IMG/VR virus record: IMGVR_UViG_3300042556_001316
Location: 1 to 64,000 of that record
DNA: 64,000 nucleotides
Direction: 5' to 3' (one strand)
Source of the DNA: a virus
Position numbers and translations under genes: made by a program. This document shows, in pieces, positions 1 through 64,000 of the stretch (positions are counted from its first letter, which is position 1; each line of letters begins with the position of its first letter). Below the pieces are notes generated by a model. It was not told the DNA's origin. It saw only the letters and a program-made list of their open reading frames with translations, and did not search any database.

Positions 1-82
1 TAAATTTTACAGATTGCTTGATTTTGTAAAAAGAGCTTATGCGTATATAATACTCACAAACGCGGAGTCTTTGGCGAGAGGC

Positions 83-541
83 TTATTCTTTGGAGGTGGG
101 GAGATCTAAGACATCTTCATATTCTTTTAATGTAATTTCAATCCATCCTACTTCAAAATCAACCCATCTTTTCTGAACTTCCAAATGCGCGATCTGTTTA
201 TCCTCCATCATCAGGGAATCCAAAAAAGCTTTTTGTAAATTGTCTATGTCTGGTTTTGACTGATGGAATCTTCCATGATACAATTTCTTTTTCTTCTTGG
301 ACCAAGATGGGGGAACCGGAATCACAAATGTTATTGACGCTCCAACCGGAGGCATGACAAAAGATTTTCTTTTTGCTTCAGCTGAAAGGTCTAACTTGTA
401 ATTGTTATATCTCTCTAGTCTAAGTAGTCTTTTTAATCCGGCTGGTCGTAATTTATCTCTTGGTATTCTGAAAAATATGGAATCACCTTGAGTTGCTCTG
501 ACGTGAGTTTGAGGTGTGATGTTAAGAATTACTTTCCTCAA
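83..541 (-). CDS. rusA: RusA-family Holliday junction resolvase
   Basis: This 152-residue protein carries the RusA signature: a PVPPSWSKKKK segment near residues 75-85, then KPDIDN with Asp98, Asp100 and Asn101, Lys104, Asp108 and Asp114. The family cuts Holliday junctions as a metal-dependent dimer and in phages resolves recombination or replication intermediates before packaging. About 60 extra residues precede the core. The start must be TTG at 541, because a stop lies a few codons upstream and no ATG exists before the core domain. The start overlaps the end of the upstream gene by 20 bases. Its functional partners are probably the NinG and YqaJ-type genes at the right end of the window. 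The family call is firm; the start is less so. Confidence 0.9.
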   Translation of the reverse strand: MRKVILNITPQTHVRATQGDSIFFRIPRDKLRPAGLKRLLRLERYNNYKLDLSAEAKRKSFVMPPVGASITFVIPVPPSWSKKKKKLYHGRFHQSKPDIDNLQKAFLDSLMMEDKQIAHLEVQKRWVDFEVGWIEITLKEYEDVLDLPTSKE

Positions 542-677
542 GTGATACGTTTTTTACTGCTTTGATCAAAATAGTTTCCATCATCTTTTTTAATGACCAT
601 TGCTTTTTGTCTGCTAGAATAGTTAGCTTGTCAATGACTTCTTGTTCAAGTTGAACTTCTTTTCTTAATTTATTCAT
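522..677 (-). CDS. small ribbon-helix-helix-like protein
   Basis: The product has 51 residues if the ATG at 677 is used; a longer in-frame start at 713 exists but reads through promoter-like sequence. The N-terminal segment KEVQLEQEVIDKLTILADKK followed by a second helix is arranged like a ribbon-helix-helix DNA-binding fold, in which a short beta strand inserts in the major groove. It overlaps the RusA gene and probably shares its transcript. A role as a small repressor or plasmid-type copy regulator is inference from shape only. Confidence 0.6.
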   Translation of the reverse strand: MNKLRKEVQLEQEVIDKLTILADKKQWSLKKMMETILIKAVKNVSLEESNS

Positions 678-721
678 TCCGTATAGTTTACGATAAAGAT
701 ACGAAACAATCATATAACGAC

Positions 722-749
722 AAAAAAAACCTCCTTTTTTAAGGGAGGC
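722..749 (-). terminator. Rho-independent terminator for the 788-1848 genes
   Basis: On the minus strand CCTCC is followed by an A-rich loop, GGAGG and then a run of eight T. This is a classic intrinsic terminator immediately after the stop at 788. It separates the two basic-protein genes from the downstream RHH and RusA genes. Confidence 0.75.
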
Positions 750-787
750 TCAAAGTAATAACAAACCAACTAACCGAGTTTAATACT

Positions 788-1168
788 TTAATATTTTCCT
801 TTTGGTTTAGACATTGATTTTAAAGGTTTCATTGCCTTTATTATTTCTGATTTTCTCTTTAGATCAGATGCAGCAGATTTTTTTTGTTTATTCATCCATC
901 CACTAAATTCTTCAATATTTGTAGCTGGATAATCTACTCCCTTTATATCCTTTGCCATACGCATCATTTCTGCTGCATCTCTTTTCTTGGCTCTATTCAA
1001 TACAAAATCTCTTTCCTTTTGCATAGCAGCCTCAAAACCAGCCTTAAAATCAGGCTTACCCATTTCTCCTACTCCCACTTTTTTCTTTGCGCTAGATTGT
1101 GCAAGCTTTTGTTTTACACTAGGCTTTTCGTAATCTTTCGCTCCTTTCTTTGGATCTTGTTGCATCAT
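788..1168 (-). CDS. basic Lys-rich hypothetical protein
   Basis: I do not recognise this 126-residue protein. It is rich in Lys, Ala and Met, strongly basic, and has no membrane segment or signal peptide. It begins MMQQDPKKGAKDYEKPS and ends in a basic KPKGKY tail. It follows the 1180-1848 gene after 11 bases and is closed by a terminator at 722-749, so the two form one transcript. Low-complexity basic proteins of this sort in phages are often nucleic-acid binding or virion-associated, but nothing here proves either. Confidence 0.7.
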   Translation of the reverse strand: MMQQDPKKGAKDYEKPSVKQKLAQSSAKKKVGVGEMGKPDFKAGFEAAMQKERDFVLNRAKKRDAAEMMRMAKDIKGVDYPATNIEEFSGWMNKQKKSAASDLKRKSEIIKAMKPLKSMSKPKGKY

Positions 1169-1179
1169 GATTGATATAA

Positions 1180-1848
1180 TTATTTGTTACCGCCTGCTTT
1201 AGATTTAGCAGCTTCAATTTCTGCTTTTATCTTATCTATTTGTGGTTGAGCTTTTTCCATAATTGACTTAGCTTTTGCTTGTTTTCTAGCCTTTATTTTC
1301 TCTGCTCTATCTTTAATTGTTTCTTCGTAAACAGTTGCAGGCTGTCCTAACGGGGTTCTATTAGAATCTCTTTTGCGATTTTCTCCATAACCTAATTCAA
1401 TATCTTTCATTCTCCCTGTTCTATAGACTCTTAATATTTGCTTATCTGGATCTGCTACTTCAAATTCTTCCTGATAAGAAGATTCAGGATCATCATCAGA
1501 TTCATTTCTATATCTACTCTCTACTCCTTTACTTGTTTTGTAAGTGGATCTTTTTAATCCAAGATTTTTATATTCAGGTCCAAATACCTCTTCACCTTTT
1601 TTATTTTCAATTCTATCTGTAAGAGCTTGGGATCTAGCATCCATATCCATGTCACTTATATACTTTCTTTCAGCAGCCTTATCCTTCATCGCCTTAGAAG
1701 CTTCTGCACTTTTACGAAGCATTTCAGCCGTAAATGCCTTTCCTTCCGGAGAATTACGTTGATTAGATTGAATATCTTTAAGCCTCTTTGCCATTTTAAG
1801 CTGTTCCGGAGTAGGTTTAGGATCCGGCTTCTTCATTGATTTTAACAT
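1180..1848 (-). CDS. charged helical hypothetical protein
   Basis: This 222-residue protein was not recognised. It has a basic helical N-terminus, a central part rich in Asp, Glu and Ser with DDDPESSYQEEF near residue 118, and a C-terminal Lys/Ala/Glu helix likely to form a coiled coil (about 165-222). There is no signal peptide or membrane segment. It is the first gene leftward from the large divergent intergenic region, so its promoter should lie in 1849-2000. A virion or scaffold-like role is possible but unsupported. Confidence 0.7.
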   Translation of the reverse strand: MLKSMKKPDPKPTPEQLKMAKRLKDIQSNQRNSPEGKAFTAEMLRKSAEASKAMKDKAAERKYISDMDMDARSQALTDRIENKKGEEVFGPEYKNLGLKRSTYKTSKGVESRYRNESDDDPESSYQEEFEVADPDKQILRVYRTGRMKDIELGYGENRKRDSNRTPLGQPATVYEETIKDRAEKIKARKQAKAKSIMEKAQPQIDKIKAEIEAAKSKAGGNK

Positions 1849-2478
1849 AGCTATGTTTTTATACCCAAATATACCATATTTTCACCATTTCCATCATTCT
1901 AATACAAAAAAAATTTTAAAACCCTCTGCATAAACATACCTCTAAGGTACCGTTATAAAAAAATTTTGATTTTTATTTATTGGGTTTTTGATTTTCTAGC
2001 AGCCGGTACCCTCGTTTTTCGGTTTGATCTAGCAACATTGCGTTATTGTGTAGGGTTGTGGGTTTTGTGGGGCGTGGGGCAATGGTTAAAGGCTTTTGCG
2101 TTGTCTTGCCATTGGTTGCGGTATGGTTGCGCCGCTTTGCTTTACTTGTATTAATTAGGTCGGGCAATTGGTAGCGCTTTGCGTTGGTTGGTTTGGTATG
2201 TGTGTGGATCTAAGGGGGAATGGTACGCGGTTGCGTGTGTTATATATATATTAGAACAACGGGGCAAAAAACCTAATTTCCCCAAATTTAAATTATCTTG
2301 GATCTTCCCTAGTATTTATATTAAAAGCAATTAACCCCTCTAAAAACGCCTAAAAACGCCCTTTAAATTGATATAGGCTCAAATGTTAAAATTTTGTTAT
2401 CGTTTATTTTTATTGTTCTAATTTACAAAAAGCGTAGTTATATTTGCTTTATCAATTAACCAAATAAAAATTAATGTT
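1849..2478. other. 630-base divergent non-coding region, candidate origin or control region
   Basis: No convincing gene lies here. Genes run left from 1848 and right from 2479. Between about 2030 and 2250 the plus strand is markedly rich in G and T, unlike the AT-rich genome around it. It carries six copies of TTGCG (2038, 2096, 2116, 2127, 2179, 2231), followed by an alternating TA run near 2241-2250 and AT-rich sequence to 2478. Strand asymmetry, iterated short motifs and an adjacent AT-rich tract in a divergent region are what one expects of a replication origin or a packaging/regulatory site. This is inference. Confidence 0.5.
2439..2446 (+). promoter_or_regulatory. -7 box of the rightward early promoter
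   Basis: TATATTTG matches the Bacteroidota -7 consensus TAnnTTTG, 32 bases before the ATG at 2479. A TTG lies at 2413-2415, but its 23-base spacing is longer than usual, so the -33 element is weak. It would drive the rightward small-gene region. Confidence 0.5.
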
Positions 2479-2862
2479 ATGGACTACAAAAACTACTTAG
2501 AAATTAAACCGCTAACAACTGAGGAAACTTTAAACCATGAAGCAAGAGAATACAACCCGAAAACATGGGAGGAAATAGTTAAGCGCTATTTGTCAAAACA
2601 AAAAGACGTGGAATTTTTTGAGCGTTTAAATAGTCCTAATAATTACGCGGAATTATATGTAAAATATACAATTTCCGAGGGGATCACATTTTTTGCGCGT
2701 TTGAGTTATTCCGGCAGTATGTCAAATGGCAATTTTGCTATGTGTCAAATTGAAAACGGATATTTAAAGAAAACCCCTCACTATATTAATACCGATCATT
2801 TGACGCGTGAAATGTTGGCTTTTATGTCTAAAAACTACAATTCTATTTTTACCAAAATATAA
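2479..2862 (+). CDS. hypothetical protein, first gene of the rightward region
   Basis: This 127-residue soluble protein was not recognised. It begins MDYKNYLEIKPLTTEETLNH, has a mixed alpha/beta character and no signal peptide, and contains a Gly/Ser loop (YSGSMSNGN). It is the first gene after the divergent region and is preceded by a candidate promoter at 2439-2446. As the first rightward gene it is probably expressed early. The function is unknown. Confidence 0.7.
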   Translation: MDYKNYLEIKPLTTEETLNHEAREYNPKTWEEIVKRYLSKQKDVEFFERLNSPNNYAELYVKYTISEGITFFARLSYSGSMSNGNFAMCQIENGYLKKTPHYINTDHLTREMLAFMSKNYNSIFTKI

Positions 2863-2874
2863 AAACAAATAGGG

Positions 2875-2893
2875 GCGCGACTATTTAACGCGC
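2875..2893 (+). terminator. weak hairpin after the first early gene
   Basis: GCGCG at 2875-2879 pairs with CGCGC at 2889-2893 around a 9-base loop and is followed by T-rich sequence. With only five pairs it may be an attenuator or chance. Confidence 0.3.
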
Positions 2894-2923
2894 TTTAATT
2901 TTTAACCTTAAATAAATAAAAAA

Positions 2924-3106
2924 ATGAAAAACGCAAACACATTTTTAACCTTGATGCTTATTACTTCTATTTTAATGCTTGTTAGCTTTATTACTGCAAA
3001 CATTAATTTGCTTTTATTTTCGGAAATTTTCTTTTTTATTTCCGGCGCAGCTTTTTACATCATTAATAAAAACCTAAAAAAACAAGAAAATGCAAAAAGA
3101 TTTTAA
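2924..3106 (+). CDS. small two-helix membrane protein
   Basis: The 60-residue product has two hydrophobic stretches (about residues 8-27 and 30-50) joined by a very short Asn-containing turn and ends in a basic tail KKQENAKRF. It is therefore a hairpin inner-membrane protein with a cytoplasmic C-terminus. Two more membrane peptides follow directly (3090-3164 and 3176-3307), the next overlapping its 3' end. The function is unknown; superinfection or host-envelope effects are possible. Confidence 0.6.
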   Translation: MKNANTFLTLMLITSILMLVSFITANINLLLFSEIFFFISGAAFYIINKNLKKQENAKRF

Positions 3107-3164
3107 AACCGCCGTTTTTATCGTCATCATATTTTTATTAATAACCCTAGCAGATAACCTATAA
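3090..3164 (+). CDS. 24-residue membrane peptide
   Basis: This tiny frame overlaps the end of the preceding gene by 17 bases. It encodes a basic N-terminus (MQKDFK) followed by a single hydrophobic helix rich in Ile, Leu and Val. The arrangement suggests translational coupling with 2924-3106. It is too short for family recognition. Confidence 0.45.
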   Translation: MQKDFKTAVFIVIIFLLITLADNL

Positions 3165-3175
3165 AACCCTATAAA

Positions 3176-3307
3176 ATGCAAACACTCAACACACTTTTAC
3201 CCGTGCTTTATATCATTACTTTGATCCTTTGCGGCTTATCTTTTACCGCTTTATTTTTAACTTTTTTTTATAGTGGCTTAAAAGCCGTTAAAAACTTTTT
3301 GTTTTAA
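3176..3307 (+). CDS. 43-residue membrane protein
   Basis: An ATG preceded by an AAACCCTATAAA leader opens a 43-residue frame dominated by one long hydrophobic segment (about residues 8-32) with a Lys-containing C-terminal tail. It is the third of three consecutive small membrane-protein genes. The function is unknown. Confidence 0.5.
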   Translation: MQTLNTLLPVLYIITLILCGLSFTALFLTFFYSGLKAVKNFLF

Positions 3308-3345
3308 TTTACATAAATATTAATTAACTAAATAAATCTAATAAA

Positions 3346-3669
3346 ATGACAACGCAAACAACAAACGCAATACAAGTAAACACAATAGACATAAACGCAA
3401 AAGAATGGTTTGACCGCGTTAATGGTAACAGCTATTTTGCCGGATATGTTACAATTAATTACGGCCAACCGGATAGCAAAAAAATTATTTTGTCGTTCCA
3501 ATATGGTTATGGTGATAGCTATATTTATGCAGGTATTAAGGCCTTAAATGAATTGGGCCACATAACCGCGACACATACCGCCGAACTCCGCGACCATGGA
3601 ATAATTTTGCGCTCTAATATCCAAAGAGGGTGCAAAAAACGTGAATTAATAGAAATAGTTATTAACTAA
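3346..3669 (+). CDS. hypothetical phage protein
   Basis: This is a 107-residue soluble protein with a likely beta-rich core (FAGYVTINYG, IILSFQYGYGDSY) and a basic stretch RSNIQRGCKKRE near the end. It looks like a compact single domain. I have no firm family. It is flanked by the larger 283-residue gene and shares its GC-richer codon use. Confidence 0.65.
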   Translation: MTTQTTNAIQVNTIDINAKEWFDRVNGNSYFAGYVTINYGQPDSKKIILSFQYGYGDSYIYAGIKALNELGHITATHTAELRDHGIILRSNIQRGCKKRELIEIVIN

Positions 3670-3712
3670 TTAAAACCATAAAAACAATATAAAAACCTTA
3701 AAACCTTAAACC

Positions 3713-4564
3713 ATGAAAAAAGTATTTACCGACATTTCACAAGTTGCACATCTTTGGGCTAATCAATTACAAGACGAGGCCCGTAATACCGGAAATTTTT
3801 ATTTTGACGGCTCAACTATTTATAGTTACGGCGGCCACTTTCCAATCGCAAAGCATGTAGAAGTTAACGGGCAAAAAGCCGTCTTATTTACTACTCGCGG
3901 CTATAGTAACACAACCGCGCGCCATATTTCAGTAACAAGACAAGCGGCTAACCATTTAAACGTAATTAAGTGCTACAACCCAAACACAACACACGAGGAA
4001 AATTTTAATAGTTGGAAAGTTAACGCGGAACTAGTGGCCGCAAAATTACCAAAGGCAAAAAAGCCGGAAAAATACTTAAACGAGCTAGAGTACATCAATA
4101 GTCAAGCCAACAAGTACGCACAATTTTTTGGGCTTGAATTACCGGCCAATTTAAGCGCCATTTTAAGCATTAAAGATAAAAACGAGTACAACGCCTACCA
4201 CGAACAAAAAACGGCCATTTTAGAGGCGGAAAGGCTCAAATTGGAGGCGGAACTAAAAAAGCAACATAAAAAAGCCCTTATTGATTGGAAAGCCGGTAAA
4301 ACTCATAGATTGTACACACGAATAGAAACCGACTATTTAAGAGTTAACGAGGAGGCCGCGCGAGTAGAAACCACACAGGCGGTCCAAATACCCATGGAAT
4401 TAGCAAAACGCCTATTTTATAGCATAAAGGAAAACACGCTAAAAGTCGGGGACAAAGTGCTAAATTTTGAAGTCAACGAAGTAGGCGCAAAAGTTAAAAT
4501 CGGTTGCCACACGTTCACAAAAAAGTATCTTTTGCAATTTGGCGCGCAAATATTCGCAAACTAA
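3713..4564 (+). CDS. conserved-looking phage protein, unknown function
   Basis: The product has 283 residues. The N-terminal 95 residues form a compact alpha/beta part with GSTIYSYGGHFPIAKHV and FTTRGYSNTTARHIS. The block resembles a domain I associate with phage proteins of unknown role that pair a SYG-HFPIA stretch with a TTR-YS-TT stretch. The middle (about 165-200) is a Lys/Glu/Ala coiled coil. The C-terminus is a small beta-rich domain ending HTFTKKYLLQFGAQ. There is no signal peptide. It is the largest gene in the rightward small-gene region. Confidence 0.7.
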   Translation: MKKVFTDISQVAHLWANQLQDEARNTGNFYFDGSTIYSYGGHFPIAKHVEVNGQKAVLFTTRGYSNTTARHISVTRQAANHLNVIKCYNPNTTHEENFNSWKVNAELVAAKLPKAKKPEKYLNELEYINSQANKYAQFFGLELPANLSAILSIKDKNEYNAYHEQKTAILEAERLKLEAELKKQHKKALIDWKAGKTHRLYTRIETDYLRVNEEAARVETTQAVQIPMELAKRLFYSIKENTLKVGDKVLNFEVNEVGAKVKIGCHTFTKKYLLQFGAQIFAN

Positions 4565-4755
4565 TTAAACAACCAATAAAACCTAATAAAATGACAAACA
4601 AACAAGCCTTTGAAAAATTAATATCGCTTTATGACATTTGCGACCTATTACAAGACATGAACGAGGAACAAACCGCCGAAGAAATGCGCAAAACCCTCAA
4701 TAAATTATCGGCTTATATTCAATCATTAAACAACCAATAAAACCTAATAAAATGA
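4565..4755 (+). repeat. 30-base direct repeat around two translation starts
   Basis: An identical 30-base segment occurs at 4565-4594 and 4726-4755. Each copy contains ACCTAATAAAATGA with the start codon of the following gene. In the second copy the repeat also encodes the last residues of the 4591-4740 gene. The intervening gene looks as if it was inserted or duplicated as a cassette between two copies of the leader. Confidence 0.8.
4591..4740 (+). CDS. 49-residue helical protein
   Basis: Starting at the ATG inside the 30-base leader repeat gives MTNKQAFEKLISLYDICDLL and an all-helical 49-residue protein with a short acidic middle. A longer in-frame start at 4504 would overlap the upstream gene by 61 bases and is less likely. 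No family was recognised. Confidence 0.6.
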   Translation: MTNKQAFEKLISLYDICDLLQDMNEEQTAEEMRKTLNKLSAYIQSLNNQ

Positions 4756-5078
4756 ACAAATACAACCAGCAATTAAATGAAATTAGAGTAAACGTAATAC
4801 AAGACCTCAAAAAACTAAAAAATAAGATATTTTTTCGGGGCAAATTGGAGGACTTTTGGGAGGTTTGTTTTGAATTACCGCAAACCTACACATTGAGTAA
4901 ATACGATCAACAAACGCAATATTTTATTACTGAATTATTGGAAATTAACGGGGAATTAAGGGCAAAGGGAATAGACAACGAGGGCAACGGAAAGGAGCAT
5001 TTTTTTGATATTTACCACTTATCAACGGAAACCCTCATAGATATTTTAGATTTTGAACCCGTGCAAATTGATCAATAA
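4752..5078 (+). CDS. acidic hypothetical protein
   Basis: This 108-residue protein has a helical N-terminus (QQLNEIRVNVIQDLKKLKNK) and an acidic C-terminal half ending DILDFEPVQIDQ. It has no membrane segment. It starts from the second copy of the 30-base leader repeat. No family was recognised. Confidence 0.65.
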   Translation: MNKYNQQLNEIRVNVIQDLKKLKNKIFFRGKLEDFWEVCFELPQTYTLSKYDQQTQYFITELLEINGELRAKGIDNEGNGKEHFFDIYHLSTETLIDILDFEPVQIDQ

Positions 5079-5100
5079 AAAAAAATTAAAAACTTAAAAA

Positions 5101-5298
5101 ATGACATACGAAAACTATTTATTTAGCCAATTATTAGCCATTTATAGCCCTGATTTTGCCGCGCTCCCTTATGATTGGCAATATAATGATATCCCTATAT
5201 TATACGCAGATTTTGAGCAAAGCGCCTTCAATGTTGATAATATAGGACTTTATGAATGTATTATTAACTACCTACAAAACAAATACCCAAAACATTAA
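5101..5298 (+). CDS. small acidic hypothetical protein
   Basis: The 65-residue product is rich in Tyr, Asp and Leu and has no Arg. It has no signal or membrane segment. It is probably a small globular protein of the early region. The function is unknown. Confidence 0.6.
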   Translation: MTYENYLFSQLLAIYSPDFAALPYDWQYNDIPILYADFEQSAFNVDNIGLYECIINYLQNKYPKH

Positions 5299-5410
5299 AA
5301 AATTAAAACCATAGTAAACAATGAATTTTAACTACCTATTAACAACAAGCCATATTTTTTACTTATAATTTTACGTTCTATTTTACACAAATCAAAAAAA
5401 AATTAAAACT

Positions 5411-5578
5411 ATGTCAAAGATCAACAAACTAAAAGCGCAAATTTTAGCGTTAAACAACCGAATTAAGACCGGTAAAGTTAAAAACGTGTATTCTATTCAA
5501 AACAAAATTAAGCAGCTTAAAAACGACCTTAAAATTGAACTAGATAACTATAATTGGGAAAACTACCTATCTAACTAA
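5411..5578 (+). CDS. small basic coiled-coil protein
   Basis: A TTAAAACTATG start opens a 55-residue frame beginning MSKINKLKAQILALNNRIKT. It is Lys/Asn-rich, with heptad-like Leu and Ile spacing suggesting a coiled coil. The ATG context is the same as at 5722, 6256, 6956, 7176 and 7317, which supports it being a real gene. Confidence 0.6.
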   Translation: MSKINKLKAQILALNNRIKTGKVKNVYSIQNKIKQLKNDLKIELDNYNWENYLSN

Positions 5579-5593
5579 TTAAACCCCTATTTA

Positions 5594-5707
5594 ATGGCAG
5601 CCGCTATTTTATTAACCATTTTATTAACATTATTTGTAGGCGCGGATCTTACCGACAAAGAAACCGGCTACATTAACAACAATTTTGAAGATATTAATAA
5701 CAATTAA
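5594..5707 (+). CDS. 37-residue N-terminally hydrophobic peptide
   Basis: The frame begins MAAAILLTILLTLFVGADLT, a hydrophobic helix followed by an Asp/Asn-rich tail. It could be a membrane-anchored peptide with the polar tail outside. It fills the gap between two better-supported genes with 15-base spacers on each side. Confidence 0.5.
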   Translation: MAAAILLTILLTLFVGADLTDKETGYINNNFEDINNN

Positions 5708-5721
5708 AAAAAAAATAAACT

Positions 5722-6240
5722 ATGAAAAACACAATTTTAAAAATTGTAAAACAAAATGAATATGACCGATATATATTTATTACTTACTCAAATGATGAAA
5801 TTGTAGGCTTAAATTTTTGGCAAGGCCTTTACAAAGAAAGTTATGAATGTGCAATGGAGGATAAAATATATGAGCCTTGTATTCATTTAACTGACATATA
5901 CAATAGATTAAAGATAATTTATGAAGAAATTAGCAATGAAGAAAGAATTAATAAAGCTATTGATTTATACAATGATGCATTTGTTATTCAAGGGAGAGGC
6001 CAAAAAGAAAATAGTTTATTGCCCAAAGCACAAACCGAAATAATTAAAGAGGCACTAAATTATTATTTAGAGCAATTTAAAAAATTTAATGAATTGCCTA
6101 CTGAAAATGAAGAATATAAAATATATGATTTAACCCAATTACAAGCACTAATGAATTATGACGTTAAAATTGAATTAACCAGCAAAGAAAAAGAAAATTT
6201 CACTTTTAAAAACGGGATTGATTTTCCTATATATAACTAA
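5722..6240 (+). CDS. hypothetical protein
   Basis: This 172-residue Glu/Lys/Asn-rich protein is predominantly helical in its middle (about 75-130). It starts from an AAACTATG context. Its codons are noticeably more AT-rich than those of 2479-5300. No family or catalytic motif was recognised and there is no membrane segment. Confidence 0.65.
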   Translation: MKNTILKIVKQNEYDRYIFITYSNDEIVGLNFWQGLYKESYECAMEDKIYEPCIHLTDIYNRLKIIYEEISNEERINKAIDLYNDAFVIQGRGQKENSLLPKAQTEIIKEALNYYLEQFKKFNELPTENEEYKIYDLTQLQALMNYDVKIELTSKEKENFTFKNGIDFPIYN

Positions 6241-6255
6241 TAAACCATTTAAACT

Positions 6256-6468
6256 ATGAAAAAACCACTTACCGCCATGCAATTATGGGAATTTTTAACC
6301 AGCTTACACGAGGAAGGCCACGATTTAGAAAACATTAAAGTATTATACCGATATGATAGGGATAGTGATGATGTATTTGTATATGCAGCAGAGGAGGACT
6401 TATACGATATGAAAACCAATAGCGTATTAGAAACAATAATGTTATTAACTAACCCCGATCAAATATAA
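6256..6468 (+). CDS. small acidic hypothetical protein
   Basis: The 70-residue protein begins MKKPLTAMQLWEFLTSLHEE and continues into an acidic segment (YRYDRDSDDVFVYAAEEDLY). Two strands plus a helix are likely. It was not assigned to a family. It is the first of a run of acidic small proteins to about 7871. Confidence 0.6.
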   Translation: MKKPLTAMQLWEFLTSLHEEGHDLENIKVLYRYDRDSDDVFVYAAEEDLYDMKTNSVLETIMLLTNPDQI

Positions 6469-6473
6469 ACAAT

Positions 6474-6668
6474 ATGGAAGAAGATCTATTTAACACTCCC
6501 GAACTATTACCCCAAGAAGTTAGGGATATTATTGAAAAATACGAGGAAATGGACACTTGTTATGAAATGTGCCAAAACCTAATTGAAGAATTAGAGCCGC
6601 ACGGATATACTTGCGACTATGGACTTGACGGAATACCCTATGAATTAACCACAATTAAAAAAAATTAA
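6474..6668 (+). CDS. small acidic phage protein
   Basis: The 64-residue product is strongly acidic. It contains MDTCYEMCQNLIEELEPHGY then YGLDGIPYEL, a pattern I associate with a small conserved phage protein of unknown function (Tyr-x-x-Cys helix followed by GY-x-C/F-DYGLD). It starts 6 bases after the preceding stop. It is a possible DNA-mimic or inhibitor by charge only. Confidence 0.65.
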   Translation: MEEDLFNTPELLPQEVRDIIEKYEEMDTCYEMCQNLIEELEPHGYTCDYGLDGIPYELTTIKKN

Positions 6669-6679
6669 AACCAATTAAA

Positions 6680-6943
6680 ATGGATATTAGAGAAGAATAT
6701 TATGAACGAGCAACAAGATTTGCTATTGAGTACGGCTACACTGATGTAAGTGAGCATATTTTTGATGTTATGGTTTCTATTATGTGTACGCGTGATAAAA
6801 CCTCGCACTCTGGAGGTAGTTTTGTACAAGCAGTAGTAAACAACGATTTGTATGCAGCTTTGAGCAAAGCAGATGCCGATTGCAGAAACAATATTTATTT
6901 ACTAACTATGTGTAAGGAAAATTGTTTCCTGAATGAATTTTAA
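6680..6943 (+). CDS. small phage protein with GGSFVQAVVNND motif
   Basis: This 87-residue helical protein contains HSGGSFVQAVVNNDLYAAL, which I recognise as a recurrent sequence in short uncharacterised phage proteins. The residues after it (KADADCRNNIYLLT) form a second helix. It is soluble and its function is unknown. Confidence 0.65.
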   Translation: MDIREEYYERATRFAIEYGYTDVSEHIFDVMVSIMCTRDKTSHSGGSFVQAVVNNDLYAALSKADADCRNNIYLLTMCKENCFLNEF

Positions 6944-6955
6944 ATCAATTAAACT

Positions 6956-7162
6956 ATGAAAACAACAACAAATTACCTATCAAATAGGTACACAATCGCC
7001 AATGTAACCGCAACCAATGGAGAAGTTACAAGAACTGAAAGCATTGATCTAATCAACAATGAATTATTTGCTGATGCCGGATCAACTAATGACATCAAAG
7101 AACTTTATGAAGGGTTTTGGGGCGGACAAATACAAGTAACCAACATTGAATTAACCAATTAA
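6956..7162 (+). CDS. small hypothetical protein
   Basis: The 68-residue protein is Thr/Asn-rich with likely beta strands (RYTIANVTATNGEV, GQIQVTNIELTN) and an acidic centre. It opens in the ATTAAACTATG context shared with its neighbours. No family was recognised. Confidence 0.6.
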   Translation: MKTTTNYLSNRYTIANVTATNGEVTRTESIDLINNELFADAGSTNDIKELYEGFWGGQIQVTNIELTN

Positions 7163-7175
7163 AAAAAATTAAACT

Positions 7176-7313
7176 ATGAAACTAATAAAAATGAAAAGAT
7201 TACGAATTTACAAGACCGGCTATAACATTTACTTATTGCCAACCATTAATTACTATCATGTAACAAGAATTTTAGAAATTTCTTTCCTTAAATACACCCT
7301 TAAAATTAGTTAA
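7176..7313 (+). CDS. small basic protein
   Basis: A 45-residue frame begins MKLIKMKRLRIYKTGYNIYL at the shared TTAAACTATG context. It is strongly basic with aromatic beta-like stretches, in contrast to its acidic neighbours. The next gene starts 3 bases after its stop. Confidence 0.5.
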   Translation: MKLIKMKRLRIYKTGYNIYLLPTINYYHVTRILEISFLKYTLKIS

Positions 7314-7316
7314 ACT

Positions 7317-7583
7317 ATGGAAAACAAGACATTATTAATAGATAGAAACGCTTTTTGCGATTGGTATTTTGATCATGATATTTGTAAAGAATTTGTATAT
7401 GCACACGGCATAATACAAGAACTAAAAGACGAAGGCACTTTCACAATAACATTGGACCACATTTTAGATAGTGCTGGATATTTACCTAGTAATTTAGTAT
7501 CAAGCCAACAAGAAGTAGTTATTCTTGATGAACTAGATGAAGTTGATATGTCCTATTATGATAAGATAATATTTGCAGATTAA
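7317..7583 (+). CDS. acidic hypothetical protein
   Basis: The 88-residue protein is very acidic, especially the C-terminal DELDEVDMSYYDKIIFAD. It has no membrane segment. It starts 3 bases after the previous stop, so the two are probably co-translated. No family was recognised. Confidence 0.65.
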   Translation: MENKTLLIDRNAFCDWYFDHDICKEFVYAHGIIQELKDEGTFTITLDHILDSAGYLPSNLVSSQQEVVILDELDEVDMSYYDKIIFAD

Positions 7584-7613
7584 AAAAATTAAATAAATTT
7601 AAACTAAATTAAA

Positions 7614-7871
7614 ATGAAAACATACAATATATCTGGCACTTCATCAACCCGTATTTACTACTTATTTAGATGTGATGATCAAAATAGACCTTCTACTATG
7701 CAAACTGATGAAAGCTATGCTCTTGATGAATATGATGAAGTATATAAATTAAAGGGCGAATTAGACGCCAAAGGTATTAACTACGACCTTCTTATTGAAA
7801 GATTTAATTTAGACAATGATGAAGTATTAAGCAATGATTATATAATCCAAAATAACTATAAAAACGATTAA
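7614..7871 (+). CDS. acidic hypothetical protein
   Basis: An 85-residue product with an initial beta-like stretch (NISGTSSTRIYYLFRCDD) followed by a Tyr/Asp/Glu-rich helical half. It is soluble and acidic and was not recognised. The lipoprotein gene follows 3 bases after its stop. Confidence 0.6.
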   Translation: MKTYNISGTSSTRIYYLFRCDDQNRPSTMQTDESYALDEYDEVYKLKGELDAKGINYDLLIERFNLDNDEVLSNDYIIQNNYKND

Positions 7872-7874
7872 AAC

Positions 7875-8078
7875 ATGAAAAAATTATTAATTGTATGTGT
7901 TGCATTTGCAATGTCATGTGCGAGTTCAAAACAACCCCCAATACCCCCCGAACAATTAGATTTCCCCCCTGAATTTGACAAGTACACAATTAGCCATGAT
8001 AGAGCCAACCCAACCTTATTAATGGCAGTTTACGATACAACCACAAAAAAATACATATTTGAATTTATGGACAATTAA
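7875..8078 (+). CDS. small lipoprotein
   Basis: The N-terminus MKKLLIVCVAFAMSCASS is a lipoprotein signal peptide with the lipobox Cys at residue 15. The mature protein would be about 53 residues, beginning with a Pro-rich stretch (QPPIPPEQLDFPPEFDK). It should be anchored in the host envelope. Candidate roles are superinfection exclusion or receptor masking, known for other phage lipoproteins but not shown here. Confidence 0.75.
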   Translation: MKKLLIVCVAFAMSCASSKQPPIPPEQLDFPPEFDKYTISHDRANPTLLMAVYDTTTKKYIFEFMDN

Positions 8079-8090
8079 ACCCCATAAATA

Positions 8091-8121
8091 TTTGTTTAAT
8101 TAAATTAATTATTTAACTTTA
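8091..8121 (+). promoter_or_regulatory. promoter for the 8146-10497 gene run
   Basis: TTTG at 8091-8094, a 19-base spacer and TAACTTTA at 8114-8121 fit the Bacteroidota -33/-7 layout with one mismatch in the -7 box. The spacer contains the exact 15-mer TTAATTAAATTAATT (8096-8110) that recurs at other transcription starts in this genome. Confidence 0.65.
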
Positions 8122-8145
8122 CTTTTCAAAAAAACTAAATAGGAT

Positions 8146-8376
8146 ATGACAAAGAAGGAAATGCTGCGCGATACCATGTACCGCATGTATAAGGGAGATA
8201 CCATACCATTTGCAGACATGGACGATTTTATAGCTATGTGGAAAGCCTTAGCTGATAAATGGGAAGTATACCTGACTGATGAGGAATGGGATCAATTTGC
8301 CGAAGAAATCAATAGTGAAGCCTCCAATAGACAAAACGTATTTAACGAGATTTTTGACAAACATTTTAACCAATAA
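8146..8376 (+). CDS. acidic helical hypothetical protein
   Basis: This 76-residue, Asp/Glu/Met/Trp-rich protein is predicted all helical (MTKKEMLRDTMYRMYKGDTI). It is the first gene behind the promoter at 8091-8121. There is no membrane segment and no family was recognised. Confidence 0.65.
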   Translation: MTKKEMLRDTMYRMYKGDTIPFADMDDFIAMWKALADKWEVYLTDEEWDQFAEEINSEASNRQNVFNEIFDKHFNQ

Positions 8377-8388
8377 AACCAATTAACA

Positions 8389-8601
8389 ATGACAAAGTAT
8401 GAATTAGTAAAAATTACAAACACAGATGAAACTATTGTATATTTTATTAGAAAGGACGGGGTACATTCAATATCAGGATCATTTACTACAAAATTATATC
8501 AAGCAGAAATAATGTTAGAAAATTTTGAGAGAGGCAAACCAGACGAACCTATTTATGAAACATTAAAAACAATTGAAGTAGAGGAAAATACCAATGACTA
8601 A
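8389..8601 (+). CDS. small hypothetical protein
   Basis: The 70-residue protein is mainly beta then helix (KYELVKITNTDETIVYFIRK). It ends in an acidic tail and its 3' end overlaps the next gene by 8 bases, implying coupled translation. The function is unknown. Confidence 0.6.
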   Translation: MTKYELVKITNTDETIVYFIRKDGVHSISGSFTTKLYQAEIMLENFERGKPDEPIYETLKTIEVEENTND

Positions 8602-8803
8602 AAAAACCAAACAAATTAGCGTATTAGAATATGCTAGTAAAGTAAACCCTGAATTTTTCAGGAAGAATAGGAAGTACCCCGATACCCCCATGACAAGACA
8701 CGCTATTATGTATCGGATCAAAAACAATATGCCACTACCCGAAGTATTAAAGTACAACCGAGTAGGCAAGGTACATGTATTGACCGTAGATGCGAATTTT
8801 TAA
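8594..8803 (+). CDS. small HTH-like protein
   Basis: The 69-residue basic protein contains SVLEYASKVNPEFFRK and MTRHAIMYRIKNNMPLPEVL, which reads like a helix-turn-helix of the excisionase/Xre type: a short helix, a loop with Pro and a helix ending in Arg/Lys. It may be a small DNA-binding regulator. The assignment is from pattern only. Confidence 0.6.
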   Translation: MTKKTKQISVLEYASKVNPEFFRKNRKYPDTPMTRHAIMYRIKNNMPLPEVLKYNRVGKVHVLTVDANF

Positions 8804-8823
8804 ATCAAAAAAAAGTAAATCAA

Positions 8824-9021
8824 ATGAAAACAAATTTAGAATGGGTAATCAATTGTATTAACTCATGTACTAACCTAGAACAATTAAAGACATGTGAAGT
8901 GATTATTGCGCTTTACAAATTTAGATTAGCCAAAGACGGCATGACGGAGGCAGATATATACGGAGAGGAGAGCCAATTATTAACCGCTTATTTAGATAAG
9001 GAGGCTATGTTATTAATCTAA
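8824..9021 (+). CDS. small helical protein
   Basis: The 65-residue product is helical and rich in Leu, Glu and Cys (WVINCINSCTNLEQLKTCEV). Its stop TAA and the next start ATG share one base (TAATG), so translation is coupled. It was not recognised. Confidence 0.6.
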   Translation: MKTNLEWVINCINSCTNLEQLKTCEVIIALYKFRLAKDGMTEADIYGEESQLLTAYLDKEAMLLI

Positions 9022-9215
9022 TGGGTAATAGATACCAAATATCCGAATCTGCCATGATCCAAATGGAAAATGACTACTTGAAGGAGAGGATAGAATTGCT
9101 AAAAAATGAAGTTAGATACTTAAAGGAAAAGTTATTGTCTTATGAGGAAACCAGCACCGGAAAGGGATATAATGCAGAGCAAACGTCAAGAACTCAAATC
9201 ATCAGGGATAATTGA
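9021..9215 (+). CDS. small coiled-coil protein
   Basis: The 64-residue protein has a central coiled coil (YLKERIELLKNEVRYLKEKL) with clear heptads. It begins at the A that ends the previous stop codon. The 3' end overlaps the next gene in another frame. It probably oligomerises. The function is unknown. Confidence 0.6.
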   Translation: MGNRYQISESAMIQMENDYLKERIELLKNEVRYLKEKLLSYEETSTGKGYNAEQTSRTQIIRDN

Positions 9216-9363
9216 GGTATGGGTAAATGATAGCTTGTATGCAACGAAACAATTTAAGGGTAAAAGCCACCGCAGTAAAATCATTCAGGAATGGCTGCAA
9301 ATGATAGGCAAACCCTTTGAACCAAGAAAAATTTATTTAGTAGTAAAACCAATGCACCTATGA
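9172..9363 (+). CDS. small basic protein
   Basis: I chose the ATG at 9172, preceded by GGAAAGGGATATA, over 9142, giving 63 residues. It is basic with strand-like segments (GIIEVWVNDSLYATKQF and KIYLVVKPMHL). It overlaps both neighbours, the next gene by 4 bases (ATGA). No family was recognised. Confidence 0.55.
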   Translation: MQSKRQELKSSGIIEVWVNDSLYATKQFKGKSHRSKIIQEWLQMIGKPFEPRKIYLVVKPMHL

Positions 9364-9587
9364 CAAACATGACACCAATTAGACAAGTAATGGAGGCTAG
9401 AAGTTTCCGTAACCAAAATGATTTTGACTCATGGCTTTTAGATAACTTTGATAGGCTATTTGAGGCAGAAAAAGAAATGATAGCAGAGGCTATGGAATAT
9501 GCTTTTGATGAGGACGGGCATAGCAAAACATGGCGCAAAAACGTAATTGAGAAGTATTATTTGGAAAAGTACATTGAAAAAAAATAA
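9360..9587 (+). CDS. acidic helical hypothetical protein
   Basis: The 75-residue product is helical with paired aromatic and acidic residues (WLLDNFDRLFEAEKEMIAEA). Its ATG overlaps the preceding stop by 4 bases, a coupling arrangement. It is soluble and unrecognised. Confidence 0.6.
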   Translation: MTNMTPIRQVMEARSFRNQNDFDSWLLDNFDRLFEAEKEMIAEAMEYAFDEDGHSKTWRKNVIEKYYLEKYIEKK

Positions 9588-9598
9588 AAAACTAAACC

Positions 9599-9811
9599 AT
9601 GACCGATTTACAAAAGCAATACATAGACCAAAACTACCAGCATGAGCCAATATCCATGATGATACCCAATATCAACCTAACCTATTTGCAGATATTGACA
9701 TATTACAAATCAATGGGATATGAGCCATTAAAGAAAAGAGGTAGAAGGCATGAGTATAAAACCCCTTCCGGCTACTTTGATATTGATAACTATAAACCTG
9801 AAACAATATAA
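9599..9811 (+). CDS. small HTH-like protein
   Basis: The 70-residue product begins MTDLQKQYIDQNYQHEPISM and continues LTYLQILTYYKSMGYEPLKK then RGRRHEYK. Such an arrangement of helices followed by a basic patch resembles a small homeodomain-like or HTH DNA-binding fold. Membership of a family was not established. Confidence 0.6.
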   Translation: MTDLQKQYIDQNYQHEPISMMIPNINLTYLQILTYYKSMGYEPLKKRGRRHEYKTPSGYFDIDNYKPETI

Positions 9812-9814
9812 GCT

Positions 9815-9898
9815 ATGATTCTACTATTTATTGGGATAATAATAGTTTTACTTGCTATTATAGAGGTAATTGAAGTTTACAAACAAACAAAAAAATAA
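9815..9898 (+). CDS. 27-residue membrane peptide
   Basis: The frame is a single hydrophobic helix (MILLFIGIIIVLLAIIEVIE) with a short basic tail, starting 3 bases after the previous stop and ending just before the next small membrane gene. Spacing and hydrophobic pattern support it as a real gene. Confidence 0.5.
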   Translation: MILLFIGIIIVLLAIIEVIEVYKQTKK

Positions 9899-9899
9899 T

Positions 9900-10028
9900 A
9901 TGGAATCATATTTAGTAGCCTTTACAATATCTTTTATTGTAGCCATACCTATTTCTATTGTATGGGTATACTTTATAGATAAAAGTAAAAAAATATTAGA
10001 GCAAGACGAAAAAAATAAATTAAAATAA
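9900..10028 (+). CDS. 42-residue membrane protein
   Basis: A single hydrophobic segment (about residues 4-24) is followed by a charged Lys/Glu tail (DKSKKILEQDEKNKLK), so the C-terminus is probably cytoplasmic. It starts one base after the previous stop. It is part of a series of small membrane genes ending at 10497. Confidence 0.55.
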   Translation: MESYLVAFTISFIVAIPISIVWVYFIDKSKKILEQDEKNKLK

Positions 10029-10029
10029 A

Positions 10030-10071
10030 GGTAGTAATACTACCATTTTTAGTAAAGTAATAGCTTTACTA
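10030..10071 (+). repeat. two adjacent perfect inverted repeats
   Basis: GGTAGTAATACTACC (10030-10044) is a perfect palindrome followed by T-rich sequence. TAGTAAAG at 10050-10057 pairs with CTTTACTA at 10064-10071 around a 6-base loop. They sit in the 60-base gap between two membrane-protein genes and could be a terminator-operator pair or an RNA structure. Confidence 0.6.
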
Positions 10072-10088
10072 TATAACAAATTTATTAC

Positions 10089-10328
10089 ATGAGAACATTA
10101 ATTATTATTGTCTTATTGTGGGTTATAGGCGCGTTAATAGTGGTTATAGCTGCCATGATAGAGCAAAAGAACAACATGGAGATTAAAATGGCTACCATGC
10201 AATCAAAATCAGATAGCCTATATGATGAAATTGTGCCATTAAAGTACCAAAATCAAAGGTATGAGTTCATTTATGACCAGTTAAGCACAAATCCGGAAGT
10301 ACAAAAAGCATTTAACGAAACCGAATAA
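10089..10328 (+). CDS. membrane-anchored coiled-coil protein
   Basis: The 79-residue protein has one transmembrane helix at residues 4-24 and then a helical hydrophilic part with Met/Gln/Lys repeats (IEQKNNMEIKMATMQSKSDS) that would extend into the periplasm or cytoplasm. It follows the inverted repeats at 10030-10071. The shape resembles small inner-membrane phage proteins, but the function is unknown. Confidence 0.6.
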   Translation: MRTLIIIVLLWVIGALIVVIAAMIEQKNNMEIKMATMQSKSDSLYDEIVPLKYQNQRYEFIYDQLSTNPEVQKAFNETE

Positions 10329-10338
10329 ACAAAAAAAC

Positions 10339-10497
10339 ATGAAAAAATTAATTGGGATCTTTCAGGTAATCTTTTTCTTTTTAGTTGGCATACCAACTTT
10401 TATTTTACTTTACGGGGCAATTATTATCTCCTTTGCGATTAAGGAATTAATCCTCTTCATCTTCGGGAGGCGCGAGGTCTATTTGGATAACAGATAG
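10339..10497 (+). CDS. 52-residue membrane protein overlapping an opposing gene
   Basis: The frame encodes MKKLIGIFQVIFFFLVGIPT and a second hydrophobic stretch, then RREVYLDNR. It is the last rightward gene of the region and its 3' end overlaps the minus-strand gene at 10447-10605 by 51 bases tail to tail. There is no terminator between the two converging units. Confidence 0.5.
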   Translation: MKKLIGIFQVIFFFLVGIPTFILLYGAIIISFAIKELILFIFGRREVYLDNR

Positions 10498-10605
10498 TAT
10501 CTTTAAGTCCTTGTATTTTTGTAGCACATCAGACGTTGAAACGGCATAAACCAGCTTGGTCATTTTGGTTCCGTCCTTGTCAAAGAATATGCGGTACGTT
10601 TTCAT
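10447..10605 (-). CDS. small hypothetical protein at the end of the sugar-transfer operon
   Basis: Using the ATG at 10605 gives 52 residues beginning MKTYRIFFDKDGTKMTKLVY and ending with an acidic PPEDEED tail. The start overlaps the upstream stop by one base (TGATG), so I prefer it over upstream ATG codons at 10617 and 10632. It is probably a small alpha/beta protein. The function is unknown. Confidence 0.6.
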   Translation of the reverse strand: MKTYRIFFDKDGTKMTKLVYAVSTSDVLQKYKDLKILSVIQIDLAPPEDEED

Positions 10606-10829
10606 CAGTTTTGCCATTTGCCTTTTGGACAACCATCTGCCCCTTTTGGTGAGAAAACTTTTTTACTTGTTGTGCAGCCACATACTTCACAATAGTCCCG
10701 TAATGTACCCTGAACCCAGTGTTCGCAATCAATACAAGTTAAGAGTCTTTCTTGCGCAAGCTGGCTTTGTTCTTCTGTTGGATTGAAGGAAGCTGTGTAC
10801 GATAGAAATATTTCTTTTAACTTGTTCAT
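10605..10829 (-). CDS. small Cys-rich, zinc-ribbon-like protein
   Basis: From the ATG at 10829 (ATGA overlap with the upstream stop) the product is 74 residues. It contains CIDCEHW then DYCEVCGC and later DGCPKGKW, that is two CxxC pairs and further Cys, which suggests a zinc ribbon or rubredoxin-like knuckle. This resembles small Cys-cluster proteins (DUF6171-like) often found beside glycosyltransferases in phages. I infer a stabilising or accessory role in the sugar-transfer operon. Confidence 0.65.
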   Translation of the reverse strand: MNKLKEIFLSYTASFNPTEEQSQLAQERLLTCIDCEHWVQGTLRDYCEVCGCTTSKKVFSPKGADGCPKGKWQN

Positions 10830-11686
10830 AAGAATAAATTGGTATAATCGGAGTGGTTGCCCCAATAATCATGAGTTAAAGATAAATTATCTTTGCGATA
10901 TATTGAGTTATGGCTGGTAAAATGTATGCCATGATTGATATGGATAGCTTGATTTTGGCAGTTCCATTGGGTTCTATTCATGGTTTGCGTTTCAATCATA
11001 CCGCTATTGGTACGCAAGGCATTGGGTAGAATGGCCAAACAATGCTCAATGGCATCATCAAATCTCATAGTCATTTGGTGAAACGGCTCATCATTTTGGC
11101 CTCTCTCTTGCCAGCCATTGATACAAACGCCCCCGTAATTCATATTAGTAAGAACGCTGCCTCTATCAAAATCAGGGAAATCAAAGTAACCTTCGGGGTA
11201 CATTACATCATGCTCTAAAAATGAAACGTAGTCATACTCTCCTGTTTCTTTGGCTGCGTAAAGACATTGCATAATTTGAAGCAACTGATTAAGATGTGAT
11301 TGGGATTGGTACCAGCTTCTAACTTGATAGAAAGGGTTTTCCGGCATAGGCTCCCACATACAAGTTACAATGTCTGCTACTCCATTACTGGCTTTCTTAA
11401 TTGTATCTAATGATTTATAGATTGAGGGCCATATCTTTTTATTGTTGTTATTGGAATAGAATATGCCCAATTTTCTGCTTTTGGACTTTGGGTATACAAA
11501 TACACTACCTTCCCTTACACTGAATAAATTGCCGTCTATATCCAACTCCAAGTACTTTACCTGACCAACGGCTGGATCACCTATAATATCATTATTACAC
11601 CTTACTACAAGCTTATCTGATACTACTTTATCTCTAATTAATTGAGTACAATCTTGACCTCCGTATGTTGCTTTATTTATGATCAT
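10826..11686 (-). CDS. glycosyltransferase with N-terminal DUF3395-like domain
   Basis: Residues 1-60 (INKATYGGQDCTQLIRDKVV and FGDP-like IIGDPAVGQVKYLELD) match the DUF3395-type domain seen at the C-terminus of some DnaJ proteins and elsewhere as a small beta module. From about residue 70 the protein is a GT-A-like glycosyltransferase: YDYVSFLEHDVMYP at 151-164 supplies an acidic DxD-like metal site (Glu158, His159, Asp160). The length of 286 residues suits a single GT-A domain plus the extra module. It lies two bases from an FkbM methyltransferase gene. Donor and acceptor are unknown. Confidence 0.75.
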   Translation of the reverse strand: MIINKATYGGQDCTQLIRDKVVSDKLVVRCNNDIIGDPAVGQVKYLELDIDGNLFSVREGSVFVYPKSKSRKLGIFYSNNNNKKIWPSIYKSLDTIKKASNGVADIVTCMWEPMPENPFYQVRSWYQSQSHLNQLLQIMQCLYAAKETGEYDYVSFLEHDVMYPEGYFDFPDFDRGSVLTNMNYGGVCINGWQERGQNDEPFHQMTMRFDDAIEHCLAILPNALRTNSGMIETQTMNRTQWNCQNQAIHINHGIHFTSHNSIYRKDNLSLTHDYWGNHSDYTNLFL

Positions 11687-11687
11687 A

Positions 11688-12200
11688 TTATCTTTTTGCG
11701 TGCATTATACCCATTTGATTAATATCTGTACAGAACCAACCAAATTGATTAGTTGCAAATATTTCAAACCCTAATTCAGTTAATTTCTTTTCTAGTATCT
11801 CTTTGCATGCAGGATTATGGTATTCAACCGCTATCTCCTTTACTGATTCAAATTGTTCAGCAGTAATATCCTTCATGTGTTGCTCATGGCCTTCTATATC
11901 CATCTTGATTAGCTCTGGCTTATACTCTGTAATCAATCCCAGTAAATCATCAAAATTAGAAATAGTTTTACAAACAAAAGTATGCTCAGGGAAAGTTGCA
12001 TTTAGCTTTTCAATTTCTTGGCATGATGCGTCTACGCCAATTACTTTTTTAGCTCCTCTATTTATAAAGTATTGCGGAGTTGATTCAAATGGCTGGAACA
12101 ACCAACCACAACCTAAATCCAACACTACCTTACCTTCTACGTTTTGAATGTCGTTCCAATGCTCTAATGGATTTTCCGACTCTACTACTTTTGTTGTCAT
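11688..12200 (-). CDS. FkbM-like SAM-dependent methyltransferase
   Basis: The 170-residue Rossmann protein shows motif I VVLDLGCG (25-32), an acidic residue after strand 2 (VIGVDAS, Asp57) and the FkbM hallmark IKMDIEGHE (98-106). FkbM enzymes O-methylate sugars or small molecules. Between two sugar-transfer genes it most likely methylates the sugar they attach; this is inference. It overlaps the upstream gene by 4 bases (ATGA) and is separated from the downstream gene by one base. Confidence 0.85.
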   Translation of the reverse strand: MTTKVVESENPLEHWNDIQNVEGKVVLDLGCGWLFQPFESTPQYFINRGAKKVIGVDASCQEIEKLNATFPEHTFVCKTISNFDDLLGLITEYKPELIKMDIEGHEQHMKDITAEQFESVKEIAVEYHNPACKEILEKKLTELGFEIFATNQFGWFCTDINQMGIMHAKR

Positions 12201-13126
12201 AATAAAACTGATTTTTTAGCTGTTTCTTGTATAATATCCCAGTATTTCTTACTGGCCGTTCCTTCGTTTATATTTAATGTTGCACTATAGGGCAACTGGT
12301 TCATGTACTCTGCTTTGTAGAATAAGCCACCGGCAGATGTAACAACACCGGCATTGTGGAATATATTTAACCTATCCCAATCCGCTTCGGTACTTGTACC
12401 CCATGAAAATTCTAGTTCTGGGTGGCAAATCGTTTCTGCTCCACGCTTCCAGCCATTCCATAACACCGCCCACATATCTGCGCACCATATCTGTAATTCA
12501 TGATGTGTTGGGTCTAATTGCTTCTTCTCATTATTAAGGTGAGTTACTTCATTAAATAATCTTTCGCAATCTTTTTCAACGTCCGCCCAAAACTGAGCAT
12601 TGATACCTTTCATTAAATATTGCGCACCGATTGAGTTAAGCTCATTATCTTTTATTAATGATTCTGGTATGTCTACTATCTCACACATCTTATCCATTAC
12701 GTCTTGACCTTTGCCTAATATGTAGCTATGGGCTATGTACCAACGGCAGTCAGATCCATACCACTTATCATCTTGTAGGAACTGCTCCCAGTTTATCTTT
12801 TTGGTAAAAGCTATGTCGCAATCATGATAAAGAACCGCTTCTTGCTCTATGGATTGATTTTGTTCAAAGTGCTGCTTTAATATGTTAGGACGTATTGAAG
12901 ATATGTAGTGCCTAGTTTCTCTGGTATCAGAATAAAAAAAGAACCTTGCTGGATAATTGGCAGCCAACTTGGTCCACTCCTCCGGAATAACATCATTTAT
13001 CTTCCAACAAACAATATCTATCATGTTAGGATTGATACCCATTTCAATAAAGTTATTTATCATAACTTCTACTTGCCACGCATAATAAAGGGAAGTTGGT
13101 TGAGCGCAAATGAATCTTAACTTCAT
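12197..13126 (-). CDS. GT-A-like glycosyltransferase
   Basis: Starting at the ATG at 13126 (an upstream TTG at 13141 lies next to the promoter) the product has 309 residues. YHDCDIAF with Asp102-x-Asp104 is a DxD metal/nucleotide-sugar motif after a central beta strand. WGTSTEADWDRLNIFHNAGV near the C-terminus supplies conserved His/Asp residues of the type that close a GT-A site. The layout (RFICAQPTSLYYAWQVEVMI at the front) loosely recalls plant peptidyl Ser/Hyp glycosyltransferases, a comparison by eye only. It leads the four-gene sugar-transfer operon. Confidence 0.7.
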   Translation of the reverse strand: MKLRFICAQPTSLYYAWQVEVMINNFIEMGINPNMIDIVCWKINDVIPEEWTKLAANYPARFFFYSDTRETRHYISSIRPNILKQHFEQNQSIEQEAVLYHDCDIAFTKKINWEQFLQDDKWYGSDCRWYIAHSYILGKGQDVMDKMCEIVDIPESLIKDNELNSIGAQYLMKGINAQFWADVEKDCERLFNEVTHLNNEKKQLDPTHHELQIWCADMWAVLWNGWKRGAETICHPELEFSWGTSTEADWDRLNIFHNAGVVTSAGGLFYKAEYMNQLPYSATLNINEGTASKKYWDIIQETAKKSVLL

Positions 13127-13138
13127 GTATTTTTTTTC

Positions 13139-13165
13139 CAAAGTTAAACGAGTTAATTAAATTAA
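13139..13165 (-). promoter_or_regulatory. promoter of the sugar-transfer operon
   Basis: On the minus strand TAACTTTG (13139-13146) is a perfect -7 box 12 bases before the ATG at 13126. Immediately upstream lies a near copy (13/15) of the recurrent 15-mer, starting TTAATTAAATTAA on the plus strand at 13153. No clear -33 TTG is seen. Confidence 0.6.
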
Positions 13166-13176
13166 AAAATTATTTT

Positions 13177-13533
13177 TTAGTGCTTAACTATTAGCTGCTT
13201 CTTGTCTATGAATTTGTATATAAACTCAGCTATATGTCCTGATAACCATGCTCCAGCTTCATCATCTACAATACCTCTGTCACTTTTTATTACATTAACT
13301 ATGTGGTAATTTTCATGTGATAGGGTATTGTGGCTTAAATACTTTTGTTCTATAATCATGTAGTAGACATCTATGTCTGGGGTAATAACTGTACCTTCTG
13401 CATCTCCTTCAAACATCTGCTCCATTTTATGCTTTTTGTATACTTTATTAGCTTCATTGATTAATGAATCTGTAATAATAAGTACAACCTTGCAACCATA
13501 GGTAGATATTTTCAATGTAGAAGTTAGTTTCAT
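13177..13533 (-). CDS. putative small HExxH metalloprotein
   Basis: The 118-residue protein carries LSHENYHIV with His73, Glu74 and His77 (HExxH), followed 15 residues later by Glu92 in DDEAGAWLSGH. HExxH plus a downstream Glu in a helix is the zinc site of gluzincin-like peptidases. At this length it would be a minimal zincin-like domain. No signal peptide is seen. It overlaps the DUF3310 gene by 4 bases at the end of the lysis/auxiliary transcript. The family is not established, and HExxH can occur by chance. Confidence 0.55.
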   Translation of the reverse strand: MKLTSTLKISTYGCKVVLIITDSLINEANKVYKKHKMEQMFEGDAEGTVITPDIDVYYMIIEQKYLSHNTLSHENYHIVNVIKSDRGIVDDEAGAWLSGHIAEFIYKFIDKKQLIVKH

Positions 13534-13754
13534 TGGTCATTATTTATTATTCTATTAATATACCAAACTGCCTTTTTTAAATCTTCCTTACCACCTTTTC
13601 GTTTCCACCTCCACAAATACTTTATGGCATTGCCAGTAGCAAATGCTTCATCTCCCTCCAACCCCTTTACTGCTTCCTCAATTGCGTCTATGCACTCTAT
13701 CTTTCCAGCGTTATAGTGTGCTGGGTGGTCCACTTTAGATGATACGTCCATCAT
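13530..13754 (-). CDS. DUF3310 family protein (T7 gp1.7-like)
   Basis: The 74-residue product DHPAHYNAGKIECIDAIEEA then GNAIKYLWRWKRKGGKEDLKK and AVWYINRII matches DUF3310 along nearly its full length. The family includes the T7 gp1.7 nucleotide kinase, but most members are short like this one and their role is unknown. It overlaps the metallophosphoesterase gene by 20 bases. Confidence 0.9.
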   Translation of the reverse strand: MMDVSSKVDHPAHYNAGKIECIDAIEEAVKGLEGDEAFATGNAIKYLWRWKRKGGKEDLKKAVWYINRIINNDQ

Positions 13755-14733
13755 GAATAGCTATATTATTTACCTTAAAATCTCCGTTCTTTTCTACTAA
13801 TATATGAGCAAATCCTAAATTGTGTTTTGTTCCATGTGGATCATAGTCCGGAGCTAGTGTACAAAGACAACCAACCGACCATGTGCCAATGGTTTCTCCT
13901 TTCAATGTTTTCTCAACATGATGGCTAGTGGTATGCACATGACCAATGATAGCATTTGATTTAACGCGAAGGAATAAACCTCTGGCTGCGTTTACGGGAG
14001 CAAATACTCCACGAATCATTGTATGACCATGATGCATCTGTAACTTACCAGCCATTAAAACTACATGCTCAGCAAAGAACTTTACACCCAACTCATCAAG
14101 CTTCATTCTTTGTGGCAAATGGTAATACTCATCACTGAATAAGATCGGAGCCTTCTTCATTAGATAGCGCTTAATCCACGCGTCATGATTACCTTCAATC
14201 CAATAGAACTTGGCTTTTGGGAATTGATATTTTAGATATTCTATAAATTGTTTTGCATATTGAAACCACGTTCTAACATCATCTAGGCCCGGCGGTGGCG
14301 AATCATGGCTTGTAAACGGAGTATTATCCAGTATGTCACCTCCTAGAACAATGCAGTTTATACCATTCTCTTTGCCATATTTAACGGCTAATTCTATGGC
14401 TTCATTGTCTTGGTTAGGAATATGGACATCAGAAAGCCAAAGAATGTTATTGCACTCTTTGGGTAGTATCTGAAATTCTCTTTCCTTGCAATTTGAAGGA
14501 GGTAGTTGTGGGTTGTGTTCCATTACGTTTTTTGTATGTTTTCTATGTGTTTCGCCGTTAGCACCAGTTATCTGCCTAATCATCATTCTAGCCGCTTCAG
14601 GATTATCAAACAAATGAGGATACCTTTCAAATGCTATTTTTCCTAAATTAGATTTAGAACTATTAGGGAACTCCAATAAAAGCTCTCTTAATAATCTATT
14701 TTTCTGTGTTGGACCTGTATGCTGATTTGCCAT
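13735..14733 (-). CDS. calcineurin-like metallophosphoesterase
   Basis: All phosphoesterase motifs are present: DVH (102-104), GGDILDN (131-137), GNHD (180-183), HHGH in KLQMHHGHTM and GHVH in NAIIGHVHTT. These bind two metals for phosphodiester or phosphomonoester hydrolysis. About 90 residues precede the catalytic domain; the first 55 are basic and helical (RLLRELLLEFPNSSKSNLGK) and could be a DNA-binding head. The whole reads as a phage nuclease or phosphatase. Its start shares one base with the stop of the homing endonuclease gene. Confidence 0.88.
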   Translation of the reverse strand: MANQHTGPTQKNRLLRELLLEFPNSSKSNLGKIAFERYPHLFDNPEAARMMIRQITGANGETHRKHTKNVMEHNPQLPPSNCKEREFQILPKECNNILWLSDVHIPNQDNEAIELAVKYGKENGINCIVLGGDILDNTPFTSHDSPPPGLDDVRTWFQYAKQFIEYLKYQFPKAKFYWIEGNHDAWIKRYLMKKAPILFSDEYYHLPQRMKLDELGVKFFAEHVVLMAGKLQMHHGHTMIRGVFAPVNAARGLFLRVKSNAIIGHVHTTSHHVEKTLKGETIGTWSVGCLCTLAPDYDPHGTKHNLGFAHILVEKNGDFKVNNIAIHDGRII

Positions 14734-15395
14734 TATGCTAAATATTTAAAAGAATATCCCTTTAATTTTTTCCTTCCGCCCAATCCTCTAGCAATTAAAG
14801 AAGCTTTGCCACTATATTTTACAGGATTCAATCCAACTGAACGCAGGGCTTCAGAAATAGAATGATACACACCAAGAGATTCATTAGTATCACAATTTAT
14901 GATTTCAGTTTTTTTAGCTTGTCCTGATTTTATACTTGCTAATGATTGCTTCTTTTTTGTTTCTTCTGATTTCTTTTTAGATTCAAAAACACCTCTTTTT
15001 ACAAGAGTTTCATAAGTTTGTTTTATACCAAATCTATGGTTTTTATCACCTAGCTTTTGCTCTCTCAATTTTTGACGTGTTTCATTTGATCTAATACAAT
15101 TCCAAATTCCATCCCCACCATCAGTCATATTACATAAAGATCCTGTTTTTAAATCAATTCTACCATATAAATATATAAACTCACTTTCTTTTTCAGCCGC
15201 TTGACTTTTCGTTAATCCATCAAATAAAATCTCAACTTCATAAGAAGATTTTAAAACAATATCATTCCATATTTTATTTCTTTTAGAACAATGGTTTTCA
15301 TAGGCTCTTGCATGATTGTTTTTATTACCTATTCCTATATAGAAAGGTTCATTTTTATCAATTCTTATATGCCTATAAACGTACCAGTTATTCAT
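14733..15395 (-). CDS. GIY-YIG homing endonuclease
   Basis: The N-terminus WYVYRHIRIDKNEPFYIGIG holds the GIY-YIG catalytic core (variant WYVY/FYIGIG), with further motif residues through about 90 (EKESEFIYLYGR, CNMTDGGDG). Downstream are NUMOD3-like repeats (RQKLREQKLGDKNHRFGIKQ and ETKKKQSLAS) and a NUMOD1-like C-terminus (YHSISEALRSVGL). It is free-standing and intact, 220 residues, and AT-rich. It is wedged with no spacing between the lysozyme and metallophosphoesterase genes, which fits a selfish insertion into an operon. Confidence 0.92.
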   Translation of the reverse strand: MNNWYVYRHIRIDKNEPFYIGIGNKNNHARAYENHCSKRNKIWNDIVLKSSYEVEILFDGLTKSQAAEKESEFIYLYGRIDLKTGSLCNMTDGGDGIWNCIRSNETRQKLREQKLGDKNHRFGIKQTYETLVKRGVFESKKKSEETKKKQSLASIKSGQAKKTEIINCDTNESLGVYHSISEALRSVGLNPVKYSGKASLIARGLGGRKKLKGYSFKYLA

Positions 15396-15396
15396 A

Positions 15397-15843
15397 TTAT
15401 TGTTTAAAATATAAATCAGCTTCTGCTTTTCTTCTACGAGTTAACCCAGCTAACTGCTTACCGCCAGCTTTATCCCACTTCATAAATTCTGCCCTGATTG
15501 TTTCATCAGAAGGATTTGCATTAACCTTTTTTAATAAAGTAGATTTCATAAGATTACCGATACCAGCGTTGTAAGCAAAACTGGTTAATGCAGCAAATTG
15601 ATTTTCATTAACCTGACTTTTTACCAATGGAACTACTTTATCTGCAAAATCTTTTGCAATGATTTCAAATAATTCATTCGCGCGCTCTTGAGTAATTTTA
15701 TCGCCCGGTTTCACTTTTGTACCATCTTCATAGAAAGTGTTTCCGTAACCTATTGTATCATGGTTAGCGCTACATTTATAACTTGTTAATTTGCAGCCTT
15801 CAAAAGATTTGATAAGGCTTTTTCCTGCTTCGTTTAATTTCAT
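15397..15843 (-). CDS. GH24 endolysin (phage lysozyme)
   Basis: The 148-residue protein is a T4/lambdoid-type muramidase. The catalytic triad is Glu15 (SFEG), Cys24 and Thr30 (TIGYGNT). Cys stands at the place of T4 lysozyme Asp20, giving the E-C-T variant found in many phage lysozymes. The rest of the fold is recognisable (NENQFAALTSFAYNAGIGNL, then GGKQLAGLTRRRKAEADLYF). There is no signal peptide or SAR helix, so release needs a holin. It sits directly after several membrane and coiled-coil genes that make up the lysis cassette. Confidence 0.95.
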   Translation of the reverse strand: MKLNEAGKSLIKSFEGCKLTSYKCSANHDTIGYGNTFYEDGTKVKPGDKITQERANELFEIIAKDFADKVVPLVKSQVNENQFAALTSFAYNAGIGNLMKSTLLKKVNANPSDETIRAEFMKWDKAGGKQLAGLTRRRKAEADLYFKQ

Positions 15844-15844
15844 T

Positions 15845-16294
15845 TTATTTTATTTGAGAGTAAAGAAATATTACTAATAATGTAAACAAGACACTATTGA
15901 ATTTATGTAACTTTTGTTCAAACTTCACATCTTTTTCAAACTGATTGTATATAGCTATATTTTTATAGTATCTTGATTTGTAATCATTAAGAGTATCTAT
16001 ACTAACTTTATTCTGATAGTTCAATGTGTCTTTAATTCTAAACAAACTATAAATCTCTAACTTCAAACTATCTTTTACAGACTCGTGTCGCTTCAATAAA
16101 CTATCTATCTTATTATTTTGATAGCTAACCACATTGTTAAGGCTATCAAAGGCAGCATTAATCTTTTGCCCTTCTGCTCTACTTATGATTATCTTTTCCT
16201 CTCCGCCTATCTTCTTAACGTATTGGGCGAAGCTGGAATTTCTCGCTGCTAGTGTCAACAGTATTAGCAGAGTCAAGCTTGCTTTTAATTTCAT
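15845..16294 (-). CDS. secreted or membrane coiled-coil protein, possible spanin component
   Basis: The 149-residue product has a hydrophobic N-terminal signal or anchor (about 1-22), a long helical hydrophilic region (about 40-130, coiled-coil-like, with Ser-Leu-Asn and Lys-Asp-Ser-Leu repeats) and a hydrophobic C-terminal segment (FTLLVIFLYSQIK). A helix anchored at both ends suits an envelope-spanning protein. Its start is nested 80 bases inside the upstream lipoprotein gene in another frame, as in Rz/Rz1 pairs. A spanin role is inferred from this and from its place before the endolysin. Confidence 0.6.
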   Translation of the reverse strand: MKLKASLTLLILLTLAARNSSFAQYVKKIGGEEKIIISRAEGQKINAAFDSLNNVVSYQNNKIDSLLKRHESVKDSLKLEIYSLFRIKDTLNYQNKVSIDTLNDYKSRYYKNIAIYNQFEKDVKFEQKLHKFNSVLFTLLVIFLYSQIK

Positions 16295-16538
16295 TTAGTT
16301 CAGATTTTAATTGGTTAACTTCTGATTTTAAACTTACTATAGTTGATACAGCCTTTCCTACTATCTGAACCTCTTTTTCTGCTGCCTTTTGTTGTGTTAT
16401 TGCGCTTAACTCGTTGGTTTTTTGAACCCCCTGCATAAGCTTCTGGAACTCTAGCTCCTTCATATTTTCATCACTTACCGCTTGCGTGCTTGCAGATTGA
16501 CACCCATACAGAACGAATAAAATGAATAAATATTTCAT
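16215..16538 (-). CDS. lipoprotein with coiled coil, possible o-spanin-like
   Basis: MKYLFILFVLYGCQSAS is a lipoprotein signal with the acceptor Cys at residue 13. The mature 95-residue chain is helical with heptads (SLKSEVNQLKSELNEIKSKL). An outer-membrane lipoprotein with a coiled coil overlapping a second membrane-anchored coiled-coil gene is the usual arrangement of a two-part spanin. The start overlaps the upstream stop by one base. Confidence 0.65.
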   Translation of the reverse strand: MKYLFILFVLYGCQSASTQAVSDENMKELEFQKLMQGVQKTNELSAITQQKAAEKEVQIVGKAVSTIVSLKSEVNQLKSELNEIKSKLDSANTVDTSSEKFQLRPIR

Positions 16539-16864
16539 TACTTGATATTTTGTATCTTACCTAATTGATTTAAAGTACTTAACTTGGTTGTTGCTGATGA
16601 TAAAGAACTATCACATCTACGAACCGCATCTTGCAACACATCAACCTTTACTTCTAGCTTCTCAATCTTGCTACCTTGACCATCAATCTGCTTGTTAAAA
16701 GTGCTTCTAATGTCTACATACAAAGCTGAAATACCTATGATAACCAAGAACATAGTACCAACGACTGGATTCTTTGAGAATTGAGCAAAGCTTATAGGTA
16801 GAGGGTTAGCCCCTATCTTTAAACCTTCTGATTCTTCTGCTTTTTTTCTTACTGCCTTTGCCAT
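16538..16864 (-). CDS. membrane-anchored coiled-coil protein of the lysis cassette
   Basis: The 108-residue protein has a basic N-terminus, one transmembrane helix at about 35-52 (VVGTMFLVIIGISALYVDI) and a coiled coil after it (KIEKLEVKVDVLQDAVRRCD). That N-in, C-out form fits an i-spanin or a holin-associated protein. It is joined to its neighbours by one-base overlaps. Confidence 0.6.
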   Translation of the reverse strand: MAKAVRKKAEESEGLKIGANPLPISFAQFSKNPVVGTMFLVIIGISALYVDIRSTFNKQIDGQGSKIEKLEVKVDVLQDAVRRCDSSLSSATTKLSTLNQLGKIQNIK

Positions 16865-17124
16865 TATTTACGATCTTCTTTATTTTGTAATAAAATCAAT
16901 ATCTGCTCGTTAGTTTTTTTGATGTCTTTAATATCATCTCTCATCTCTTTTTTATCCGCCTCTAACTGACCGATACGAACCTCATGGTTTTCATACTTTT
17001 TACCATCTTCTTCAAACTTATCAGTAAGCCCATAATATCCACCTAATATAGTTAGAAGTAAAATAACTAATGACGCCTTTGAGTGCCAAGTTTGTTCAAC
17101 TTGTTTTTGGATTGCTGCTTCCAT
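16864..17124 (-). CDS. holin-like or hemolysin XhlA-like membrane protein
   Basis: The 86-residue protein has one hydrophobic helix (SLVILLLTILGGYYGLTD, about 18-35) followed by a charged coiled coil (RIGQLEADKKEMRDDIKDIK) and a basic tail. The size and pattern resemble small XhlA-type phage membrane proteins, though in those the membrane helix follows the coil. It is two bases from the two-helix holin candidate. Confidence 0.55.
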   Translation of the reverse strand: MEAAIQKQVEQTWHSKASLVILLLTILGGYYGLTDKFEEDGKKYENHEVRIGQLEADKKEMRDDIKDIKKTNEQILILLQNKEDRK

Positions 17125-17126
17125 TT

Positions 17127-17387
17127 CTATTCAGATGTTTTATTGCCTTTAAAGTTACCAATTAAATCTCCTATCTCCTTTACAGAAGCTAATCCTAAAG
17201 AAGTGCATACCAAAGTTACAGTACCCCATACCAATGATTCGGCTGGAGCTATATGGTTTTCGCTATGTGAATTTGAATAAAGTGTCCAGTATAAGAAACC
17301 AGCACCTACAATACCTACAAGTCTTTTGCTTGAATTTGGGCTATCTGCTGAGAAAAATCCAGCCACCCAGTTGAATAATTTTTTCAT
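17127..17387 (-). CDS. putative holin
   Basis: The 86-residue product has two predicted transmembrane segments (about 23-38 and 50-68) separated by a short polar loop, with a basic N-terminus and charged C-terminus. Such a small two-helix protein upstream of an endolysin in one transcript is the standard profile of a class II holin, which opens the inner membrane to release the lysozyme. No family motif backs the call. Confidence 0.6.
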   Translation of the reverse strand: MKKLFNWVAGFFSADSPNSSKRLVGIVGAGFLYWTLYSNSHSENHIAPAESLVWGTVTLVCTSLGLASVKEIGDLIGNFKGNKTSE

Positions 17388-17470
17388 ATAAATAATAATA
17401 TTAAGAGTACAATAATAACGTAAACTAAAGCGAATACATACCCTTTGATATTATGATTTATACGTTTCAT
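17384..17470 (-). CDS. 28-residue membrane micropeptide
   Basis: The frame starts with ATG at 17470 overlapping the u-spanin stop by 4 bases (ATGA) and ends in a TGA that shares two bases with the holin start. It encodes MKRINHNIKGYVFALVYVII and seven more hydrophobic residues: a basic head and one transmembrane helix. The tight coupling on both sides argues that it is translated. A pinholin or antiholin role is speculative. Confidence 0.5.
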   Translation of the reverse strand: MKRINHNIKGYVFALVYVIIVLLILLFI

Positions 17471-17904
17471 TTTTTGAGCTTGGTATAAATGTAAATAACG
17501 ACAAGGGCAATAAGAATAAAGAACAAGAACTTATAAAAGTTATTGGCCATTTTCTTCTTATCTTTTTCAACTATAGTTTTCGTGATTTCTTCTGCCTTTG
17601 AAATATTGGCAGAGTCGGTTTTGGTTAACTTGGCTTCGGATTGCTTTTCTCTCGTGCCAGTTGTCCATACTTCTGTGTACTTTGGTATGGTTATCATACT
17701 ATCTTTGGTTACCCATAAGGTATCGTAGTATGTAATGGTTTTGGTAAAATATTGTTCTTTTTCTATTACTTTTGTAACGCTATCATAGAACGTAACTCTC
17801 ACACTATCAATGGATCTTACAACTGTACTATCCATTCTCCTCTCGGTTTTCTTAACCGAAGCGCAGCTACAGAAAAAAATCATTATGATAGCGAGTCTAT
17901 TCAT
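17467..17904 (-). CDS. unimolecular spanin-like lipoprotein
   Basis: The 145-residue protein starts MNRLAIIMIFFCSCASVKK, a lipoprotein signal with lipobox Cys14 (or Cys12), and ends with a transmembrane helix and basic tail (FYKFLFFILIALVVIYIYTK). The middle is rich in beta-prone Thr/Ser/Tyr residues (YFTKTITYYDTLWVTKDSMI). An outer-membrane lipoyl anchor at one end and an inner-membrane helix at the other is the defining topology of a u-spanin, which fuses the two membranes at lysis. It leads the lysis operon. Confidence 0.75.
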   Translation of the reverse strand: MNRLAIIMIFFCSCASVKKTERRMDSTVVRSIDSVRVTFYDSVTKVIEKEQYFTKTITYYDTLWVTKDSMITIPKYTEVWTTGTREKQSEAKLTKTDSANISKAEEITKTIVEKDKKKMANNFYKFLFFILIALVVIYIYTKLKK

Positions 17905-17908
17905 CTAT

Positions 17909-17916
17909 CAAAAATA
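17909..17916 (-). promoter_or_regulatory. -7 box upstream of the lysis operon
   Basis: TATTTTTG on the minus strand matches TAnnTTTG and ends only 4 bases before the ATG at 17904. If used, the transcript would be nearly leaderless. A TTG lies at about 23-base spacing, longer than usual. Confidence 0.4.
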
Positions 17917-17952
17917 ACTTTTTTCTGTCAAATTGTGCGCAAAAAATATAAA

Positions 17953-18330
17953 TTAATAAGCGTTATACGACTTCTCCTCCACAATGTCGGACTTGTACTT
18001 TATGTTGATTTGCTTTTTAATGTCTGCTCTATGGTCATTTAGCCTATAAACCTGCCTTGCCAAAAAGACAAACAACTTATCAAACTCCCTGTCATTTTCA
18101 CAATCTCGGAGCGAATCTTCCACCACCCACAACTGCCTGTTTATATCCAGAAGCCTATGTGTTAATGGATCTGCGGCTAATTCAGGGAAGCTTTCTTTTA
18201 TTACACTATTTATGTACTTCCATTCTTTTTTAATGTTAATTTGCTTTTGTTCGTCTAAAATTTCAAATGATTTGATGGTTAAGATGGTGTACTTGTCGGC
18301 TATTTCGCCAATGCTTACTTCTATTTTCAT
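17953..18330 (-). CDS. DUF6165 family protein
   Basis: With the ATG at 18330 the product is 125 residues. MKIEVSIGEIADKYTILTIK, then LLDINRQLWVVEDSLRDCEN, FVFLARQVYRLNDHRADIKK and a final EEKSYNAY follow the DUF6165 pattern end to end. The domain is mostly helical and of unknown function; it is commonly found in glycan or LPS-type gene clusters. Here it lies head to head with two glycosyltransferase genes, which supports a part in the sugar-transfer module. An upstream TTG at 18348 is disfavoured. Confidence 0.8.
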   Translation of the reverse strand: MKIEVSIGEIADKYTILTIKSFEILDEQKQINIKKEWKYINSVIKESFPELAADPLTHRLLDINRQLWVVEDSLRDCENDREFDKLFVFLARQVYRLNDHRADIKKQINIKYKSDIVEEKSYNAY

Positions 18331-18345
18331 AATAATTATTTTAGG

Positions 18346-18398
18346 CAAAGATATATTTATTTAATTAAATTAATTACTTTTGCTTAATTAAATTAATT
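18346..18398. promoter_or_regulatory. divergent promoter region with two copies of the 15-mer
   Basis: On the plus strand TACTTTTG (18375-18382) lies 18 bases before the 18401 start. On the minus strand TATCTTTG (18346-18353) lies 15 bases before the 18330 start. Both match TAnnTTTG. Exact copies of TTAATTAAATTAATT sit at 18361-18375 and 18384-18398, flanking the plus-strand -7 box, 23 bases apart (about two helical turns), as an operator pair might. Confidence 0.7.
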
Positions 18399-18400
18399 TT

Positions 18401-19741
18401 ATGCCAACTAGCTTTCAATTTTTCAAGCAAGAAGTCAGGGATTACATTGTAGATAACATAGCCGTAAACAAAAAGATATTAGATGTAGGGGCTGGTATTG
18501 GTACCTATTCTGATTTGCTTAAAAACTATGGTTATTACATGGATTGCGTAGAGATATACGAACCCTATGTAGTTAATTACCAATTAGATAAGAAGTACAA
18601 CAATGTTTTTATACAGAGTGTAGTTGGCTTCCATTTTGACTATTACGAGTTTATTATCATGGGTGATGTACTGGAACATTTGTCTGTGGAAGATGCGCAA
18701 AGCATAATCAAAAAGATAGTCCATAGCGGTAAGCAGTGTCTGGTGGCAGTACCTTTTATGATGGAACAGGGGGAACATGAAGGCAATGTCCATGAAACTC
18801 ATTTGCAGCCTGATTTAAGTCCGGCGGTCATGGAAATCAGATACCCAGAACTTCAACTACTCTATGCCAATCAATACTATGGCTACTATGTAAACAAGAA
18901 ACAAAAGCATAAAAGAGCCTATTTATTGTACGCTGATGAGTCCTATGCCGACTTGGTTCAAGTATGCGTTGAATCAATCCGTAAGTTCAGCGAGATACCA
19001 ATCCTAGTTTATATGCTCAACTCTGATAAAAAGATTGAAAATACGGAAACAATAAGATGGGATTGTGATGTAAAGCACCTGAAACAAAGGGCTGATTACA
19101 TTGATAGATCCAACAAAAGCATCTATAAACTACTTATACAAAGACCTTTAATAACTAAACATGCACTGGAAAACTATGCTGAAACGATTGCGTATGTGGA
19201 TTCTGACTCTGTGGCTAGTCCATTTGTTGACAACATCTTTACTTTCTATAATGAAGAATCTAGTCACCCCTATTTTACAGAAGGTATCTATGAGTATCTT
19301 ATGGTCAATGGTAGAGGCGGCGCTGAAAGCAGGGCGGATTTAAGCACTACATTAGAAGCTCCAGCCTGTGAGCTATTCAACATAAACCAGTATGTCCGTA
19401 ACAGATACAGGCAAACAGGATATTATGTTGCAGGGCAAAATACCATTGAATTTTTAGATGAATGGTACTGGATGTGTAACCACCCTAAAGTATTAAAGAA
19501 CCACAACTATTATGCTCCGTTCCACGAAGAAACAATACTGCAAGCCCTTCTGTATAAACGTATGACGTTTTCAGGACTGCCATACTGCTACATCAATGGA
19601 CTACATAAAGACCTAGAATTTACTGGTCGTGATAACTTAATAGGACCATGGATTAAAGTACCTTCACATAAAGAACATCTCCTATTCTATCATGGAGAAA
19701 AAAACATTCAAAAGATTAAAGAATTTATAGAAACACTATGA
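18401..19741 (+). CDS. methyltransferase-glycosyltransferase fusion
   Basis: Residues 1-165 are a class I SAM methyltransferase: motif I ILDVGAGIGTYSDLL (26-40), an acid after strand 2 (CVEIYEP, Glu51) and GDVLEHL (88-94). Residues about 170-446 are a GT-A-type glycosyltransferase beginning KRAYLLYADESYADLVQVCV, with the metal motif YVDSDS (265-270, Asp267-x-Asp269) and conserved-looking FHEETILQALLY near the end. The two halves probably act on one glycan. It overlaps the next gene by 4 bases (ATGA), so the two are co-translated. Confidence 0.8.
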   Translation: MPTSFQFFKQEVRDYIVDNIAVNKKILDVGAGIGTYSDLLKNYGYYMDCVEIYEPYVVNYQLDKKYNNVFIQSVVGFHFDYYEFIIMGDVLEHLSVEDAQSIIKKIVHSGKQCLVAVPFMMEQGEHEGNVHETHLQPDLSPAVMEIRYPELQLLYANQYYGYYVNKKQKHKRAYLLYADESYADLVQVCVESIRKFSEIPILVYMLNSDKKIENTETIRWDCDVKHLKQRADYIDRSNKSIYKLLIQRPLITKHALENYAETIAYVDSDSVASPFVDNIFTFYNEESSHPYFTEGIYEYLMVNGRGGAESRADLSTTLEAPACELFNINQYVRNRYRQTGYYVAGQNTIEFLDEWYWMCNHPKVLKNHNYYAPFHEETILQALLYKRMTFSGLPYCYINGLHKDLEFTGRDNLIGPWIKVPSHKEHLLFYHGEKNIQKIKEFIETL

Positions 19742-21792
19742 GAATATTATTTTTAGCTCCGCACTTATCAACAGGGGGGATGCCCCAGTTCCTTTTGAAA
19801 AGACTTCAAGGATTGAGAAACCATACCAATAATGAATATTATGTGGTAGAGTATCAATGCCATAGCCTAGATTATGTGGTTCAACGTAATGCCATAAAGG
19901 ATTTAGTTGGTAGTAATTTTACTACCCTTTATGAGAATAAGATGGAGCTATTTGATGTAATAGAAAGCTTCCAGCCTGATATAATCCATATAGATGAAAT
20001 GTCTGAAAGATTGGATAGAAAAATGGTAAAGAAGCTTTACAACCCAGATAGAAAGTATCGCATTGTAGAAACCTGCCATGACATTTCCTTTGCTCCAAAC
20101 AGCAAGTTATTCCACCCAGACCTATATTCATTCTGTACTCCGTATCATGAAGAAACTTTTGCTGATTTGGAATCCAAGTATGTTACAATACTTTATCCAA
20201 TAGATGAAATGAATCTTACCAAGTTCAAGACTATCTGGCAAGATGAATTAGGCTTTGATAGAAACAAGAAGCATGTGCTAAATGTTGGCTTATGGACTCC
20301 GGGCAAGAATCAAGCTGAAGGAATAGAAATAGCTCGTAAATACCCTGATATGATGTTTCACTTTGTGGGTAATCAGGCTGGCAATTTTAAGATTTACTGG
20401 GAACCATTGATGCAGGATTTACCACCCAACGTAAAGGTATGGGGAGAGCGTACTGATATTGACCACTTCATGATAGCATCAGATCTATTTATGTTTAATA
20501 GTACATGGGAATGTAATCCATTAGTACTTCGTGAAGCCATTGGATATGGGCTACCTATTGTTGCGCGGAATCTTCCTCAGTATGCCGGAATGTATGATAA
20601 ATACACATACTCAATAGATGCTGATTTAGAACTGATAGCTAAGTACAATAATATTACATACGATATACCAAAAGACAATACCACATGTGACTTTGCAATA
20701 GCGCATCAAGTAGCCTATGAAAAGATATTAGAACTTCCAGCACAAAAACAAAAGGTCCGCATCTTACAAAACTTCATCAACCACCCTTTCCTTGAAATAA
20801 AAGGAGAAAGCGATAGTGAATTTGATGTTAGATTCTATGATGAAAATGATGTATGCCAATACCAAAGTGTAATCAAAAGCAATAGCTGGGTAAGGCTTAA
20901 CAGACAATATTGTACCAAATGGAAAACGTATGTATATCAGGACGGAGAGTTAATCTATGAAAACGTATTGGATCTGCATGGTAAAAGGGTATTCATATCA
21001 ATAGAAAGTAGCGCACTTGGAGATACTATTGCATGGGTTCCGTATGCTTTAGAGTTCCAAAAGAAGCATGGATGCAAAGTCGTGTTGTCCACTTTTCATA
21101 ATAAAATACTGGACTATCCTGAACTTGAATTAGTAGAACCCGGCAGCTCTGTTAACTGCTATGCCATGTATAAGATTGGTTGGCACTATGACACTAGCAG
21201 AGAGCCTGAATTACCAAACACAATACCACTACAAAAAGCAGCGTGTAATATTTTGGGATTAAAATACACCGAAATTCGCCCCAAATTATTTACCAAGAGG
21301 AATTGCCCATTGCATGACAAATACATCACTATTGCCACTAATTCTACCACAGGATGTAAGTTTTGGGTAAGAGAAGAATGGCAGAAACTAATTGACCATT
21401 ACACCGAACAAGGTTACAAGGTATACAATGTTTCCAAAGAAGTTAATCCATTTGATAATTGCCCACAGATACCAGATACATCAATGGAATCAACAATGGA
21501 TTGGATATATCATAGCATGTTCTTTGTAGGGTTAAGTTCAGGGCTTAGCTGGTTGGCGTGGGCTTTGGGTAAACCAGTTGTATTAATCAGTAATTTTACT
21601 GAATTTGACCATGAGTTTCTTACCAACTGCATACGAATCACAAACGAAAAAGTATGTCATGGATGCTGGAACAAACCAGAAATAAAATTTGATAAAGGCA
21701 ATTGGAATTGGTGTCCTTACAATAAAAACTTTGAGTGCCAGACTTCAATCACCGCAGATATGGTAATCAATAGAATTAGTCGTTACTTCTAA
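19738..21792 (+). CDS. GT4 glycosyltransferase fused to a BAHT-type O-heptosyltransferase
   Basis: Residues 1-345 are a GT4 GT-B enzyme: MRILFLAPHLSTGGMPQFLL, then GLWTPGKNQAEGI and the E-x7-E motif ECNPLVLREA (258-267). Residues about 360-684 match the autotransporter strand-loop-strand O-heptosyltransferase family (Aah/TibC): a beta lead-in (FDVRFYDENDVCQYQS), SSALGDTIAWVPY with Asp429, SGLSWLAWALGKPVVLIS and a Cys set at 640, 643, 659 and 667 (CHGC, WCP, ECQ) like the iron-binding cysteines of that family. BAHT enzymes O-glycosylate Ser in repetitive adhesins. The adjacent opposite-strand genes encode Ser/Thr-rich virion proteins. Confidence 0.85.
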   Translation: MRILFLAPHLSTGGMPQFLLKRLQGLRNHTNNEYYVVEYQCHSLDYVVQRNAIKDLVGSNFTTLYENKMELFDVIESFQPDIIHIDEMSERLDRKMVKKLYNPDRKYRIVETCHDISFAPNSKLFHPDLYSFCTPYHEETFADLESKYVTILYPIDEMNLTKFKTIWQDELGFDRNKKHVLNVGLWTPGKNQAEGIEIARKYPDMMFHFVGNQAGNFKIYWEPLMQDLPPNVKVWGERTDIDHFMIASDLFMFNSTWECNPLVLREAIGYGLPIVARNLPQYAGMYDKYTYSIDADLELIAKYNNITYDIPKDNTTCDFAIAHQVAYEKILELPAQKQKVRILQNFINHPFLEIKGESDSEFDVRFYDENDVCQYQSVIKSNSWVRLNRQYCTKWKTYVYQDGELIYENVLDLHGKRVFISIESSALGDTIAWVPYALEFQKKHGCKVVLSTFHNKILDYPELELVEPGSSVNCYAMYKIGWHYDTSREPELPNTIPLQKAACNILGLKYTEIRPKLFTKRNCPLHDKYITIATNSTTGCKFWVREEWQKLIDHYTEQGYKVYNVSKEVNPFDNCPQIPDTSMESTMDWIYHSMFFVGLSSGLSWLAWALGKPVVLISNFTEFDHEFLTNCIRITNEKVCHGCWNKPEIKFDKGNWNWCPYNKNFECQTSITADMVINRISRYF

Positions 21793-21798
21793 TAAAAA

Positions 21799-21819
21799 AA
21801 GCAGGTTCGCAGCCTGCTT
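21799..21819. terminator. bidirectional terminator
   Basis: AAGCAGG (21799-21805) pairs with CCTGCTT (21813-21819) around a 7-base loop, with A-rich sequence on the left and T-rich on the right. It lies between the converging 19738-21792 and 21845-22198 genes and can stop both. Confidence 0.75.
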
Positions 21820-21844
21820 AATTTATTATTACTAACCTTTAAAA

Positions 21845-22198
21845 CTACTTATCTAATTCATTGCTTAAATCAACAATGGTTTTTGATACCACTCCCCACT
21901 TCATTTCTTTGAAGAGTTCTTTTAATTTGGTAAAATCAGCATCTTCTAATTCTAATGTAGCTTTTCTTTCAAGAAAATCATCATTAAAATCTTCTGACTT
22001 AATTTCAAATAAGTCTTTGTGCTTTTCAACTATACCCAGTAAACGAAGTCTTTTGATCATTTCATCTACATTAAAACCTCCTTGTACTGGATTATTAATG
22101 ACTGATTTTAATAAATCATAAGTGGTTAAAAAGGTTTCCTGCATACCATTTTTACTTGGTAATAATTCTTTAGCTACTACTAGTTCAATTGATTTCAT
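21845..22198 (-). CDS. acidic helical hypothetical protein
   Basis: The 117-residue protein is helical and acidic at its C-terminal half (LELEDADFTKLKELFKEMKW). There is no membrane segment or signal. It is the last gene of the leftward virion side and has its own candidate promoter at 22213-22220. Size and acidity could suit a tail-assembly chaperone or a small regulator, but I cannot place it. Confidence 0.65.
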   Translation of the reverse strand: MKSIELVVAKELLPSKNGMQETFLTTYDLLKSVINNPVQGGFNVDEMIKRLRLLGIVEKHKDLFEIKSEDFNDDFLERKATLELEDADFTKLKELFKEMKWGVVSKTIVDLSNELDK

Positions 22199-22212
22199 AT
22201 ATATATTTTTAA

Positions 22213-22238
22213 CAAAATTAATGAATTAATTTAATTAA
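22213..22238 (-). promoter_or_regulatory. promoter with 15-mer for 21845-22198
   Basis: TAATTTTG on the minus strand (22213-22220) is a -7 box 14 bases before the ATG at 22198. The exact 15-mer TTAATTAAATTAATT (minus strand, 22224-22238) lies just upstream of it, within the usual spacer. Confidence 0.6.
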
Positions 22239-22248
22239 AAAAAAATAT

Positions 22249-22638
22249 TTATGGAGCCTCGGTTGTCGTGGTTGTATCAGGAGCTTTTGTAGTCGTAGTT
22301 GTGGTTGGGAGCCATGGGAGCGGAAGTGTCACCTCCACAGGGTTAATCTGTAAAGCAATATTAGCCTCAAGACTTGCCTGCATAGCATCTACAGGAAGAA
22401 TTGCTTCTAACCATCCAATTACTTCGGCTTCTGTTACATCTGCGTAAGGGATGAAGTTTTGTGGATTTGGTTGTGTTACACTAGCAACAGAGTATGTATC
22501 TGCAAAATAAACCTTACCGTCATGCTCTTGTGTTGCGTTGTATCTATAGTGTATCTGATTGATAACGTCAGGTAAGCCCTCAGATTCAACTGCACAATTG
22601 AGTTCGCTGATGGTCCATGAAAATACTGTTGTTGCCAT
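22249..22638 (-). CDS. small virion-associated protein with Thr-rich tail
   Basis: The first 105 residues form a compact domain (VFSWTISELNCAVESEGLPD, then VINQIHYRYNATQEHDGKVY and VTEAEVIGWLEAIL) that I recognise as a recurrent phage domain found next to fibres. The last 20 residues are a Thr-rich tail, TTTTTTKAPDTTTTTEAP in form, encoded by mixed Thr codons. It lies 12 bases downstream of the fibre gene and is probably part of, or a chaperone for, the fibre. Confidence 0.65.
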   Translation of the reverse strand: MATTVFSWTISELNCAVESEGLPDVINQIHYRYNATQEHDGKVYFADTYSVASVTQPNPQNFIPYADVTEAEVIGWLEAILPVDAMQASLEANIALQINPVEVTLPLPWLPTTTTTTKAPDTTTTTEAP

Positions 22639-22650
22639 TTTTGTTTTATT

Positions 22651-25600
22651 TTATTTGTTTTTAATTAAATCAAGTTCTGCCTTCAATTCCTTAACGGCAT
22701 TTACCAAAGTTACAAATATACCTTCAGTTTCAAGTCCTAAGTATTCTGAGTTTTCATCTAGTTTTCTAGCTAATTCAGGCATTACTTCCTTTACTTCTTG
22801 CGCTATGAAACCATATTTTAGATTTGTAGCGTTATCATTATAATAGAATGATTTAGGATTAAGCTGCATCACCTCATTAAGACCATAGGTTAAAGGCTTA
22901 ATGGTATTCTTAAGTCTGTAGTCTGATGGGTTGGTGTTTGTTAGGAAGCCTGCATTTGAATAAACAGTTCCTGTACCTAATGCTCCAACATATACACTTC
23001 CAAATGCACCTATTCCATTTACATAGAACTTAGCTCCTTGAGTGGTTGCTGTTGCGTTTACTAATACATCTCCTGCGGATGTTATGCGCATACGTTCGGT
23101 GTTACCTGTTCTTATATGAAAATCACTTACACTTGTTGTTCCTACAAAAGAGTCGCTTGAAACTCCACACTCAAGCATTACTACTGTACCAGCAGGGTTT
23201 GTTATTCTTACACCTTTTGTGCCATCTACTGATGCTGATGCAACTGCTAAACTTAATAAAGCCGTTGGTGATGTAGTACCTATACCTACGTTACCCCCAC
23301 TTGTTATGCGCATACGTTCGCTAAATGATGCAGAAGCACCAGCACTTCCAGATGCAGCATTAGCCCAAAATATTGAACCATCAGAATCAAACCCCATTCT
23401 ACCAATTCCTCCCGTACCTATGTATCTATATGTAGAGCCATCATAATACACATTATTCGTTAATTGAGAATATACGCCTCCGTTTGTATGTAACGATGCG
23501 TTTCCAACTTGTAATACATTAGGGAATGTAGCTGTGTTCCAAGCACTTGGCGTAACTCCTATACCTACGTTACCCGAACTTGTTATGCGCATACGTTCGC
23601 TTCCACCAAATGGGGTAGTTGCTCCTGTGTTAAATATTATATCTCTATTTTCAACAGAAAATTCTAATCCATTGCCTGAACCTTTATTTACTCCAATCCA
23701 CGCTTGGTCTCCACCCGCACCGCCACTTGTTATTTGTATTGCAGTTCCAACTCCCGAAGATGAGCCAAGAGTAGTTTCTAAATGTAACAACTGACTTGGC
23801 GATGTAGTACCTATACCTACGTTACCTGAAGGTGTAATTATTAAAGGTGTAGCAGTACCACCATTAGATGCACTAATTTGAAACTTTAAACCACCATAAG
23901 TAGATGTATTAGCCCCCCAAGCATTAATTTTACCATAACCACTTTCAAAGGCAATACCTACTTTACTTGTTTCATTAGATAAAAAATCAGAACCAAATAA
24001 TCCACTTGTTGCCGTTACACTACTTGAGAATGTAGCTGCTCCTGTAGAGGCTATTGTTAAAGCAACCGCAGGATTGCTTCCAGAAGTAGCAGTTAAAAAT
24101 CTCATTTGACTTTCTGCACCTGCATCAGCATTTGAAACAATATCCATAGTCCTTGTAAACGGACTTCCTGATGCACTATAATATGATGTTATGATTGCAC
24201 CTAAATCTTTTGAATATGTTGCTAAAGCTGAAGGGTTAGAAGTATCGTAAATTCTTAATGCACCGCCTGACTTATATATGTCTAATGTATATCCCGGAGA
24301 AGTAGTACCAATTCCCAAATTACCTGAAGCGTTTAACGTCATTGCTTGGGTAAAGGATATAGCGTTACCTGCCGTTCCTGAAGGAGCTTGAAACCATTCG
24401 TGAGCATTTCTACGAATTACATATTTAGCCGCTTCTGCACTTGCGTAGTAAGTTTCAGCATTACTTGAATTTACATAAGCATTATTAAATAAGTTAATTA
24501 CATTATCATTTGTTTGGGCAGTAAAAGCACCTGCATAAGAAGTGCCTGAAAAATTACCACCTAATTGCATTACTTTATGTACTACGAACCACGCACTCGG
24601 TGTAACTCCCAATCCTAAATTGCCTTTGTAATCTAATGTTAAAGTTCTTAACCACCCACCATTATATGTATAAAAATCAACTCCTTGATAACCAGAAATA
24701 ACTCCTGATTGTCTTGTTCCATCTCCACCTATACTTAGTCCATATCCACTTACTGCTGCATTAATATTAACATAAGCAGTAGTACCTGTTAAATTAGCTC
24801 CTGATGTTTGTACATTCAATCCTGTTACATTCATTGTTGTACCACCAATAGCAACTGATGTTCCATTATCAAACACTAAGCTATTACCTATTGTACTTGT
24901 ACCTGTAAACTTAGGTAGGTAGTTTGTAGTACCCGTTCCTGTTACTTGATTGGTAGGAGTAAATCCAGATGTACCCGAAGTAGCAGATGTCCCAGACGTA
25001 CCAGATGATCCAGATGTACCATTTACCGCAGAAGTACCACTCGTACCTGTCGTACCTGATGAACCCGAACTGCCGCTCGTACCACTTGAACCTGACGTAC
25101 CTGTTGTACCAGATGTACCAGACGTACCCGTACTACCACTAGTTCCTGACGTACCCCCCGTTCCATTTGTACCCGATGAACCTGAAGTTCCTGACGTACC
25201 TGATGATCCAGATGTTCCGTTAAATCCTGATGTGCCGGACGTGCCTGTCGTACCTGATGTACCAGTCGTACCCGAACTTCCAGAAGAACCAGATGAACCG
25301 CTCACTCCCGAACTACCAGAGGTACCAGAGGTGCCGTTTACACCACTACTTCCACTTGTTCCTGTCGTACCAGAGGTGCCTGAACTTCCTGAGCTTCCAC
25401 TTGTTCCAGATGTTGTACCTACAGCTATACCAACTTGTTTTGTTACAACAATAACTGATGGAGCCGCTGGCACCACATAAGGAGTTGTCTGAGCCGGAAC
25501 CGCTGTTACTTGAACATGGTCACTGTCAGAAGCAAAATATATTTCTAAATAATCATTAGCAGCAAGCTCCAACATTATTGAAACAAATGGAAGTTGCTTT

Positions 25601-27165
25601 ACGCTATTAGAACTTAAACCTAAAATTGAATCAGTCCTAATAACATCAGTTCCATTCTTCTTCAACCATATTTCTACATCAGCAGCAGAACCGCCTTGAG
25701 TCTTTTCTACTTGTAAAGAATAACCTATTTCGTAAATACCAGCATGCTGATAAACAATTTGAGAACCACTAATTGTAGTACCATTAGAAATCTCTACCGT
25801 ATTATAAGTAATAGGAGTAGGAGTATTGGCAGCTGTAACAACTTGTGTTAATGAACTTGAAAAAGAACCATACCAGTTAGCAATAGAAGCTCCTGAAGAA
25901 CCATCTATACCATTACGTCCTGATGTTCCCGAAGTGCCACTTGAACCCGAAGAACCTGAACTGCCTGATGTGCCTGTCGTACCAGAGGAACCTGATGTGC
26001 CTGTAGTACCTGACGTACCGCTAACACCTGAAGTTCCTGACGTACCGCTTGATCCATCGCCTCCACTAGCACCATCTAAGTTTATTGTCCATGATGAATA
26101 TGTTCCGGAACCTACTGTTCTAATTGGAGCTGCAAATTGCAATGCTCCGGTTCCTGAGTTATATGAAATAACCTCACACTCTTGGAAATTGTTTGCATCA
26201 TAAACCACAATAATTGATTGAGCAACAGAATATGCTAACCCTGTACCAACTGTTATAGTTCCTGCATTACCAAGAGTAAAGGTTGATGTTGATGTTGTGT
26301 AATATTTATCTCCAGAATATCCCGAAGTTCCAGATGTACCTGATGTGGCTGAAGTTCCAGAAGAACCGCTTGTAGCCGAAGTACCAGAAGTGCCACTAGT
26401 CGCTGAAGTTCCAGACGTACCCGAAGAACCAGACGTACCATCTATAGCAGATGTACCCGAAGAACCAGAGCTTCCCGAAGAACCTGATGAACCTGAAGTG
26501 CCGTCTATACCCGAAGTGCCATTTATTCCCGATGTACCTGATGTGCCGTTACTTCCATCTAATCCAGAACTACCAGAGCTTCCAGATGTACCATCAATCC
26601 CAGAAGATCCTGACGTACCATTACTACCATTCGCCCCTGAACTACCTGAACTACCTGATGAACCCGAAGTCCCAGAGGAACCAGAAGTTGCTGAGCTTCC
26701 TGATGTACCTGAAGTGCCATCTATACCTGAGCTGCCTGACGTACCTGATGTGCCACTTGTTGCTGATGTACCTGATGTACCAGTGGTGCCTGACGTACCA
26801 GAACTACCTGATGTACCAGAACTACCAGAGGTACCTGTGGTACCAGACGTACCCGATGTCCCATTACTACCCGTGGTACCAGATGTGCCTGAGCTACCAC
26901 TAGTCGCTGAACTCCCACTAGTACCCGAAGAACCATTTAATCCCGAAGTCCCAGAACTACCTGAAGATCCGCTTGTACCGGTGCTACCCGAAGAACCAGA
27001 AATACCAGATGAGCCACTAGATCCTGACGTTCCTGACGAACCGCTAGATCCCGAAGTCCCAATAGTACCAGAAGTATCTGCGGAAACTAAACCATCCACA
27101 GCTACTAAAATCCCGTTTTCATTACGAAGCTGGAACTCTCCCGTTATTAAATTTTGTACAGCCAC
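22651..27165 (-). CDS. Gly-X-Ser/Thr repeat tail fibre with S74 chaperone domain
   Basis: The 1,504-residue fibre has a short head, then three blocks of collagen-like Gly-X-Ser/Thr triplets (about residues 30-285, 370-420 and 585-736). They are separated by beta domains resembling receptor or C1q-like folds. Residues about 740-1410 hold modules containing NVGIGTTSP and VGIGVTPSAW, five copies. The C-terminus SDYRLKNTIKPLTYGLNEVM from Ser1414 is a peptidase S74 intramolecular chaperone, expected to trimerise the fibre and cut itself off before Ser1414. The start codon is GTG at 27165, right after the HNH gene. It is the likely receptor-binding fibre. Confidence 0.9.
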   Translation of the reverse strand: MAVQNLITGEFQLRNENGILVAVDGLVSADTSGTIGTSGSSGSSGTSGSSGSSGISGSSGSTGTSGSSGSSGTSGLNGSSGTSGSSATSGSSGTSGTTGSNGTSGTSGTTGTSGSSGTSGSSGTSGTTGTSGTSATSGTSGTSGSSGIDGTSGTSGSSATSGSSGTSGSSGSSGSSGANGSNGTSGSSGIDGTSGSSGSSGLDGSNGTSGTSGINGTSGIDGTSGSSGSSGSSGSSGTSAIDGTSGSSGTSGTSATSGTSGTSATSGSSGTSATSGTSGTSGYSGDKYYTTSTSTFTLGNAGTITVGTGLAYSVAQSIIVVYDANNFQECEVISYNSGTGALQFAAPIRTVGSGTYSSWTINLDGASGGDGSSGTSGTSGVSGTSGTTGTSGSSGTTGTSGSSGSSGSSGTSGTSGRNGIDGSSGASIANWYGSFSSSLTQVVTAANTPTPITYNTVEISNGTTISGSQIVYQHAGIYEIGYSLQVEKTQGGSAADVEIWLKKNGTDVIRTDSILGLSSNSVKQLPFVSIMLELAANDYLEIYFASDSDHVQVTAVPAQTTPYVVPAAPSVIVVTKQVGIAVGTTSGTSGSSGSSGTSGTTGTSGSSGVNGTSGTSGSSGVSGSSGSSGSSGTTGTSGTTGTSGTSGFNGTSGSSGTSGTSGSSGTNGTGGTSGTSGSTGTSGTSGTTGTSGSSGTSGSSGSSGTTGTSGTSAVNGTSGSSGTSGTSATSGTSGFTPTNQVTGTGTTNYLPKFTGTSTIGNSLVFDNGTSVAIGGTTMNVTGLNVQTSGANLTGTTAYVNINAAVSGYGLSIGGDGTRQSGVISGYQGVDFYTYNGGWLRTLTLDYKGNLGLGVTPSAWFVVHKVMQLGGNFSGTSYAGAFTAQTNDNVINLFNNAYVNSSNAETYYASAEAAKYVIRRNAHEWFQAPSGTAGNAISFTQAMTLNASGNLGIGTTSPGYTLDIYKSGGALRIYDTSNPSALATYSKDLGAIITSYYSASGSPFTRTMDIVSNADAGAESQMRFLTATSGSNPAVALTIASTGAATFSSSVTATSGLFGSDFLSNETSKVGIAFESGYGKINAWGANTSTYGGLKFQISASNGGTATPLIITPSGNVGIGTTSPSQLLHLETTLGSSSGVGTAIQITSGGAGGDQAWIGVNKGSGNGLEFSVENRDIIFNTGATTPFGGSERMRITSSGNVGIGVTPSAWNTATFPNVLQVGNASLHTNGGVYSQLTNNVYYDGSTYRYIGTGGIGRMGFDSDGSIFWANAASGSAGASASFSERMRITSGGNVGIGTTSPTALLSLAVASASVDGTKGVRITNPAGTVVMLECGVSSDSFVGTTSVSDFHIRTGNTERMRITSAGDVLVNATATTQGAKFYVNGIGAFGSVYVGALGTGTVYSNAGFLTNTNPSDYRLKNTIKPLTYGLNEVMQLNPKSFYYNDNATNLKYGFIAQEVKEVMPELARKLDENSEYLGLETEGIFVTLVNAVKELKAELDLIKNK

Positions 27166-27166
27166 C

Positions 27167-27679
27167 TTAAACGTATTTAAATTTTGTTGTATTTTTTAAT
27201 TCCCCACTTAATCTTCTCCACAAATATTTTGCATTTACATTAATAGTATCAGCAGCCTCTTTAGCTCCTTCATAAAAGACACCTGTTTCAGTATCTAATA
27301 CAATTTTCTTAAATACATATCCATTTTTTGCCCCAAATCTTTCAGCAGCCACCCTGCCACTTTCTCTTAAAGCTTCTGATACCCTTCTTAAACCTGTATC
27401 ACAAGCATGCTTCATATTTTCTGATGGGGTAGCCCATTCTAAATTAAACAATAAATTGTTTGTTTTGACGCCATCAATGTGGTTTACAGTTGCTTTATTT
27501 TCAGGATTTTCAATATACGTTTGAGCAACTAACCTATGTGCTAAATATGATTTATTGCCTATTTTAACATATACATAATCATTTTTAACAAAATTTCTCA
27601 AAAATCTCATTGTTTTCAAAGAAAATACTCTGCCATCCAATGTTATTAAATAGTCAGTCATTCCTTTTATTAACTTCAT
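27167..27679 (-). CDS. HNH homing endonuclease
   Basis: The 170-residue protein shows an HNH_3-type core: AHRLVAQTYI, then VNHIDGVKTNNLLFNLEWAT (about 65-84) with the His and Asn residues of the fold. It is preceded by a NUMOD4-like start (YLITLDGRVFSLKTMRFLRN) and followed by a NUMOD1-like DNA-binding end (YEGAKEAADTINVNAKYLWR). It is intact and free-standing, placed one base upstream of the fibre's GTG start, between two virion genes. Confidence 0.92.
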   Translation of the reverse strand: MKLIKGMTDYLITLDGRVFSLKTMRFLRNFVKNDYVYVKIGNKSYLAHRLVAQTYIENPENKATVNHIDGVKTNNLLFNLEWATPSENMKHACDTGLRRVSEALRESGRVAAERFGAKNGYVFKKIVLDTETGVFYEGAKEAADTINVNAKYLWRRLSGELKNTTKFKYV

Positions 27680-27692
27680 TTTGATTATTTTT

Positions 27693-28220
27693 TTATTGTT
27701 GAACGACTACGCGTACAAATTCATTATCATAAAAAGCCACTGCTACTGTTAATGCTCCAGTTGTTTTATCCCATACAACTTGGTTTCCTGTTGGAGTACC
27801 TGAAGTTAATATAGTACCAATGTTATTACCCTGTCTAAATGCGTTTATACATCTCTTACCAATTGCTTCTGGGAAATAAATTGTAAATGAACCAAGAGTT
27901 GCATTACTAGAATATTCGTACACGCTAAAGTTACCACCGCCGCCGGGGATAACACCACCACCACCAGTTCCAGTTCCTAATATTTCAATTGCTAATTGTA
28001 GCTTAGAACCACATAGTGCATAAACATAATTAGATGTTCCGGGTAGTCCACTTAACTGCTGGTCAATGCCATATTGCAAAGCTTTTCTTTCTAGGTAAAG
28101 CTGCTGAGCCTTACGCGGATCAATACTTCCATTAAAGAAAGCATTTTGCTTTGGTATTGCGTCATTCCATAAGTATTGCGAAATCTCCGCTATTGATACT
28201 GTTGTTTGTGGATCTAACAT
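27693..28220 (-). CDS. virion or tail-tip protein
   Basis: The 175-residue protein has a helical first half (ISQYLWNDAIPKQNAFFNGS and DPRKAQQLYLERKALQYGID), a Gly-rich hinge (GTGGGGVIPGGGG) and a beta-rich second half (SVYEYSSNATLGSFTIYFPE). Its place between the fibre and 28223-28741 suggests a fibre-attachment or tail-tip part. No family was recognised. Confidence 0.6.
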   Translation of the reverse strand: MLDPQTTVSIAEISQYLWNDAIPKQNAFFNGSIDPRKAQQLYLERKALQYGIDQQLSGLPGTSNYVYALCGSKLQLAIEILGTGTGGGGVIPGGGGNFSVYEYSSNATLGSFTIYFPEAIGKRCINAFRQGNNIGTILTSGTPTGNQVVWDKTTGALTVAVAFYDNEFVRVVVQQ

Positions 28221-28222
28221 AT

Positions 28223-28741
28223 TTAGAAGAATAAAGCTTGGTTAGTAGATATGTATGTTGCTCTGTTTAATGCAGCTTGTGCTGAATAAATATCAGAAGC
28301 AAATGTAATTGCCTGATCTGCACTATCAATTTCAACTCGTAATACTAGTTTCGTTTGGTACCAGTTGGTGCTTGCAGACAAATTAGAATTTGCAACTTGA
28401 CTTTCAGTTAAGCCGTAATAAAAAGTTTCATTATATGCTGTAAATGCGAATGAAATTGTTTTAGATGTAACCACCGCATTTGCAGCTGTTAACCATTGTA
28501 CCGTAATACTTAATGCGGAATCTTGAGATAACACATCCAAATCAATGCTTGTATCAACTAAATCCCAAACCACATAATCTGTAGTGGTTCCAGCAGGTAC
28601 TAAGAACGTACCATTTGCTTGTAATAAATATACTCTACGAGAGGCAATGGTACCATCACTACCAGTGCTTGTATCTGTTAATGTAATAACTGACGGAGTG
28701 CCACTAAACTGACTGGCCGTAAAATTAGGTACAAGAGGCAT
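28223..28741 (-). CDS. virion or tail protein with Ig-like beta domain
   Basis: The 172-residue Thr/Ser-rich protein is almost all beta in its first 115 residues (VITLTDTSTGSDGTIASRRV and a repeated-looking SITVQWLTAANAVVTSKTIS), resembling an Ig-like or PKD-type fold. It ends in a helical tail (SDIYSAQAALNRATYISTNQ). It lies 2 bases upstream of 27693-28220 and is probably a partner in tail or fibre attachment. Confidence 0.6.
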   Translation of the reverse strand: MPLVPNFTASQFSGTPSVITLTDTSTGSDGTIASRRVYLLQANGTFLVPAGTTTDYVVWDLVDTSIDLDVLSQDSALSITVQWLTAANAVVTSKTISFAFTAYNETFYYGLTESQVANSNLSASTNWYQTKLVLRVEIDSADQAITFASDIYSAQAALNRATYISTNQALFF

Positions 28742-28784
28742 TTGCTTTAAATTTTACACCAAATATAAGAAAAATATGGCTATA

Positions 28785-28949
28785 TTAGCCCTTTTTTCTT
28801 TTCTTCATGGCAGCTAATTTACTAGCTTTTTTGGGTGGCTTCATCCCCCTGCTCTCTCGGTTCCATTCTGCTACGTCAACTCCTTCTTTTTCAAGCTCTT
28901 TTCTATGTATGTTAAAGTAGGCGGCTTGAGCTTTAGATTTGTATGGCAT
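28785..28949 (-). CDS. small basic SKAQ-type phage protein
   Basis: A 54-residue frame begins MPYKSKAQAAYFNIHRKELE and ends in a Lys/Arg-rich tail (KLAAMKKRKKG). The start matches a short protein seen in many phages (M-P-[FY]-K-S-K-A-Q-x-x-Y-[FM]). It starts 2 bases after the stop of the 2,641-residue protein gene, so it is likely translated. The function is unknown. Confidence 0.65.
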   Translation of the reverse strand: MPYKSKAQAAYFNIHRKELEKEGVDVAEWNRESRGMKPPKKASKLAAMKKRKKG

Positions 28950-28951
28950 AA

Positions 28952-31900
28952 CTATTCTTTTTTTAATTGTTCTAATTCTTTTTGCATTTCTTCCGTAGCT
29001 TTTTTGATTTCAAGCTCTCCAAAATCTATATTTTTAATCTCTTCTATAACGCTATCTATCTCTTTTTCATCTGCTGGAGTCAAAGTTCCAATTGGTAATT
29101 TCCTTAAAGATTTTTTTATTTTATCAATTTGCTTTTGTTGCTCTTTAGTAGCATTAAGGAAACCTAATCCAATGTTACCTCTAATTCTATTAATAAAATC
29201 AGATTTATCCCTAAACTCAGCTTTTTCATCAAACAATGTAGCTGCTTCTGCGGCAATAGGTATTCTGGTAAATCTGTCTACTAATGTATTTACTCTTCTA
29301 CCCGGCACAAACACACCTGCAATGGTCTGGAATGGTAACCTTGCTTCTATTTCATCAATAGTAGTTTCAAATTTTTCACCACCAGTACCGCCCATTTGGT
29401 TAATTTGATAGTTGTCAGCTATTAAAGAAATTGTTAAAAACTCTGGTAAGTGGTTTAAAAACAAACTTGCAGCTTTAGGCATCCTTTCACCAAAAAATTC
29501 CCATTCACCAGCTTTTAATTGTTCTCCATCACTTGCCATTATTTTACGCTTCCTTTGATCTTCAAAAGTACCACCGTACTTTATCATACCATTACTTAAA
29601 CCATAAGCTGTAACAAGCATCATCGCACTACCAAAAAGACCTCTACCAATAACACCATTGATATAAGCTCTTTCTTTAAGAGGCATCCTATTCCAACCAT
29701 CTTTTATTCTTAATATTATACCATCATAAGTTTTACCTTCTACCTCATTCAATTTCATTCCTTTTCTAGTTTCAGTAGCTAATCTAACGAAACCTTCAGC
29801 ACCTAATGTAGAATAATCTATACCTCTTTTAGCTAAATTGACAGCAATTGTTGATACAGGCATTAAACCCTTAGTAATCAATCTAGTCATAGTGCTTTTC
29901 TCACTTCCCTTGCCTCTTGAAATCATTTTAGATAAAGCAGTTTTATTAGTCAATCTACCTGCTTCATAAGCATCAGCTGCTAAAACCATAGCTATACTTA
30001 TGTTTTCAGGCGTTAACTCTTTGCCTTTATTTTGGAAGTCTTTCAAAGTAGATGAAAATACTTTCATCATTTCTGGTCTTGCTGATAAAGATGATTTCAT
30101 AGCACCATGCAACCTAATCCAACCATCTAATACATACCCTGTTTTACCTAAAATAGTTCTATATTCAGATATGTCTTTTTTAGATGATTTACCAATGTTT
30201 ACATCATAATCAGTAGCTCCATGTTTTACATATTGCCAAAATGAGTTTAAAACATTTGTTTCAATACTGTTGTATAATGTTGAAACCGCATACTCTAAAT
30301 CTGCTTTTTTAAATTCTTTATCTGCTTTTTTAATTTCATTTTTATTACCACTTTCATTAGCTTCTTGCAATCTAACCAAAGCTGCATCTCTATCATTTTG
30401 TAATTTCTGTATATATTTCTGTGCAGCTTCTTTATTTTTAAATGCAGCAAAGGTTTTATACCCTTTTTTAACAGAATATAAACTTGTGTATGGCGCTCCT
30501 GTAATATAAGATGCTAATCTACCAGCTGTTAAATCAACCACAGAATCCATAAATGGTTTAAAAGTAGCTGCCTCCAATACTTTAGAAGCAGTATGAATAC
30601 CACTCACTAAGAATTTAGTACTTAAATCAAGAGCCTTTTCAGCTTTTGTTCTATTTTTTTCTTTTGCATCAGCTACTAGTCTATTATATTGACCAGTTTT
30701 ATTTTCTCTAGCTTTATTTAAAACAACTAATTGGTCATTTCTTCTATAATCATAGGTATTATTAGGTATTTTAGTAAAGTTACCTGAAGCTATATCTGTT
30801 TCAGCTTTTCTTATTTCATTCTCCCATTGTTTCTGCAATCTTTTTGCAGACAATTGATCAGAAGTTAATTGATTATTGTTTTCTAAATCAGTTATTATTT
30901 TATTTATAGATTTTCTTTCTTCTTTACTTAAAGACTCATCTTCCAATAACTTATTTAGCTTAGTATAAGCTTTATTTATTTGATCATCAAGCTTCTCACC
31001 TGTAGGTTCTAACCCATTTAAAATTGACCTTAAATTATTATTTAAATCGGGATTTTTTAAATTAGAGTTTACATAGTTAACAATATCATCTGATAGTGAA
31101 CTAACAACTCCTTGTTTAGTTCCTTGTAAATCAGAGTTTCTCTGAACAGACAATTCTTCTATTTTAATATTTTTTTCAGCATCAGACAAGTTACTTTCTT
31201 TTATTTCTTTCAAGGCTGCCTGATAATCTCTTTCTATTAAAATAGGAGATTTTGCATTTTTCTCCAATTTAAGACCTAAAGATGCGTAAGTTCTATCTCT
31301 TTCTTCTCTTGCCGCTAACAATGCTTCGCTTGCTTTCTTGGGATTCTGAATAGCTTGCTCATAAACAGACTTTGTTTGTTTTACATAACTAATTTCTCTA
31401 TTAATTTCATCTATTTTATCTTGTTCTGTTTTTGGAGCCTTACTTACTTTTTGCTCTTTTTCAAGATTATTTTTTTCTTTTAATAAAGAACTTATTTTAT
31501 CATCTAATTCTTTTTCATAATCAGATTTTATTCTTTTCTTTCCTTCTTTTGTTTCTTCTAAATGATATTCATCAGCAGCTTCTAATGCTTTTAATCTTGC
31601 TTCTTTTACAGCAATTCTTTTTACATCAGCTTTTTTTTGTTCTATTTCATTTTCAATTTTAGCTTTTGTTTGTTTTTTAAATTCACCTCTTTCAACATAA
31701 GCATCTGATAAATTTTCTTTTGTTACGCTAGGTAATATAGATTTTAAATCATTTGCAGCCGCTTCTAAAATTTTATCACTTGGTAGATTCTCTCCTAAGT
31801 AAGAATTTACAATATCTTTAATTAGACCTTGATCAGTCATTTCTTTTGTAATGCCAGTAACTCCCTTAGCTTTAGCAATCTCAGATATTTTATCCATTGC

Positions 31901-34900
31901 TTCTTTTTTACTAGGTAATGAAGCTTTAGATATTATTGTTTTAACATCACTAATAAGCTTCCCTTGATCAATATCTGCAAATTTTTGAGCTGCTTTTCTT
32001 ATAGCTTCTGTCACGTTTTCTCCTAATTCAACAGCTGTGGCTACGGCATCTAATACATTTGCTACAATTTCTTTATAGCTACCTAAATCAACGACACCTG
32101 CTTTTTTAACATCACCTAGTGGACCAGATCCTTCCAAAAACTTATCAAATTCATCAGATCTTCTTATTTGAGAAGCCAAATCTTTAAGTTTCTTTGACCT
32201 CTTTTTCTTAACGTCAGCAGACGCAGACTGCATACCCTCTTCAAGACCTTCCTTTTTACCTTCTGCACGGGCCTTTTCAATTGCAGCATTTACTTCTTCA
32301 TTATTTATTTCAAATATATTCTTATCTACCTGTTTTTCAACTGCATCAAATTGAGATTTTACTTTTTCAATTCTCTCAACATAAGGTCTTACTGTTTTCT
32401 TTTGCTCAGCTGTTAAATTACTCTTGTTTAAATCAGCAATTGTTTCAGGAACCTCATCTACATTAAGAACTTTTTTAAGATAACTTCTAGTTGTTTTTAT
32501 TTCACTTGCATCAACATCTTGGAATACGAGGTTGAACAATCCCAAGTTTCTACCTGCTTTATTTCCTAATGTTCTTAATACGTCTAAAACCTGCTTTCTT
32601 TGTTCATTTAAATTTTCAACTTCTAATAAATCACCCCTTGTTTGAGCTGCGTTTATTTTTTTGTCAATATTTAATAAATGAGAACCTGCTGTTACAATAT
32701 TAAATTCTGTTGGCTCAACACCTCTTTTTGCCATTGAATCAACTTCATTAGCTATTTGTGTATCTAAATCAACATTATTCTTTTTTGCTTTTTGATTTAA
32801 ACTAGTTAATACATCTGTAGCTACAACATCACCACCTCTAACATCAAAATCTTTACTAAAGCCATAATTATCACCTAATGCCTTTTTAGAAATAGCTACT
32901 TCCTCTGGAGTTTTAGTAGGTTTCACTTCTCCTGTTACAGGTATTTCAACATCTGGTGCCGTAATTGGAGCTTCTTCTATTACTTCCGTAGGCTTAACTT
33001 CGGTAGTTTTAATTTCAGTTGGTTTAACTTTTTCAGCAGCAGCTTTTCTTTTTTCTATAATTTCCTGATTTTTTTCACTAAATTTTTTAGCTATAACCCT
33101 ATCTAATAACTTCTCTTCAGGAGTCATAGGTGTTTCTATATCAGGTTCAGGGTATAATTTCTTTTTTAATGCTATTAATTCATCTACGCTTTTACTATTA
33201 TATTCATCTTCTAAACTAGTTGGTTTAACTTCTTCTGTTACTTCAACTTCTGTAGGAGTAGCTTCTACTTCTGTTTCCATCATTTTAGAAGTAATCTTAT
33301 CTAATTCTTGAAGGCTTGTCTTATCAGTTACGCCTAAAGCATCTTTCATTTTACTCATCAATGCTTCAGAACTTAACCTAGCATTTTCAGGAACTGTAAC
33401 TGAAGCGGATTTAAAGCCCGGCCTTCCAAATTCATCAAAAACTGTCGTGTCAACTAATGTAAATATCTTCTTGCCATCTTTTTCAGTTTCTTTAACAAAG
33501 AATTTTTCGCCATTGTTTCTTCTTTCAGCCGCTTCTTGTCTTATATCACCTATAGAATTAGCCTCATTACCTTCAATAACTTCATACCCACGTCTTGTTC
33601 CTTCTACGGTTACTTCTGGTATTTCTTCAGTTATTGGTAATTTAGTTGCCTTAACTTCTGAAGGAATAGCTTCTCCTTTTATTACAGGTTCTTTAGCAGT
33701 ACTTTGCTTATATTTATTAGTTATTTCATTAAAAAGCCTAAGTTTTTCTGTATAATTATCAAGTACATTTTTAGATGATTCATTGTCAGGATTATTTGAA
33801 AGCACATCTTTTGCATCTTGTATTTTACTTTCAAAATATTTTTTTGGATCTGCTAAGTATTTTTTTGCATTTTCACGCTCCCACTGATCTTCTGAATTAA
33901 GTTGAGATTCATAATAATCATAACTTAAGGCATCTCTAAGTTCGCTCTCTAATGTTTTCTTTTCTGCACCCTTTTCTTCTATTACAGGTTCTTTCACTGC
34001 ATCAGCATTAATTTCTTCAGCTACTTTTACTTCAGTAGGTTTTTCTTCAGTTGATACAGATTCTTTTTCGGCAGTTTCTTTTATCTTTCTTTTCGCTTCT
34101 CTATCTTCTAACCCAGCAAATGGTTTACCTGCATCCTCAATAAATGTACCTTTATATACCTTATCTATTTTATCTTGAACATCAGCAAGTTCTTTTGTTA
34201 TTTTCTTTTGAACTTCTGGTGGTACATCTTTCTTTATTTTATCTTCAATAAACTGCTCTTGTATTTTTAAATACATTAATTCAGTAGCTTCTTTTCTACT
34301 TAATTGTTCACCTTTACCATTAACCATTGGCACTCTTTCCAATACCTTATAAGCAGCATCTACATTATTCTTTATTTGATTATATTCAGATTCTGATATT
34401 TCTTTATTAGCCAATGATTTTTCTGCTTGATATAATACTTCATCTCTGTTGGTAGCAGCTAGAAACAAAGCTTCTTTAGATTGCTTATCTATCTTAGGAA
34501 CGCCTAAAATAGATTTTGTAGCAACATTAAACAATGTAAAATTTAAAAGTCCAACTACACGTCTTTTTATAAATTCAGCGTCTACTTTTTCTCCTTCTAA
34601 AGCTTCTTTCCCTCCTATTACTGTTTCAAAAACAGCACCTGATTTAAAACCTTTTTTTGCTCCTGCCCCTGCTGTTTTAGCAAAATCTGAAAGAAAACTT
34701 GTTAATGTTGGATTAGGTTTTTTTAATGCATTTAAAATAGCTGGATCATCTAATTTTTTTATTGCTTTTTCAACAACCACTCCAAACTCTTTTGATGCAC
34801 CTCTAATAGCTTTTACCATATCACTAGCCCCAGCTACTTTATAAGCTATTGTATTAACTACTATATTAGTAAAAGCAGCTTGCTCTGGATTAGGATTCTT

Positions 34901-36877
34901 TTCTTTTAATTGTGTAGCTAATTCATCAGAATAAGATGTAACAGCTACATTAGCAAACATTTTACCAAAAGAACTAACTAAACCATATCCAGCTGTGGGA
35001 GTAGCTCCACCGGCAGTTAAAGTTTCTAATGCTATAAATGGAGCAATATCAGCAGTAAAGTTTAATAAAGATGATGTTATAGAATTAACGCCTACATTCC
35101 AACTCGTTTCGTCACTTGGGCGAATCCATTTATCAGGATTTCTTTCAAGCAAATCAATCATCTTATCTACCTTTTCATCCTGAGAAAGAGATTTATCTTT
35201 TATTATAGCCTGCCTTTGACTTTCTAATTCTGGTGTCAATTTTGCTTCCCCTCTTGCAATCAGACTATTCTTTGATGTAGGAGTGGTTGTAGGAGCTATA
35301 TAATTTTCAATACCTAAAGCTTCCAGTGCAGCATTGTCATTTTCCTGCTGAGTCCTGAAAGGAGCAGCAGCTATGTCAACAATACCCTTACCTGTTTTAC
35401 CCAAATTATACATGAATTTTTTACCTACTGCTCCTAACATAGAAGATCTTCCACCTACCAAATCTTGAGCTATGGACTCAGTATCAAGATCTTTCGCATC
35501 TGGATATATTTGATCTATTTTAGCAAGCCTTGTACTAGCTAAATTTATTGTTTCTAATAATTTATTATATTTTTCATAATCTACAGGATCTAAAATACCA
35601 CCTTGTTGTTTTGCTAAATCTACTAATGGCTTTATTTCATTTTGAGCGCTATTTATAGATAAGTTTAAACCAATTTCATCTAATTCTTTAAAAATCTGTT
35701 GATAACCTTTATACTCAAACTTATTTAATTGATTCTTGTCTACACCTAAATATTTCCTATAAAAAGCCGCCTTATCTGGATCTATTTGGTCTAAATAATT
35801 TAATGCAACAGATTGTTCCTCATTTATATTAGGGCTAATAGGATTGTTCTTTTTATCTTCCAAATCTTCTAAACTACCAAAATCATCAGCAGCATAAGTT
35901 GCTAAATCTTCTAATGCTTCTCTTTTTTTCTCTGGATCTGCAATAAATTGCTTTATCCTCTTAGCGGTTTGACCAATAAAATATTGTTTATTTTTTAATC
36001 CAGCACCGATAGACATTGCTTCCTGATTCTGTAAAAATTCTTCATCTTGTATTTTACTAAGCTTTAAATCTTTTTCTTCTGGAGTTAGACTGCTATTTTT
36101 CATAATAGCACTCTTTATATCATTCATTCCACTAGCCAACTCCTCTCTAAACAAAACCTCAGAAGTTCTTTTATTAAAAGAGTTTCTATCATTTCTGTAT
36201 AAATCAGATAATTCTTGATCTGTATAACCAGTAGATTGTCTGTAAGATTCAGGTATTCTACTAACTTGATTTATAAAATCTTTTGAATATCCTGATTCTT
36301 CTAAATACTTATCTATTTCTTTAGAAACATTAATGTTATTTTCATCGTACTTCTTATCATAAGATATGATAGGCAAACCCATTGGAGTAACAGACACATT
36401 TTCTTTTGCCTCTTTAGGCTTCTTTAACTCATAAGACTGCCTTGCTAATACAGCCGGATTAGCGTTTTTATCAAATGGATCAGGATTTTTAACTAAAGCA
36501 GGTTGCTCAACACTATTTTTTGTAAACGATAATGGCAATTCTGTAGGATCTGATAGAATCCCAGAAAGATTTGATCCGGACAATCCAAGATTTTTTTTTT
36601 CAGGGCTGATAATTGTTAAACTATCAGTGAATGATTTGAAATCAGGGACTTCAGATTTTCCGTATGCATCAACTAAATTATCATGTATTAACTTAGCATA
36701 TTTAGGATCTTTTATTTTTTTCTCAAAAGTAACCTCATCAGGAACTTCTCCCACTCCAAAAGCATCAATTAAATTCTCATGAATTTTTTTCCAATAACTT
36801 TTTGGTTTTGGATCTGTATCACCAAAAGTAAATGTTTCTACAGGTAAAATTTCTTTATTAATTATTTCTTCTGCCAT
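28952..36877 (-). CDS. giant internal/ejection-type virion protein
   Basis: At 2,641 residues this is the largest product. Residues about 28-105 contain a repeated motif, IHENLIDAFGVGEVPDEVTF then IHDNLVDAYGKSEVPDFKSF, typical of the N-terminus of large phage internal proteins. Several Pro/Thr/Glu/Val/Lys linkers (KPTEVK-like, about 940-1320) join helical coiled-coil blocks. Hydrophobic stretches occur near 595-650 and in the last 350 residues (GLFGSAMMLVTAYGLSNGMI). I found no DxDxD motif of crAss-type RNA polymerase. By size and place it is probably an internal protein ejected with the DNA; an enzymatic domain could be hidden within. Confidence 0.75.
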   Translation of the reverse strand: MAEEIINKEILPVETFTFGDTDPKPKSYWKKIHENLIDAFGVGEVPDEVTFEKKIKDPKYAKLIHDNLVDAYGKSEVPDFKSFTDSLTIISPEKKNLGLSGSNLSGILSDPTELPLSFTKNSVEQPALVKNPDPFDKNANPAVLARQSYELKKPKEAKENVSVTPMGLPIISYDKKYDENNINVSKEIDKYLEESGYSKDFINQVSRIPESYRQSTGYTDQELSDLYRNDRNSFNKRTSEVLFREELASGMNDIKSAIMKNSSLTPEEKDLKLSKIQDEEFLQNQEAMSIGAGLKNKQYFIGQTAKRIKQFIADPEKKREALEDLATYAADDFGSLEDLEDKKNNPISPNINEEQSVALNYLDQIDPDKAAFYRKYLGVDKNQLNKFEYKGYQQIFKELDEIGLNLSINSAQNEIKPLVDLAKQQGGILDPVDYEKYNKLLETINLASTRLAKIDQIYPDAKDLDTESIAQDLVGGRSSMLGAVGKKFMYNLGKTGKGIVDIAAAPFRTQQENDNAALEALGIENYIAPTTTPTSKNSLIARGEAKLTPELESQRQAIIKDKSLSQDEKVDKMIDLLERNPDKWIRPSDETSWNVGVNSITSSLLNFTADIAPFIALETLTAGGATPTAGYGLVSSFGKMFANVAVTSYSDELATQLKEKNPNPEQAAFTNIVVNTIAYKVAGASDMVKAIRGASKEFGVVVEKAIKKLDDPAILNALKKPNPTLTSFLSDFAKTAGAGAKKGFKSGAVFETVIGGKEALEGEKVDAEFIKRRVVGLLNFTLFNVATKSILGVPKIDKQSKEALFLAATNRDEVLYQAEKSLANKEISESEYNQIKNNVDAAYKVLERVPMVNGKGEQLSRKEATELMYLKIQEQFIEDKIKKDVPPEVQKKITKELADVQDKIDKVYKGTFIEDAGKPFAGLEDREAKRKIKETAEKESVSTEEKPTEVKVAEEINADAVKEPVIEEKGAEKKTLESELRDALSYDYYESQLNSEDQWERENAKKYLADPKKYFESKIQDAKDVLSNNPDNESSKNVLDNYTEKLRLFNEITNKYKQSTAKEPVIKGEAIPSEVKATKLPITEEIPEVTVEGTRRGYEVIEGNEANSIGDIRQEAAERRNNGEKFFVKETEKDGKKIFTLVDTTVFDEFGRPGFKSASVTVPENARLSSEALMSKMKDALGVTDKTSLQELDKITSKMMETEVEATPTEVEVTEEVKPTSLEDEYNSKSVDELIALKKKLYPEPDIETPMTPEEKLLDRVIAKKFSEKNQEIIEKRKAAAEKVKPTEIKTTEVKPTEVIEEAPITAPDVEIPVTGEVKPTKTPEEVAISKKALGDNYGFSKDFDVRGGDVVATDVLTSLNQKAKKNNVDLDTQIANEVDSMAKRGVEPTEFNIVTAGSHLLNIDKKINAAQTRGDLLEVENLNEQRKQVLDVLRTLGNKAGRNLGLFNLVFQDVDASEIKTTRSYLKKVLNVDEVPETIADLNKSNLTAEQKKTVRPYVERIEKVKSQFDAVEKQVDKNIFEINNEEVNAAIEKARAEGKKEGLEEGMQSASADVKKKRSKKLKDLASQIRRSDEFDKFLEGSGPLGDVKKAGVVDLGSYKEIVANVLDAVATAVELGENVTEAIRKAAQKFADIDQGKLISDVKTIISKASLPSKKEAMDKISEIAKAKGVTGITKEMTDQGLIKDIVNSYLGENLPSDKILEAAANDLKSILPSVTKENLSDAYVERGEFKKQTKAKIENEIEQKKADVKRIAVKEARLKALEAADEYHLEETKEGKKRIKSDYEKELDDKISSLLKEKNNLEKEQKVSKAPKTEQDKIDEINREISYVKQTKSVYEQAIQNPKKASEALLAAREERDRTYASLGLKLEKNAKSPILIERDYQAALKEIKESNLSDAEKNIKIEELSVQRNSDLQGTKQGVVSSLSDDIVNYVNSNLKNPDLNNNLRSILNGLEPTGEKLDDQINKAYTKLNKLLEDESLSKEERKSINKIITDLENNNQLTSDQLSAKRLQKQWENEIRKAETDIASGNFTKIPNNTYDYRRNDQLVVLNKARENKTGQYNRLVADAKEKNRTKAEKALDLSTKFLVSGIHTASKVLEAATFKPFMDSVVDLTAGRLASYITGAPYTSLYSVKKGYKTFAAFKNKEAAQKYIQKLQNDRDAALVRLQEANESGNKNEIKKADKEFKKADLEYAVSTLYNSIETNVLNSFWQYVKHGATDYDVNIGKSSKKDISEYRTILGKTGYVLDGWIRLHGAMKSSLSARPEMMKVFSSTLKDFQNKGKELTPENISIAMVLAADAYEAGRLTNKTALSKMISRGKGSEKSTMTRLITKGLMPVSTIAVNLAKRGIDYSTLGAEGFVRLATETRKGMKLNEVEGKTYDGIILRIKDGWNRMPLKERAYINGVIGRGLFGSAMMLVTAYGLSNGMIKYGGTFEDQRKRKIMASDGEQLKAGEWEFFGERMPKAASLFLNHLPEFLTISLIADNYQINQMGGTGGEKFETTIDEIEARLPFQTIAGVFVPGRRVNTLVDRFTRIPIAAEAATLFDEKAEFRDKSDFINRIRGNIGLGFLNATKEQQKQIDKIKKSLRKLPIGTLTPADEKEIDSVIEEIKNIDFGELEIKKATEEMQKELEQLKKE

Positions 36878-38262
36878 TAGTTTGTCATTTTATTTTTTGG
36901 TGTCTTTAATCCGCCCAGTACTTCAACTGTTCTTGAAGGATTACCAGATATTATTTTACCCTTAATTTCATTTGTTACGTTAGTTTTATTAGACCAGTCA
37001 TATCCAGTCTGTTTACCTTTATTATCAAATTTTGGATATCCCAAAAATATACTACCATCTTTATCTTCTCCTAAAACAGGCTCTAATTTTATAACATTTT
37101 TCTCATAAGGTAACCCTTTATCTTTAAGTATTTTTTGTGCGCCTACAGGCATATCTACTTCTTTAACATAGTCTTTAACTAAAGTTACCGGAACATTTAA
37201 CATTTGTAGTGTATTGTTATCACTAAAAACTTTTCCGCTTCTATAATTACTAATTGTTTGGTTTAAAATATCTCTAGCCCCTTGTGTTGCTAATATTTTA
37301 CCTAAAGCTGTACTAGAATTTAAATCATTTTGCGCTCTTATTTTTTCTTTCTTCAGCCATTCAGCAAACTTACCCTTATCATTTAATTCTAAATCACCCT
37401 CAAAAGTAATTTCTTCTTTTGGAACTTTAGCTATACCATAAGCCCTAGCTAAATCTGCTGGTGTCTGAATTTTTTGATTGTATACCTCTTCAAAAATTGG
37501 ATTTAATTTATTAACAGTTTCTTTGTCAGCATTAAATAATTCAGTAAAATACTCTTGCGTACCCTTGTCAGATTTAAAATTATAATAAGCATTGTCACCA
37601 AGTGCTTTTTGACTATCAGGGGTAAACATATTTTTTTTAATTTTTTTACTATACCCCGTATCTATTTTTTTATCATCCAGTTGAGGAATATTTTGTTCTA
37701 TTTCTTTTGGCTTTACATTTTTTGTAACAGCAGACGTAAATTTAACTTCATCATAAGGATCATATATATCTACCAAAGATGCATCTGGAGCTATGTAGCC
37801 AGCACCAACAGGTAACATAGCATTATTCAATACATCTATATAATTATCAGAAACATGTTTACCAGATTTAATAGCTTGATTAATGTAATCTTTAAAAGCT
37901 TTTCTTTCACCAGTAGCCTGTTTTCCTTCTTCAATAAAAGATTGTAAATCTTTAAACGCAGCCATTAGATTTGACTGAGCATCATATCCATATTTTGAAG
38001 GATTGGTAATTTCTTTTTTATTTTTAATCCCGTATTCTTGCACTTGCTTTAGCTTATTAGCAAACACATCAATCTCGCCTTTACTTAGTCCAGCAGTATT
38101 TAAACTTTTTTCCCAATCTTTAAAATACTTATCTACAGCCTCAGCTTTAGCTTGCTGCTTTTGCATAAGATTAATAGCTAATTGAGTTGGCTTAGATGTA
38201 ATATCTATCGCAACATTTCCTCCTCTATATGGGTTTATACCCAATAATCCTGTACTTGCCAT
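36877..38262 (-). CDS. internal (cargo) virion protein
   Basis: The 461-residue soluble protein begins MASTGLLGINPYRGGNVAID, is helical in the first 150 residues (AINLMQKQQAKAEAVDKYFK) and mixed afterwards, with no signal or enzyme motif. One-base overlaps join it to the giant protein gene and to 38262-39020. Three large helical proteins downstream of the muzzle-like gene match the place of cargo or ejection proteins in crAss-like phages. This is inferred by position. Confidence 0.65.
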   Translation of the reverse strand: MASTGLLGINPYRGGNVAIDITSKPTQLAINLMQKQQAKAEAVDKYFKDWEKSLNTAGLSKGEIDVFANKLKQVQEYGIKNKKEITNPSKYGYDAQSNLMAAFKDLQSFIEEGKQATGERKAFKDYINQAIKSGKHVSDNYIDVLNNAMLPVGAGYIAPDASLVDIYDPYDEVKFTSAVTKNVKPKEIEQNIPQLDDKKIDTGYSKKIKKNMFTPDSQKALGDNAYYNFKSDKGTQEYFTELFNADKETVNKLNPIFEEVYNQKIQTPADLARAYGIAKVPKEEITFEGDLELNDKGKFAEWLKKEKIRAQNDLNSSTALGKILATQGARDILNQTISNYRSGKVFSDNNTLQMLNVPVTLVKDYVKEVDMPVGAQKILKDKGLPYEKNVIKLEPVLGEDKDGSIFLGYPKFDNKGKQTGYDWSNKTNVTNEIKGKIISGNPSRTVEVLGGLKTPKNKMTN

Positions 38263-39020
38263 TAAAAAATCTTTTTAGGGGTACTTGTTTGAAAATATCT
38301 ATTAACAGAGCTAGGAAGTTTTGCCTTGGATCCCGGCATACTAAACTTAGGTGATGCCAAAGACGCGTCTACTAAAGGAGTTTTAACTGCTTTTTTACCT
38401 AAATCAGGATTAGTATAATCAAGATTTGTAGCATAAGAAAGAGCATTACTTAAACCTTGCCCTACCATTTGCATACCGGCATTATATCTTTCACCAGCAG
38501 CCGCTCCTTTCATTTGCTCTAATTGAAGCTTACGTTGATAAGGAGTCATTTCGTTAATATCAAATAATTCATCTTCTTGAGCCTTTTTCATTTGAGTAGC
38601 CCTAGCTAATTCAGAAAATCTCTGAGCTTGCATTTGTTCTCCTTGAGCAATTGCACCTTGAGAAGCACCTCTTTCTAATCCACCAAGCCTAGATATACCA
38701 CCAATTGCAGATCTTCTATCTTGAAGTGCGCCTAAACCAGAAGCAGTTGTTCTTCTTGCATTTTGCATAGTTTGTTGATAAGCAGCTGATTGATACGGGC
38801 TTTCTTTATATCTGTTTAAAGCTTCTTGATAATAATCATTAAGAGCTTTACTTTCAGTAGCTAAAGGACTATTTTGAGCCTGTCTTTCAAGGGCAGATTG
38901 CGCTCTTTTTTGAGCTTTATTTGATGAAATCATTTGAGCTGCACCTAAGCCAACAGACGCCGCTGTACCAGCTAATGCTATAGTTGCTGCTGTACTTAAT
39001 CCTGCGATTGCGAAAGCCAT
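38262..39020 (-). CDS. internal virion/ejection protein with hydrophobic N-terminus
   Basis: The 252-residue protein begins with a small-residue hydrophobic helix (MAFAIAGLSTAATIALAGTA, continuing to about 30) and continues as Ala/Gln-rich helices (ISSNKAQKRAQSALERQAQN). Such a short amphipathic N-terminus and Ala/Gln/Arg helices are typical of podovirus ejection proteins like T7 gp14 or P22 gp7. The start overlaps the upstream gene by 25 bases. Confidence 0.65.
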   Translation of the reverse strand: MAFAIAGLSTAATIALAGTAASVGLGAAQMISSNKAQKRAQSALERQAQNSPLATESKALNDYYQEALNRYKESPYQSAAYQQTMQNARRTTASGLGALQDRRSAIGGISRLGGLERGASQGAIAQGEQMQAQRFSELARATQMKKAQEDELFDINEMTPYQRKLQLEQMKGAAAGERYNAGMQMVGQGLSNALSYATNLDYTNPDLGKKAVKTPLVDASLASPKFSMPGSKAKLPSSVNRYFQTSTPKKIF

Positions 39021-39511
39021 AATTCCTTATTTTTATTTTTTAAAATTTGTTTATATTCTTTACCTACATCTGAACCAGTAATCTGATTAATGTAAGGCTC
39101 TAATATTTTATCTTCTATTGATTCAACTATCTTCTCTATTTCCTCTTCACTTAAATCGTTATATTCAGATTTCATTCCATCTATTCTGTGAAATGTAGTC
39201 CAAATACAATCTTCAATTATGAATAAAACTCTTCTTGTTCCCGGCTTTGTAATACCAGTATAAGGAGCAGTTATTTCATACCATTCTTGCGCATCAATTG
39301 AAACAGCCGCTTTACCATAAGATACAACATACGGATGTTCCGTTTTATGTATCTTACTTGTCCATAAAGAACCTGCTGGCATAAAGATTTCTCTTATATA
39401 CATGCCATCAGTAAATTTATGAACTAACGGACCTTCTATTAACTCATCAGGGAATTGCATCATTGCAGCTTCAATATTATCTACAATATCATCATTTTCC
39501 CTAATAATCAT
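38996..39511 (-). CDS. cupin-like virion protein
   Basis: Residues about 30-110 read as a cupin (RmlC-like) beta barrel: HKFTDGMYIREIFMPAGSLW, then TSKIHKTEHPYVVSYGKAAV and KPGTRRVLFIIEDCIWTTFH. The C-terminal 60 residues are helical and acidic. Placed just after the muzzle-like genes it may be a tail-associated carbohydrate-binding or assembly domain. The cupin pattern is visible; the role is inferred. Confidence 0.65.
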   Translation of the reverse strand: MIIRENDDIVDNIEAAMMQFPDELIEGPLVHKFTDGMYIREIFMPAGSLWTSKIHKTEHPYVVSYGKAAVSIDAQEWYEITAPYTGITKPGTRRVLFIIEDCIWTTFHRIDGMKSEYNDLSEEEIEKIVESIEDKILEPYINQITGSDVGKEYKQILKNKNKELWLSQSQD

Positions 39512-40056
39512 TACCTATTATTTAATGGCGAATTAATATATTTAGTCGTTGCGCTGTTCAAATATACGAAAGAATTTGCACTTGCTTTCTCAAATTTTAT
39601 AACAATATAATTGCCTTTTAAGCTATCCCCTTCAATAAGGCCTCCCGGACTATTTGAATCCCTTAAAAATGATGCATGGTACTCGGATTCTAGGTCTTGG
39701 AAGTCTGTTGCTAAAAGCTCACTATCCTGCCTAGTACCGGCACTTTCCATCTGGGTATATATATCTGGGCAAGCCCACACTGTGTTTCCTGTTTCCATAA
39801 CAGAAACCCAAGTCTTTTTATCCAATGAATTTGAGTTAAATACCGGAGTTATTGATGCATTATATTGAGTTCCATAGAAATTACAATAAGGACTCGTTCC
39901 ATGCTTCCAAATTGCTCCATTTTTAAATGTAAACATAGTAGTGTTCACCTCACCCATAAATTCAGGATGATACGAATAAAATGACTCAAAAGCATTATCA
40001 GGCTCTGAAAAGGCTATTGTAAATGGATCTTGATGAAAATATAATGTATTTGCCAT
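39511..40056 (-). CDS. probable detached C-terminal module of the muzzle-like protein
   Basis: The 181-residue protein contains FESFYSYHPEFMGEVNTTMF, then FTFKNGAIWKHGTSPYCNFY and SNSLDKKTWVSVMETGN. In crAss-like phages I associate this SFYSY-P-E-M ... NGxLW-H ... NFYG pattern with the C-terminal part of the large muzzle protein. Here it is a separate gene 18 bases downstream of that protein, whose own C-terminus is Thr-rich. I infer that the ancestral gene was split. It is beta-rich with no membrane segment. Confidence 0.6.
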   Translation of the reverse strand: MANTLYFHQDPFTIAFSEPDNAFESFYSYHPEFMGEVNTTMFTFKNGAIWKHGTSPYCNFYGTQYNASITPVFNSNSLDKKTWVSVMETGNTVWACPDIYTQMESAGTRQDSELLATDFQDLESEYHASFLRDSNSPGGLIEGDSLKGNYIVIKFEKASANSFVYLNSATTKYINSPLNNR

Positions 40057-40074
40057 TTAATTTAATTTACTTAA

Positions 40075-43000
40075 TTAACAAGATGTTTCGGTTGTTAATG
40101 TACCATTACCTCCTGTAACTAACCAGTTATTTACTCCATTAGAATAATAATTATTAGGTACAACAGTTGTTAGTGCCGAGTCTTGATAAACTACTACACT
40201 ATTAGTTAATACTGAAGATGCTGAATAATAGTTTAAAGGTGTGACTGCAAAATCAACACAAGCTAAAGCGCCGCTAATTGAATCTACCCCTAGTGGGAAA
40301 GTATAAAAAGACAAAGTTGTTGTTGTTGTTGTTGGCGGCAAAGTAGTAGTAGTACTTGTACTAGTCGTAGTAGTAGTTGGAGCCTCCGTTGTAGTTGTTG
40401 TTGTACTTGTTGTTGAGGTCGTTGTACTAGTCGTTGTAGCAGGAGCAGCCGTTGTAGTTGTAGTTGTACTAGTAGTCGTTGTAGTTGGCGCCGCAGTAGT
40501 CGTAGTGCTTGTAGTGGTCGTAGTAGGAGCTATAGTTGTTGTTGTCGTTGGCGCAGCAGTTGTTGTTGTCGTTGTAACACATTGAACAAAATTACCAGCA
40601 GCAACATTAAGATTAAAATATACAGTCGTATTTGAGTTTATTGAAGGAATTATTACAGGATTTGATTTACCACATTTAGATTCAAAATCTCCACTGGTAT
40701 TACCTACTCCATATTGAATATCATTACCAGAAGCATCAGTTATAGTAATATACGGTGTAGATCCTTGGTTAAATGTTTTTCCAAAAAAAAGATCATAAAG
40801 CGGATAGTTACTAGTATTAAATGTAGACTGTTGCCATAATGTCCAACTCAAACCCAAATTTGTACTATACCATAATTGTATTAATTGTCCAGTATTAGAA
40901 AGTTCTGATATTCTCCAATCAATATCAAAAAATATACTTGATGTCGTAGTGGTAGTTATAGGCGCAATCGTAGTTGTTGTAGTACTGGTTGTAGTCGTAG
41001 TTGGAGCAGCCGTAGTTGTGGTAGTCGTTGTTGTTGTACTAGTCGTTGTTGTTGTAGTGGTAGTAGGACCTGACGTTGTAGTAGTTGTAGAAGGAGGTAA
41101 ATACCTATTAATTTCCTCCATTGCAATAATATACTTATTGGTATTAGCATCAAATACACCATATATACATGGATTACCAGAATATATCGCGCCTGTCGCA
41201 GGTACACCATTATTTAAACTCTGTCTATAAGCAGCAAGTGTAGCTACAAAAAAAGCATTTGTTTTATTAGTAATACTAATAGGAGTTATTCCATCTTGTG
41301 CCAATCTACATACGACACCCCTAAAATTATCTACAAAGTAATCTGCAAAGTTATTCCATGCAAGACTTGTAGCTGCATCACCAATTCCATAATCACCAGC
41401 ATAATACTGAATCTTATTAATTAACTGATTGCTATTAGCTTGTAATGGGTTCCCAGTTACATCTTTTACAATTTGAGTTAAGATAGGAACATTACCCACT
41501 TTAAAGTTTTGGTAAACCTTTAAATATCTATCTCTAACATGCAACCTTAATACATCACCAAACGACCTATCATACTCATCAAAATCTTCATAAATGAATC
41601 TATTTGTAGCATTAAGATTAGTATTTGATTGATATGCTTGTCCAAATCTAATTAATGTAGGAAAATATGTTTGACTAGCATTTTCATCTATTACTGAAGC
41701 TCTACCATTGCTATTTGTAATCAAATTATATGTATCATTAAAACTACTTTCTATAATTTCAATTTCAGAACCTTTTAAAACTTGAAACTCAAATGTCATT
41801 GGCTGAACAAATATGCTATTAGAACCAACTGCATCATTTGTAGACTTAGCTACAATATACACTTTACCTGTTTGAGGAACAGTAATTTGCTTATCAATAG
41901 TAAATGTAGTATCTACGTTTTGTTTTATATCGTTTACTTCAATTGGAAGCAATGAAATAGTAATTTTAGGCGATAATGGAACTAAATTAGTACAAATAAG
42001 AGCATAAACAGAAAACTGTGATGTCCCATCAGATGCCATATTAAAAGTACCCTTTATAGAAACAGGTTGCTGTAAAGTTGTAGACTTATTGTAGAAAAAA
42101 TAACCACTATCAGACCAAACGGGATAACTTGATCCTGTTAAAGCAACATCAACATTTGGCTGTGTTTGTATTCTATATGATGTATTATCAATAGTTGTAT
42201 CAACTGTTATTGGGAATGATACACTTCTTGAAACAAAAGCACCAGAAACTCCAATATTGAATACTCCCGATGTATATTCATATTTATTACTATAAGGAAC
42301 CCTTCTCAATCTATAAAACAAGTCACCATTATTAAGAGCAAGAGTTGTTCCTCCGTTAGGAAGCTTTGTTAAACCAAAATGATACCTTGTTGGTAAACCA
42401 GCATCACCAATACCATATTGCTTACCAAACTCATAAAAAAATCTTTGAGTTGAAGAAGCATTGTTTGTGTAATTATACAACAATATTTCATAATGCTGCC
42501 AATCTTCAGTTCCGGGGAACTGAAATCCAATACTAATATCATTAGTTGGGTATCTTAATTTAAGAAAATTACCAACCGCCGTATTTGTATTATTATTAGC
42601 TGTAGTAGTATATTCAATAGTAGAAAGCGTACCAACTATTTCATAATCAAATTGACTTGTAATATCCTGAGCTGCGCCAGTAACATCATATCTTCTTAAG
42701 AATTTAATTCTATCTCCCTCTGTGTAGTTATAAGAAACAACATTTTGGGTTGAACTAATTTGGTCATTATATTCTTGAATATTACCAATACCTATGTAAA
42801 GAAATTTTGTATTATCTACTCCATCAGGCAATGACACATAAGCTGAATCACTTACCCAGCAAAGACGCTTGTTGTAAGTTGTATTATTAGATCTAACAAT
42901 CTGATAATAAGAAGCATATAATGGAGGCCTATTTAAAATAGATAAGTTTACTAATGGGAAATCATCTGTAAGAAATCTTGGCGGAGTATTAATTACGGCA

Positions 43001-44565
43001 CTTGGTGATGTTTGTGTACCAATCGTTCTACCCTGTGCATCAAAATATTGAATACCATACTGATAACCACCATTCCAAACATTTGCAAATCTAGTATTAT
43101 CGTTATCTAACGCAGGTATAGTAGCAAAAGCTGTTGATGTTAAAACAAATCCACCTGCATAAGACATTGTTAGCTTATTGCCAACTAATGAAACTTGAGT
43201 ATATCCTTTTAAAACCATAGCGGCAGATATGCCAGCTAATATATCACTTACTAAATAATTAGTGGTAAGTCCTGTCGTTGCATAAGATGTACTTAAATCA
43301 GTTCCGCTTGCGCTAAAAGAATTTATAAAATAAGTACCTGCTGCGTTATTTAATTCTGTAACATTTCCATTTACACCGTTTGCGCCTGTACCATAAAGAT
43401 ATATATTCATTGTAGTACCAGATCCGCTATCGTTACCATTTACAGAAGCAAAGAAAGATAAGCCACATTGGTCGTAATAATAACTTGATGCGGTTGAATA
43501 TGTAGATGCCTGTAAATCAACATTTGTTTTATCGTAACCCTCTAAAATACCTGCATATAATAACACGTTACCATTTGCAAGCTCAGATGCATTTGCTCTT
43601 TGGGGCACCCAATCCTGCAACTGATCCGCTTCTAAAACATCAATTTGATTATATATTGAATCATTATAAAATCTAAAATAATTAATATCATTATCATTTA
43701 TTGAAAGCGCAGCTTTATCAAAAGACTTTATTAAATACCAGTCACTAGTACCACTACTAAATGTTTCTCTAAAAGCAACTTCAATAGCTTTAACATTAGG
43801 ACCTCCTGTTGAAAAATTAACAGCAATTCTTGAGTTATAAGTATCAGCTGGGATTGGGGGATTAGGACTTATATCATTTGTCAGCGTTAATGATGGCTGT
43901 TGAGGCAAAGGAACTATGCTCTTTGAACTCCATACAGACTTTTCAAAATTATCGTAAACATATCTATAACAAAACTGAAATAATTTGTTTCTTAAATTAT
44001 TTATAGTAATTGTTGTGTCATTCTCATAAGTAACTTGAGGAGGCATTACGGGCGGAGCTTTTGCAACTAGCAAATAGTCAGCAACCCAGTTATTGCCATA
44101 TAAATTATTAACATTTATAGTTCTAGGAGGATTATATCCATCATTAAAGAATATTAAATCTCCTTCTAAATCTCTGTAATATATATTAATAGATAAAACT
44201 TTGTAAGAAGGATTAAAATTTAAAATATCAACCCCGTTACTATTTGTTTTACTTTGAAGAACCGTTACAATTGATTGTGTGCTTAAATCATAATAAGCAA
44301 TAGTATGAAAACCATCACTATTCCATATAAAATAATAAGCCCTATTTCTTACTTTATCTCCGTAAAACCCAATAACCTTACTTACTCCACTTGGCAAACT
44401 GTAGCTTATTATAGTATTTCCTAAAATATTAGAAACTACTTTATCTTGCCCACGACCTTGTGCGTCTTTTGTGACGTTTAATGCATCTATATAATCATTA
44501 TTACTGACTCTGTATTCTGCATCATCTAGGTTTAATTTTCCACTAAAAGGAGTATTTATTATCAT
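40075..44565 (-). CDS. muzzle / tail-stabilisation-like protein with Thr-rich insertions
   Basis: The 1,496-residue protein begins MIINTPFSGKLNLDDAEYRV and continues with DALNVTKDAQGRGQDKVVSN, the kind of start I associate with crAss-like muzzle (tail stabilisation) proteins. The body (about 60-1150) is beta-rich with repeated Asn/Tyr motifs. From about residue 1155 two Thr-rich blocks (TTTTTAAPTTTTT-type, from DNA at 40935-41100 and 40315-40585) flank a beta domain, and a small Cys-containing domain ends the protein. All four Thr codons are used. It forms the tail end that holds DNA and carries fibres. Confidence 0.75.
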   Translation of the reverse strand: MIINTPFSGKLNLDDAEYRVSNNDYIDALNVTKDAQGRGQDKVVSNILGNTIISYSLPSGVSKVIGFYGDKVRNRAYYFIWNSDGFHTIAYYDLSTQSIVTVLQSKTNSNGVDILNFNPSYKVLSINIYYRDLEGDLIFFNDGYNPPRTINVNNLYGNNWVADYLLVAKAPPVMPPQVTYENDTTITINNLRNKLFQFCYRYVYDNFEKSVWSSKSIVPLPQQPSLTLTNDISPNPPIPADTYNSRIAVNFSTGGPNVKAIEVAFRETFSSGTSDWYLIKSFDKAALSINDNDINYFRFYNDSIYNQIDVLEADQLQDWVPQRANASELANGNVLLYAGILEGYDKTNVDLQASTYSTASSYYYDQCGLSFFASVNGNDSGSGTTMNIYLYGTGANGVNGNVTELNNAAGTYFINSFSASGTDLSTSYATTGLTTNYLVSDILAGISAAMVLKGYTQVSLVGNKLTMSYAGGFVLTSTAFATIPALDNDNTRFANVWNGGYQYGIQYFDAQGRTIGTQTSPSAVINTPPRFLTDDFPLVNLSILNRPPLYASYYQIVRSNNTTYNKRLCWVSDSAYVSLPDGVDNTKFLYIGIGNIQEYNDQISSTQNVVSYNYTEGDRIKFLRRYDVTGAAQDITSQFDYEIVGTLSTIEYTTTANNNTNTAVGNFLKLRYPTNDISIGFQFPGTEDWQHYEILLYNYTNNASSTQRFFYEFGKQYGIGDAGLPTRYHFGLTKLPNGGTTLALNNGDLFYRLRRVPYSNKYEYTSGVFNIGVSGAFVSRSVSFPITVDTTIDNTSYRIQTQPNVDVALTGSSYPVWSDSGYFFYNKSTTLQQPVSIKGTFNMASDGTSQFSVYALICTNLVPLSPKITISLLPIEVNDIKQNVDTTFTIDKQITVPQTGKVYIVAKSTNDAVGSNSIFVQPMTFEFQVLKGSEIEIIESSFNDTYNLITNSNGRASVIDENASQTYFPTLIRFGQAYQSNTNLNATNRFIYEDFDEYDRSFGDVLRLHVRDRYLKVYQNFKVGNVPILTQIVKDVTGNPLQANSNQLINKIQYYAGDYGIGDAATSLAWNNFADYFVDNFRGVVCRLAQDGITPISITNKTNAFFVATLAAYRQSLNNGVPATGAIYSGNPCIYGVFDANTNKYIIAMEEINRYLPPSTTTTTSGPTTTTTTTTSTTTTTTTTTAAPTTTTTSTTTTTIAPITTTTTSSIFFDIDWRISELSNTGQLIQLWYSTNLGLSWTLWQQSTFNTSNYPLYDLFFGKTFNQGSTPYITITDASGNDIQYGVGNTSGDFESKCGKSNPVIIPSINSNTTVYFNLNVAAGNFVQCVTTTTTTAAPTTTTTIAPTTTTTSTTTTAAPTTTTTSTTTTTTAAPATTTSTTTSTTSTTTTTTEAPTTTTTSTSTTTTLPPTTTTTTLSFYTFPLGVDSISGALACVDFAVTPLNYYSASSVLTNSVVVYQDSALTTVVPNNYYSNGVNNWLVTGGNGTLTTETSC

Positions 44566-44568
44566 ATC

Positions 44569-45339
44569 TTATGCCTTAACAGTCATTCTTTGAGTATCTA
44601 AATTCCATTCGTAAGCATCCATAATATATAATGGCTTGAATTGAGCATTTGCCAATCTTCTTTGATTGTAAAATTCTTGCTTTCTATCTCTTTTATCTCC
44701 TAAATTACCTCTTCTAGTAGAAGGCATAGATGCAATATCTCTCCAAGAAATCCATGCAAGCATAGCTTCTCTAAATTGAATAGGTATAGAAAATTTTTCT
44801 TCAGGATTTCCGCTTGATAAATATTCAATCATTAAATAAGAATAATAGAAATACTGATTTAAAAGGACAACACCATTTGAATCATCAATGTTAAATTGAC
44901 CTACAAACGGAGAGCCACTCGGTAATCCATAAATATTTTGAAAACCATATCCATCCCAGTAATTAAACCATAAAGGTAAATCTGTTTGATACCATGTTGC
45001 CAAAGTATCATCTTGAGTCAAAGCCAATCTATTTGGCTGTTGATCTCCATAAAATGTCATTTTACTATTAAACTTCAATGGGATAATTTCACCTACCGAG
45101 TTTAATACACCTATCTTAGTGTAGCTTATATAATCATTAGGTAACTGTGCAGTATAATTAGTAGTGTCAACAGGTACCTTAACTGTTCTTATTTTATAAA
45201 AAAAGTCAAGACCAAGTTTCTCCATACCACGCACAGCAATATTATATAACTTAGCGTATTTATGTACTGACTGTTCACTTTCATCAATGTAATCATTGAT
45301 AACTGAATCTAATGTTATGTAATTTCTTACTTGGGACAT
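44569..45339 (-). CDS. tail tubular / head-to-tail adaptor-like protein
   Basis: The 256-residue protein has helical ends and a beta middle (RTVKVPVDTTNYTAQLPNDY, then ISYTKIGVLNSVGEIIPLKF), the layout of podovirus adaptor or tail-tube proteins of the P22 gp4 / T7 gp11 type. It lies between the GroES-like gene and the muzzle-like gene, where crAss-like phages carry a ring protein. Assignment is by pattern and order. Confidence 0.65.
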   Translation of the reverse strand: MSQVRNYITLDSVINDYIDESEQSVHKYAKLYNIAVRGMEKLGLDFFYKIRTVKVPVDTTNYTAQLPNDYISYTKIGVLNSVGEIIPLKFNSKMTFYGDQQPNRLALTQDDTLATWYQTDLPLWFNYWDGYGFQNIYGLPSGSPFVGQFNIDDSNGVVLLNQYFYYSYLMIEYLSSGNPEEKFSIPIQFREAMLAWISWRDIASMPSTRRGNLGDKRDRKQEFYNQRRLANAQFKPLYIMDAYEWNLDTQRMTVKA

Positions 45340-45341
45340 TT

Positions 45342-45614
45342 TTAATTATTTGAAAAATAAGCTAATATATCATTTTGACGAATCAAAAAATGGATTTCAT
45401 TATCTATAATAACAGGTTCCCCTGCTCCTTTTATATGAAAAATGCAATCATCCTTTTTTGCTTCCATTTTTACTTTAGCAGTTCCGCGACCAACAGAAAT
45501 TACTTTAGCCTTACTACTTCTCTCCCTAAATCCTTCTGGGATAAATAATCCGCCTTCTGTAATTTCATCAGCCATAAATGGTTTTACTAAAACAAAATCT
45601 CTAATTGGTTTCAT
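45342..45614 (-). CDS. GroES-like co-chaperonin
   Basis: The 90-residue protein follows the GroES pattern throughout: MKPIRDFVLVKPFMADEITE, then GGLFIPEGFRERSSKAKVIS, VGRGTAKV, DCIFHIKGAG, VIIDNEIHFLIRQNDILAYF. The mobile-loop region is at about 15-30. It is shorter than GroES by a few residues. T4 gp31 and related phage co-chaperonins replace host GroES for capsid folding. Its place inside the ring-protein genes suggests that a host GroEL-dependent virion protein needs it. Confidence 0.85.
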   Translation of the reverse strand: MKPIRDFVLVKPFMADEITEGGLFIPEGFRERSSKAKVISVGRGTAKVKMEAKKDDCIFHIKGAGEPVIIDNEIHFLIRQNDILAYFSNN

Positions 45615-45626
45615 TGGTTGTTATTT

Positions 45627-46259
45627 TTAGTTATTATTATCTACGCCATCATTACTTTGATCTATAGGTCTTGATTTTTCAAATACCAATTGATTTTTAA
45701 TATAATCAATAACTATTGGCATATAATCATCAGGAATTATCAATGTTGAATCTAAATCTGTTGAATCACCCCCACTAACCATTCTTAATGTTGCTTTATA
45801 TGATGTTAAAGGTATTGAACTTTTTACATAAATATTCTTACCTTCAATCCAGTATGCTATTTTATTTTGGATAGGTCTTAATTGTTCTTGATAAGCTACC
45901 TGATTCATACTTAAAGGTATTGCTGTTTGTGAGGTTTTTTTATCGCCAACAAACTGTAATGTAGCAACACCTTCATTCCTTCCTAGTGCAACAGGTATAG
46001 ACGGTAAATCAACTCTATAAGTAACATTATCTACCGTTTCTGCATATATATCTAAGTTCTTAAAAGTAGTATAAAATGAATTATTTATGTAAGACACGCC
46101 ATCTATTTGAATGTTGTCTGTATAATTCTTTTTAGCTGCTGCCCCAATAGCATCATTTAGCCACTGATTAACTAATCCAAATGTGATATTAGAATCATCA
46201 GACGGCTGCCCGTTATATATTTGCCTTAATACTCTTTCTATTAATTGATACCTAGTCAT
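45627..46259 (-). CDS. ring / neck protein
   Basis: The 210-residue protein begins MTRYQLIERVLRQIYNGQPS and is beta-rich after residue 60 (YAETVDNVTYRVDLPSIPVA), ending in an acidic helical tail (DDYMPIVIDYIKNQLVFEKS). It overlaps the 46259 gene by one base. By order (MCP, ring, ring, adaptor, muzzle) it should be a head-to-tail connector ring. No family was confirmed. Confidence 0.6.
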   Translation of the reverse strand: MTRYQLIERVLRQIYNGQPSDDSNITFGLVNQWLNDAIGAAAKKNYTDNIQIDGVSYINNSFYTTFKNLDIYAETVDNVTYRVDLPSIPVALGRNEGVATLQFVGDKKTSQTAIPLSMNQVAYQEQLRPIQNKIAYWIEGKNIYVKSSIPLTSYKATLRMVSGGDSTDLDSTLIIPDDYMPIVIDYIKNQLVFEKSRPIDQSNDGVDNNN

Positions 46260-46927
46260 TATTGTCCAGTTTGGTTTATTTGATTAGCATACTGCATTAC
46301 TGCACCATCCTGTAAATTTAATCCAACTAATTTCAATGCTCTTGTAATAATTTCAAGAATATCTATTTCAGCCCAAACAGGTTGTACGCTTGCGCCAGCA
46401 TTATAAACAGGTCTACCGCTTACTGTGGTAAATGCCCAAACAATAGCCGGTGCAGATTTTACATAAGACAAAACAGCCGTACCTAATGTTTTAGGATAAA
46501 ACTGAAATTGATTATTTTCTAACAAGTATATTGGGTTATCCGCAATTGGATCAATTTGACTATTGTGATAAGAATACAATTTATCTTGAGAAACAAATCT
46601 AACCCTATTTAATCCGTCAGACTTCCACATAGCATCAACTTGCAAAAAGTCTGCTGGTGCTGGAGCAACTCCAGTTCCGCTATTTATAGTCAAAGTAGAT
46701 TCTGTAATCAAAGGAGTTAACCTTTGTCTAGTGTTTTCATTTTGACTATAATTAATTCTAGCTTGCGGCCTTCCGTATTGATATTGCTGAAATTCACCCA
46801 ATAGATAATCTTGATATGAAATCTGCGCTTGATTTATAGTCAGATTAAACTCCGCTGGAGTTAAATAGCCATTTTGCGCCTTATTAACCGCAAATTGGCA
46901 AATACGATACATATCATTAACATTCAT
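46259..46927 (-). CDS. ring / neck protein
   Basis: The 222-residue protein opens MNVNDMYRICQFAVNKAQNG then YLTPAEFNLTINQAQISYQD, a helical start I associate with crAss-like head-tail ring proteins. The middle is beta-rich and the end helical (EIDILEIITRALKLVGLNLQ). It is the first gene after the terminator at 46969-46999. Confidence 0.65.
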   Translation of the reverse strand: MNVNDMYRICQFAVNKAQNGYLTPAEFNLTINQAQISYQDYLLGEFQQYQYGRPQARINYSQNENTRQRLTPLITESTLTINSGTGVAPAPADFLQVDAMWKSDGLNRVRFVSQDKLYSYHNSQIDPIADNPIYLLENNQFQFYPKTLGTAVLSYVKSAPAIVWAFTTVSGRPVYNAGASVQPVWAEIDILEIITRALKLVGLNLQDGAVMQYANQINQTGQ

Positions 46928-46968
46928 TGAAATAAGTTATACAACAAATATACGAAAAAGTAATAAAA

Positions 46969-46999
46969 AAGCCCCGTAATTTTTAGGTTACGAGGGCTT
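46969..46999 (-). terminator. terminator between 47021 and 46927 genes
   Basis: On the minus strand AAGCCCTCGTAA pairs with TTACGGGGCTT (one bulged base) around an 8-base loop and is followed by a T-rich run. It lies between the stop at 47021 and the ring gene start at 46927, so it is either a partial terminator or the end of the capsid transcript. Confidence 0.8.
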
Positions 47000-47020
47000 C
47001 TTATATTTGGAGGGAAAGTA

Positions 47021-47911
47021 TTAAACTAGCTTCTTTAATTGCTCTAAAAATGCCTTACTTTCATCTTGAGGGTACATTGCAAATTCAACCAAGTAATTTT
47101 GCGGTTTTTTATCTGAAGGTATTTTGCAGATAAATCCACCATCACCCGACCAATAAGCAGAACCTTTCTTAGTAGTAGTATCTATTTTATTGTCAATCAA
47201 TGCCTTTTTAACAATAAAAGCAATTTCAACTTCTTTTGAACCAGCGCTTTGCATAAACTTATTAGGTTGTGCTTCAGCGTAAAGCTCATAGTCGTTTCTT
47301 AATGCTTCTAGTGATTTAGGCATACCTAATTCATCTACAAATGAAATTCCAAGATAATTACAGTGCTTACGCATTTCTTCGTCAGATGCTAATGAAGCGT
47401 ATTTAATAGCTTCAACTTTAGCAACTCTCTTAGCGCGTTCAAGTTCTGCTGTTCTTTGAGGATTCCATTGAAAAAATGTAACTTTTCTTGTTCCTTTTCT
47501 ATTTTGGTTATCAAGGTTTGCATTACACAGACTTAGAAACTCAAGAGCTTCTACATCATATTCTGCTACCCTTAAAACCCTTCTATCAAAAATAAGACTT
47601 CTTCTGTTTTGCTCAACAAATGACTTTTCTAGTCCTTTTTGATCTTCTACCCAAATACTAGGATAGCCTCTCAAAAGTCTAATTCTCTCCATTCTACCTT
47701 TCTTTTCATTCCAAACATCATCAATACCTTCCATATGGTATTTACCATTTTTCTTAGTATCTGATAATTTAAAAATTTTAAAAGTATTACCGGTAGCTAC
47801 GGGAGCATCATTAAGTGCTGCTGTAGATTCTTCGTATTGTCTTGATTGTACTACTTCACTTTGTTGTGAAAAATTGGCTTCTTGTATGCCAACTGCCTTT
47901 AAACGAGCCAT
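47021..47911 (-). CDS. hypothetical virion-block protein after the capsid gene
   Basis: The 296-residue protein was not recognised. It has a variable N-terminus (ARLKAVGIQEANFSQQSEVV), then a central mixed domain (RIRLLRGYPSIWVEDQKGLE) and a helical Arg/Lys/Ala part (ERAKRVAKVEAIKYASLASD). It lies between two hairpin terminators, so it can be expressed at a level different from that of the capsid protein. A capsid-linked or assembly function is plausible. Confidence 0.65.
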   Translation of the reverse strand: MARLKAVGIQEANFSQQSEVVQSRQYEESTAALNDAPVATGNTFKIFKLSDTKKNGKYHMEGIDDVWNEKKGRMERIRLLRGYPSIWVEDQKGLEKSFVEQNRRSLIFDRRVLRVAEYDVEALEFLSLCNANLDNQNRKGTRKVTFFQWNPQRTAELERAKRVAKVEAIKYASLASDEEMRKHCNYLGISFVDELGMPKSLEALRNDYELYAEAQPNKFMQSAGSKEVEIAFIVKKALIDNKIDTTTKKGSAYWSGDGGFICKIPSDKKPQNYLVEFAMYPQDESKAFLEQLKKLV

Positions 47912-47937
47912 AAAATGGTTTTTATATGTTTAAAATA

Positions 47938-47968
47938 GGTAGCGGCAATCAATAAAGTTGCCGCTACC
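47938..47968 (-). terminator. strong hairpin immediately downstream of the capsid gene
   Basis: GGTAGCGGCAA at 47938-47948 pairs perfectly with TTGCCGCTACC at 47958-47968 (11 base pairs, 9-base loop), 24 bases after the capsid stop. The following minus-strand sequence has only a short T-rich run (TATTTTAAAC), so it may attenuate rather than stop transcription, or protect the capsid mRNA 3' end. Confidence 0.7.
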
Positions 47969-47992
47969 CGATTAATTAAAGGTAATTAATTA

Positions 47993-49405
47993 TTAGTTAC
48001 CTTGAAGGATGATAAACTGATTTGCTGCACAAACGCGAGTACCACGATAAGTGATCATTGCGATTTGATTAGTCATTGTACCATCTGTTGGATTAGGAGA
48101 TCCACCACCAAATTGCCATACACGAATACCGTTACCAACAGTACCGCCCACAGGAGGCTGCTGATACATGATAGTAATGTTCTTGTAAGCTTGAGCGGTT
48201 TTTGCATCCTTAGTTTCACCCATTGGATAGATTAAACCAAAATTACGGAAGTAATCTACGTTAGGAGTTAAACCAGTTGTAACCTCAGTGTTGAATTGAG
48301 AGTACTTCTTAACAGATAATAAGTAACCGTCAATGAAGATTTCTTGGAAGCCATAAGCAACAGAAGCCTCTTTTGACTTTTCGCCTTGACCATAAACGAA
48401 AGCACCAGCAGGGTATGCAGCGAAGATACCATCACTGAAGTCTTGTCTTTGGAAGATATCACACAACCAAGCAGATTGCTTAGCACAACCATTAACGTCC
48501 ATGATACGAGTAATCTCATGAAGCTTAGCGATATCAAGTGTACCCGGAGTGTAACCAACAGTTTCACCGTCAGCAACTACTTTAGGGATAATACCAACAG
48601 AACCTTGAGAATTAGAATCAATAGCGTTATTGTTTTGTAAGTTACCACGCATTAATTTAGCTTCTACGTTGTTTTTGAAACGTACAAGTGTTTTGTACAT
48701 ACCTTTGTATGTAAATGCAGTAGCACCATTTGCAGCCATATCAGGAGATACAGGGAACTCATAATATGTTTCAGCCATTTGCGCTAAGTCGGTATTGCTC
48801 CAACCATCACGAATTTCTGTTACATAGTTATCATATCTTTGATCCAATTGGATTAAAGGATTGATTTGAGTTGAAGCTTCACCAGCATCAGCGTCACCTC
48901 CGAATAATAAAACCTCACCAGCAAGTAATGAGTTAACACCAGCTGAAGCAAAACGCTGACTAGTTTGCTTAGGAGCAACTTCAAATGTGAAAGCATAAGG
49001 AGTTGTATCGTCAATTGAAACGATAACACCTTCTACGTTAGAAGAAGCAACACGCAAAGTTTCTTTTAATCTAAGTGGAGATTGAGTACCATTGTTATAG
49101 TACGCTTCTTGACCAAGAGTTAAAGTTAAAGTTGCACCAACACCTGCTGCTACAGTTGATTCGTTTGTAACACCCGGCATTAATTTACCGCGGTTTTCAA
49201 ACCAGAAGTAGTTTAAGTTTTTAACTTCTTCCATGCCGCTATGAGCTGCTAACCACCAAGTAAAATCTTCGTTACCGTACTTTTGAGTGTACTGCTTGTA
49301 ATACTGTGGGGTTAATAATTGTAAGTCAACCATCAGTTGACGATTCTGGGACTGGAGTGATATTGCACCCGGTTGCAGAATATTAGAGGTAGGTATTCCT
49401 GCCAT
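47993..49405 (-). CDS. major capsid protein
   Basis: The 470-residue protein lies in the expected place (portal, scaffold-like, MCP) and has HK97-type features. A basic/hydrophobic N-arm (QNRQLMVDLQLLTPQYYKQY) leads into a beta-rich domain with Gly-rich loops (GVGATLTLTLGQEAYYNNGT) and a long spine-like helix region (AMYKTLVRFKNN-type, about 220-240). It resembles crAss-like capsid proteins in size and in the opening QPGAISLQSQNR. A strong hairpin just downstream supports high expression. Confidence 0.8.
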   Translation of the reverse strand: MAGIPTSNILQPGAISLQSQNRQLMVDLQLLTPQYYKQYTQKYGNEDFTWWLAAHSGMEEVKNLNYFWFENRGKLMPGVTNESTVAAGVGATLTLTLGQEAYYNNGTQSPLRLKETLRVASSNVEGVIVSIDDTTPYAFTFEVAPKQTSQRFASAGVNSLLAGEVLLFGGDADAGEASTQINPLIQLDQRYDNYVTEIRDGWSNTDLAQMAETYYEFPVSPDMAANGATAFTYKGMYKTLVRFKNNVEAKLMRGNLQNNNAIDSNSQGSVGIIPKVVADGETVGYTPGTLDIAKLHEITRIMDVNGCAKQSAWLCDIFQRQDFSDGIFAAYPAGAFVYGQGEKSKEASVAYGFQEIFIDGYLLSVKKYSQFNTEVTTGLTPNVDYFRNFGLIYPMGETKDAKTAQAYKNITIMYQQPPVGGTVGNGIRVWQFGGGSPNPTDGTMTNQIAMITYRGTRVCAANQFIILQGN

Positions 49406-49453
49406 AATATTTAGTTTTTAATCTTAACACCTTCTCCAAGGGTAATATTTAAG

Positions 49454-50641
49454 TTACGAACTAAAAGCCCAGTTAGCCAATTGCTCCTGAATAGCAGCAT
49501 TTGGATTTAGGCTTGGAGCCGTTCCTTGCGGAGTGGGGGTTTGGTTAAGGTTAATATTACCACTTTTCTTTAAATGAGCTAACAATCTTTGAGATGCAGC
49601 TTCATTTGCTACCTTTTGCAAAATTCTAGGCAAATTCTCAAGAACATATTTGTCGGCCATTATTTGTCTTACATTTGGCTTTCCTTCCTCGTTAAACCAT
49701 CTGTTTTCTAAATAAGCTTCGCCATCAAAATCTGATAGTTCTTGCTTTAATGCTAATCTCTCATCTTCAGCTACGTTAAATGAAATCGGTATTTCAACAT
49801 CATCGTCTTTAACCGAAACATTAAACCCATTGAAAGATTGAAATTCAGAATCCAGCGTTCTTTCATAAACAGACCTAGCTTGTTGCAAATATTCAAATTC
49901 CTCTTGATATTCCGCTTCTCTACCGGCCTCATTATAAATATCTGGTAGTTTTATTTCACTTTTTAACTTCGCTATTTCAGGTCTAAGCACTTTTGCTTCA
50001 ATCATCAGACGTTTCTCTGTGTAATCAGCTTGTGCCTGCCATGTCTTTAACTTTTCAGCATAATCCTCATCAGTTTCATCATAACCTTGTTCAGGTTTCA
50101 AAGGTACGAAAAATTGATCATAAAATAAAAGATCAACTTCATCTGCACTTAAGTCCTTAAACTTGTTTTGAATATTTGTTTTTACAATTTCAGCAGCAAT
50201 TTCTGTTGTTAATTCAGAACTAGTTAATTTATCAAGTTTTTTTTGTTCGTTTAAAATTTGATAAACTTCATCAGTCTTGCCTTCTCTAATTGCATCAAAC
50301 AAAGTTCTACTAACATCATCAGAAAAATCAAAACTAGGAGATTGCTCTCTTTCTTCAATTAATCTTATGAACTCTTCTTCGGCTTCATCTACTGTATCAA
50401 ATCCAAATCTTTCTTTTATAAAAGAATCTGGATTAAAATTAGAATAATCCGGTTGTTGTTTATTATCACTAACAATTGAATCCGGAGATGTGTTAGGTGA
50501 ATTATCAACGATTTGTTGATCATTTGCAGTAGGGGCTACTTCTACTTGCGGTTGCACTTGTGGCGCAACATCTTCATCCGAAAACGGATTGTAACCTTCT
50601 GCCAGCTTTATTGGAGCTGACATGTCTTGATTTTCTAGCAT
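49454..50641 (-). CDS. scaffolding-like acidic protein
   Basis: The 395-residue protein is highly acidic and rich in Gln, Glu, Asp, Pro and Asn. It has a disordered N-terminus (VAPQVQPQVEVAPTANDQQI), a helical middle (DEAEEEFIRLIEEREQSPSF and coiled-coil-like stretches to about 250) and a short Pro/Asn C-terminus. Directly upstream of the capsid gene, such an acidic helical protein is the usual scaffold. Possible processing is not visible. Confidence 0.65.
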   Translation of the reverse strand: MLENQDMSAPIKLAEGYNPFSDEDVAPQVQPQVEVAPTANDQQIVDNSPNTSPDSIVSDNKQQPDYSNFNPDSFIKERFGFDTVDEAEEEFIRLIEEREQSPSFDFSDDVSRTLFDAIREGKTDEVYQILNEQKKLDKLTSSELTTEIAAEIVKTNIQNKFKDLSADEVDLLFYDQFFVPLKPEQGYDETDEDYAEKLKTWQAQADYTEKRLMIEAKVLRPEIAKLKSEIKLPDIYNEAGREAEYQEEFEYLQQARSVYERTLDSEFQSFNGFNVSVKDDDVEIPISFNVAEDERLALKQELSDFDGEAYLENRWFNEEGKPNVRQIMADKYVLENLPRILQKVANEAASQRLLAHLKKSGNINLNQTPTPQGTAPSLNPNAAIQEQLANWAFSS

Positions 50642-50665
50642 AAATGCTTATTTTGTTTTTCGTTA

Positions 50666-50929
50666 TTAATCTATAACTATAGAGCCATCTACATCAATTG
50701 TAATGGCATACTTAACACCAGTATTTGTTAGCAATTGAACACCATACCAATCGGATCCATTTCCATAAATTGGTTGTATCAAATCGCTTTCAGTATATAG
50801 AATATTAGCACCAGTCAAAGTTGCTGTGGTTGCATAAACTATTCTGGTTCCTTGTAAAACTCCAACATTATAAGCTTCCCCAGCTGTTGGATATGTATTT
50901 TTAGATAAAACGTATGCGTAACTTGCCAT
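50666..50929 (-). CDS. small beta-rich virion-block protein
   Basis: The 87-residue protein (SYAYVLSKNTYPTAGEAYNV then VQLLTNTGVKYAITIDVDGS) is all beta and Thr/Gly/Tyr-rich. It sits between the scaffold-like gene and the Thr-tailed gene. It could be a capsid decoration protein. No family was identified. Confidence 0.6.
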   Translation of the reverse strand: MASYAYVLSKNTYPTAGEAYNVGVLQGTRIVYATTATLTGANILYTESDLIQPIYGNGSDWYGVQLLTNTGVKYAITIDVDGSIVID

Positions 50930-50953
50930 TTTATTTTTATTTTTATTTAATTA

Positions 50954-51364
50954 TTATGGGGCAGTCGTTGTTGTTGTAGTAGGCGCTGCCGTTGTTGTTG
51001 TTGTTGTTGAAGCAGAATTAATTAATTGCAAATACTTTCCAATAATTCCAAAAGCAACAATTCCACTACTTGCTAATGATGAAACATCTGTCTTGGTAGC
51101 TAAATTAACACCTAAAACAGGAGTCCAATATAATGGAACTTCTGGAGCAGGTAATAATTGACCTGTAATAGATCCATCGTCATTTGTTGTATTAAAAAGA
51201 ATCGTAGTACCCGGATTTACCACTTGAACTACAGCTGAGTCCCAACCAGATAAATCTTGGTAAAAACTATTATTAGCATTAAAAGAATCAGTTGCATCTA
51301 CAACTGTACTAATTTTAGAACTGAATTTTTGAAGTCTTATTAAAATCTTGCTTGCTGTTGCCAT
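50954..51364 (-). CDS. small virion-block protein with Thr-rich tail
   Basis: About 115 residues of a beta-rich domain (SGWDSAVVQVVNPGTTILFN, then LPAPEVPLYWTPVLGVNLAT) are followed by a C-terminal tail STTTTTTAAPTTTTTTAP. The tail has the same TTTTTAAPTTTTT core as the 57079-57456 protein and the muzzle-like protein. Mixed Thr codons are used. It is placed between the portal and scaffold-like genes. A decoration or head-fibre role is inferred. Confidence 0.6.
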   Translation of the reverse strand: MATASKILIRLQKFSSKISTVVDATDSFNANNSFYQDLSGWDSAVVQVVNPGTTILFNTTNDDGSITGQLLPAPEVPLYWTPVLGVNLATKTDVSSLASSGIVAFGIIGKYLQLINSASTTTTTTAAPTTTTTTAP

Positions 51365-51387
51365 TTTATTTTTTTTTTATAGTTTAT

Positions 51388-53802
51388 TTATTGTTGAGTT
51401 TCCATTTGTTCTTGCATTTCAGGTCCCATTTGTTGTTGAGGTCCTTGTTCCATTTCTTGCTGTTGCATTTGCTGCATTTCAGCTTCTTGCTGTTGAGCTA
51501 ATGCTTGTTGTTGCTCCTGATTTTGAACTGCTATTGGAACAGTTACGTTCTGTAACATGCTCGCAACCAATGCCTGAAGTTCTGCTGGAACAGGAATATT
51601 TGCTTTTGCAAGATCAAAAACGCCTTGTAATATAATTTCCTTTTCTTTAGCCAAAGCTCTTTTGCCATCAATTATTGTATCTGCTTGCATTTTTGCTTGA
51701 ATACTAGCTTGTTGAGCTTCTGCATTTTGCTGAGAGTTAACCATAGCTTTCTCTTGCTCAGTTTTTATAAATCTTTTTTGTGCCTGTCTAAAATACAATT
51801 CTCCAAGTTCTACATTTTCTTTAGCCATTCTCATTGCTTTAAATGGATCTAAGTAAATAACCAACTGAGGATTTGATGCAACAGCATTGTTCATCATTGC
51901 TTGTAATGTAGCAACTTGTACATCGTCAGGCATCATCTTTATAGAAGCAACAAAGTTTCTATCTTTTACATCTTCTTGATTTAATAAATCGCTGTATTTT
52001 TTAGCACCATGCGTAACGCTTTTATTAATTAAGCAAGCAACTTTTTTAGCTGTTTCTTCCATTACATAAATATATGCATCATACATATATTCAGTAGCGT
52101 TATTTGCTAGAACTCTTGAAGTTTCAATATTAGAAGCGGAAACTCTTGGTTGTGCAGCCTGATTCATTAAATTAGGATCTTCACCTAATTCATCTTTCAG
52201 TACTTGATAATGGAATTGATATAACTGAATTAAAGCTTGCAATTGAGGCGAAAAACCTGTATTAGCCAATTCAGTAATAGGAACAGGAATACGATTACCT
52301 TCGGCATCTCTTCCACGATAATAAAGCTTACCTGTTTGTTCCCATATTTTTTGAACGTCAATTGGCTTAACAGAATCACCTAACCCCAAATCAAGTTCTT
52401 GAAGCGCATCAACGTCAATTGCTGCACCTGCCGGAACCATCTTAGCTACAAGTTGTTGTATCTTTAATCTAGCTAAAATCATTTGCTCAATAGGCTCTTC
52501 AATTTTTTCTGGTACAGCTACGTTACGCATGTCATAAGGATCATACATATAAAAGCTATAAGAAAATTCTGCGTTGCCTATTTCTTTTGGATCTTGTGGA
52601 CGAATCATGTTTTTCTTAATACCCCAATGAATCATTTTTTGAGTAACTGGGCAATAAACACCATGATAAATATTCCACTTCTTTTCTTCTAAATATTCTT
52701 GATTTTCATCTAATTTTTCTGGCTTACCTTTTTTAATAATAGTGCTACCATTCTTTTTAGTTTTAGTAACAGTATAACCATCAGAGTCTAAAGTGCGAAT
52801 TTCAAAATTCACCAAATCAATATTCCACTCATCATAAGGTCTTAACCAAGCAACATTCCAATCCTGCATCCACTTAATTTTATCGGTAAGTTGATACTCT
52901 TTTGAAGATTGTGCTAATTGAAATATATCTTCTTCAGAAAGTGTACCCCCTGCTGCTTGACTATACCTTGCTCTTACTTCACTAATCTTCATTGAAAGAA
53001 TATGACCTCTATAAGTGGTATCTCTAAAATCAGGAAAATCAGAATATGAATAAATAGCATTTTCAGGTCTAATCCATTGAACATGAACTTCACCTTCTTC
53101 ATCCATCCAAGTGTATGTACACACTAATCCAACCTCAGCTGAATCATGCAATAATCTTTGCTTTAAAACATCATTCCAACCATTAGCTTCAAAAACATTA
53201 TTACAACCAATGCTGTATAATATTTCTTCTGGTAAATGATTGAACTCCATTATCCATTGATCTAATTCATCTTTATCTTCTGCAACAAATGTATCTTTAG
53301 GAATAATTTCAACACCAGACTCTTGCTGTAATTGAGCAAGAGTTTCTTTATTTCTGTATAAAAATTCTGCCTCATCTGCTTGTCTTTGTTTTAACATTGC
53401 AGATGCGCTGTCATTAGCATTAACTGTAATTTTTTCTCTCCTACTCATCCAAGAACCAACCAATCTAGCAACAATAGTATTACCAATAATAATTGATTTC
53501 CAGTTAATATTTACAAAGTTGGCTTTACCATTCATTTCCAATCGGTCCATAAACACACTCATGTCTACTTTACCGTTAGCAATTTGTCTGTTTTTTCTAA
53601 ATCTATTATTTCTTAACCAAAAATAAGTTTGGTTGCCATAGATTGTAGAATAAATATTTTGGGCAACATTTTTACCGTATAAATAATCTTTTTTAGACGC
53701 TACATCAGTAGTAATTTGGAAGTCTTTAAGCGACTGCCCACTACTATTTGCCGAGGATATGTATAAGGGACTCTCTGCCAATTTGAATATATTTTGTGTC
53801 AA
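51388..53802 (-). CDS. portal protein
   Basis: The 804-residue protein is the size of crAss-like portals and lies just downstream of TerL. The start region (IYSTIYGNQTYFWLRNNRFR, NGKANFVNINWKSIIIGN, ARLVGSWMSR) reads like the stem and wing domains of such portals. The C-terminus is a Gln/Met-rich tail (about 755-804), typical of a portal barrel. The only usable start before this domain is TTG at 53802, which lies in a TATATTTG promoter-like octamer. It forms the dodecameric DNA-entry channel. Confidence 0.85.
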   Translation of the reverse strand: MTQNIFKLAESPLYISSANSSGQSLKDFQITTDVASKKDYLYGKNVAQNIYSTIYGNQTYFWLRNNRFRKNRQIANGKVDMSVFMDRLEMNGKANFVNINWKSIIIGNTIVARLVGSWMSRREKITVNANDSASAMLKQRQADEAEFLYRNKETLAQLQQESGVEIIPKDTFVAEDKDELDQWIMEFNHLPEEILYSIGCNNVFEANGWNDVLKQRLLHDSAEVGLVCTYTWMDEEGEVHVQWIRPENAIYSYSDFPDFRDTTYRGHILSMKISEVRARYSQAAGGTLSEEDIFQLAQSSKEYQLTDKIKWMQDWNVAWLRPYDEWNIDLVNFEIRTLDSDGYTVTKTKKNGSTIIKKGKPEKLDENQEYLEEKKWNIYHGVYCPVTQKMIHWGIKKNMIRPQDPKEIGNAEFSYSFYMYDPYDMRNVAVPEKIEEPIEQMILARLKIQQLVAKMVPAGAAIDVDALQELDLGLGDSVKPIDVQKIWEQTGKLYYRGRDAEGNRIPVPITELANTGFSPQLQALIQLYQFHYQVLKDELGEDPNLMNQAAQPRVSASNIETSRVLANNATEYMYDAYIYVMEETAKKVACLINKSVTHGAKKYSDLLNQEDVKDRNFVASIKMMPDDVQVATLQAMMNNAVASNPQLVIYLDPFKAMRMAKENVELGELYFRQAQKRFIKTEQEKAMVNSQQNAEAQQASIQAKMQADTIIDGKRALAKEKEIILQGVFDLAKANIPVPAELQALVASMLQNVTVPIAVQNQEQQQALAQQQEAEMQQMQQQEMEQGPQQQMGPEMQEQMETQQ

Positions 53803-53837
53803 ATATACTAAATATCCAGAATTTAATAAAATTTTAA

Positions 53838-55886
53838 TTAATTAAAAGAAGGAACGTAGCTTTTTACCAATGGTTCTCTCTTTGGCGGTTTTATAACAGG
53901 CTCCATTAAACAAACTATTAGCATCAAAAATGATACAGTTATGTCATAGTCTGTTCTATTGTTTGGATCAAATTTTTTGGCATCTTCTAATAAATTCTCA
54001 AAATCTATAGAATCAATATGTGACTCAAAATACATTATTCCAACATCAGCCTGTTTTGTAAGGCTAAACGGAGTAGTTGGGAATCCTTTGTGTCTTTCAG
54101 CTGTTTCTCTTTTAGCTGGATCAATAGTTGAAATTGGGTAAGAACCTAAATAACCAACTCTCCCCCTATCTCTAAAATAAGATAAATAATCATCACTATT
54201 ATGTTCGTACCAAGCCTGATAACCATAATATTCTGCCGCCAAAAGTACCTGTTCGTGTAATGTTTCTTTAATATTAGGCCTACCATACAAATGCCCTATA
54301 GCCTTACCTGTACTTGATGGATCTAACAAATTGTACCTTCTCCCAATCCAAGCAGATGCTTTAGAACCATATTTACCTCCTTGACTATTACTATATCCAT
54401 CAATTGCAATAGCGCCATCATCGGTTCTTCCGGGCTTTCTTGTTCTAATATCAAACAAATGACTGTTCTCTTTTCCAACAGGTGGAAATTGAGTAATAAC
54501 CCAATGAAAATCCTCTTCTTTATCGTTAATATTCCTCCATTTGACAGTTTGGTCAATATCTCTGTAAAATACAATATGACGCTTCAATACGGGATTTTCT
54601 TTTAAATAAGACTCTCTTGCGGTAATATTCATTACATTAAAAATACAGCCGTCAGCATCAGTACTAAATGCCTCATCAATCGTTAATGGCTCTTTTCTAA
54701 TACGAGCAGACAATGCTCTTGGGTTGTTTTTAACCGTTTCTCTATCTGCTTCAATTTGCAACAATGTTTTTTCTTCATCCGGGAATCCGAAATCATCAAA
54801 GTTTCTTGTTCTTTTAGCAGACATAAAAAATCTATACAAACCACTTGATGTAGCTCCATTTTGCTGTCTTTTTTCCTGATTACTTTCTTCCCATAGCAAC
54901 TTAAATGCATCCTGAACTCCATCTTTTTCAGATGTAAGTTTTTCTACAGTAGTAGTATAAAGAGCTTTACCAATTATTTTACCTTCATCATCTAACAAGC
55001 AATAACGTACAACCTCGTGTCTATCATACACGTTTACCTCAGTTGTTTTACCGCACTCATCCGCTACATATCTATGTAATTTTTGTCCATCATAAGCAAC
55101 CGTATCAGCAGACTGATGGTCAATAACTGAACCTAATTCATCTTTATCTACATTCTCCTCTGCCTTTTTACCTCTTACGTTTGTTTTTTGGAATCTCATT
55201 TCAGACTTTGGATTAACTCCCAAAGACATATCATATTCAGGTCTAAAAAACTTAGGAAGCCTCCTAAATGGATTCACAACAGTCTTAGCAAAGAACTTCT
55301 TAGCATCCGAACCGGTTTTAGATTGAATACCACCATTTGTCATTTTGGTTCTAGTAGTATATTCTGTAACAAATAAACCAGCCACAAAAGATTTACCAAA
55401 ACGTCTTTTTGTAACCTCAAGCATACCCATACAAAGCGGATCCTGTATGCAATAATCCATAAAATAGAACTTCTCTAGGTCTGGCATCCTAAATTTAGGA
55501 TAACCAATATCTATACTCCACCATTGTAAATACAAATAATGCATGCCAGTCAAATAGGTCGGTTTGCCATTATTCATATACCAAAAGCCATTCAATCTCC
55601 TATCCCACTCTTGCTTCTTAAATTCTTCTAGCTTCTCATCATAGAACTCCGGGGCCTCATCTTTTTTCTTTTTATCATATTCGTCCCATTCTTTCATAGT
55701 ATCTGCATACCAATGTGGTAAGGGTATTCTTTTCCAATATTGCTCTGATTTAACATCCGACCTTTGATAAACGCCTCTAAACTCAACCTGTTTAGTCAAT
55801 ATATTGAATACATACCCTTCAGGTGGAAGATTACAATCTAACCCCTGAATGTGAATCGTGGAACCTTTTTCAATTTTTTCGTACAT
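53838..55886 (-). CDS. terL: terminase large subunit
   Basis: The 682-residue protein has the packaging ATPase: Walker A-like KRRFGKS (160-166), a Walker B region HRYVADECGK (271-280, Asp276/Glu277) and a C-terminal nuclease region (GKAIGHLYGRPN, YYGYQAWYEHNSDDYLSYFR). The N-terminal 140 residues are an extension with a Trp/Tyr-rich portion (NGFWYMNNGKPTYLTGMHYL), as in Bacteroidota phage TerL. It is preceded by a coiled-coil gene that may encode the small subunit and followed by the portal gene. The TerL identity is firm. Confidence 0.92.
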   Translation of the reverse strand: MYEKIEKGSTIHIQGLDCNLPPEGYVFNILTKQVEFRGVYQRSDVKSEQYWKRIPLPHWYADTMKEWDEYDKKKKDEAPEFYDEKLEEFKKQEWDRRLNGFWYMNNGKPTYLTGMHYLYLQWWSIDIGYPKFRMPDLEKFYFMDYCIQDPLCMGMLEVTKRRFGKSFVAGLFVTEYTTRTKMTNGGIQSKTGSDAKKFFAKTVVNPFRRLPKFFRPEYDMSLGVNPKSEMRFQKTNVRGKKAEENVDKDELGSVIDHQSADTVAYDGQKLHRYVADECGKTTEVNVYDRHEVVRYCLLDDEGKIIGKALYTTTVEKLTSEKDGVQDAFKLLWEESNQEKRQQNGATSSGLYRFFMSAKRTRNFDDFGFPDEEKTLLQIEADRETVKNNPRALSARIRKEPLTIDEAFSTDADGCIFNVMNITARESYLKENPVLKRHIVFYRDIDQTVKWRNINDKEEDFHWVITQFPPVGKENSHLFDIRTRKPGRTDDGAIAIDGYSNSQGGKYGSKASAWIGRRYNLLDPSSTGKAIGHLYGRPNIKETLHEQVLLAAEYYGYQAWYEHNSDDYLSYFRDRGRVGYLGSYPISTIDPAKRETAERHKGFPTTPFSLTKQADVGIMYFESHIDSIDFENLLEDAKKFDPNNRTDYDITVSFLMLIVCLMEPVIKPPKREPLVKSYVPSFN

Positions 55887-55887
55887 A

Positions 55888-56274
55888 TTATGAGCGTTTG
55901 CCTGCTAATTCACCTATTTCATCAGCAACACTTTCTGGTGAAAATGGTCTTTTATTTATTACAACTGCCTCTTTTTTACTTTCTTTTCCTTCTTGATTAA
56001 TGCCGGCAGATATTTCTAATGCTCTGATAGATTCAGTAATTGTACCAGCTTCAGACCAAAGCTTCTGCAATCTTTCAAATGATTTATCTTTCGGATCAAT
56101 TAATTCAATATCCAATAAGTTAATTCTATTTAGCAATTCCGCCATTTCATTTGCCTTCCTTTGCAAACTGTAATAAAGCTTAATTGCACCATCTTGTTCA
56201 TAATAAGCTAGTTTACCCATTAAATAGGCATTGGATTTTTCTAACTCTTTTATTTTTTGCTCTAATTCAGACAT
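55888..56274 (-). CDS. coiled-coil protein, candidate small terminase subunit
   Basis: The 128-residue protein starts with a clear coiled coil (MSELEQKIKELEKSNAYLMG) and ends in an acidic-basic tail. Position directly before TerL and the helical fold suit a small terminase subunit, but no DNA-binding motif is recognisable, so this is inference. It overlaps the upstream gene by 13 bases. Confidence 0.5.
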   Translation of the reverse strand: MSELEQKIKELEKSNAYLMGKLAYYEQDGAIKLYYSLQRKANEMAELLNRINLLDIELIDPKDKSFERLQKLWSEAGTITESIRALEISAGINQEGKESKKEAVVINKRPFSPESVADEIGELAGKRS

Positions 56275-56957
56275 ATTACGTCAGTGGTTGTTATTACTAA
56301 TCTTGATGCATCAGAAATTCCATATCCAATCAAAACCTCATTATTAATTACTCTTGATGTCAAATTGTGATCAATAGCAATTACCTCATTTCTTTCATGT
56401 CCTTCTGGATAATATCTTAATCTAATTATTCTTCCTTCAGTACCATCATCATTTTGATAAATAATCTCATAATCACTTGATATTAATGTAGTTACAACTT
56501 TACCAGTTAATTCTCCGCTTGTAACATATATTTTATTCTTAATCAAAGTAGGCGGTATGCCTTCTAAAAATCCATTGTAAGGCTCAAAAACTCTTAATCC
56601 TGTAACAAAATTATTAAGTGGCTGCCAAGCTTCATTCTGACTATTTCTCCATAAAAAACATTCTTCAATAGGTATTGAAAAATACTGAATATCAGAAGAT
56701 GCTTCAGCTGTTGGCCTTAAATAGTTAAAAAGTTTGTATGTGTCATGTGTAGCATTATGGTGTATCAGTATTTCAGCACCTTCTGGAATATCCTTAGCTG
56801 CCACAACTGTTGCGTTTACTGGTTTAACGTAACGCATATTAAAATTATCATAAACTCTTTCAAGCTTAATTTTAGTACCATCCTTGAAAGTATGGCTGTT
56901 TTTACTTTCTAAATCAACTTTAATAATAACTCTATTTGACGGAGCGATTAATTTCAT
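56262..56957 (-). CDS. conserved-looking beta-rich protein opening the virion operon
   Basis: The 231-residue protein begins MKLIAPSNRVIIKVDLESKN then DGTKIKLERVYDNFNMRYVK, DIPEGAEILIHHNATHDTYK. The opening recalls a GroES-like beta barrel, which I note without asserting. A second part (about 130-231) is also beta-rich. It is the first gene behind the strongest promoter in the window, before the terminase genes. The role is unknown. Confidence 0.65.
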   Translation of the reverse strand: MKLIAPSNRVIIKVDLESKNSHTFKDGTKIKLERVYDNFNMRYVKPVNATVVAAKDIPEGAEILIHHNATHDTYKLFNYLRPTAEASSDIQYFSIPIEECFLWRNSQNEAWQPLNNFVTGLRVFEPYNGFLEGIPPTLIKNKIYVTSGELTGKVVTTLISSDYEIIYQNDDGTEGRIIRLRYYPEGHERNEVIAIDHNLTSRVINNEVLIGYGISDASRLVITTTDVICLN

Positions 56958-56974
56958 ATTTAATTAATTTAATT

Positions 56975-57004
56975 CAAAGGTAGTGATTTTATTAACTTAA
57001 TCAA
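56975..57004 (-). promoter_or_regulatory. promoter of the leftward virion operon
   Basis: On the minus strand TTG (57002-57004), a 19-base spacer and TACCTTTG (56975-56982) make a full match to the Bacteroidota -33/-7 layout. The ATG follows 17 bases downstream, with a near copy of the 15-mer in the leader. It drives the packaging and virion genes. Confidence 0.8.
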
Positions 57005-57026
57005 TTTTTAATTGCAAAAAATGCAT

Positions 57027-57034
57027 TATATTTG
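57027..57034 (+). promoter_or_regulatory. -7 box for the 57079-57756 gene pair
   Basis: TATATTTG matches TAnnTTTG and lies 44 bases before the ATG at 57079. No good -33 element at the expected distance is seen, so this is a partial promoter. Confidence 0.45.
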
Positions 57035-57078
57035 TATTGCCCAAAAAAAAATTCATAACAATAAAAACAATTTAAAAA

Positions 57079-57456
57079 ATGGCAAATCATTTATCAGTTT
57101 ATGTTTATCGTAGAAATCAATACGATTTAACAAATCCTAACGGTACTGCTGCAACTAGCGGTGTTTTATTTTCTTTACCAACAGCCGACTTACAGGTTCA
57201 ACCATCTACAGTTGTAGCAAATGGTGTACAGATGAACTCTTTAATTCTCATCTACCCTAGTGGTTTAAATCAACCAGCTGAAAAATTATACAGCAATGCA
57301 ACTGTTGCTGGATTAATTGCAGCTATTAATGGTAGTGGTATTGCTACAACTACAACTACGACTACAACAACATCTACCACAACTACAACAACAGCGGCTC
57401 CAACCACAACTACAACAACAGCGGCTCCAACCACAACTACAACAACAGCAGCTTAA
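57079..57456 (+). CDS. small structural-like protein with Thr-rich tail
   Basis: Residues 1-90 form a domain beginning LSVYVYRRNQYDLTNPNGTA and ending IYPSGLNQPAEKLYSNATVA. The last 35 residues are a poly-Thr tail with two AAP breaks (TTTTTTAAPTTTTTTAAP). The 57493-57756 product is a paralog of residues 1-90 without the tail. The pair sits apart from the virion operon on the opposite strand and is closed by a terminator, which suits separately controlled, high-copy products such as capsid decoration or head fibre proteins (inference). Confidence 0.65.
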   Translation: MANHLSVYVYRRNQYDLTNPNGTAATSGVLFSLPTADLQVQPSTVVANGVQMNSLILIYPSGLNQPAEKLYSNATVAGLIAAINGSGIATTTTTTTTTSTTTTTTAAPTTTTTTAAPTTTTTTAA

Positions 57457-57492
57457 TCAAAACAATTAAAAAACAAATAAAAACATTATAAA

Positions 57493-57756
57493 ATGGCACA
57501 AATAGTATCAATAACCGCATATCGCAGAAATCAATACGATTTATTAAACCCTAACGGAACTCCAGCAACTTCTGGTATTGCTTACGGATTCCCAGTTGAA
57601 GGATTCGTAGCTTATCCAGCTCCTTCTGGAACAGTAGCAAACGGAGTAACTATGAACTCAATAGTTGAAGTAGCACCTACTGGCTTAAATCAAGTACCAG
57701 TATTGTTTTATACAACTTCTACTGTAGCACAAATCAATTCAGCTGCAAACGCTTAA
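57493..57756 (+). CDS. paralog of the 57079 protein without Thr tail
   Basis: The 87-residue product begins MAQIVSITAYRRNQYDLLNP and shares YRRNQYD-x-x-NPNGT, ATSG, VANGV-x-MNS and GLNQ with the upstream gene, so the two are a tandem duplication. It lacks the Thr tail. A possible explanation is a mixed oligomer of two subunits, one tailed. It ends just before the terminator at 57766-57790. Confidence 0.65.
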   Translation: MAQIVSITAYRRNQYDLLNPNGTPATSGIAYGFPVEGFVAYPAPSGTVANGVTMNSIVEVAPTGLNQVPVLFYTTSTVAQINSAANA

Positions 57757-57765
57757 ATAAATTAG

Positions 57766-57790
57766 GCCCCTATTTTTTAGGGGCTTTTTT
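57766..57790 (+). terminator. terminator after the paralog pair
   Basis: GCCCCTA (57766-57772) pairs with TAGGGGC (57778-57784) around five T, followed by six T. It overlaps the stop codon of the opposing 57770-57913 gene, so it can serve both converging units. Confidence 0.85.
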
Positions 57791-57913
57791 ATTTTCTTTA
57801 TATACTGTTTTTAGATTTTTGTAGATTCTTTCTGCATCATCAATAGTTTTGCCTGAACCGGCAGCTAGGGCAACAGATAATCTTCTTAATTTTTTGGCCG
57901 CTTTGTTATTCAT
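57770..57913 (-). CDS. 47-residue basic protein
   Basis: The frame MNNKAAKKLRRLSVALAAGS continues to a Lys-rich end, is helical and strongly basic, and lies at the end of the replication operon. Its stop falls within the terminator hairpin. It is probably a nucleic-acid-binding peptide. The function is unknown. Confidence 0.6.
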   Translation of the reverse strand: MNNKAAKKLRRLSVALAAGSGKTIDDAERIYKNLKTVYKENKKAPKK

Positions 57914-57923
57914 TTTTTAGGTT

Positions 57924-58046
57924 TTATCTACCCTGACCTCTGTATTCTTTAGGCTTAGGCGTGTGTTTGTTATAAGTTTTTTTTGCACTTCCTGTTTTTC
58001 TTTTACCGAATGAAATTTTTCTGGAATCAGATTTAACTTTGGCCAT
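57924..58046 (-). CDS. 40-residue very basic protein
   Basis: The product begins MAKVKSDSRKISFGKRKTGS and is almost a third Lys and Arg, with a Tyr-Arg-Gly-Gln-Gly end. It overlaps the winged-helix gene by 14 bases in another frame. Its composition recalls ribosomal or nucleoid peptides. The function is unknown. Confidence 0.6.
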   Translation of the reverse strand: MAKVKSDSRKISFGKRKTGSAKKTYNKHTPKPKEYRGQGR

Positions 58047-58320
58047 TTTGCTCTTTTTTAAGGATTAATTGGTACGAATATAAACCATTTTTTTCATATC
58101 TTTTATTCAAGGAATGGCCCCCAAACTTTTCTTTCCTAAAATCCCTTAATCCAGCAGATACTGAAGCTTCCGGAATACCGGTAAAATGAGATATTTCCCC
58201 AAGAGTCCTGTAAACAGAGTCTTTCATTAACTCTTTTAGCTTATAATGGTTATTTGCCAATCTTTGGTAATCCCTTTCTTTTACATAATCAGCACCATCA
58301 AATTGTAATTCTTGTTGCAT
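58033..58320 (-). CDS. winged-helix phage protein
   Basis: The 95-residue protein contains LKELMKDSVYRTLGEISHFT then GIPEASVSAGLRDFRKEKFG and GLYSYQLILKK. This is a helix-turn-helix followed by a wing, and I recognise the pattern (TLxEI-TGxPxASxSAxLRxxRK-FGGH) in phage replication or recombination regions. It probably binds DNA as a helper of replication or a regulator. Confidence 0.75.
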   Translation of the reverse strand: MQQELQFDGADYVKERDYQRLANNHYKLKELMKDSVYRTLGEISHFTGIPEASVSAGLRDFRKEKFGGHSLNKRYEKNGLYSYQLILKKEQNGQS

Positions 58321-58324
58321 AATA

Positions 58325-58546
58325 CTATTTATTTTTAAAATAATCTAAGTCAATACTTCCGCCGTCCATCTTATTTGGGTAGACGATAATGTCGGTATCG
58401 TAAAAGTTCCGCACGATACCACTGTCGTGTAATATAACTTTCCAAACGGTGTTGACTTCGCTTCCGTAATCAATCCATGCGATTGCTTTTCCTTTTCCGA
58501 GTGGGGTATGGACATCTATTATATTTTTTAGTTCATGAATATACAT
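58325..58546 (-). CDS. small hypothetical protein
   Basis: The 73-residue acidic beta-rich protein (GKGKAIAWIDYGSEVNTVWK) lies between SSB and the winged-helix gene and overlaps the SSB stop by one base. No family was recognised. The position suggests a part in DNA metabolism. Confidence 0.6.
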   Translation of the reverse strand: MYIHELKNIIDVHTPLGKGKAIAWIDYGSEVNTVWKVILHDSGIVRNFYDTDIIVYPNKMDGGSIDLDYFKNK

Positions 58547-58884
58547 TAAAATGGGGTTTCTTCTTGTTTACCAGATAGTAATTGAATGCTTGATACCCTT
58601 GCGTGCAACTGAGCAATCGTTTCATTTGTACTATTATTCAAATAAGTTTTAGCTTCTGGTTTACCTTCCATATAAATCAAGGTACCTTTTTTTAAGTAAT
58701 TTGCAACATTTATTTTTTCTGTCCAATAAGCACAAGAAATCCAAGTCGTTTTATCAACTTCTTGACCATCTTGTTTTTTAAATTTTTCACTGTAAGCCAT
58801 TGAGAAATTAATCACCGTCTTACCATTCACATTGTTTACGATTGCATCTTGTCCTAATCTTCCGATTACTGAAATTCTAATCAT
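58546..58884 (-). CDS. ssb: single-stranded DNA-binding protein
   Basis: The 112-residue OB-fold protein begins MIRISVIGRLGQDAIVNNVN, then VINFSMAYSEK, and contains YMEGKPEAKTYLNNSTNETI. It ends QEETPF, close to the acidic tip of bacterial SSB that binds partner proteins. The linker is almost absent. It coats ssDNA for replication and recombination. It lies 20 bases after the primase-helicase gene. Confidence 0.92.
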   Translation of the reverse strand: MIRISVIGRLGQDAIVNNVNGKTVINFSMAYSEKFKKQDGQEVDKTTWISCAYWTEKINVANYLKKGTLIYMEGKPEAKTYLNNSTNETIAQLHARVSSIQLLSGKQEETPF

Positions 58885-58904
58885 TGTTTTGTTTTTTATA
58901 GTTA

Positions 58905-60770
58905 TTAAAATATTACTTCTTCGCCATCATCATTTTTGTACGGAAGCCAAGCCTGACTTGCTTCTTTACGCTTCCAAAAATCATAACCTTTTTTATTCAA
59001 CATATCTTGTATAAAATCTTTCCCTGCAATATAAAATCTTCTTCTATCCCATAAATATTCAGCAAGAACAAATCCTTTTCTACCAACACTTTTCTTTTTA
59101 ATTTTTTTTGAGTGAAATTCTGCTAATGGATTATTTGGATCTGTTTGCGCAAATGGTCTATGATAAACAGTTATGTTATCCATTTTATTATTCCACATTG
59201 CACCATCTGCAACATCAAATACATCTGGACATTTATAGTTACCTGACCTATCTCTTTCCATTAATTTAGGATGCGCTACAATCCAAAAATATACATCATT
59301 CTTTTTTGCAAATCTTGAGAAATCTGATAGCAATGTTTCAAGATATTTATCAGTTCTACCACCAAAACCTTTATAGTCATTTGTCATTTGGTTGAATGGA
59401 TCAATGCAACAGAAATCAACCTTTTCTTGCACAATTAACTCAAGAAACTTTTCTTTGATATACTGTGGGGTAGGAGAAAGCATTTCTGCGCTTATGTAAA
59501 ATATGTGTTTTGATATAAAATCATAAGCAGCTTCATACACTTCGTTTGATGGTCTATTTGGATTAAATGGTGTACACTCGCATCCCAATAACATCTCTAC
59601 ATAGTCATGAAAATATTCTTCAGCAGGAGTATCTTCTGGTGAAAATGTAGCCACCTTTTCTCCGTACATTATAATTCTTGATAAAATCTGTGATTTCTGC
59701 CAAGCGGTTTTTCCGTAGTTACCAATACCAGTCAAAAGCGTAATTTCCCCTCTTTTTGGTTTAAATAAATAATCAAGTTCTGGTATACCAATACCCATTA
59801 TCTTCTCAAAACCTCTCTCATTTATTGACAAAGCCCTATCCTTTACATCAATACCATACACAACATCTTCAATCCTGTAATTTTCACCATTTTCTTCTGT
59901 AAATTCCTTCTTTACATCAATCTCATAATTGGTTGTTTTATTAACAAGCTTCTCTTTCTGTATAGAAGCTGTTCCAAAATTACCTCTATTTGCCCTATAT
60001 CCGCTCTTTACGGCGCTTTTCATCTCTGACATAGTAAAGTCATTGCTCACAGTATATTCCGCCGAAATAAGGCCTAATGCGGCGTTTTCTTCAATACCAA
60101 ACCTGCAACAAGCTGATGCCAACTTGAAAATATATGTATTTCTTTCGCCAGTTACAAATGCATCGTTCTTGTTGGTAAGCCATTTTAATATTCTACGAAA
60201 GTTTTCGGAATCGTCTAAATTCTGGGTTTCAGAAACAATGATTTTTTCAATTTTCTTAGCTTTTGCGAATACGGTAGCCTTCTCGTTTATGTAAATATCA
60301 GTATCAAAACTCTCATAACAAACCCTACTTACGTTAATTCCACTCCTATCAATCTCCGGAAAAACCTCTTGTAATGACTGGAAATGTTCTCTATGCTTTG
60401 ATCCGTCTGCTATCTTAACCAATGCTTTTAGACCATTACCAGATGGGCTAACCCAACATGCGTAAACAAAATCATTAGAAATAATTTCAGTTTGCTTATC
60501 CCTTAAATCAGAAATATCGTCAAAGTCAAGCACAATAAAACCGCTATGCTCAATAAGTTGATCATCTTTCCTGTCTGCTCCAAACTTACCACTAAAACAT
60601 ACGGAAGGTAAATTTAATTTAATTTTATTAGCCTTTTCTTTATCAAGAGTATTTCTAATTTCAGTTACCAGTTCTTTACTTGAACCAGTTTTAATCCTTT
60701 CTAATGCTTTTTCAATCGTTATAAAATGCGGTTCCTTGCTAAAAATGTTTTTAAAAATAGTAGCTATCAT
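58905..60770 (-). CDS. primase-helicase fusion
   Basis: The 621-residue protein has an N-terminal VirE/BT4734-type AEP primase domain (about 15-170) with LDFDD at 81-85, SPSGNGLK at 108-115 and a conserved SRVCYESFD. A helical linker follows (about 190-270, PriCT-like) and then a RecA-type helicase (about 320-560): Walker A GIGNYGKT (348-355), Walker B-like DFCCIDPFNQ and VYFWIVAHPKL. It combines primer synthesis and unwinding in one chain. DUF4373 and SSB genes are its neighbours. No polymerase gene is in the window. Confidence 0.85.
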   Translation of the reverse strand: MIATIFKNIFSKEPHFITIEKALERIKTGSSKELVTEIRNTLDKEKANKIKLNLPSVCFSGKFGADRKDDQLIEHSGFIVLDFDDISDLRDKQTEIISNDFVYACWVSPSGNGLKALVKIADGSKHREHFQSLQEVFPEIDRSGINVSRVCYESFDTDIYINEKATVFAKAKKIEKIIVSETQNLDDSENFRRILKWLTNKNDAFVTGERNTYIFKLASACCRFGIEENAALGLISAEYTVSNDFTMSEMKSAVKSGYRANRGNFGTASIQKEKLVNKTTNYEIDVKKEFTEENGENYRIEDVVYGIDVKDRALSINERGFEKIMGIGIPELDYLFKPKRGEITLLTGIGNYGKTAWQKSQILSRIIMYGEKVATFSPEDTPAEEYFHDYVEMLLGCECTPFNPNRPSNEVYEAAYDFISKHIFYISAEMLSPTPQYIKEKFLELIVQEKVDFCCIDPFNQMTNDYKGFGGRTDKYLETLLSDFSRFAKKNDVYFWIVAHPKLMERDRSGNYKCPDVFDVADGAMWNNKMDNITVYHRPFAQTDPNNPLAEFHSKKIKKKSVGRKGFVLAEYLWDRRRFYIAGKDFIQDMLNKKGYDFWKRKEASQAWLPYKNDDGEEVIF

Positions 60771-60774
60771 CGTA

Positions 60775-61503
60775 TTAATTTAAAGTTTTTCCTAATTCCT
60801 GTTGTCTTTTCTTGTAAGCTTCAAAATCTCCATTTTTGTAAATCTGTGTTTTTGGTACATCAGAACCAATCAATTCATCATTCCAAGAACTATTGTTAAA
60901 GAAAGTCTGAGGATCCTTCCTGAACTTCTTTTCTGGCTGTATCATTTTATACTTTGGGATATAATCAATAATTGAACTTCTATCATCATCTTTCAATGAT
61001 GCCCATTTCTTTTTTAACTTTTCCTTATCACCAACTTTCTTGTCATATAAATCCCAAAAAATATCAAACGATATATTTATTTCTTTTATTTCCTTTCCTT
61101 TTATTTCCTTTCCTTTCCTTTCCTTTTTAGCATTGCTATCGGATTGCGTTTGCATTGCGTTCGCATTATCCCATCTATAACTAGCTGATTTTCTTGCTTT
61201 TGCACTTTTATCATTTCTTTGTTCCAGTCTTTCTTGAACAGAATTACTGCCAAAATAATCACCATTAAAAACGAATAAATCAAAGTCATTTACTACGCTC
61301 GCTACAAGGTCGCTATCCGATCTTAAGTCATACGCAATGCCTTCGTAATCCGTTCGCAATGCGTTCGCATTATTGTATAAATCCTCTACTATTGACCAAA
61401 AAACACCATACCCTTGCATGCCATGTTTCCTAATCAGCCTTTTTATCTTCTCATCATTACGAGCATTATAGTCGTGTGAGAAGTAGAATGTATCTTTTGG
61501 CAT
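60775..61503 (-). CDS. DUF4373-domain replication protein
   Basis: Residues 1-80 match the DUF4373 (Lin1244/Lin1753 N-terminal) pattern: FYFSHDYNARNDEKIKRLIR, KHGMQGYGVFWSIVEDLY. The middle has a low-complexity KERKGKEIKGKEIKEI run and the C-terminus a small helical domain. Such proteins act as replisome organisers or helicase loaders in phages. It lies directly upstream of the primase-helicase gene. Confidence 0.8.
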   Translation of the reverse strand: MPKDTFYFSHDYNARNDEKIKRLIRKHGMQGYGVFWSIVEDLYNNANALRTDYEGIAYDLRSDSDLVASVVNDFDLFVFNGDYFGSNSVQERLEQRNDKSAKARKSASYRWDNANAMQTQSDSNAKKERKGKEIKGKEIKEINISFDIFWDLYDKKVGDKEKLKKKWASLKDDDRSSIIDYIPKYKMIQPEKKFRKDPQTFFNNSSWNDELIGSDVPKTQIYKNGDFEAYKKRQQELGKTLN

Positions 61504-61512
61504 TTTAAAATC

Positions 61513-61710
61513 TTAATCGTTTATTAAATCGGTTTTCAAAGCTTCATTAATGCGTGTAATCTCACTATCCGTAAATAGTAATTTACCCTGCATTTTGCGC
61601 GATAATTCCGATTCTGGTATCTTGGCATTTAATGAAAGCCAACGCTGAGTGCGACCATCCATAGCTTCCTTGATTCGTTCATGAAGCTTCATTGTTTTAA
61701 TTTCTTCCAT
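61513..61710 (-). CDS. Cro/CI-type HTH regulator
   Basis: The 65-residue protein (MKLHERIKEAMDGRTQRWLS, then LNAKIPESELSRKMQGKLLF and EITRINEALKTDL) has the helix layout of a small Xre/Cro HTH domain. It is the first gene of the leftward replication operon, next to a divergent promoter with a 15-mer copy. It probably controls that region and perhaps the 15-mer sites. Confidence 0.75.
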   Translation of the reverse strand: MEEIKTMKLHERIKEAMDGRTQRWLSLNAKIPESELSRKMQGKLLFTDSEITRINEALKTDLIND

Positions 61711-61786
61711 AAAATTTATTGTTGAATAGCAAAAATAGTATTAATTTCTAAATTCCCAAATATTTTTAATTTTTTTTAAAAATAAT

Positions 61787-61816
61787 TTTGTGGTTTAATT
61801 AATTTAATTAAATTTG
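61787..61816 (+). promoter_or_regulatory. rightward promoter of the recombination genes
   Basis: TTTG (61787-61790), an 18-base spacer and TAAATTTG (61809-61816) fit the -33/-7 layout well. The reverse complement of the 15-mer (61797-61811) fills the spacer and runs into the -7 box. The ATG at 61820 follows after three bases, so a transcript from here would be leaderless or would skip that first start. Confidence 0.7.
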
Positions 61817-61819
61817 CAA

Positions 61820-61990
61820 ATGGAAAATAGAGAACTAATATATGAATTGGCTAAAAAGCTTGATTTAATAATAGAAGTAACAAAAGATGGTAAATACGCT
61901 GGTAAATATAAATTCATAAATAACAAACTACATAAACTAAAAGAAGATGAGAAATTCAACGATAATAGTAAAGAAAAAGAGATGCGTTAG
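61820..61990 (+). CDS. 56-residue charged protein overlapping ninG
   Basis: The frame begins MENRELIYELAKKLDLIIEV, is Lys/Glu-rich and helical, and ends TAG at 61988-61990, 44 bases inside the NinG gene in a different frame. If the promoter at 61787-61816 is right its start codon lies at or next to the transcript's 5' end. It could be a leader peptide coupling translation of NinG. Confidence 0.5.
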   Translation: MENRELIYELAKKLDLIIEVTKDGKYAGKYKFINNKLHKLKEDEKFNDNSKEKEMR

Positions 61991-62483
61991 ATGCGGAAAC
62001 ATTGATTACCATTTTTCAAAAAAGATGTGTAAACAATGTGCTACTATTGAATCTACGCAAAAAAGAATGGAAGAATTTGAAGATGATGGAGAAAGCTTTC
62101 AAAATTTAGTTTCAGATTTGGATCATGTATTTAGCCAATACATAAGATGTAAATATGCAGATAAGCAAGGTATGGTAGAGTGTTATACATCTGGTAAAAA
62201 GATGAGATGGCAGGAAATACAATGCGGCCACTTTATACCTAGGGCAAATCTTGGAACTAGGTGGTTGGAGGCAAATTGTAGACCACAATCATTGGAAGAA
62301 AATTACTTTAAGATGGGTAATTTGGAAGAATTTGAATATAAGCTAGATGAAGAAAACAATGGAGTAGTAGAGTATTTGAGAGAATTGGCAAGACAAGTTT
62401 CTAAGCCTACAAAAGAGGAATTAAAGTCTTTAATTATTGAGTATAGATCAAAGCTGAACCTAATAAAGAAGAAATTTAATTAA
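61947..62483 (+). CDS. ninG: NinG/Rap recombination endonuclease
   Basis: The 178-residue protein shows the NinG pattern: paired Cys (Cys13, Cys16, Cys28, Cys31) in KRCVRCGN and KKMCKQCA, LDHVFSQYIRCKYADKQGMV, ECYTSGKKMRWQEIQCGHFI, PRANLGTRWLEANCRPQ. Lambda NinG (Rap) cuts branched DNA during recombination. It is a neighbour of the YqaJ exonuclease. The 5' end overlaps the 61820 frame. Confidence 0.92.
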   Translation: MRNSTIIVKKKRCVRCGNIDYHFSKKMCKQCATIESTQKRMEEFEDDGESFQNLVSDLDHVFSQYIRCKYADKQGMVECYTSGKKMRWQEIQCGHFIPRANLGTRWLEANCRPQSLEENYFKMGNLEEFEYKLDEENNGVVEYLRELARQVSKPTKEELKSLIIEYRSKLNLIKKKFN

Positions 62484-62493
62484 ATTTATTTTT

Positions 62494-62520
62494 TTAATTA
62501 AATTAATTAAATTAATTTTG
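62494..62520 (+). promoter_or_regulatory. promoter with tandem 15-mer for 62546-63851
   Basis: TAATTTTG (62513-62520) is a -7 box 25 bases before the ATG at 62546. The exact 15-mer (62494-62508) continues for another nine bases into a second partial copy, all in the spacer. No clear TTG -33 is visible. Confidence 0.6.
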
Positions 62521-62545
62521 TACTCAAATATTAAAAACACATAAA

Positions 62546-62743
62546 ATGGCAAGAAACATTAGTCCAGATTCGGTATCAAGCAAGGTATCAGAATTGAAAG
62601 TAGGAGAAAGTTTACTATTAGAAAACCCATATACATCTGTAATGGTTATGGTTTCTAATCTCAAAAGAAAAGAAGATCATAAAAACAAAGTATTTAAGAT
62701 TAAAGAAACTGAAAAGCAAACGAATGTAACTAGAATAAAATAA
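62546..62743 (+). CDS. small basic protein, possibly DNA-binding
   Basis: The 65-residue protein begins MARNISPDSVSSKVSELKVG and has a Ser/Arg/Lys-rich end (KVFKIKETEKQTNVTRIK). The layout (short helix, beta hairpin, Lys-rich tail) resembles small DNA-binding proteins. I have no firm family. It is the first gene of the recombination sub-operon. Confidence 0.6.
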   Translation: MARNISPDSVSSKVSELKVGESLLLENPYTSVMVMVSNLKRKEDHKNKVFKIKETEKQTNVTRIK

Positions 62744-62748
62744 GTATT

Positions 62749-63120
62749 ATGCACATACAAACCATCCACTACACCAGAACATTTAATTTAGGTAATTATT
62801 CATCAGAAAAAATAGGAGTTGAATTTGCTTTGAATCCGGGGGAATCGGCAGATAAAGCTCTTGATAATGCAAGACAATTGGTTGAAGAATACCATAAAAA
62901 AAGTGTTAAACAAATTGAAGAAGCTGGACTTTATTTTGAACAAGATGAACCAATTACTGAAAAAGTAATACCAACACAGTCAAAAAAGACGTTAACAGAA
63001 AGAACAAAAGAGTTTATTGATTCTTGCAAAACAAAACAGGAATTAAAAGCTTGGGAACTAATGTGTAAAAACAATCCTGAATTGCTGGAATATTATAATA
63101 ACAAACTAAACAACCTTTAA
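62749..63120 (+). CDS. recombination-region hypothetical protein
   Basis: The 123-residue protein begins IQTIHYTRTFNLGNYSSEKI then GVEFALNPGESADKALDNAR, a start I associate with a phage protein of unknown role. The C-terminal half is helical. It lies 2 bases before the exonuclease gene, which suggests coupled function. Confidence 0.65.
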   Translation: MHIQTIHYTRTFNLGNYSSEKIGVEFALNPGESADKALDNARQLVEEYHKKSVKQIEEAGLYFEQDEPITEKVIPTQSKKTLTERTKEFIDSCKTKQELKAWELMCKNNPELLEYYNNKLNNL

Positions 63121-63122
63121 TT

Positions 63123-63851
63123 ATGAAATGGAATGAAACACTTATTAGATCAAGCTCTGTTGGTTATTTAATGACTGAGCCGGTAACTAAAGCTGATAAA
63201 GAAGCTGGGATTCTATCTAAAACGGCACAAAAACATTTAATTGAAGTTTATATCGCTGAAAAATATGGCAGAAAGCGCGATATACAAACAAAGCAAATGA
63301 AGAAAGGCGTTGAAGTTGAAGATGATTCAATTGAGCTTTTAAATAGTTTTTGGGGAGTGGATTATAGTAAAAATGAACATAGATTTACTAATGATTACAT
63401 ATCAGGGCATCCAGATATAATAACTGTTAATCCGAATAAGGTTATTGATATTAAATCAAGCTATGATCTTTGGACATTCTTAGGAAATATACCAGATAAA
63501 CTTGATAACTTGTATTACTGGCAGCTTCAATCTTACATGTGGCTTTCAGGTGCCACTAGTGGACATATTGCATACTGTCTTGTAAATACACCATTCAATA
63601 TTGTTGAGCAAGAGAAAAGATACTTACTTAATAAGATGAATGTTGTTTCAGAAGAAAGCCCAGAATATGTAAAAGAATCAATGAAGCTTGAGTTTAATAT
63701 GACATTTGATGATATTGCTATTCCAGAAAGAATATTAATATTCAATGTGGAAAGGAATGAAGATGATATTTTAAAGATTCAGCACAAAGTAGAAAAAGCA
63801 AGAGAATTTTTATTTGAACTTGAAAATAAACATCTAAATTTCAATAAATGA
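63123..63851 (+). CDS. YqaJ-type viral exonuclease
   Basis: The 242-residue protein has the PD-(D/E)xK nuclease core: GHPDI (95-99, Asp98), VIDIKSSYD (107-115, Asp109 and Lys111) and YYWQLQSYMWLSG later. An earlier Glu-rich helix (KGVEVEDDSIELL) supplies the other motif. The family processes dsDNA ends for single-strand annealing. The ATGA overlap links it to the next, truncated gene, which could be its recombinase partner. Confidence 0.88.
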   Translation: MKWNETLIRSSSVGYLMTEPVTKADKEAGILSKTAQKHLIEVYIAEKYGRKRDIQTKQMKKGVEVEDDSIELLNSFWGVDYSKNEHRFTNDYISGHPDIITVNPNKVIDIKSSYDLWTFLGNIPDKLDNLYYWQLQSYMWLSGATSGHIAYCLVNTPFNIVEQEKRYLLNKMNVVSEESPEYVKESMKLEFNMTFDDIAIPERILIFNVERNEDDILKIQHKVEKAREFLFELENKHLNFNK

Positions 63852-64000
63852 CCGGAGCTAATATCATAAGTGCAATCCAAAATTTAAAAATGGCTCAAGA
63901 GCAATTAGAAGATTTTTGCAGGCAGTTCCCCAACTCACAGGGAGAAAGGATATTTAAGAATTATAGTAAAAAAATAGATTGGATTTTTAATGATATTATA
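63848..64000 (+). CDS. truncated downstream partner gene (cut by window edge)
   Basis: An ATG at 63848 overlaps the exonuclease stop by 4 bases and stays open to the window edge. The start reads MTGANIISAIQNLKMAQEQL and continues helical and basic. The first 50 residues are too few to name it. A single-strand annealing protein would be a natural partner but this is unproven. Confidence 0.6.
   Translation, partial: MTGANIISAIQNLKMAQEQLEDFCRQFPNSQGERIFKNYSKKIDWIFNDII

Follow-up and report, generated by a model that had tools for sequence, protein, structure and literature searches.

A GT4-fused, TibC-like glycosyltransferase encoded near a collagen-like tail fibre in a phage genome: a candidate enzyme-substrate pair

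The DNA analysed here (the window, 64,000 nt from a 66.8-kb virus record) contains a gene for a two-domain glycosyltransferase that converges on a gene for a long, Ser/Thr-rich fibre (Table 1). This arrangement raises the question of whether the phage encodes an enzyme for decorating its own virion, as the original prediction proposed. The reading favoured here, with a probability of about 0.75, is that the fusion protein is a two-step cytoplasmic protein glycosyltransferase acting on the phage's own collagen-like fibre.

Table 1. Features of the glycosyltransferase-fibre region, in window coordinates.
Feature	Coordinates	Strand	Basis
446-aa protein, N-terminal SAM methyltransferase-like domain	18401..19741	+	Pfam Methyltransf_23, E 7.5e-6, just below cut-off
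GT4-BAHT-like fusion glycosyltransferase, 684 aa	19738..21792	+	ORF, Pfam, NCBIfam, TibC sequence and structure matches
GT4 domain, residues 1-355	19738..20802	+	PF00534 (Glycos_transf_1), E 3.3e-11
TibC/Aah-like (BAHT-like) domain, residues 360-682, including N-terminal beta-barrel region	20815..21783	+	TIGR04414
Four-Cys iron-finger motif, C640/C643/C659/C667	21655..21738	+	Aligned with TibC C339/342/358/370
Hairpin between convergent genes, terminator-like on both strands	21799..21819	.	Consensus scan
117-aa protein	21845..22198	-	No Pfam or PHROG match
DUF7936 protein, Thr-rich C-terminal tail, possible second acceptor	22249..22638	-	PF25590, E 1e-24; tail from translation
Collagen-like tail fibre, 1504 aa, probable acceptor	22651..27165	-	PF01391, PF13884, PHROG tail-fibre families
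Peptidase_S74 intramolecular chaperone, fibre residues 1414-1465	22771..22926	-	PF13884, E 2.4e-14
Gly-X-Ser/Thr block 3, fibre residues 587-727	24985..25407	-	Repeat scan
Gly-X-Ser/Thr block 2, fibre residues 371-427	25885..26055	-	Repeat scan
Gly-X-Ser/Thr block 1, fibre residues 33-287, short breaks	26305..27069	-	Repeat scan

The fusion of a GT4 domain to a TibC/Aah-like (BAHT) domain, proposed from the sequence alone, is borne out by the Glycos_transf_1 match in the N-terminal half and by profile and structural comparisons of the C-terminal half. The LGD, SGLSWLAWALGKP and four-Cys features noted in the latter are all present, the cysteines being spaced as CxxC-x15-C-x7-C. Against NCBIfam TIGR04414 (hepto_Aah_TibC) this half scores 229.6 bits (E 5.6e-68; curated cut-off 200), and it matches the TibC crystal chains by sequence at E 3e-41. 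An AlphaFold2 model of the fusion enzyme (20-sequence alignment, mean pLDDT 89) contains the TibC fold, including its N-terminal beta-barrel; Foldseek aligns it with TibC (4rap) over about 375 columns, taking in the whole C-terminal half, at E 3.2e-26 and a TM-score of 0.82 normalised by TibC. The catalytic Asp (D110 in TibC) is Asp429, and the donor-site residues T226, K230 and W305 correspond to T537, K541 and W605; nearly all phage members retain these residues. The cysteines align with the TibC iron finger (PMC4358343).

The BAHT identification therefore stands for the fold, the catalytic residues and the iron finger, but not for strict membership of the family. Judging from the alignment, the window enzyme is not a typical BAHT, as it lacks the beta-hairpin thumb that the TibC dodecamer needs (PMC4358343) and has Thr (T586) in place of the adenine-contacting Arg286. 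The thumb segment (TibC 252-286) is 35 residues long in TibC and 34-35 in 73 autotransporter-side sequences, against 25 in the window enzyme, and Arg occupies the 286 position in just 9 of 64 phage sequences, compared with 81 of 95 bacterial ones. Thumb loss is not universal among phages: the enzymes of L026 and L421 retain Arg286 as well as a segment of 35 residues, and the Ser/Thr repeat pattern is matched 122 times in the L421 record. With the thumb missing and Arg286 replaced, heptose should not be assumed to be the sugar transferred, and the oligomeric state may differ from that of TibC.

The domain combination recurs widely. All eight BAHT-like ORFs that were scanned, taken from diverse phages, have both GT4 and GT9-type domains, while in L014, L016, L019, L020 and L028 a stand-alone BAHT-like gene has a separate GT4 homologue nearby; that the two domains occur both fused and split suggests they belong to one pathway. 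Two ORFs (L018, 8036-10828; L422, 9318-11636) contain extra partial BAHT-like stretches, as if duplicated. The methyltransferase-like ORF upstream of the fusion gene shares four bases with it, and in L010 a single 1152-aa ORF has a methyltransferase match at residues 20-95 followed by the GT4 and BAHT-like domains. The AlphaFold model of the upstream protein is poor past about residue 220, no fold was obtained for its C-terminal half (pLDDT 61), and its only PDB profile match outside the methyltransferase part was a weak one to dephospho-CoA kinase.

On the opposite strand, the fibre has the three Gly-X-Ser/Thr blocks originally described, together with an S74 chaperone and matches to PHROG tail-fibre families. 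Its match to Pfam Collagen has an E-value of 5e-54, and an NCBIfam scan returned collagen-type models only. Strict Gly-X-Y (GXY) runs total 414 residues, 242 of them Ser or Thr and none Pro; runs of at least 10 triplets were absent from a 1.03-Mb control of 120 random viral stretches. Contrary to the original description, the fibre and enzyme genes are not direct neighbours but have two small minus-strand genes between them. The second of these encodes the DUF7936 protein, whose Thr-rich end reads TTTTTTKAPDTTTTTEAP. Terminator-like sites such as the hairpin between the convergent genes are no commoner in this region than in shuffled sequence. Directly upstream of the fibre gene is an HNH_3 match (27167-27679, minus strand), a possible homing endonuclease, and a second candidate with weak NUMOD matches lies near the lysozyme (14733-15395, minus strand). 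Elsewhere in the window, 6240-10826 holds an early-gene-like block of about 20 small plus-strand ORFs, none longer than 100 aa.

The lineage of the window was assembled by terminase as a set of 39 records, many of them fragments and, as loci of one lineage, not independent of each other. TIGR04414 was found in 18, all of which also have the collagen fibre, and among records longer than 57 kb the two occur together in all but one. The exception (IMGVR_UViG_3300032323_002596, 59.9 kb; L045 and L046) has two inverted terminase copies and is probably an assembly chimera. Across the lineage, identity to the window is 85-97% for terminase, 50-91% for the GT4 half and 54-97% for the BAHT-like half; the module thus varies much faster than the terminase or is exchanged. 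Terminase, GT4 and BAHT-like identities are 96, 82 and 67% in G006, and 91, 51 and 68% in G037. In L109-L125 the two halves diverge from the window independently, as if exchanged separately. The nearest named terminases, at about 28% identity, are from Flavobacterium and Cellulophaga phages, which suggests, but does not establish, a host in the Bacteroidota. Flavobacterium phage records gave no matches to the enzyme, and an isolate from the Elemovirus group of Flavobacterium phages has a GXY fibre of the proline type.

The pairing of enzyme and repeat extends well beyond this lineage. A Ser/Thr-rich GXY run lies near the enzyme at 9 of 15 distant phage loci; the 120 random stretches of viral sequence have none (p = 2e-10). 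The association was also examined in reverse, with 50 viral records selected solely because their DNA matched the repeat pattern and 38 random records as controls. An enzyme above the TIGR04414 cut-off was present in 19 of the former and none of the latter (p = 4e-6), although the random records are shorter (about 1.44 vs 4.06 Mb by hand-summed lengths) and scaling for length brings the p-value to about 0.003. Of the 20 enzyme-bearing records in this sample, 13 have a Ser/Thr GXY ORF within 10 kb of the enzyme; the closest spacings are 29 and 57 bases, and records as long as 249-548 kb have spacings of 1.3-4.6 kb. The GT2 family, taken as a generic control, is also commoner in the repeat-bearing records (13 of 50, against 3 of 38 random ones), a weaker enrichment than that of the enzyme. 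Part of the enzyme's enrichment may thus reflect phages that are rich in glycosyltransferases, and because of this control the reverse test is not treated as proof by itself. Nor does the repeat require the enzyme, since 30 of the 50 repeat-bearing records, many of them fragments, have no such gene; conversely, the strict repeat pattern is absent from some enzyme-bearing records. The pair is also found in an isolate, the Microcystis phage Mel-JY01, where a Ser/Thr GXY ORF that ends at 3049 precedes the enzyme gene (4750-8430). This plus-strand ORF (in L547, 1-3052) overlaps a CDS annotated on the minus strand at 739-2298, apparently an annotation error.

Bacterial genomes contain two groups of related enzymes. 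A 107-row tree puts 44 rows, including TibC, on the autotransporter side and all of the phage rows plus 20 bacterial ones on the other; in a 77-row tree, the branch separating phage and some bacterial enzymes from the autotransporter type has 100/100 support. Neighbourhoods differ in the same way. A Ser/Thr GXY gene is nearby in 15 of the 20 phage-side bacterial rows but in none of the 43 autotransporter-side rows (of 44) whose fetched stretches, up to 10 kb on each side, were examined (p = 1e-10). The autotransporter target repeat TIGR04415 shows the opposite distribution, with 15 of 16 autotransporter-side genomes and none of 16 phage-side bacterial genomes having it. Among the bacterial partners on the phage side are small proteins that resemble lipoproteins and consist of (GTS/GSS)n repeats, many of them encoded 14-180 bases from the enzyme gene; in Methylobacter luteus, too, the enzyme gene lies beside one for a repeat protein. 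The repeat triplets are alike in phages and bacteria, X being mostly Thr or Ser and Y mostly Ser. Because the window enzyme's relatives adjoin the same repeat in both, the phage-side branch of this autotransporter-glycosylating family very probably decorates collagen-like proteins rather than autotransporters. The enzyme-fibre partnership, for which a survey of related genomes had been suggested, is thus supported by co-occurrence, adjacency and phylogeny in phages and bacteria alike. A broader proposal seems reasonably likely: that these enzymes form a separate BAHT-like branch, lacking the ring-forming thumb in most members examined and, in phages, usually carrying a fused GT4 domain. Its members would be specialised for adding O-linked sugars to Gly-[Thr/Ser]-Ser collagen-like repeats, both in phage fibres and in bacterial proteins that are secreted or lie at the cell surface, and their donor could be a sugar other than heptose.

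Three known systems come closest. The window enzyme shares with the BAHTs the beta-barrel fold, the catalytic Asp, the donor-site Thr, Lys and Trp and the four-Cys iron finger, but is thumbless, GT4-fused, altered at Arg286 and on a separate tree branch; its partner is a collagen-like Gly-X-Ser/Thr repeat protein, with no autotransporter substrate seen. A parallel in gene arrangement is Clostridioides difficile SgtA, encoded beside bclA3, which O-glycosylates Thr/Ser of a collagen-like repeat in vitro with GlcNAc (PMC7157674). There too the glycosyltransferase gene is close to a collagen-like repeat gene, and the case shows that a glycosyltransferase can O-glycosylate a collagen-like repeat whose gene lies beside its own, although BclA3 belongs to a spore, not a virion, and its repeat is Gly-Pro-Thr. 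Mycobacteriophage virion proteins carry glycans (Freeman et al. 2023, as cited in PMC12619734); the targets given there are the C-termini of capsid and tail-tube subunits, unlike the collagen-like fibre proposed here. Among the papers searched, none dealt directly with phage BAHTs or glycosylated collagen-like phage fibres; a single one named the family, and its occurrence in phages was described in none.

From these sequence-based observations we infer the following chemistry, order of steps and acceptor. During virion assembly, the BAHT-like half would place the initial sugar on Ser/Thr residues of the fibre's Gly-[Thr/Ser]-Ser repeats, and the GT4 half would then extend or cap it, possibly with a further extension or cap contributed by the upstream methyltransferase-like protein. 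The nucleotide-sugar donor would presumably come from the host, since no gene for its synthesis was recognised among the window ORFs searched; the "autonomous phage pathway" originally envisaged is unsupported for the same reason. The modification might stabilise proline-free collagen-like helices, or alter adsorption or access by proteases or antibodies.

The acceptor could also be a different one, either a glycan on the host surface or a different protein of the virion such as the DUF7936 product, with enzyme and fibre linked because they share a variable host-interaction cassette. Genes near fibres are often exchanged together, which would fit this explanation, as would the far greater variability of the GT4 and BAHT-like halves than of the terminase and the mild enrichment of GT2 genes in repeat-bearing records. 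It appears unlikely, however, in view of the bacteria without obvious phage context in which a stand-alone enzyme from the window enzyme's branch is paired with small Gly-[Thr/Ser]-Ser proteins that look like lipoproteins or secreted proteins, an arrangement that a phage cassette does not explain.

It is likewise doubtful that the enzyme is a true BAHT, dodecameric and ADP-heptose-dependent like TibC, although this would be compatible with the fibre as acceptor. The TIGR04414 cut-off that it passes is an equivalog one, and it retains the catalytic Asp, the Lys and Trp and the iron finger; the shortened thumb segment, the Thr at the Arg286 position and a place across the 100/100 branch from the autotransporter side all point the other way. 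Glycosylation of phage DNA bases is very improbable. Phage glycosyltransferases can act on DNA, according to work cited in PMC12619734, but TibC, the nearest enzyme of known structure, O-glycosylates protein, and the genes searched included no recognisable gene for modified-nucleotide synthesis, for which reason the idea was set aside.

If glycosylation of the fibre by the fusion enzyme is correct, the phage would itself encode the means to glycosylate its receptor-binding fibres, through a well-defined pair of enzyme and substrate, and this would hint at the use made of proline-free, collagen-like Gly-Ser/Thr repeats. "Autotransporter heptosyltransferase", the label of TIGR04414, would then be a misnomer for a large phage branch of the family. 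As the cultured Microcystis phage Mel-JY01 has both enzyme and repeat, the question is directly testable there.
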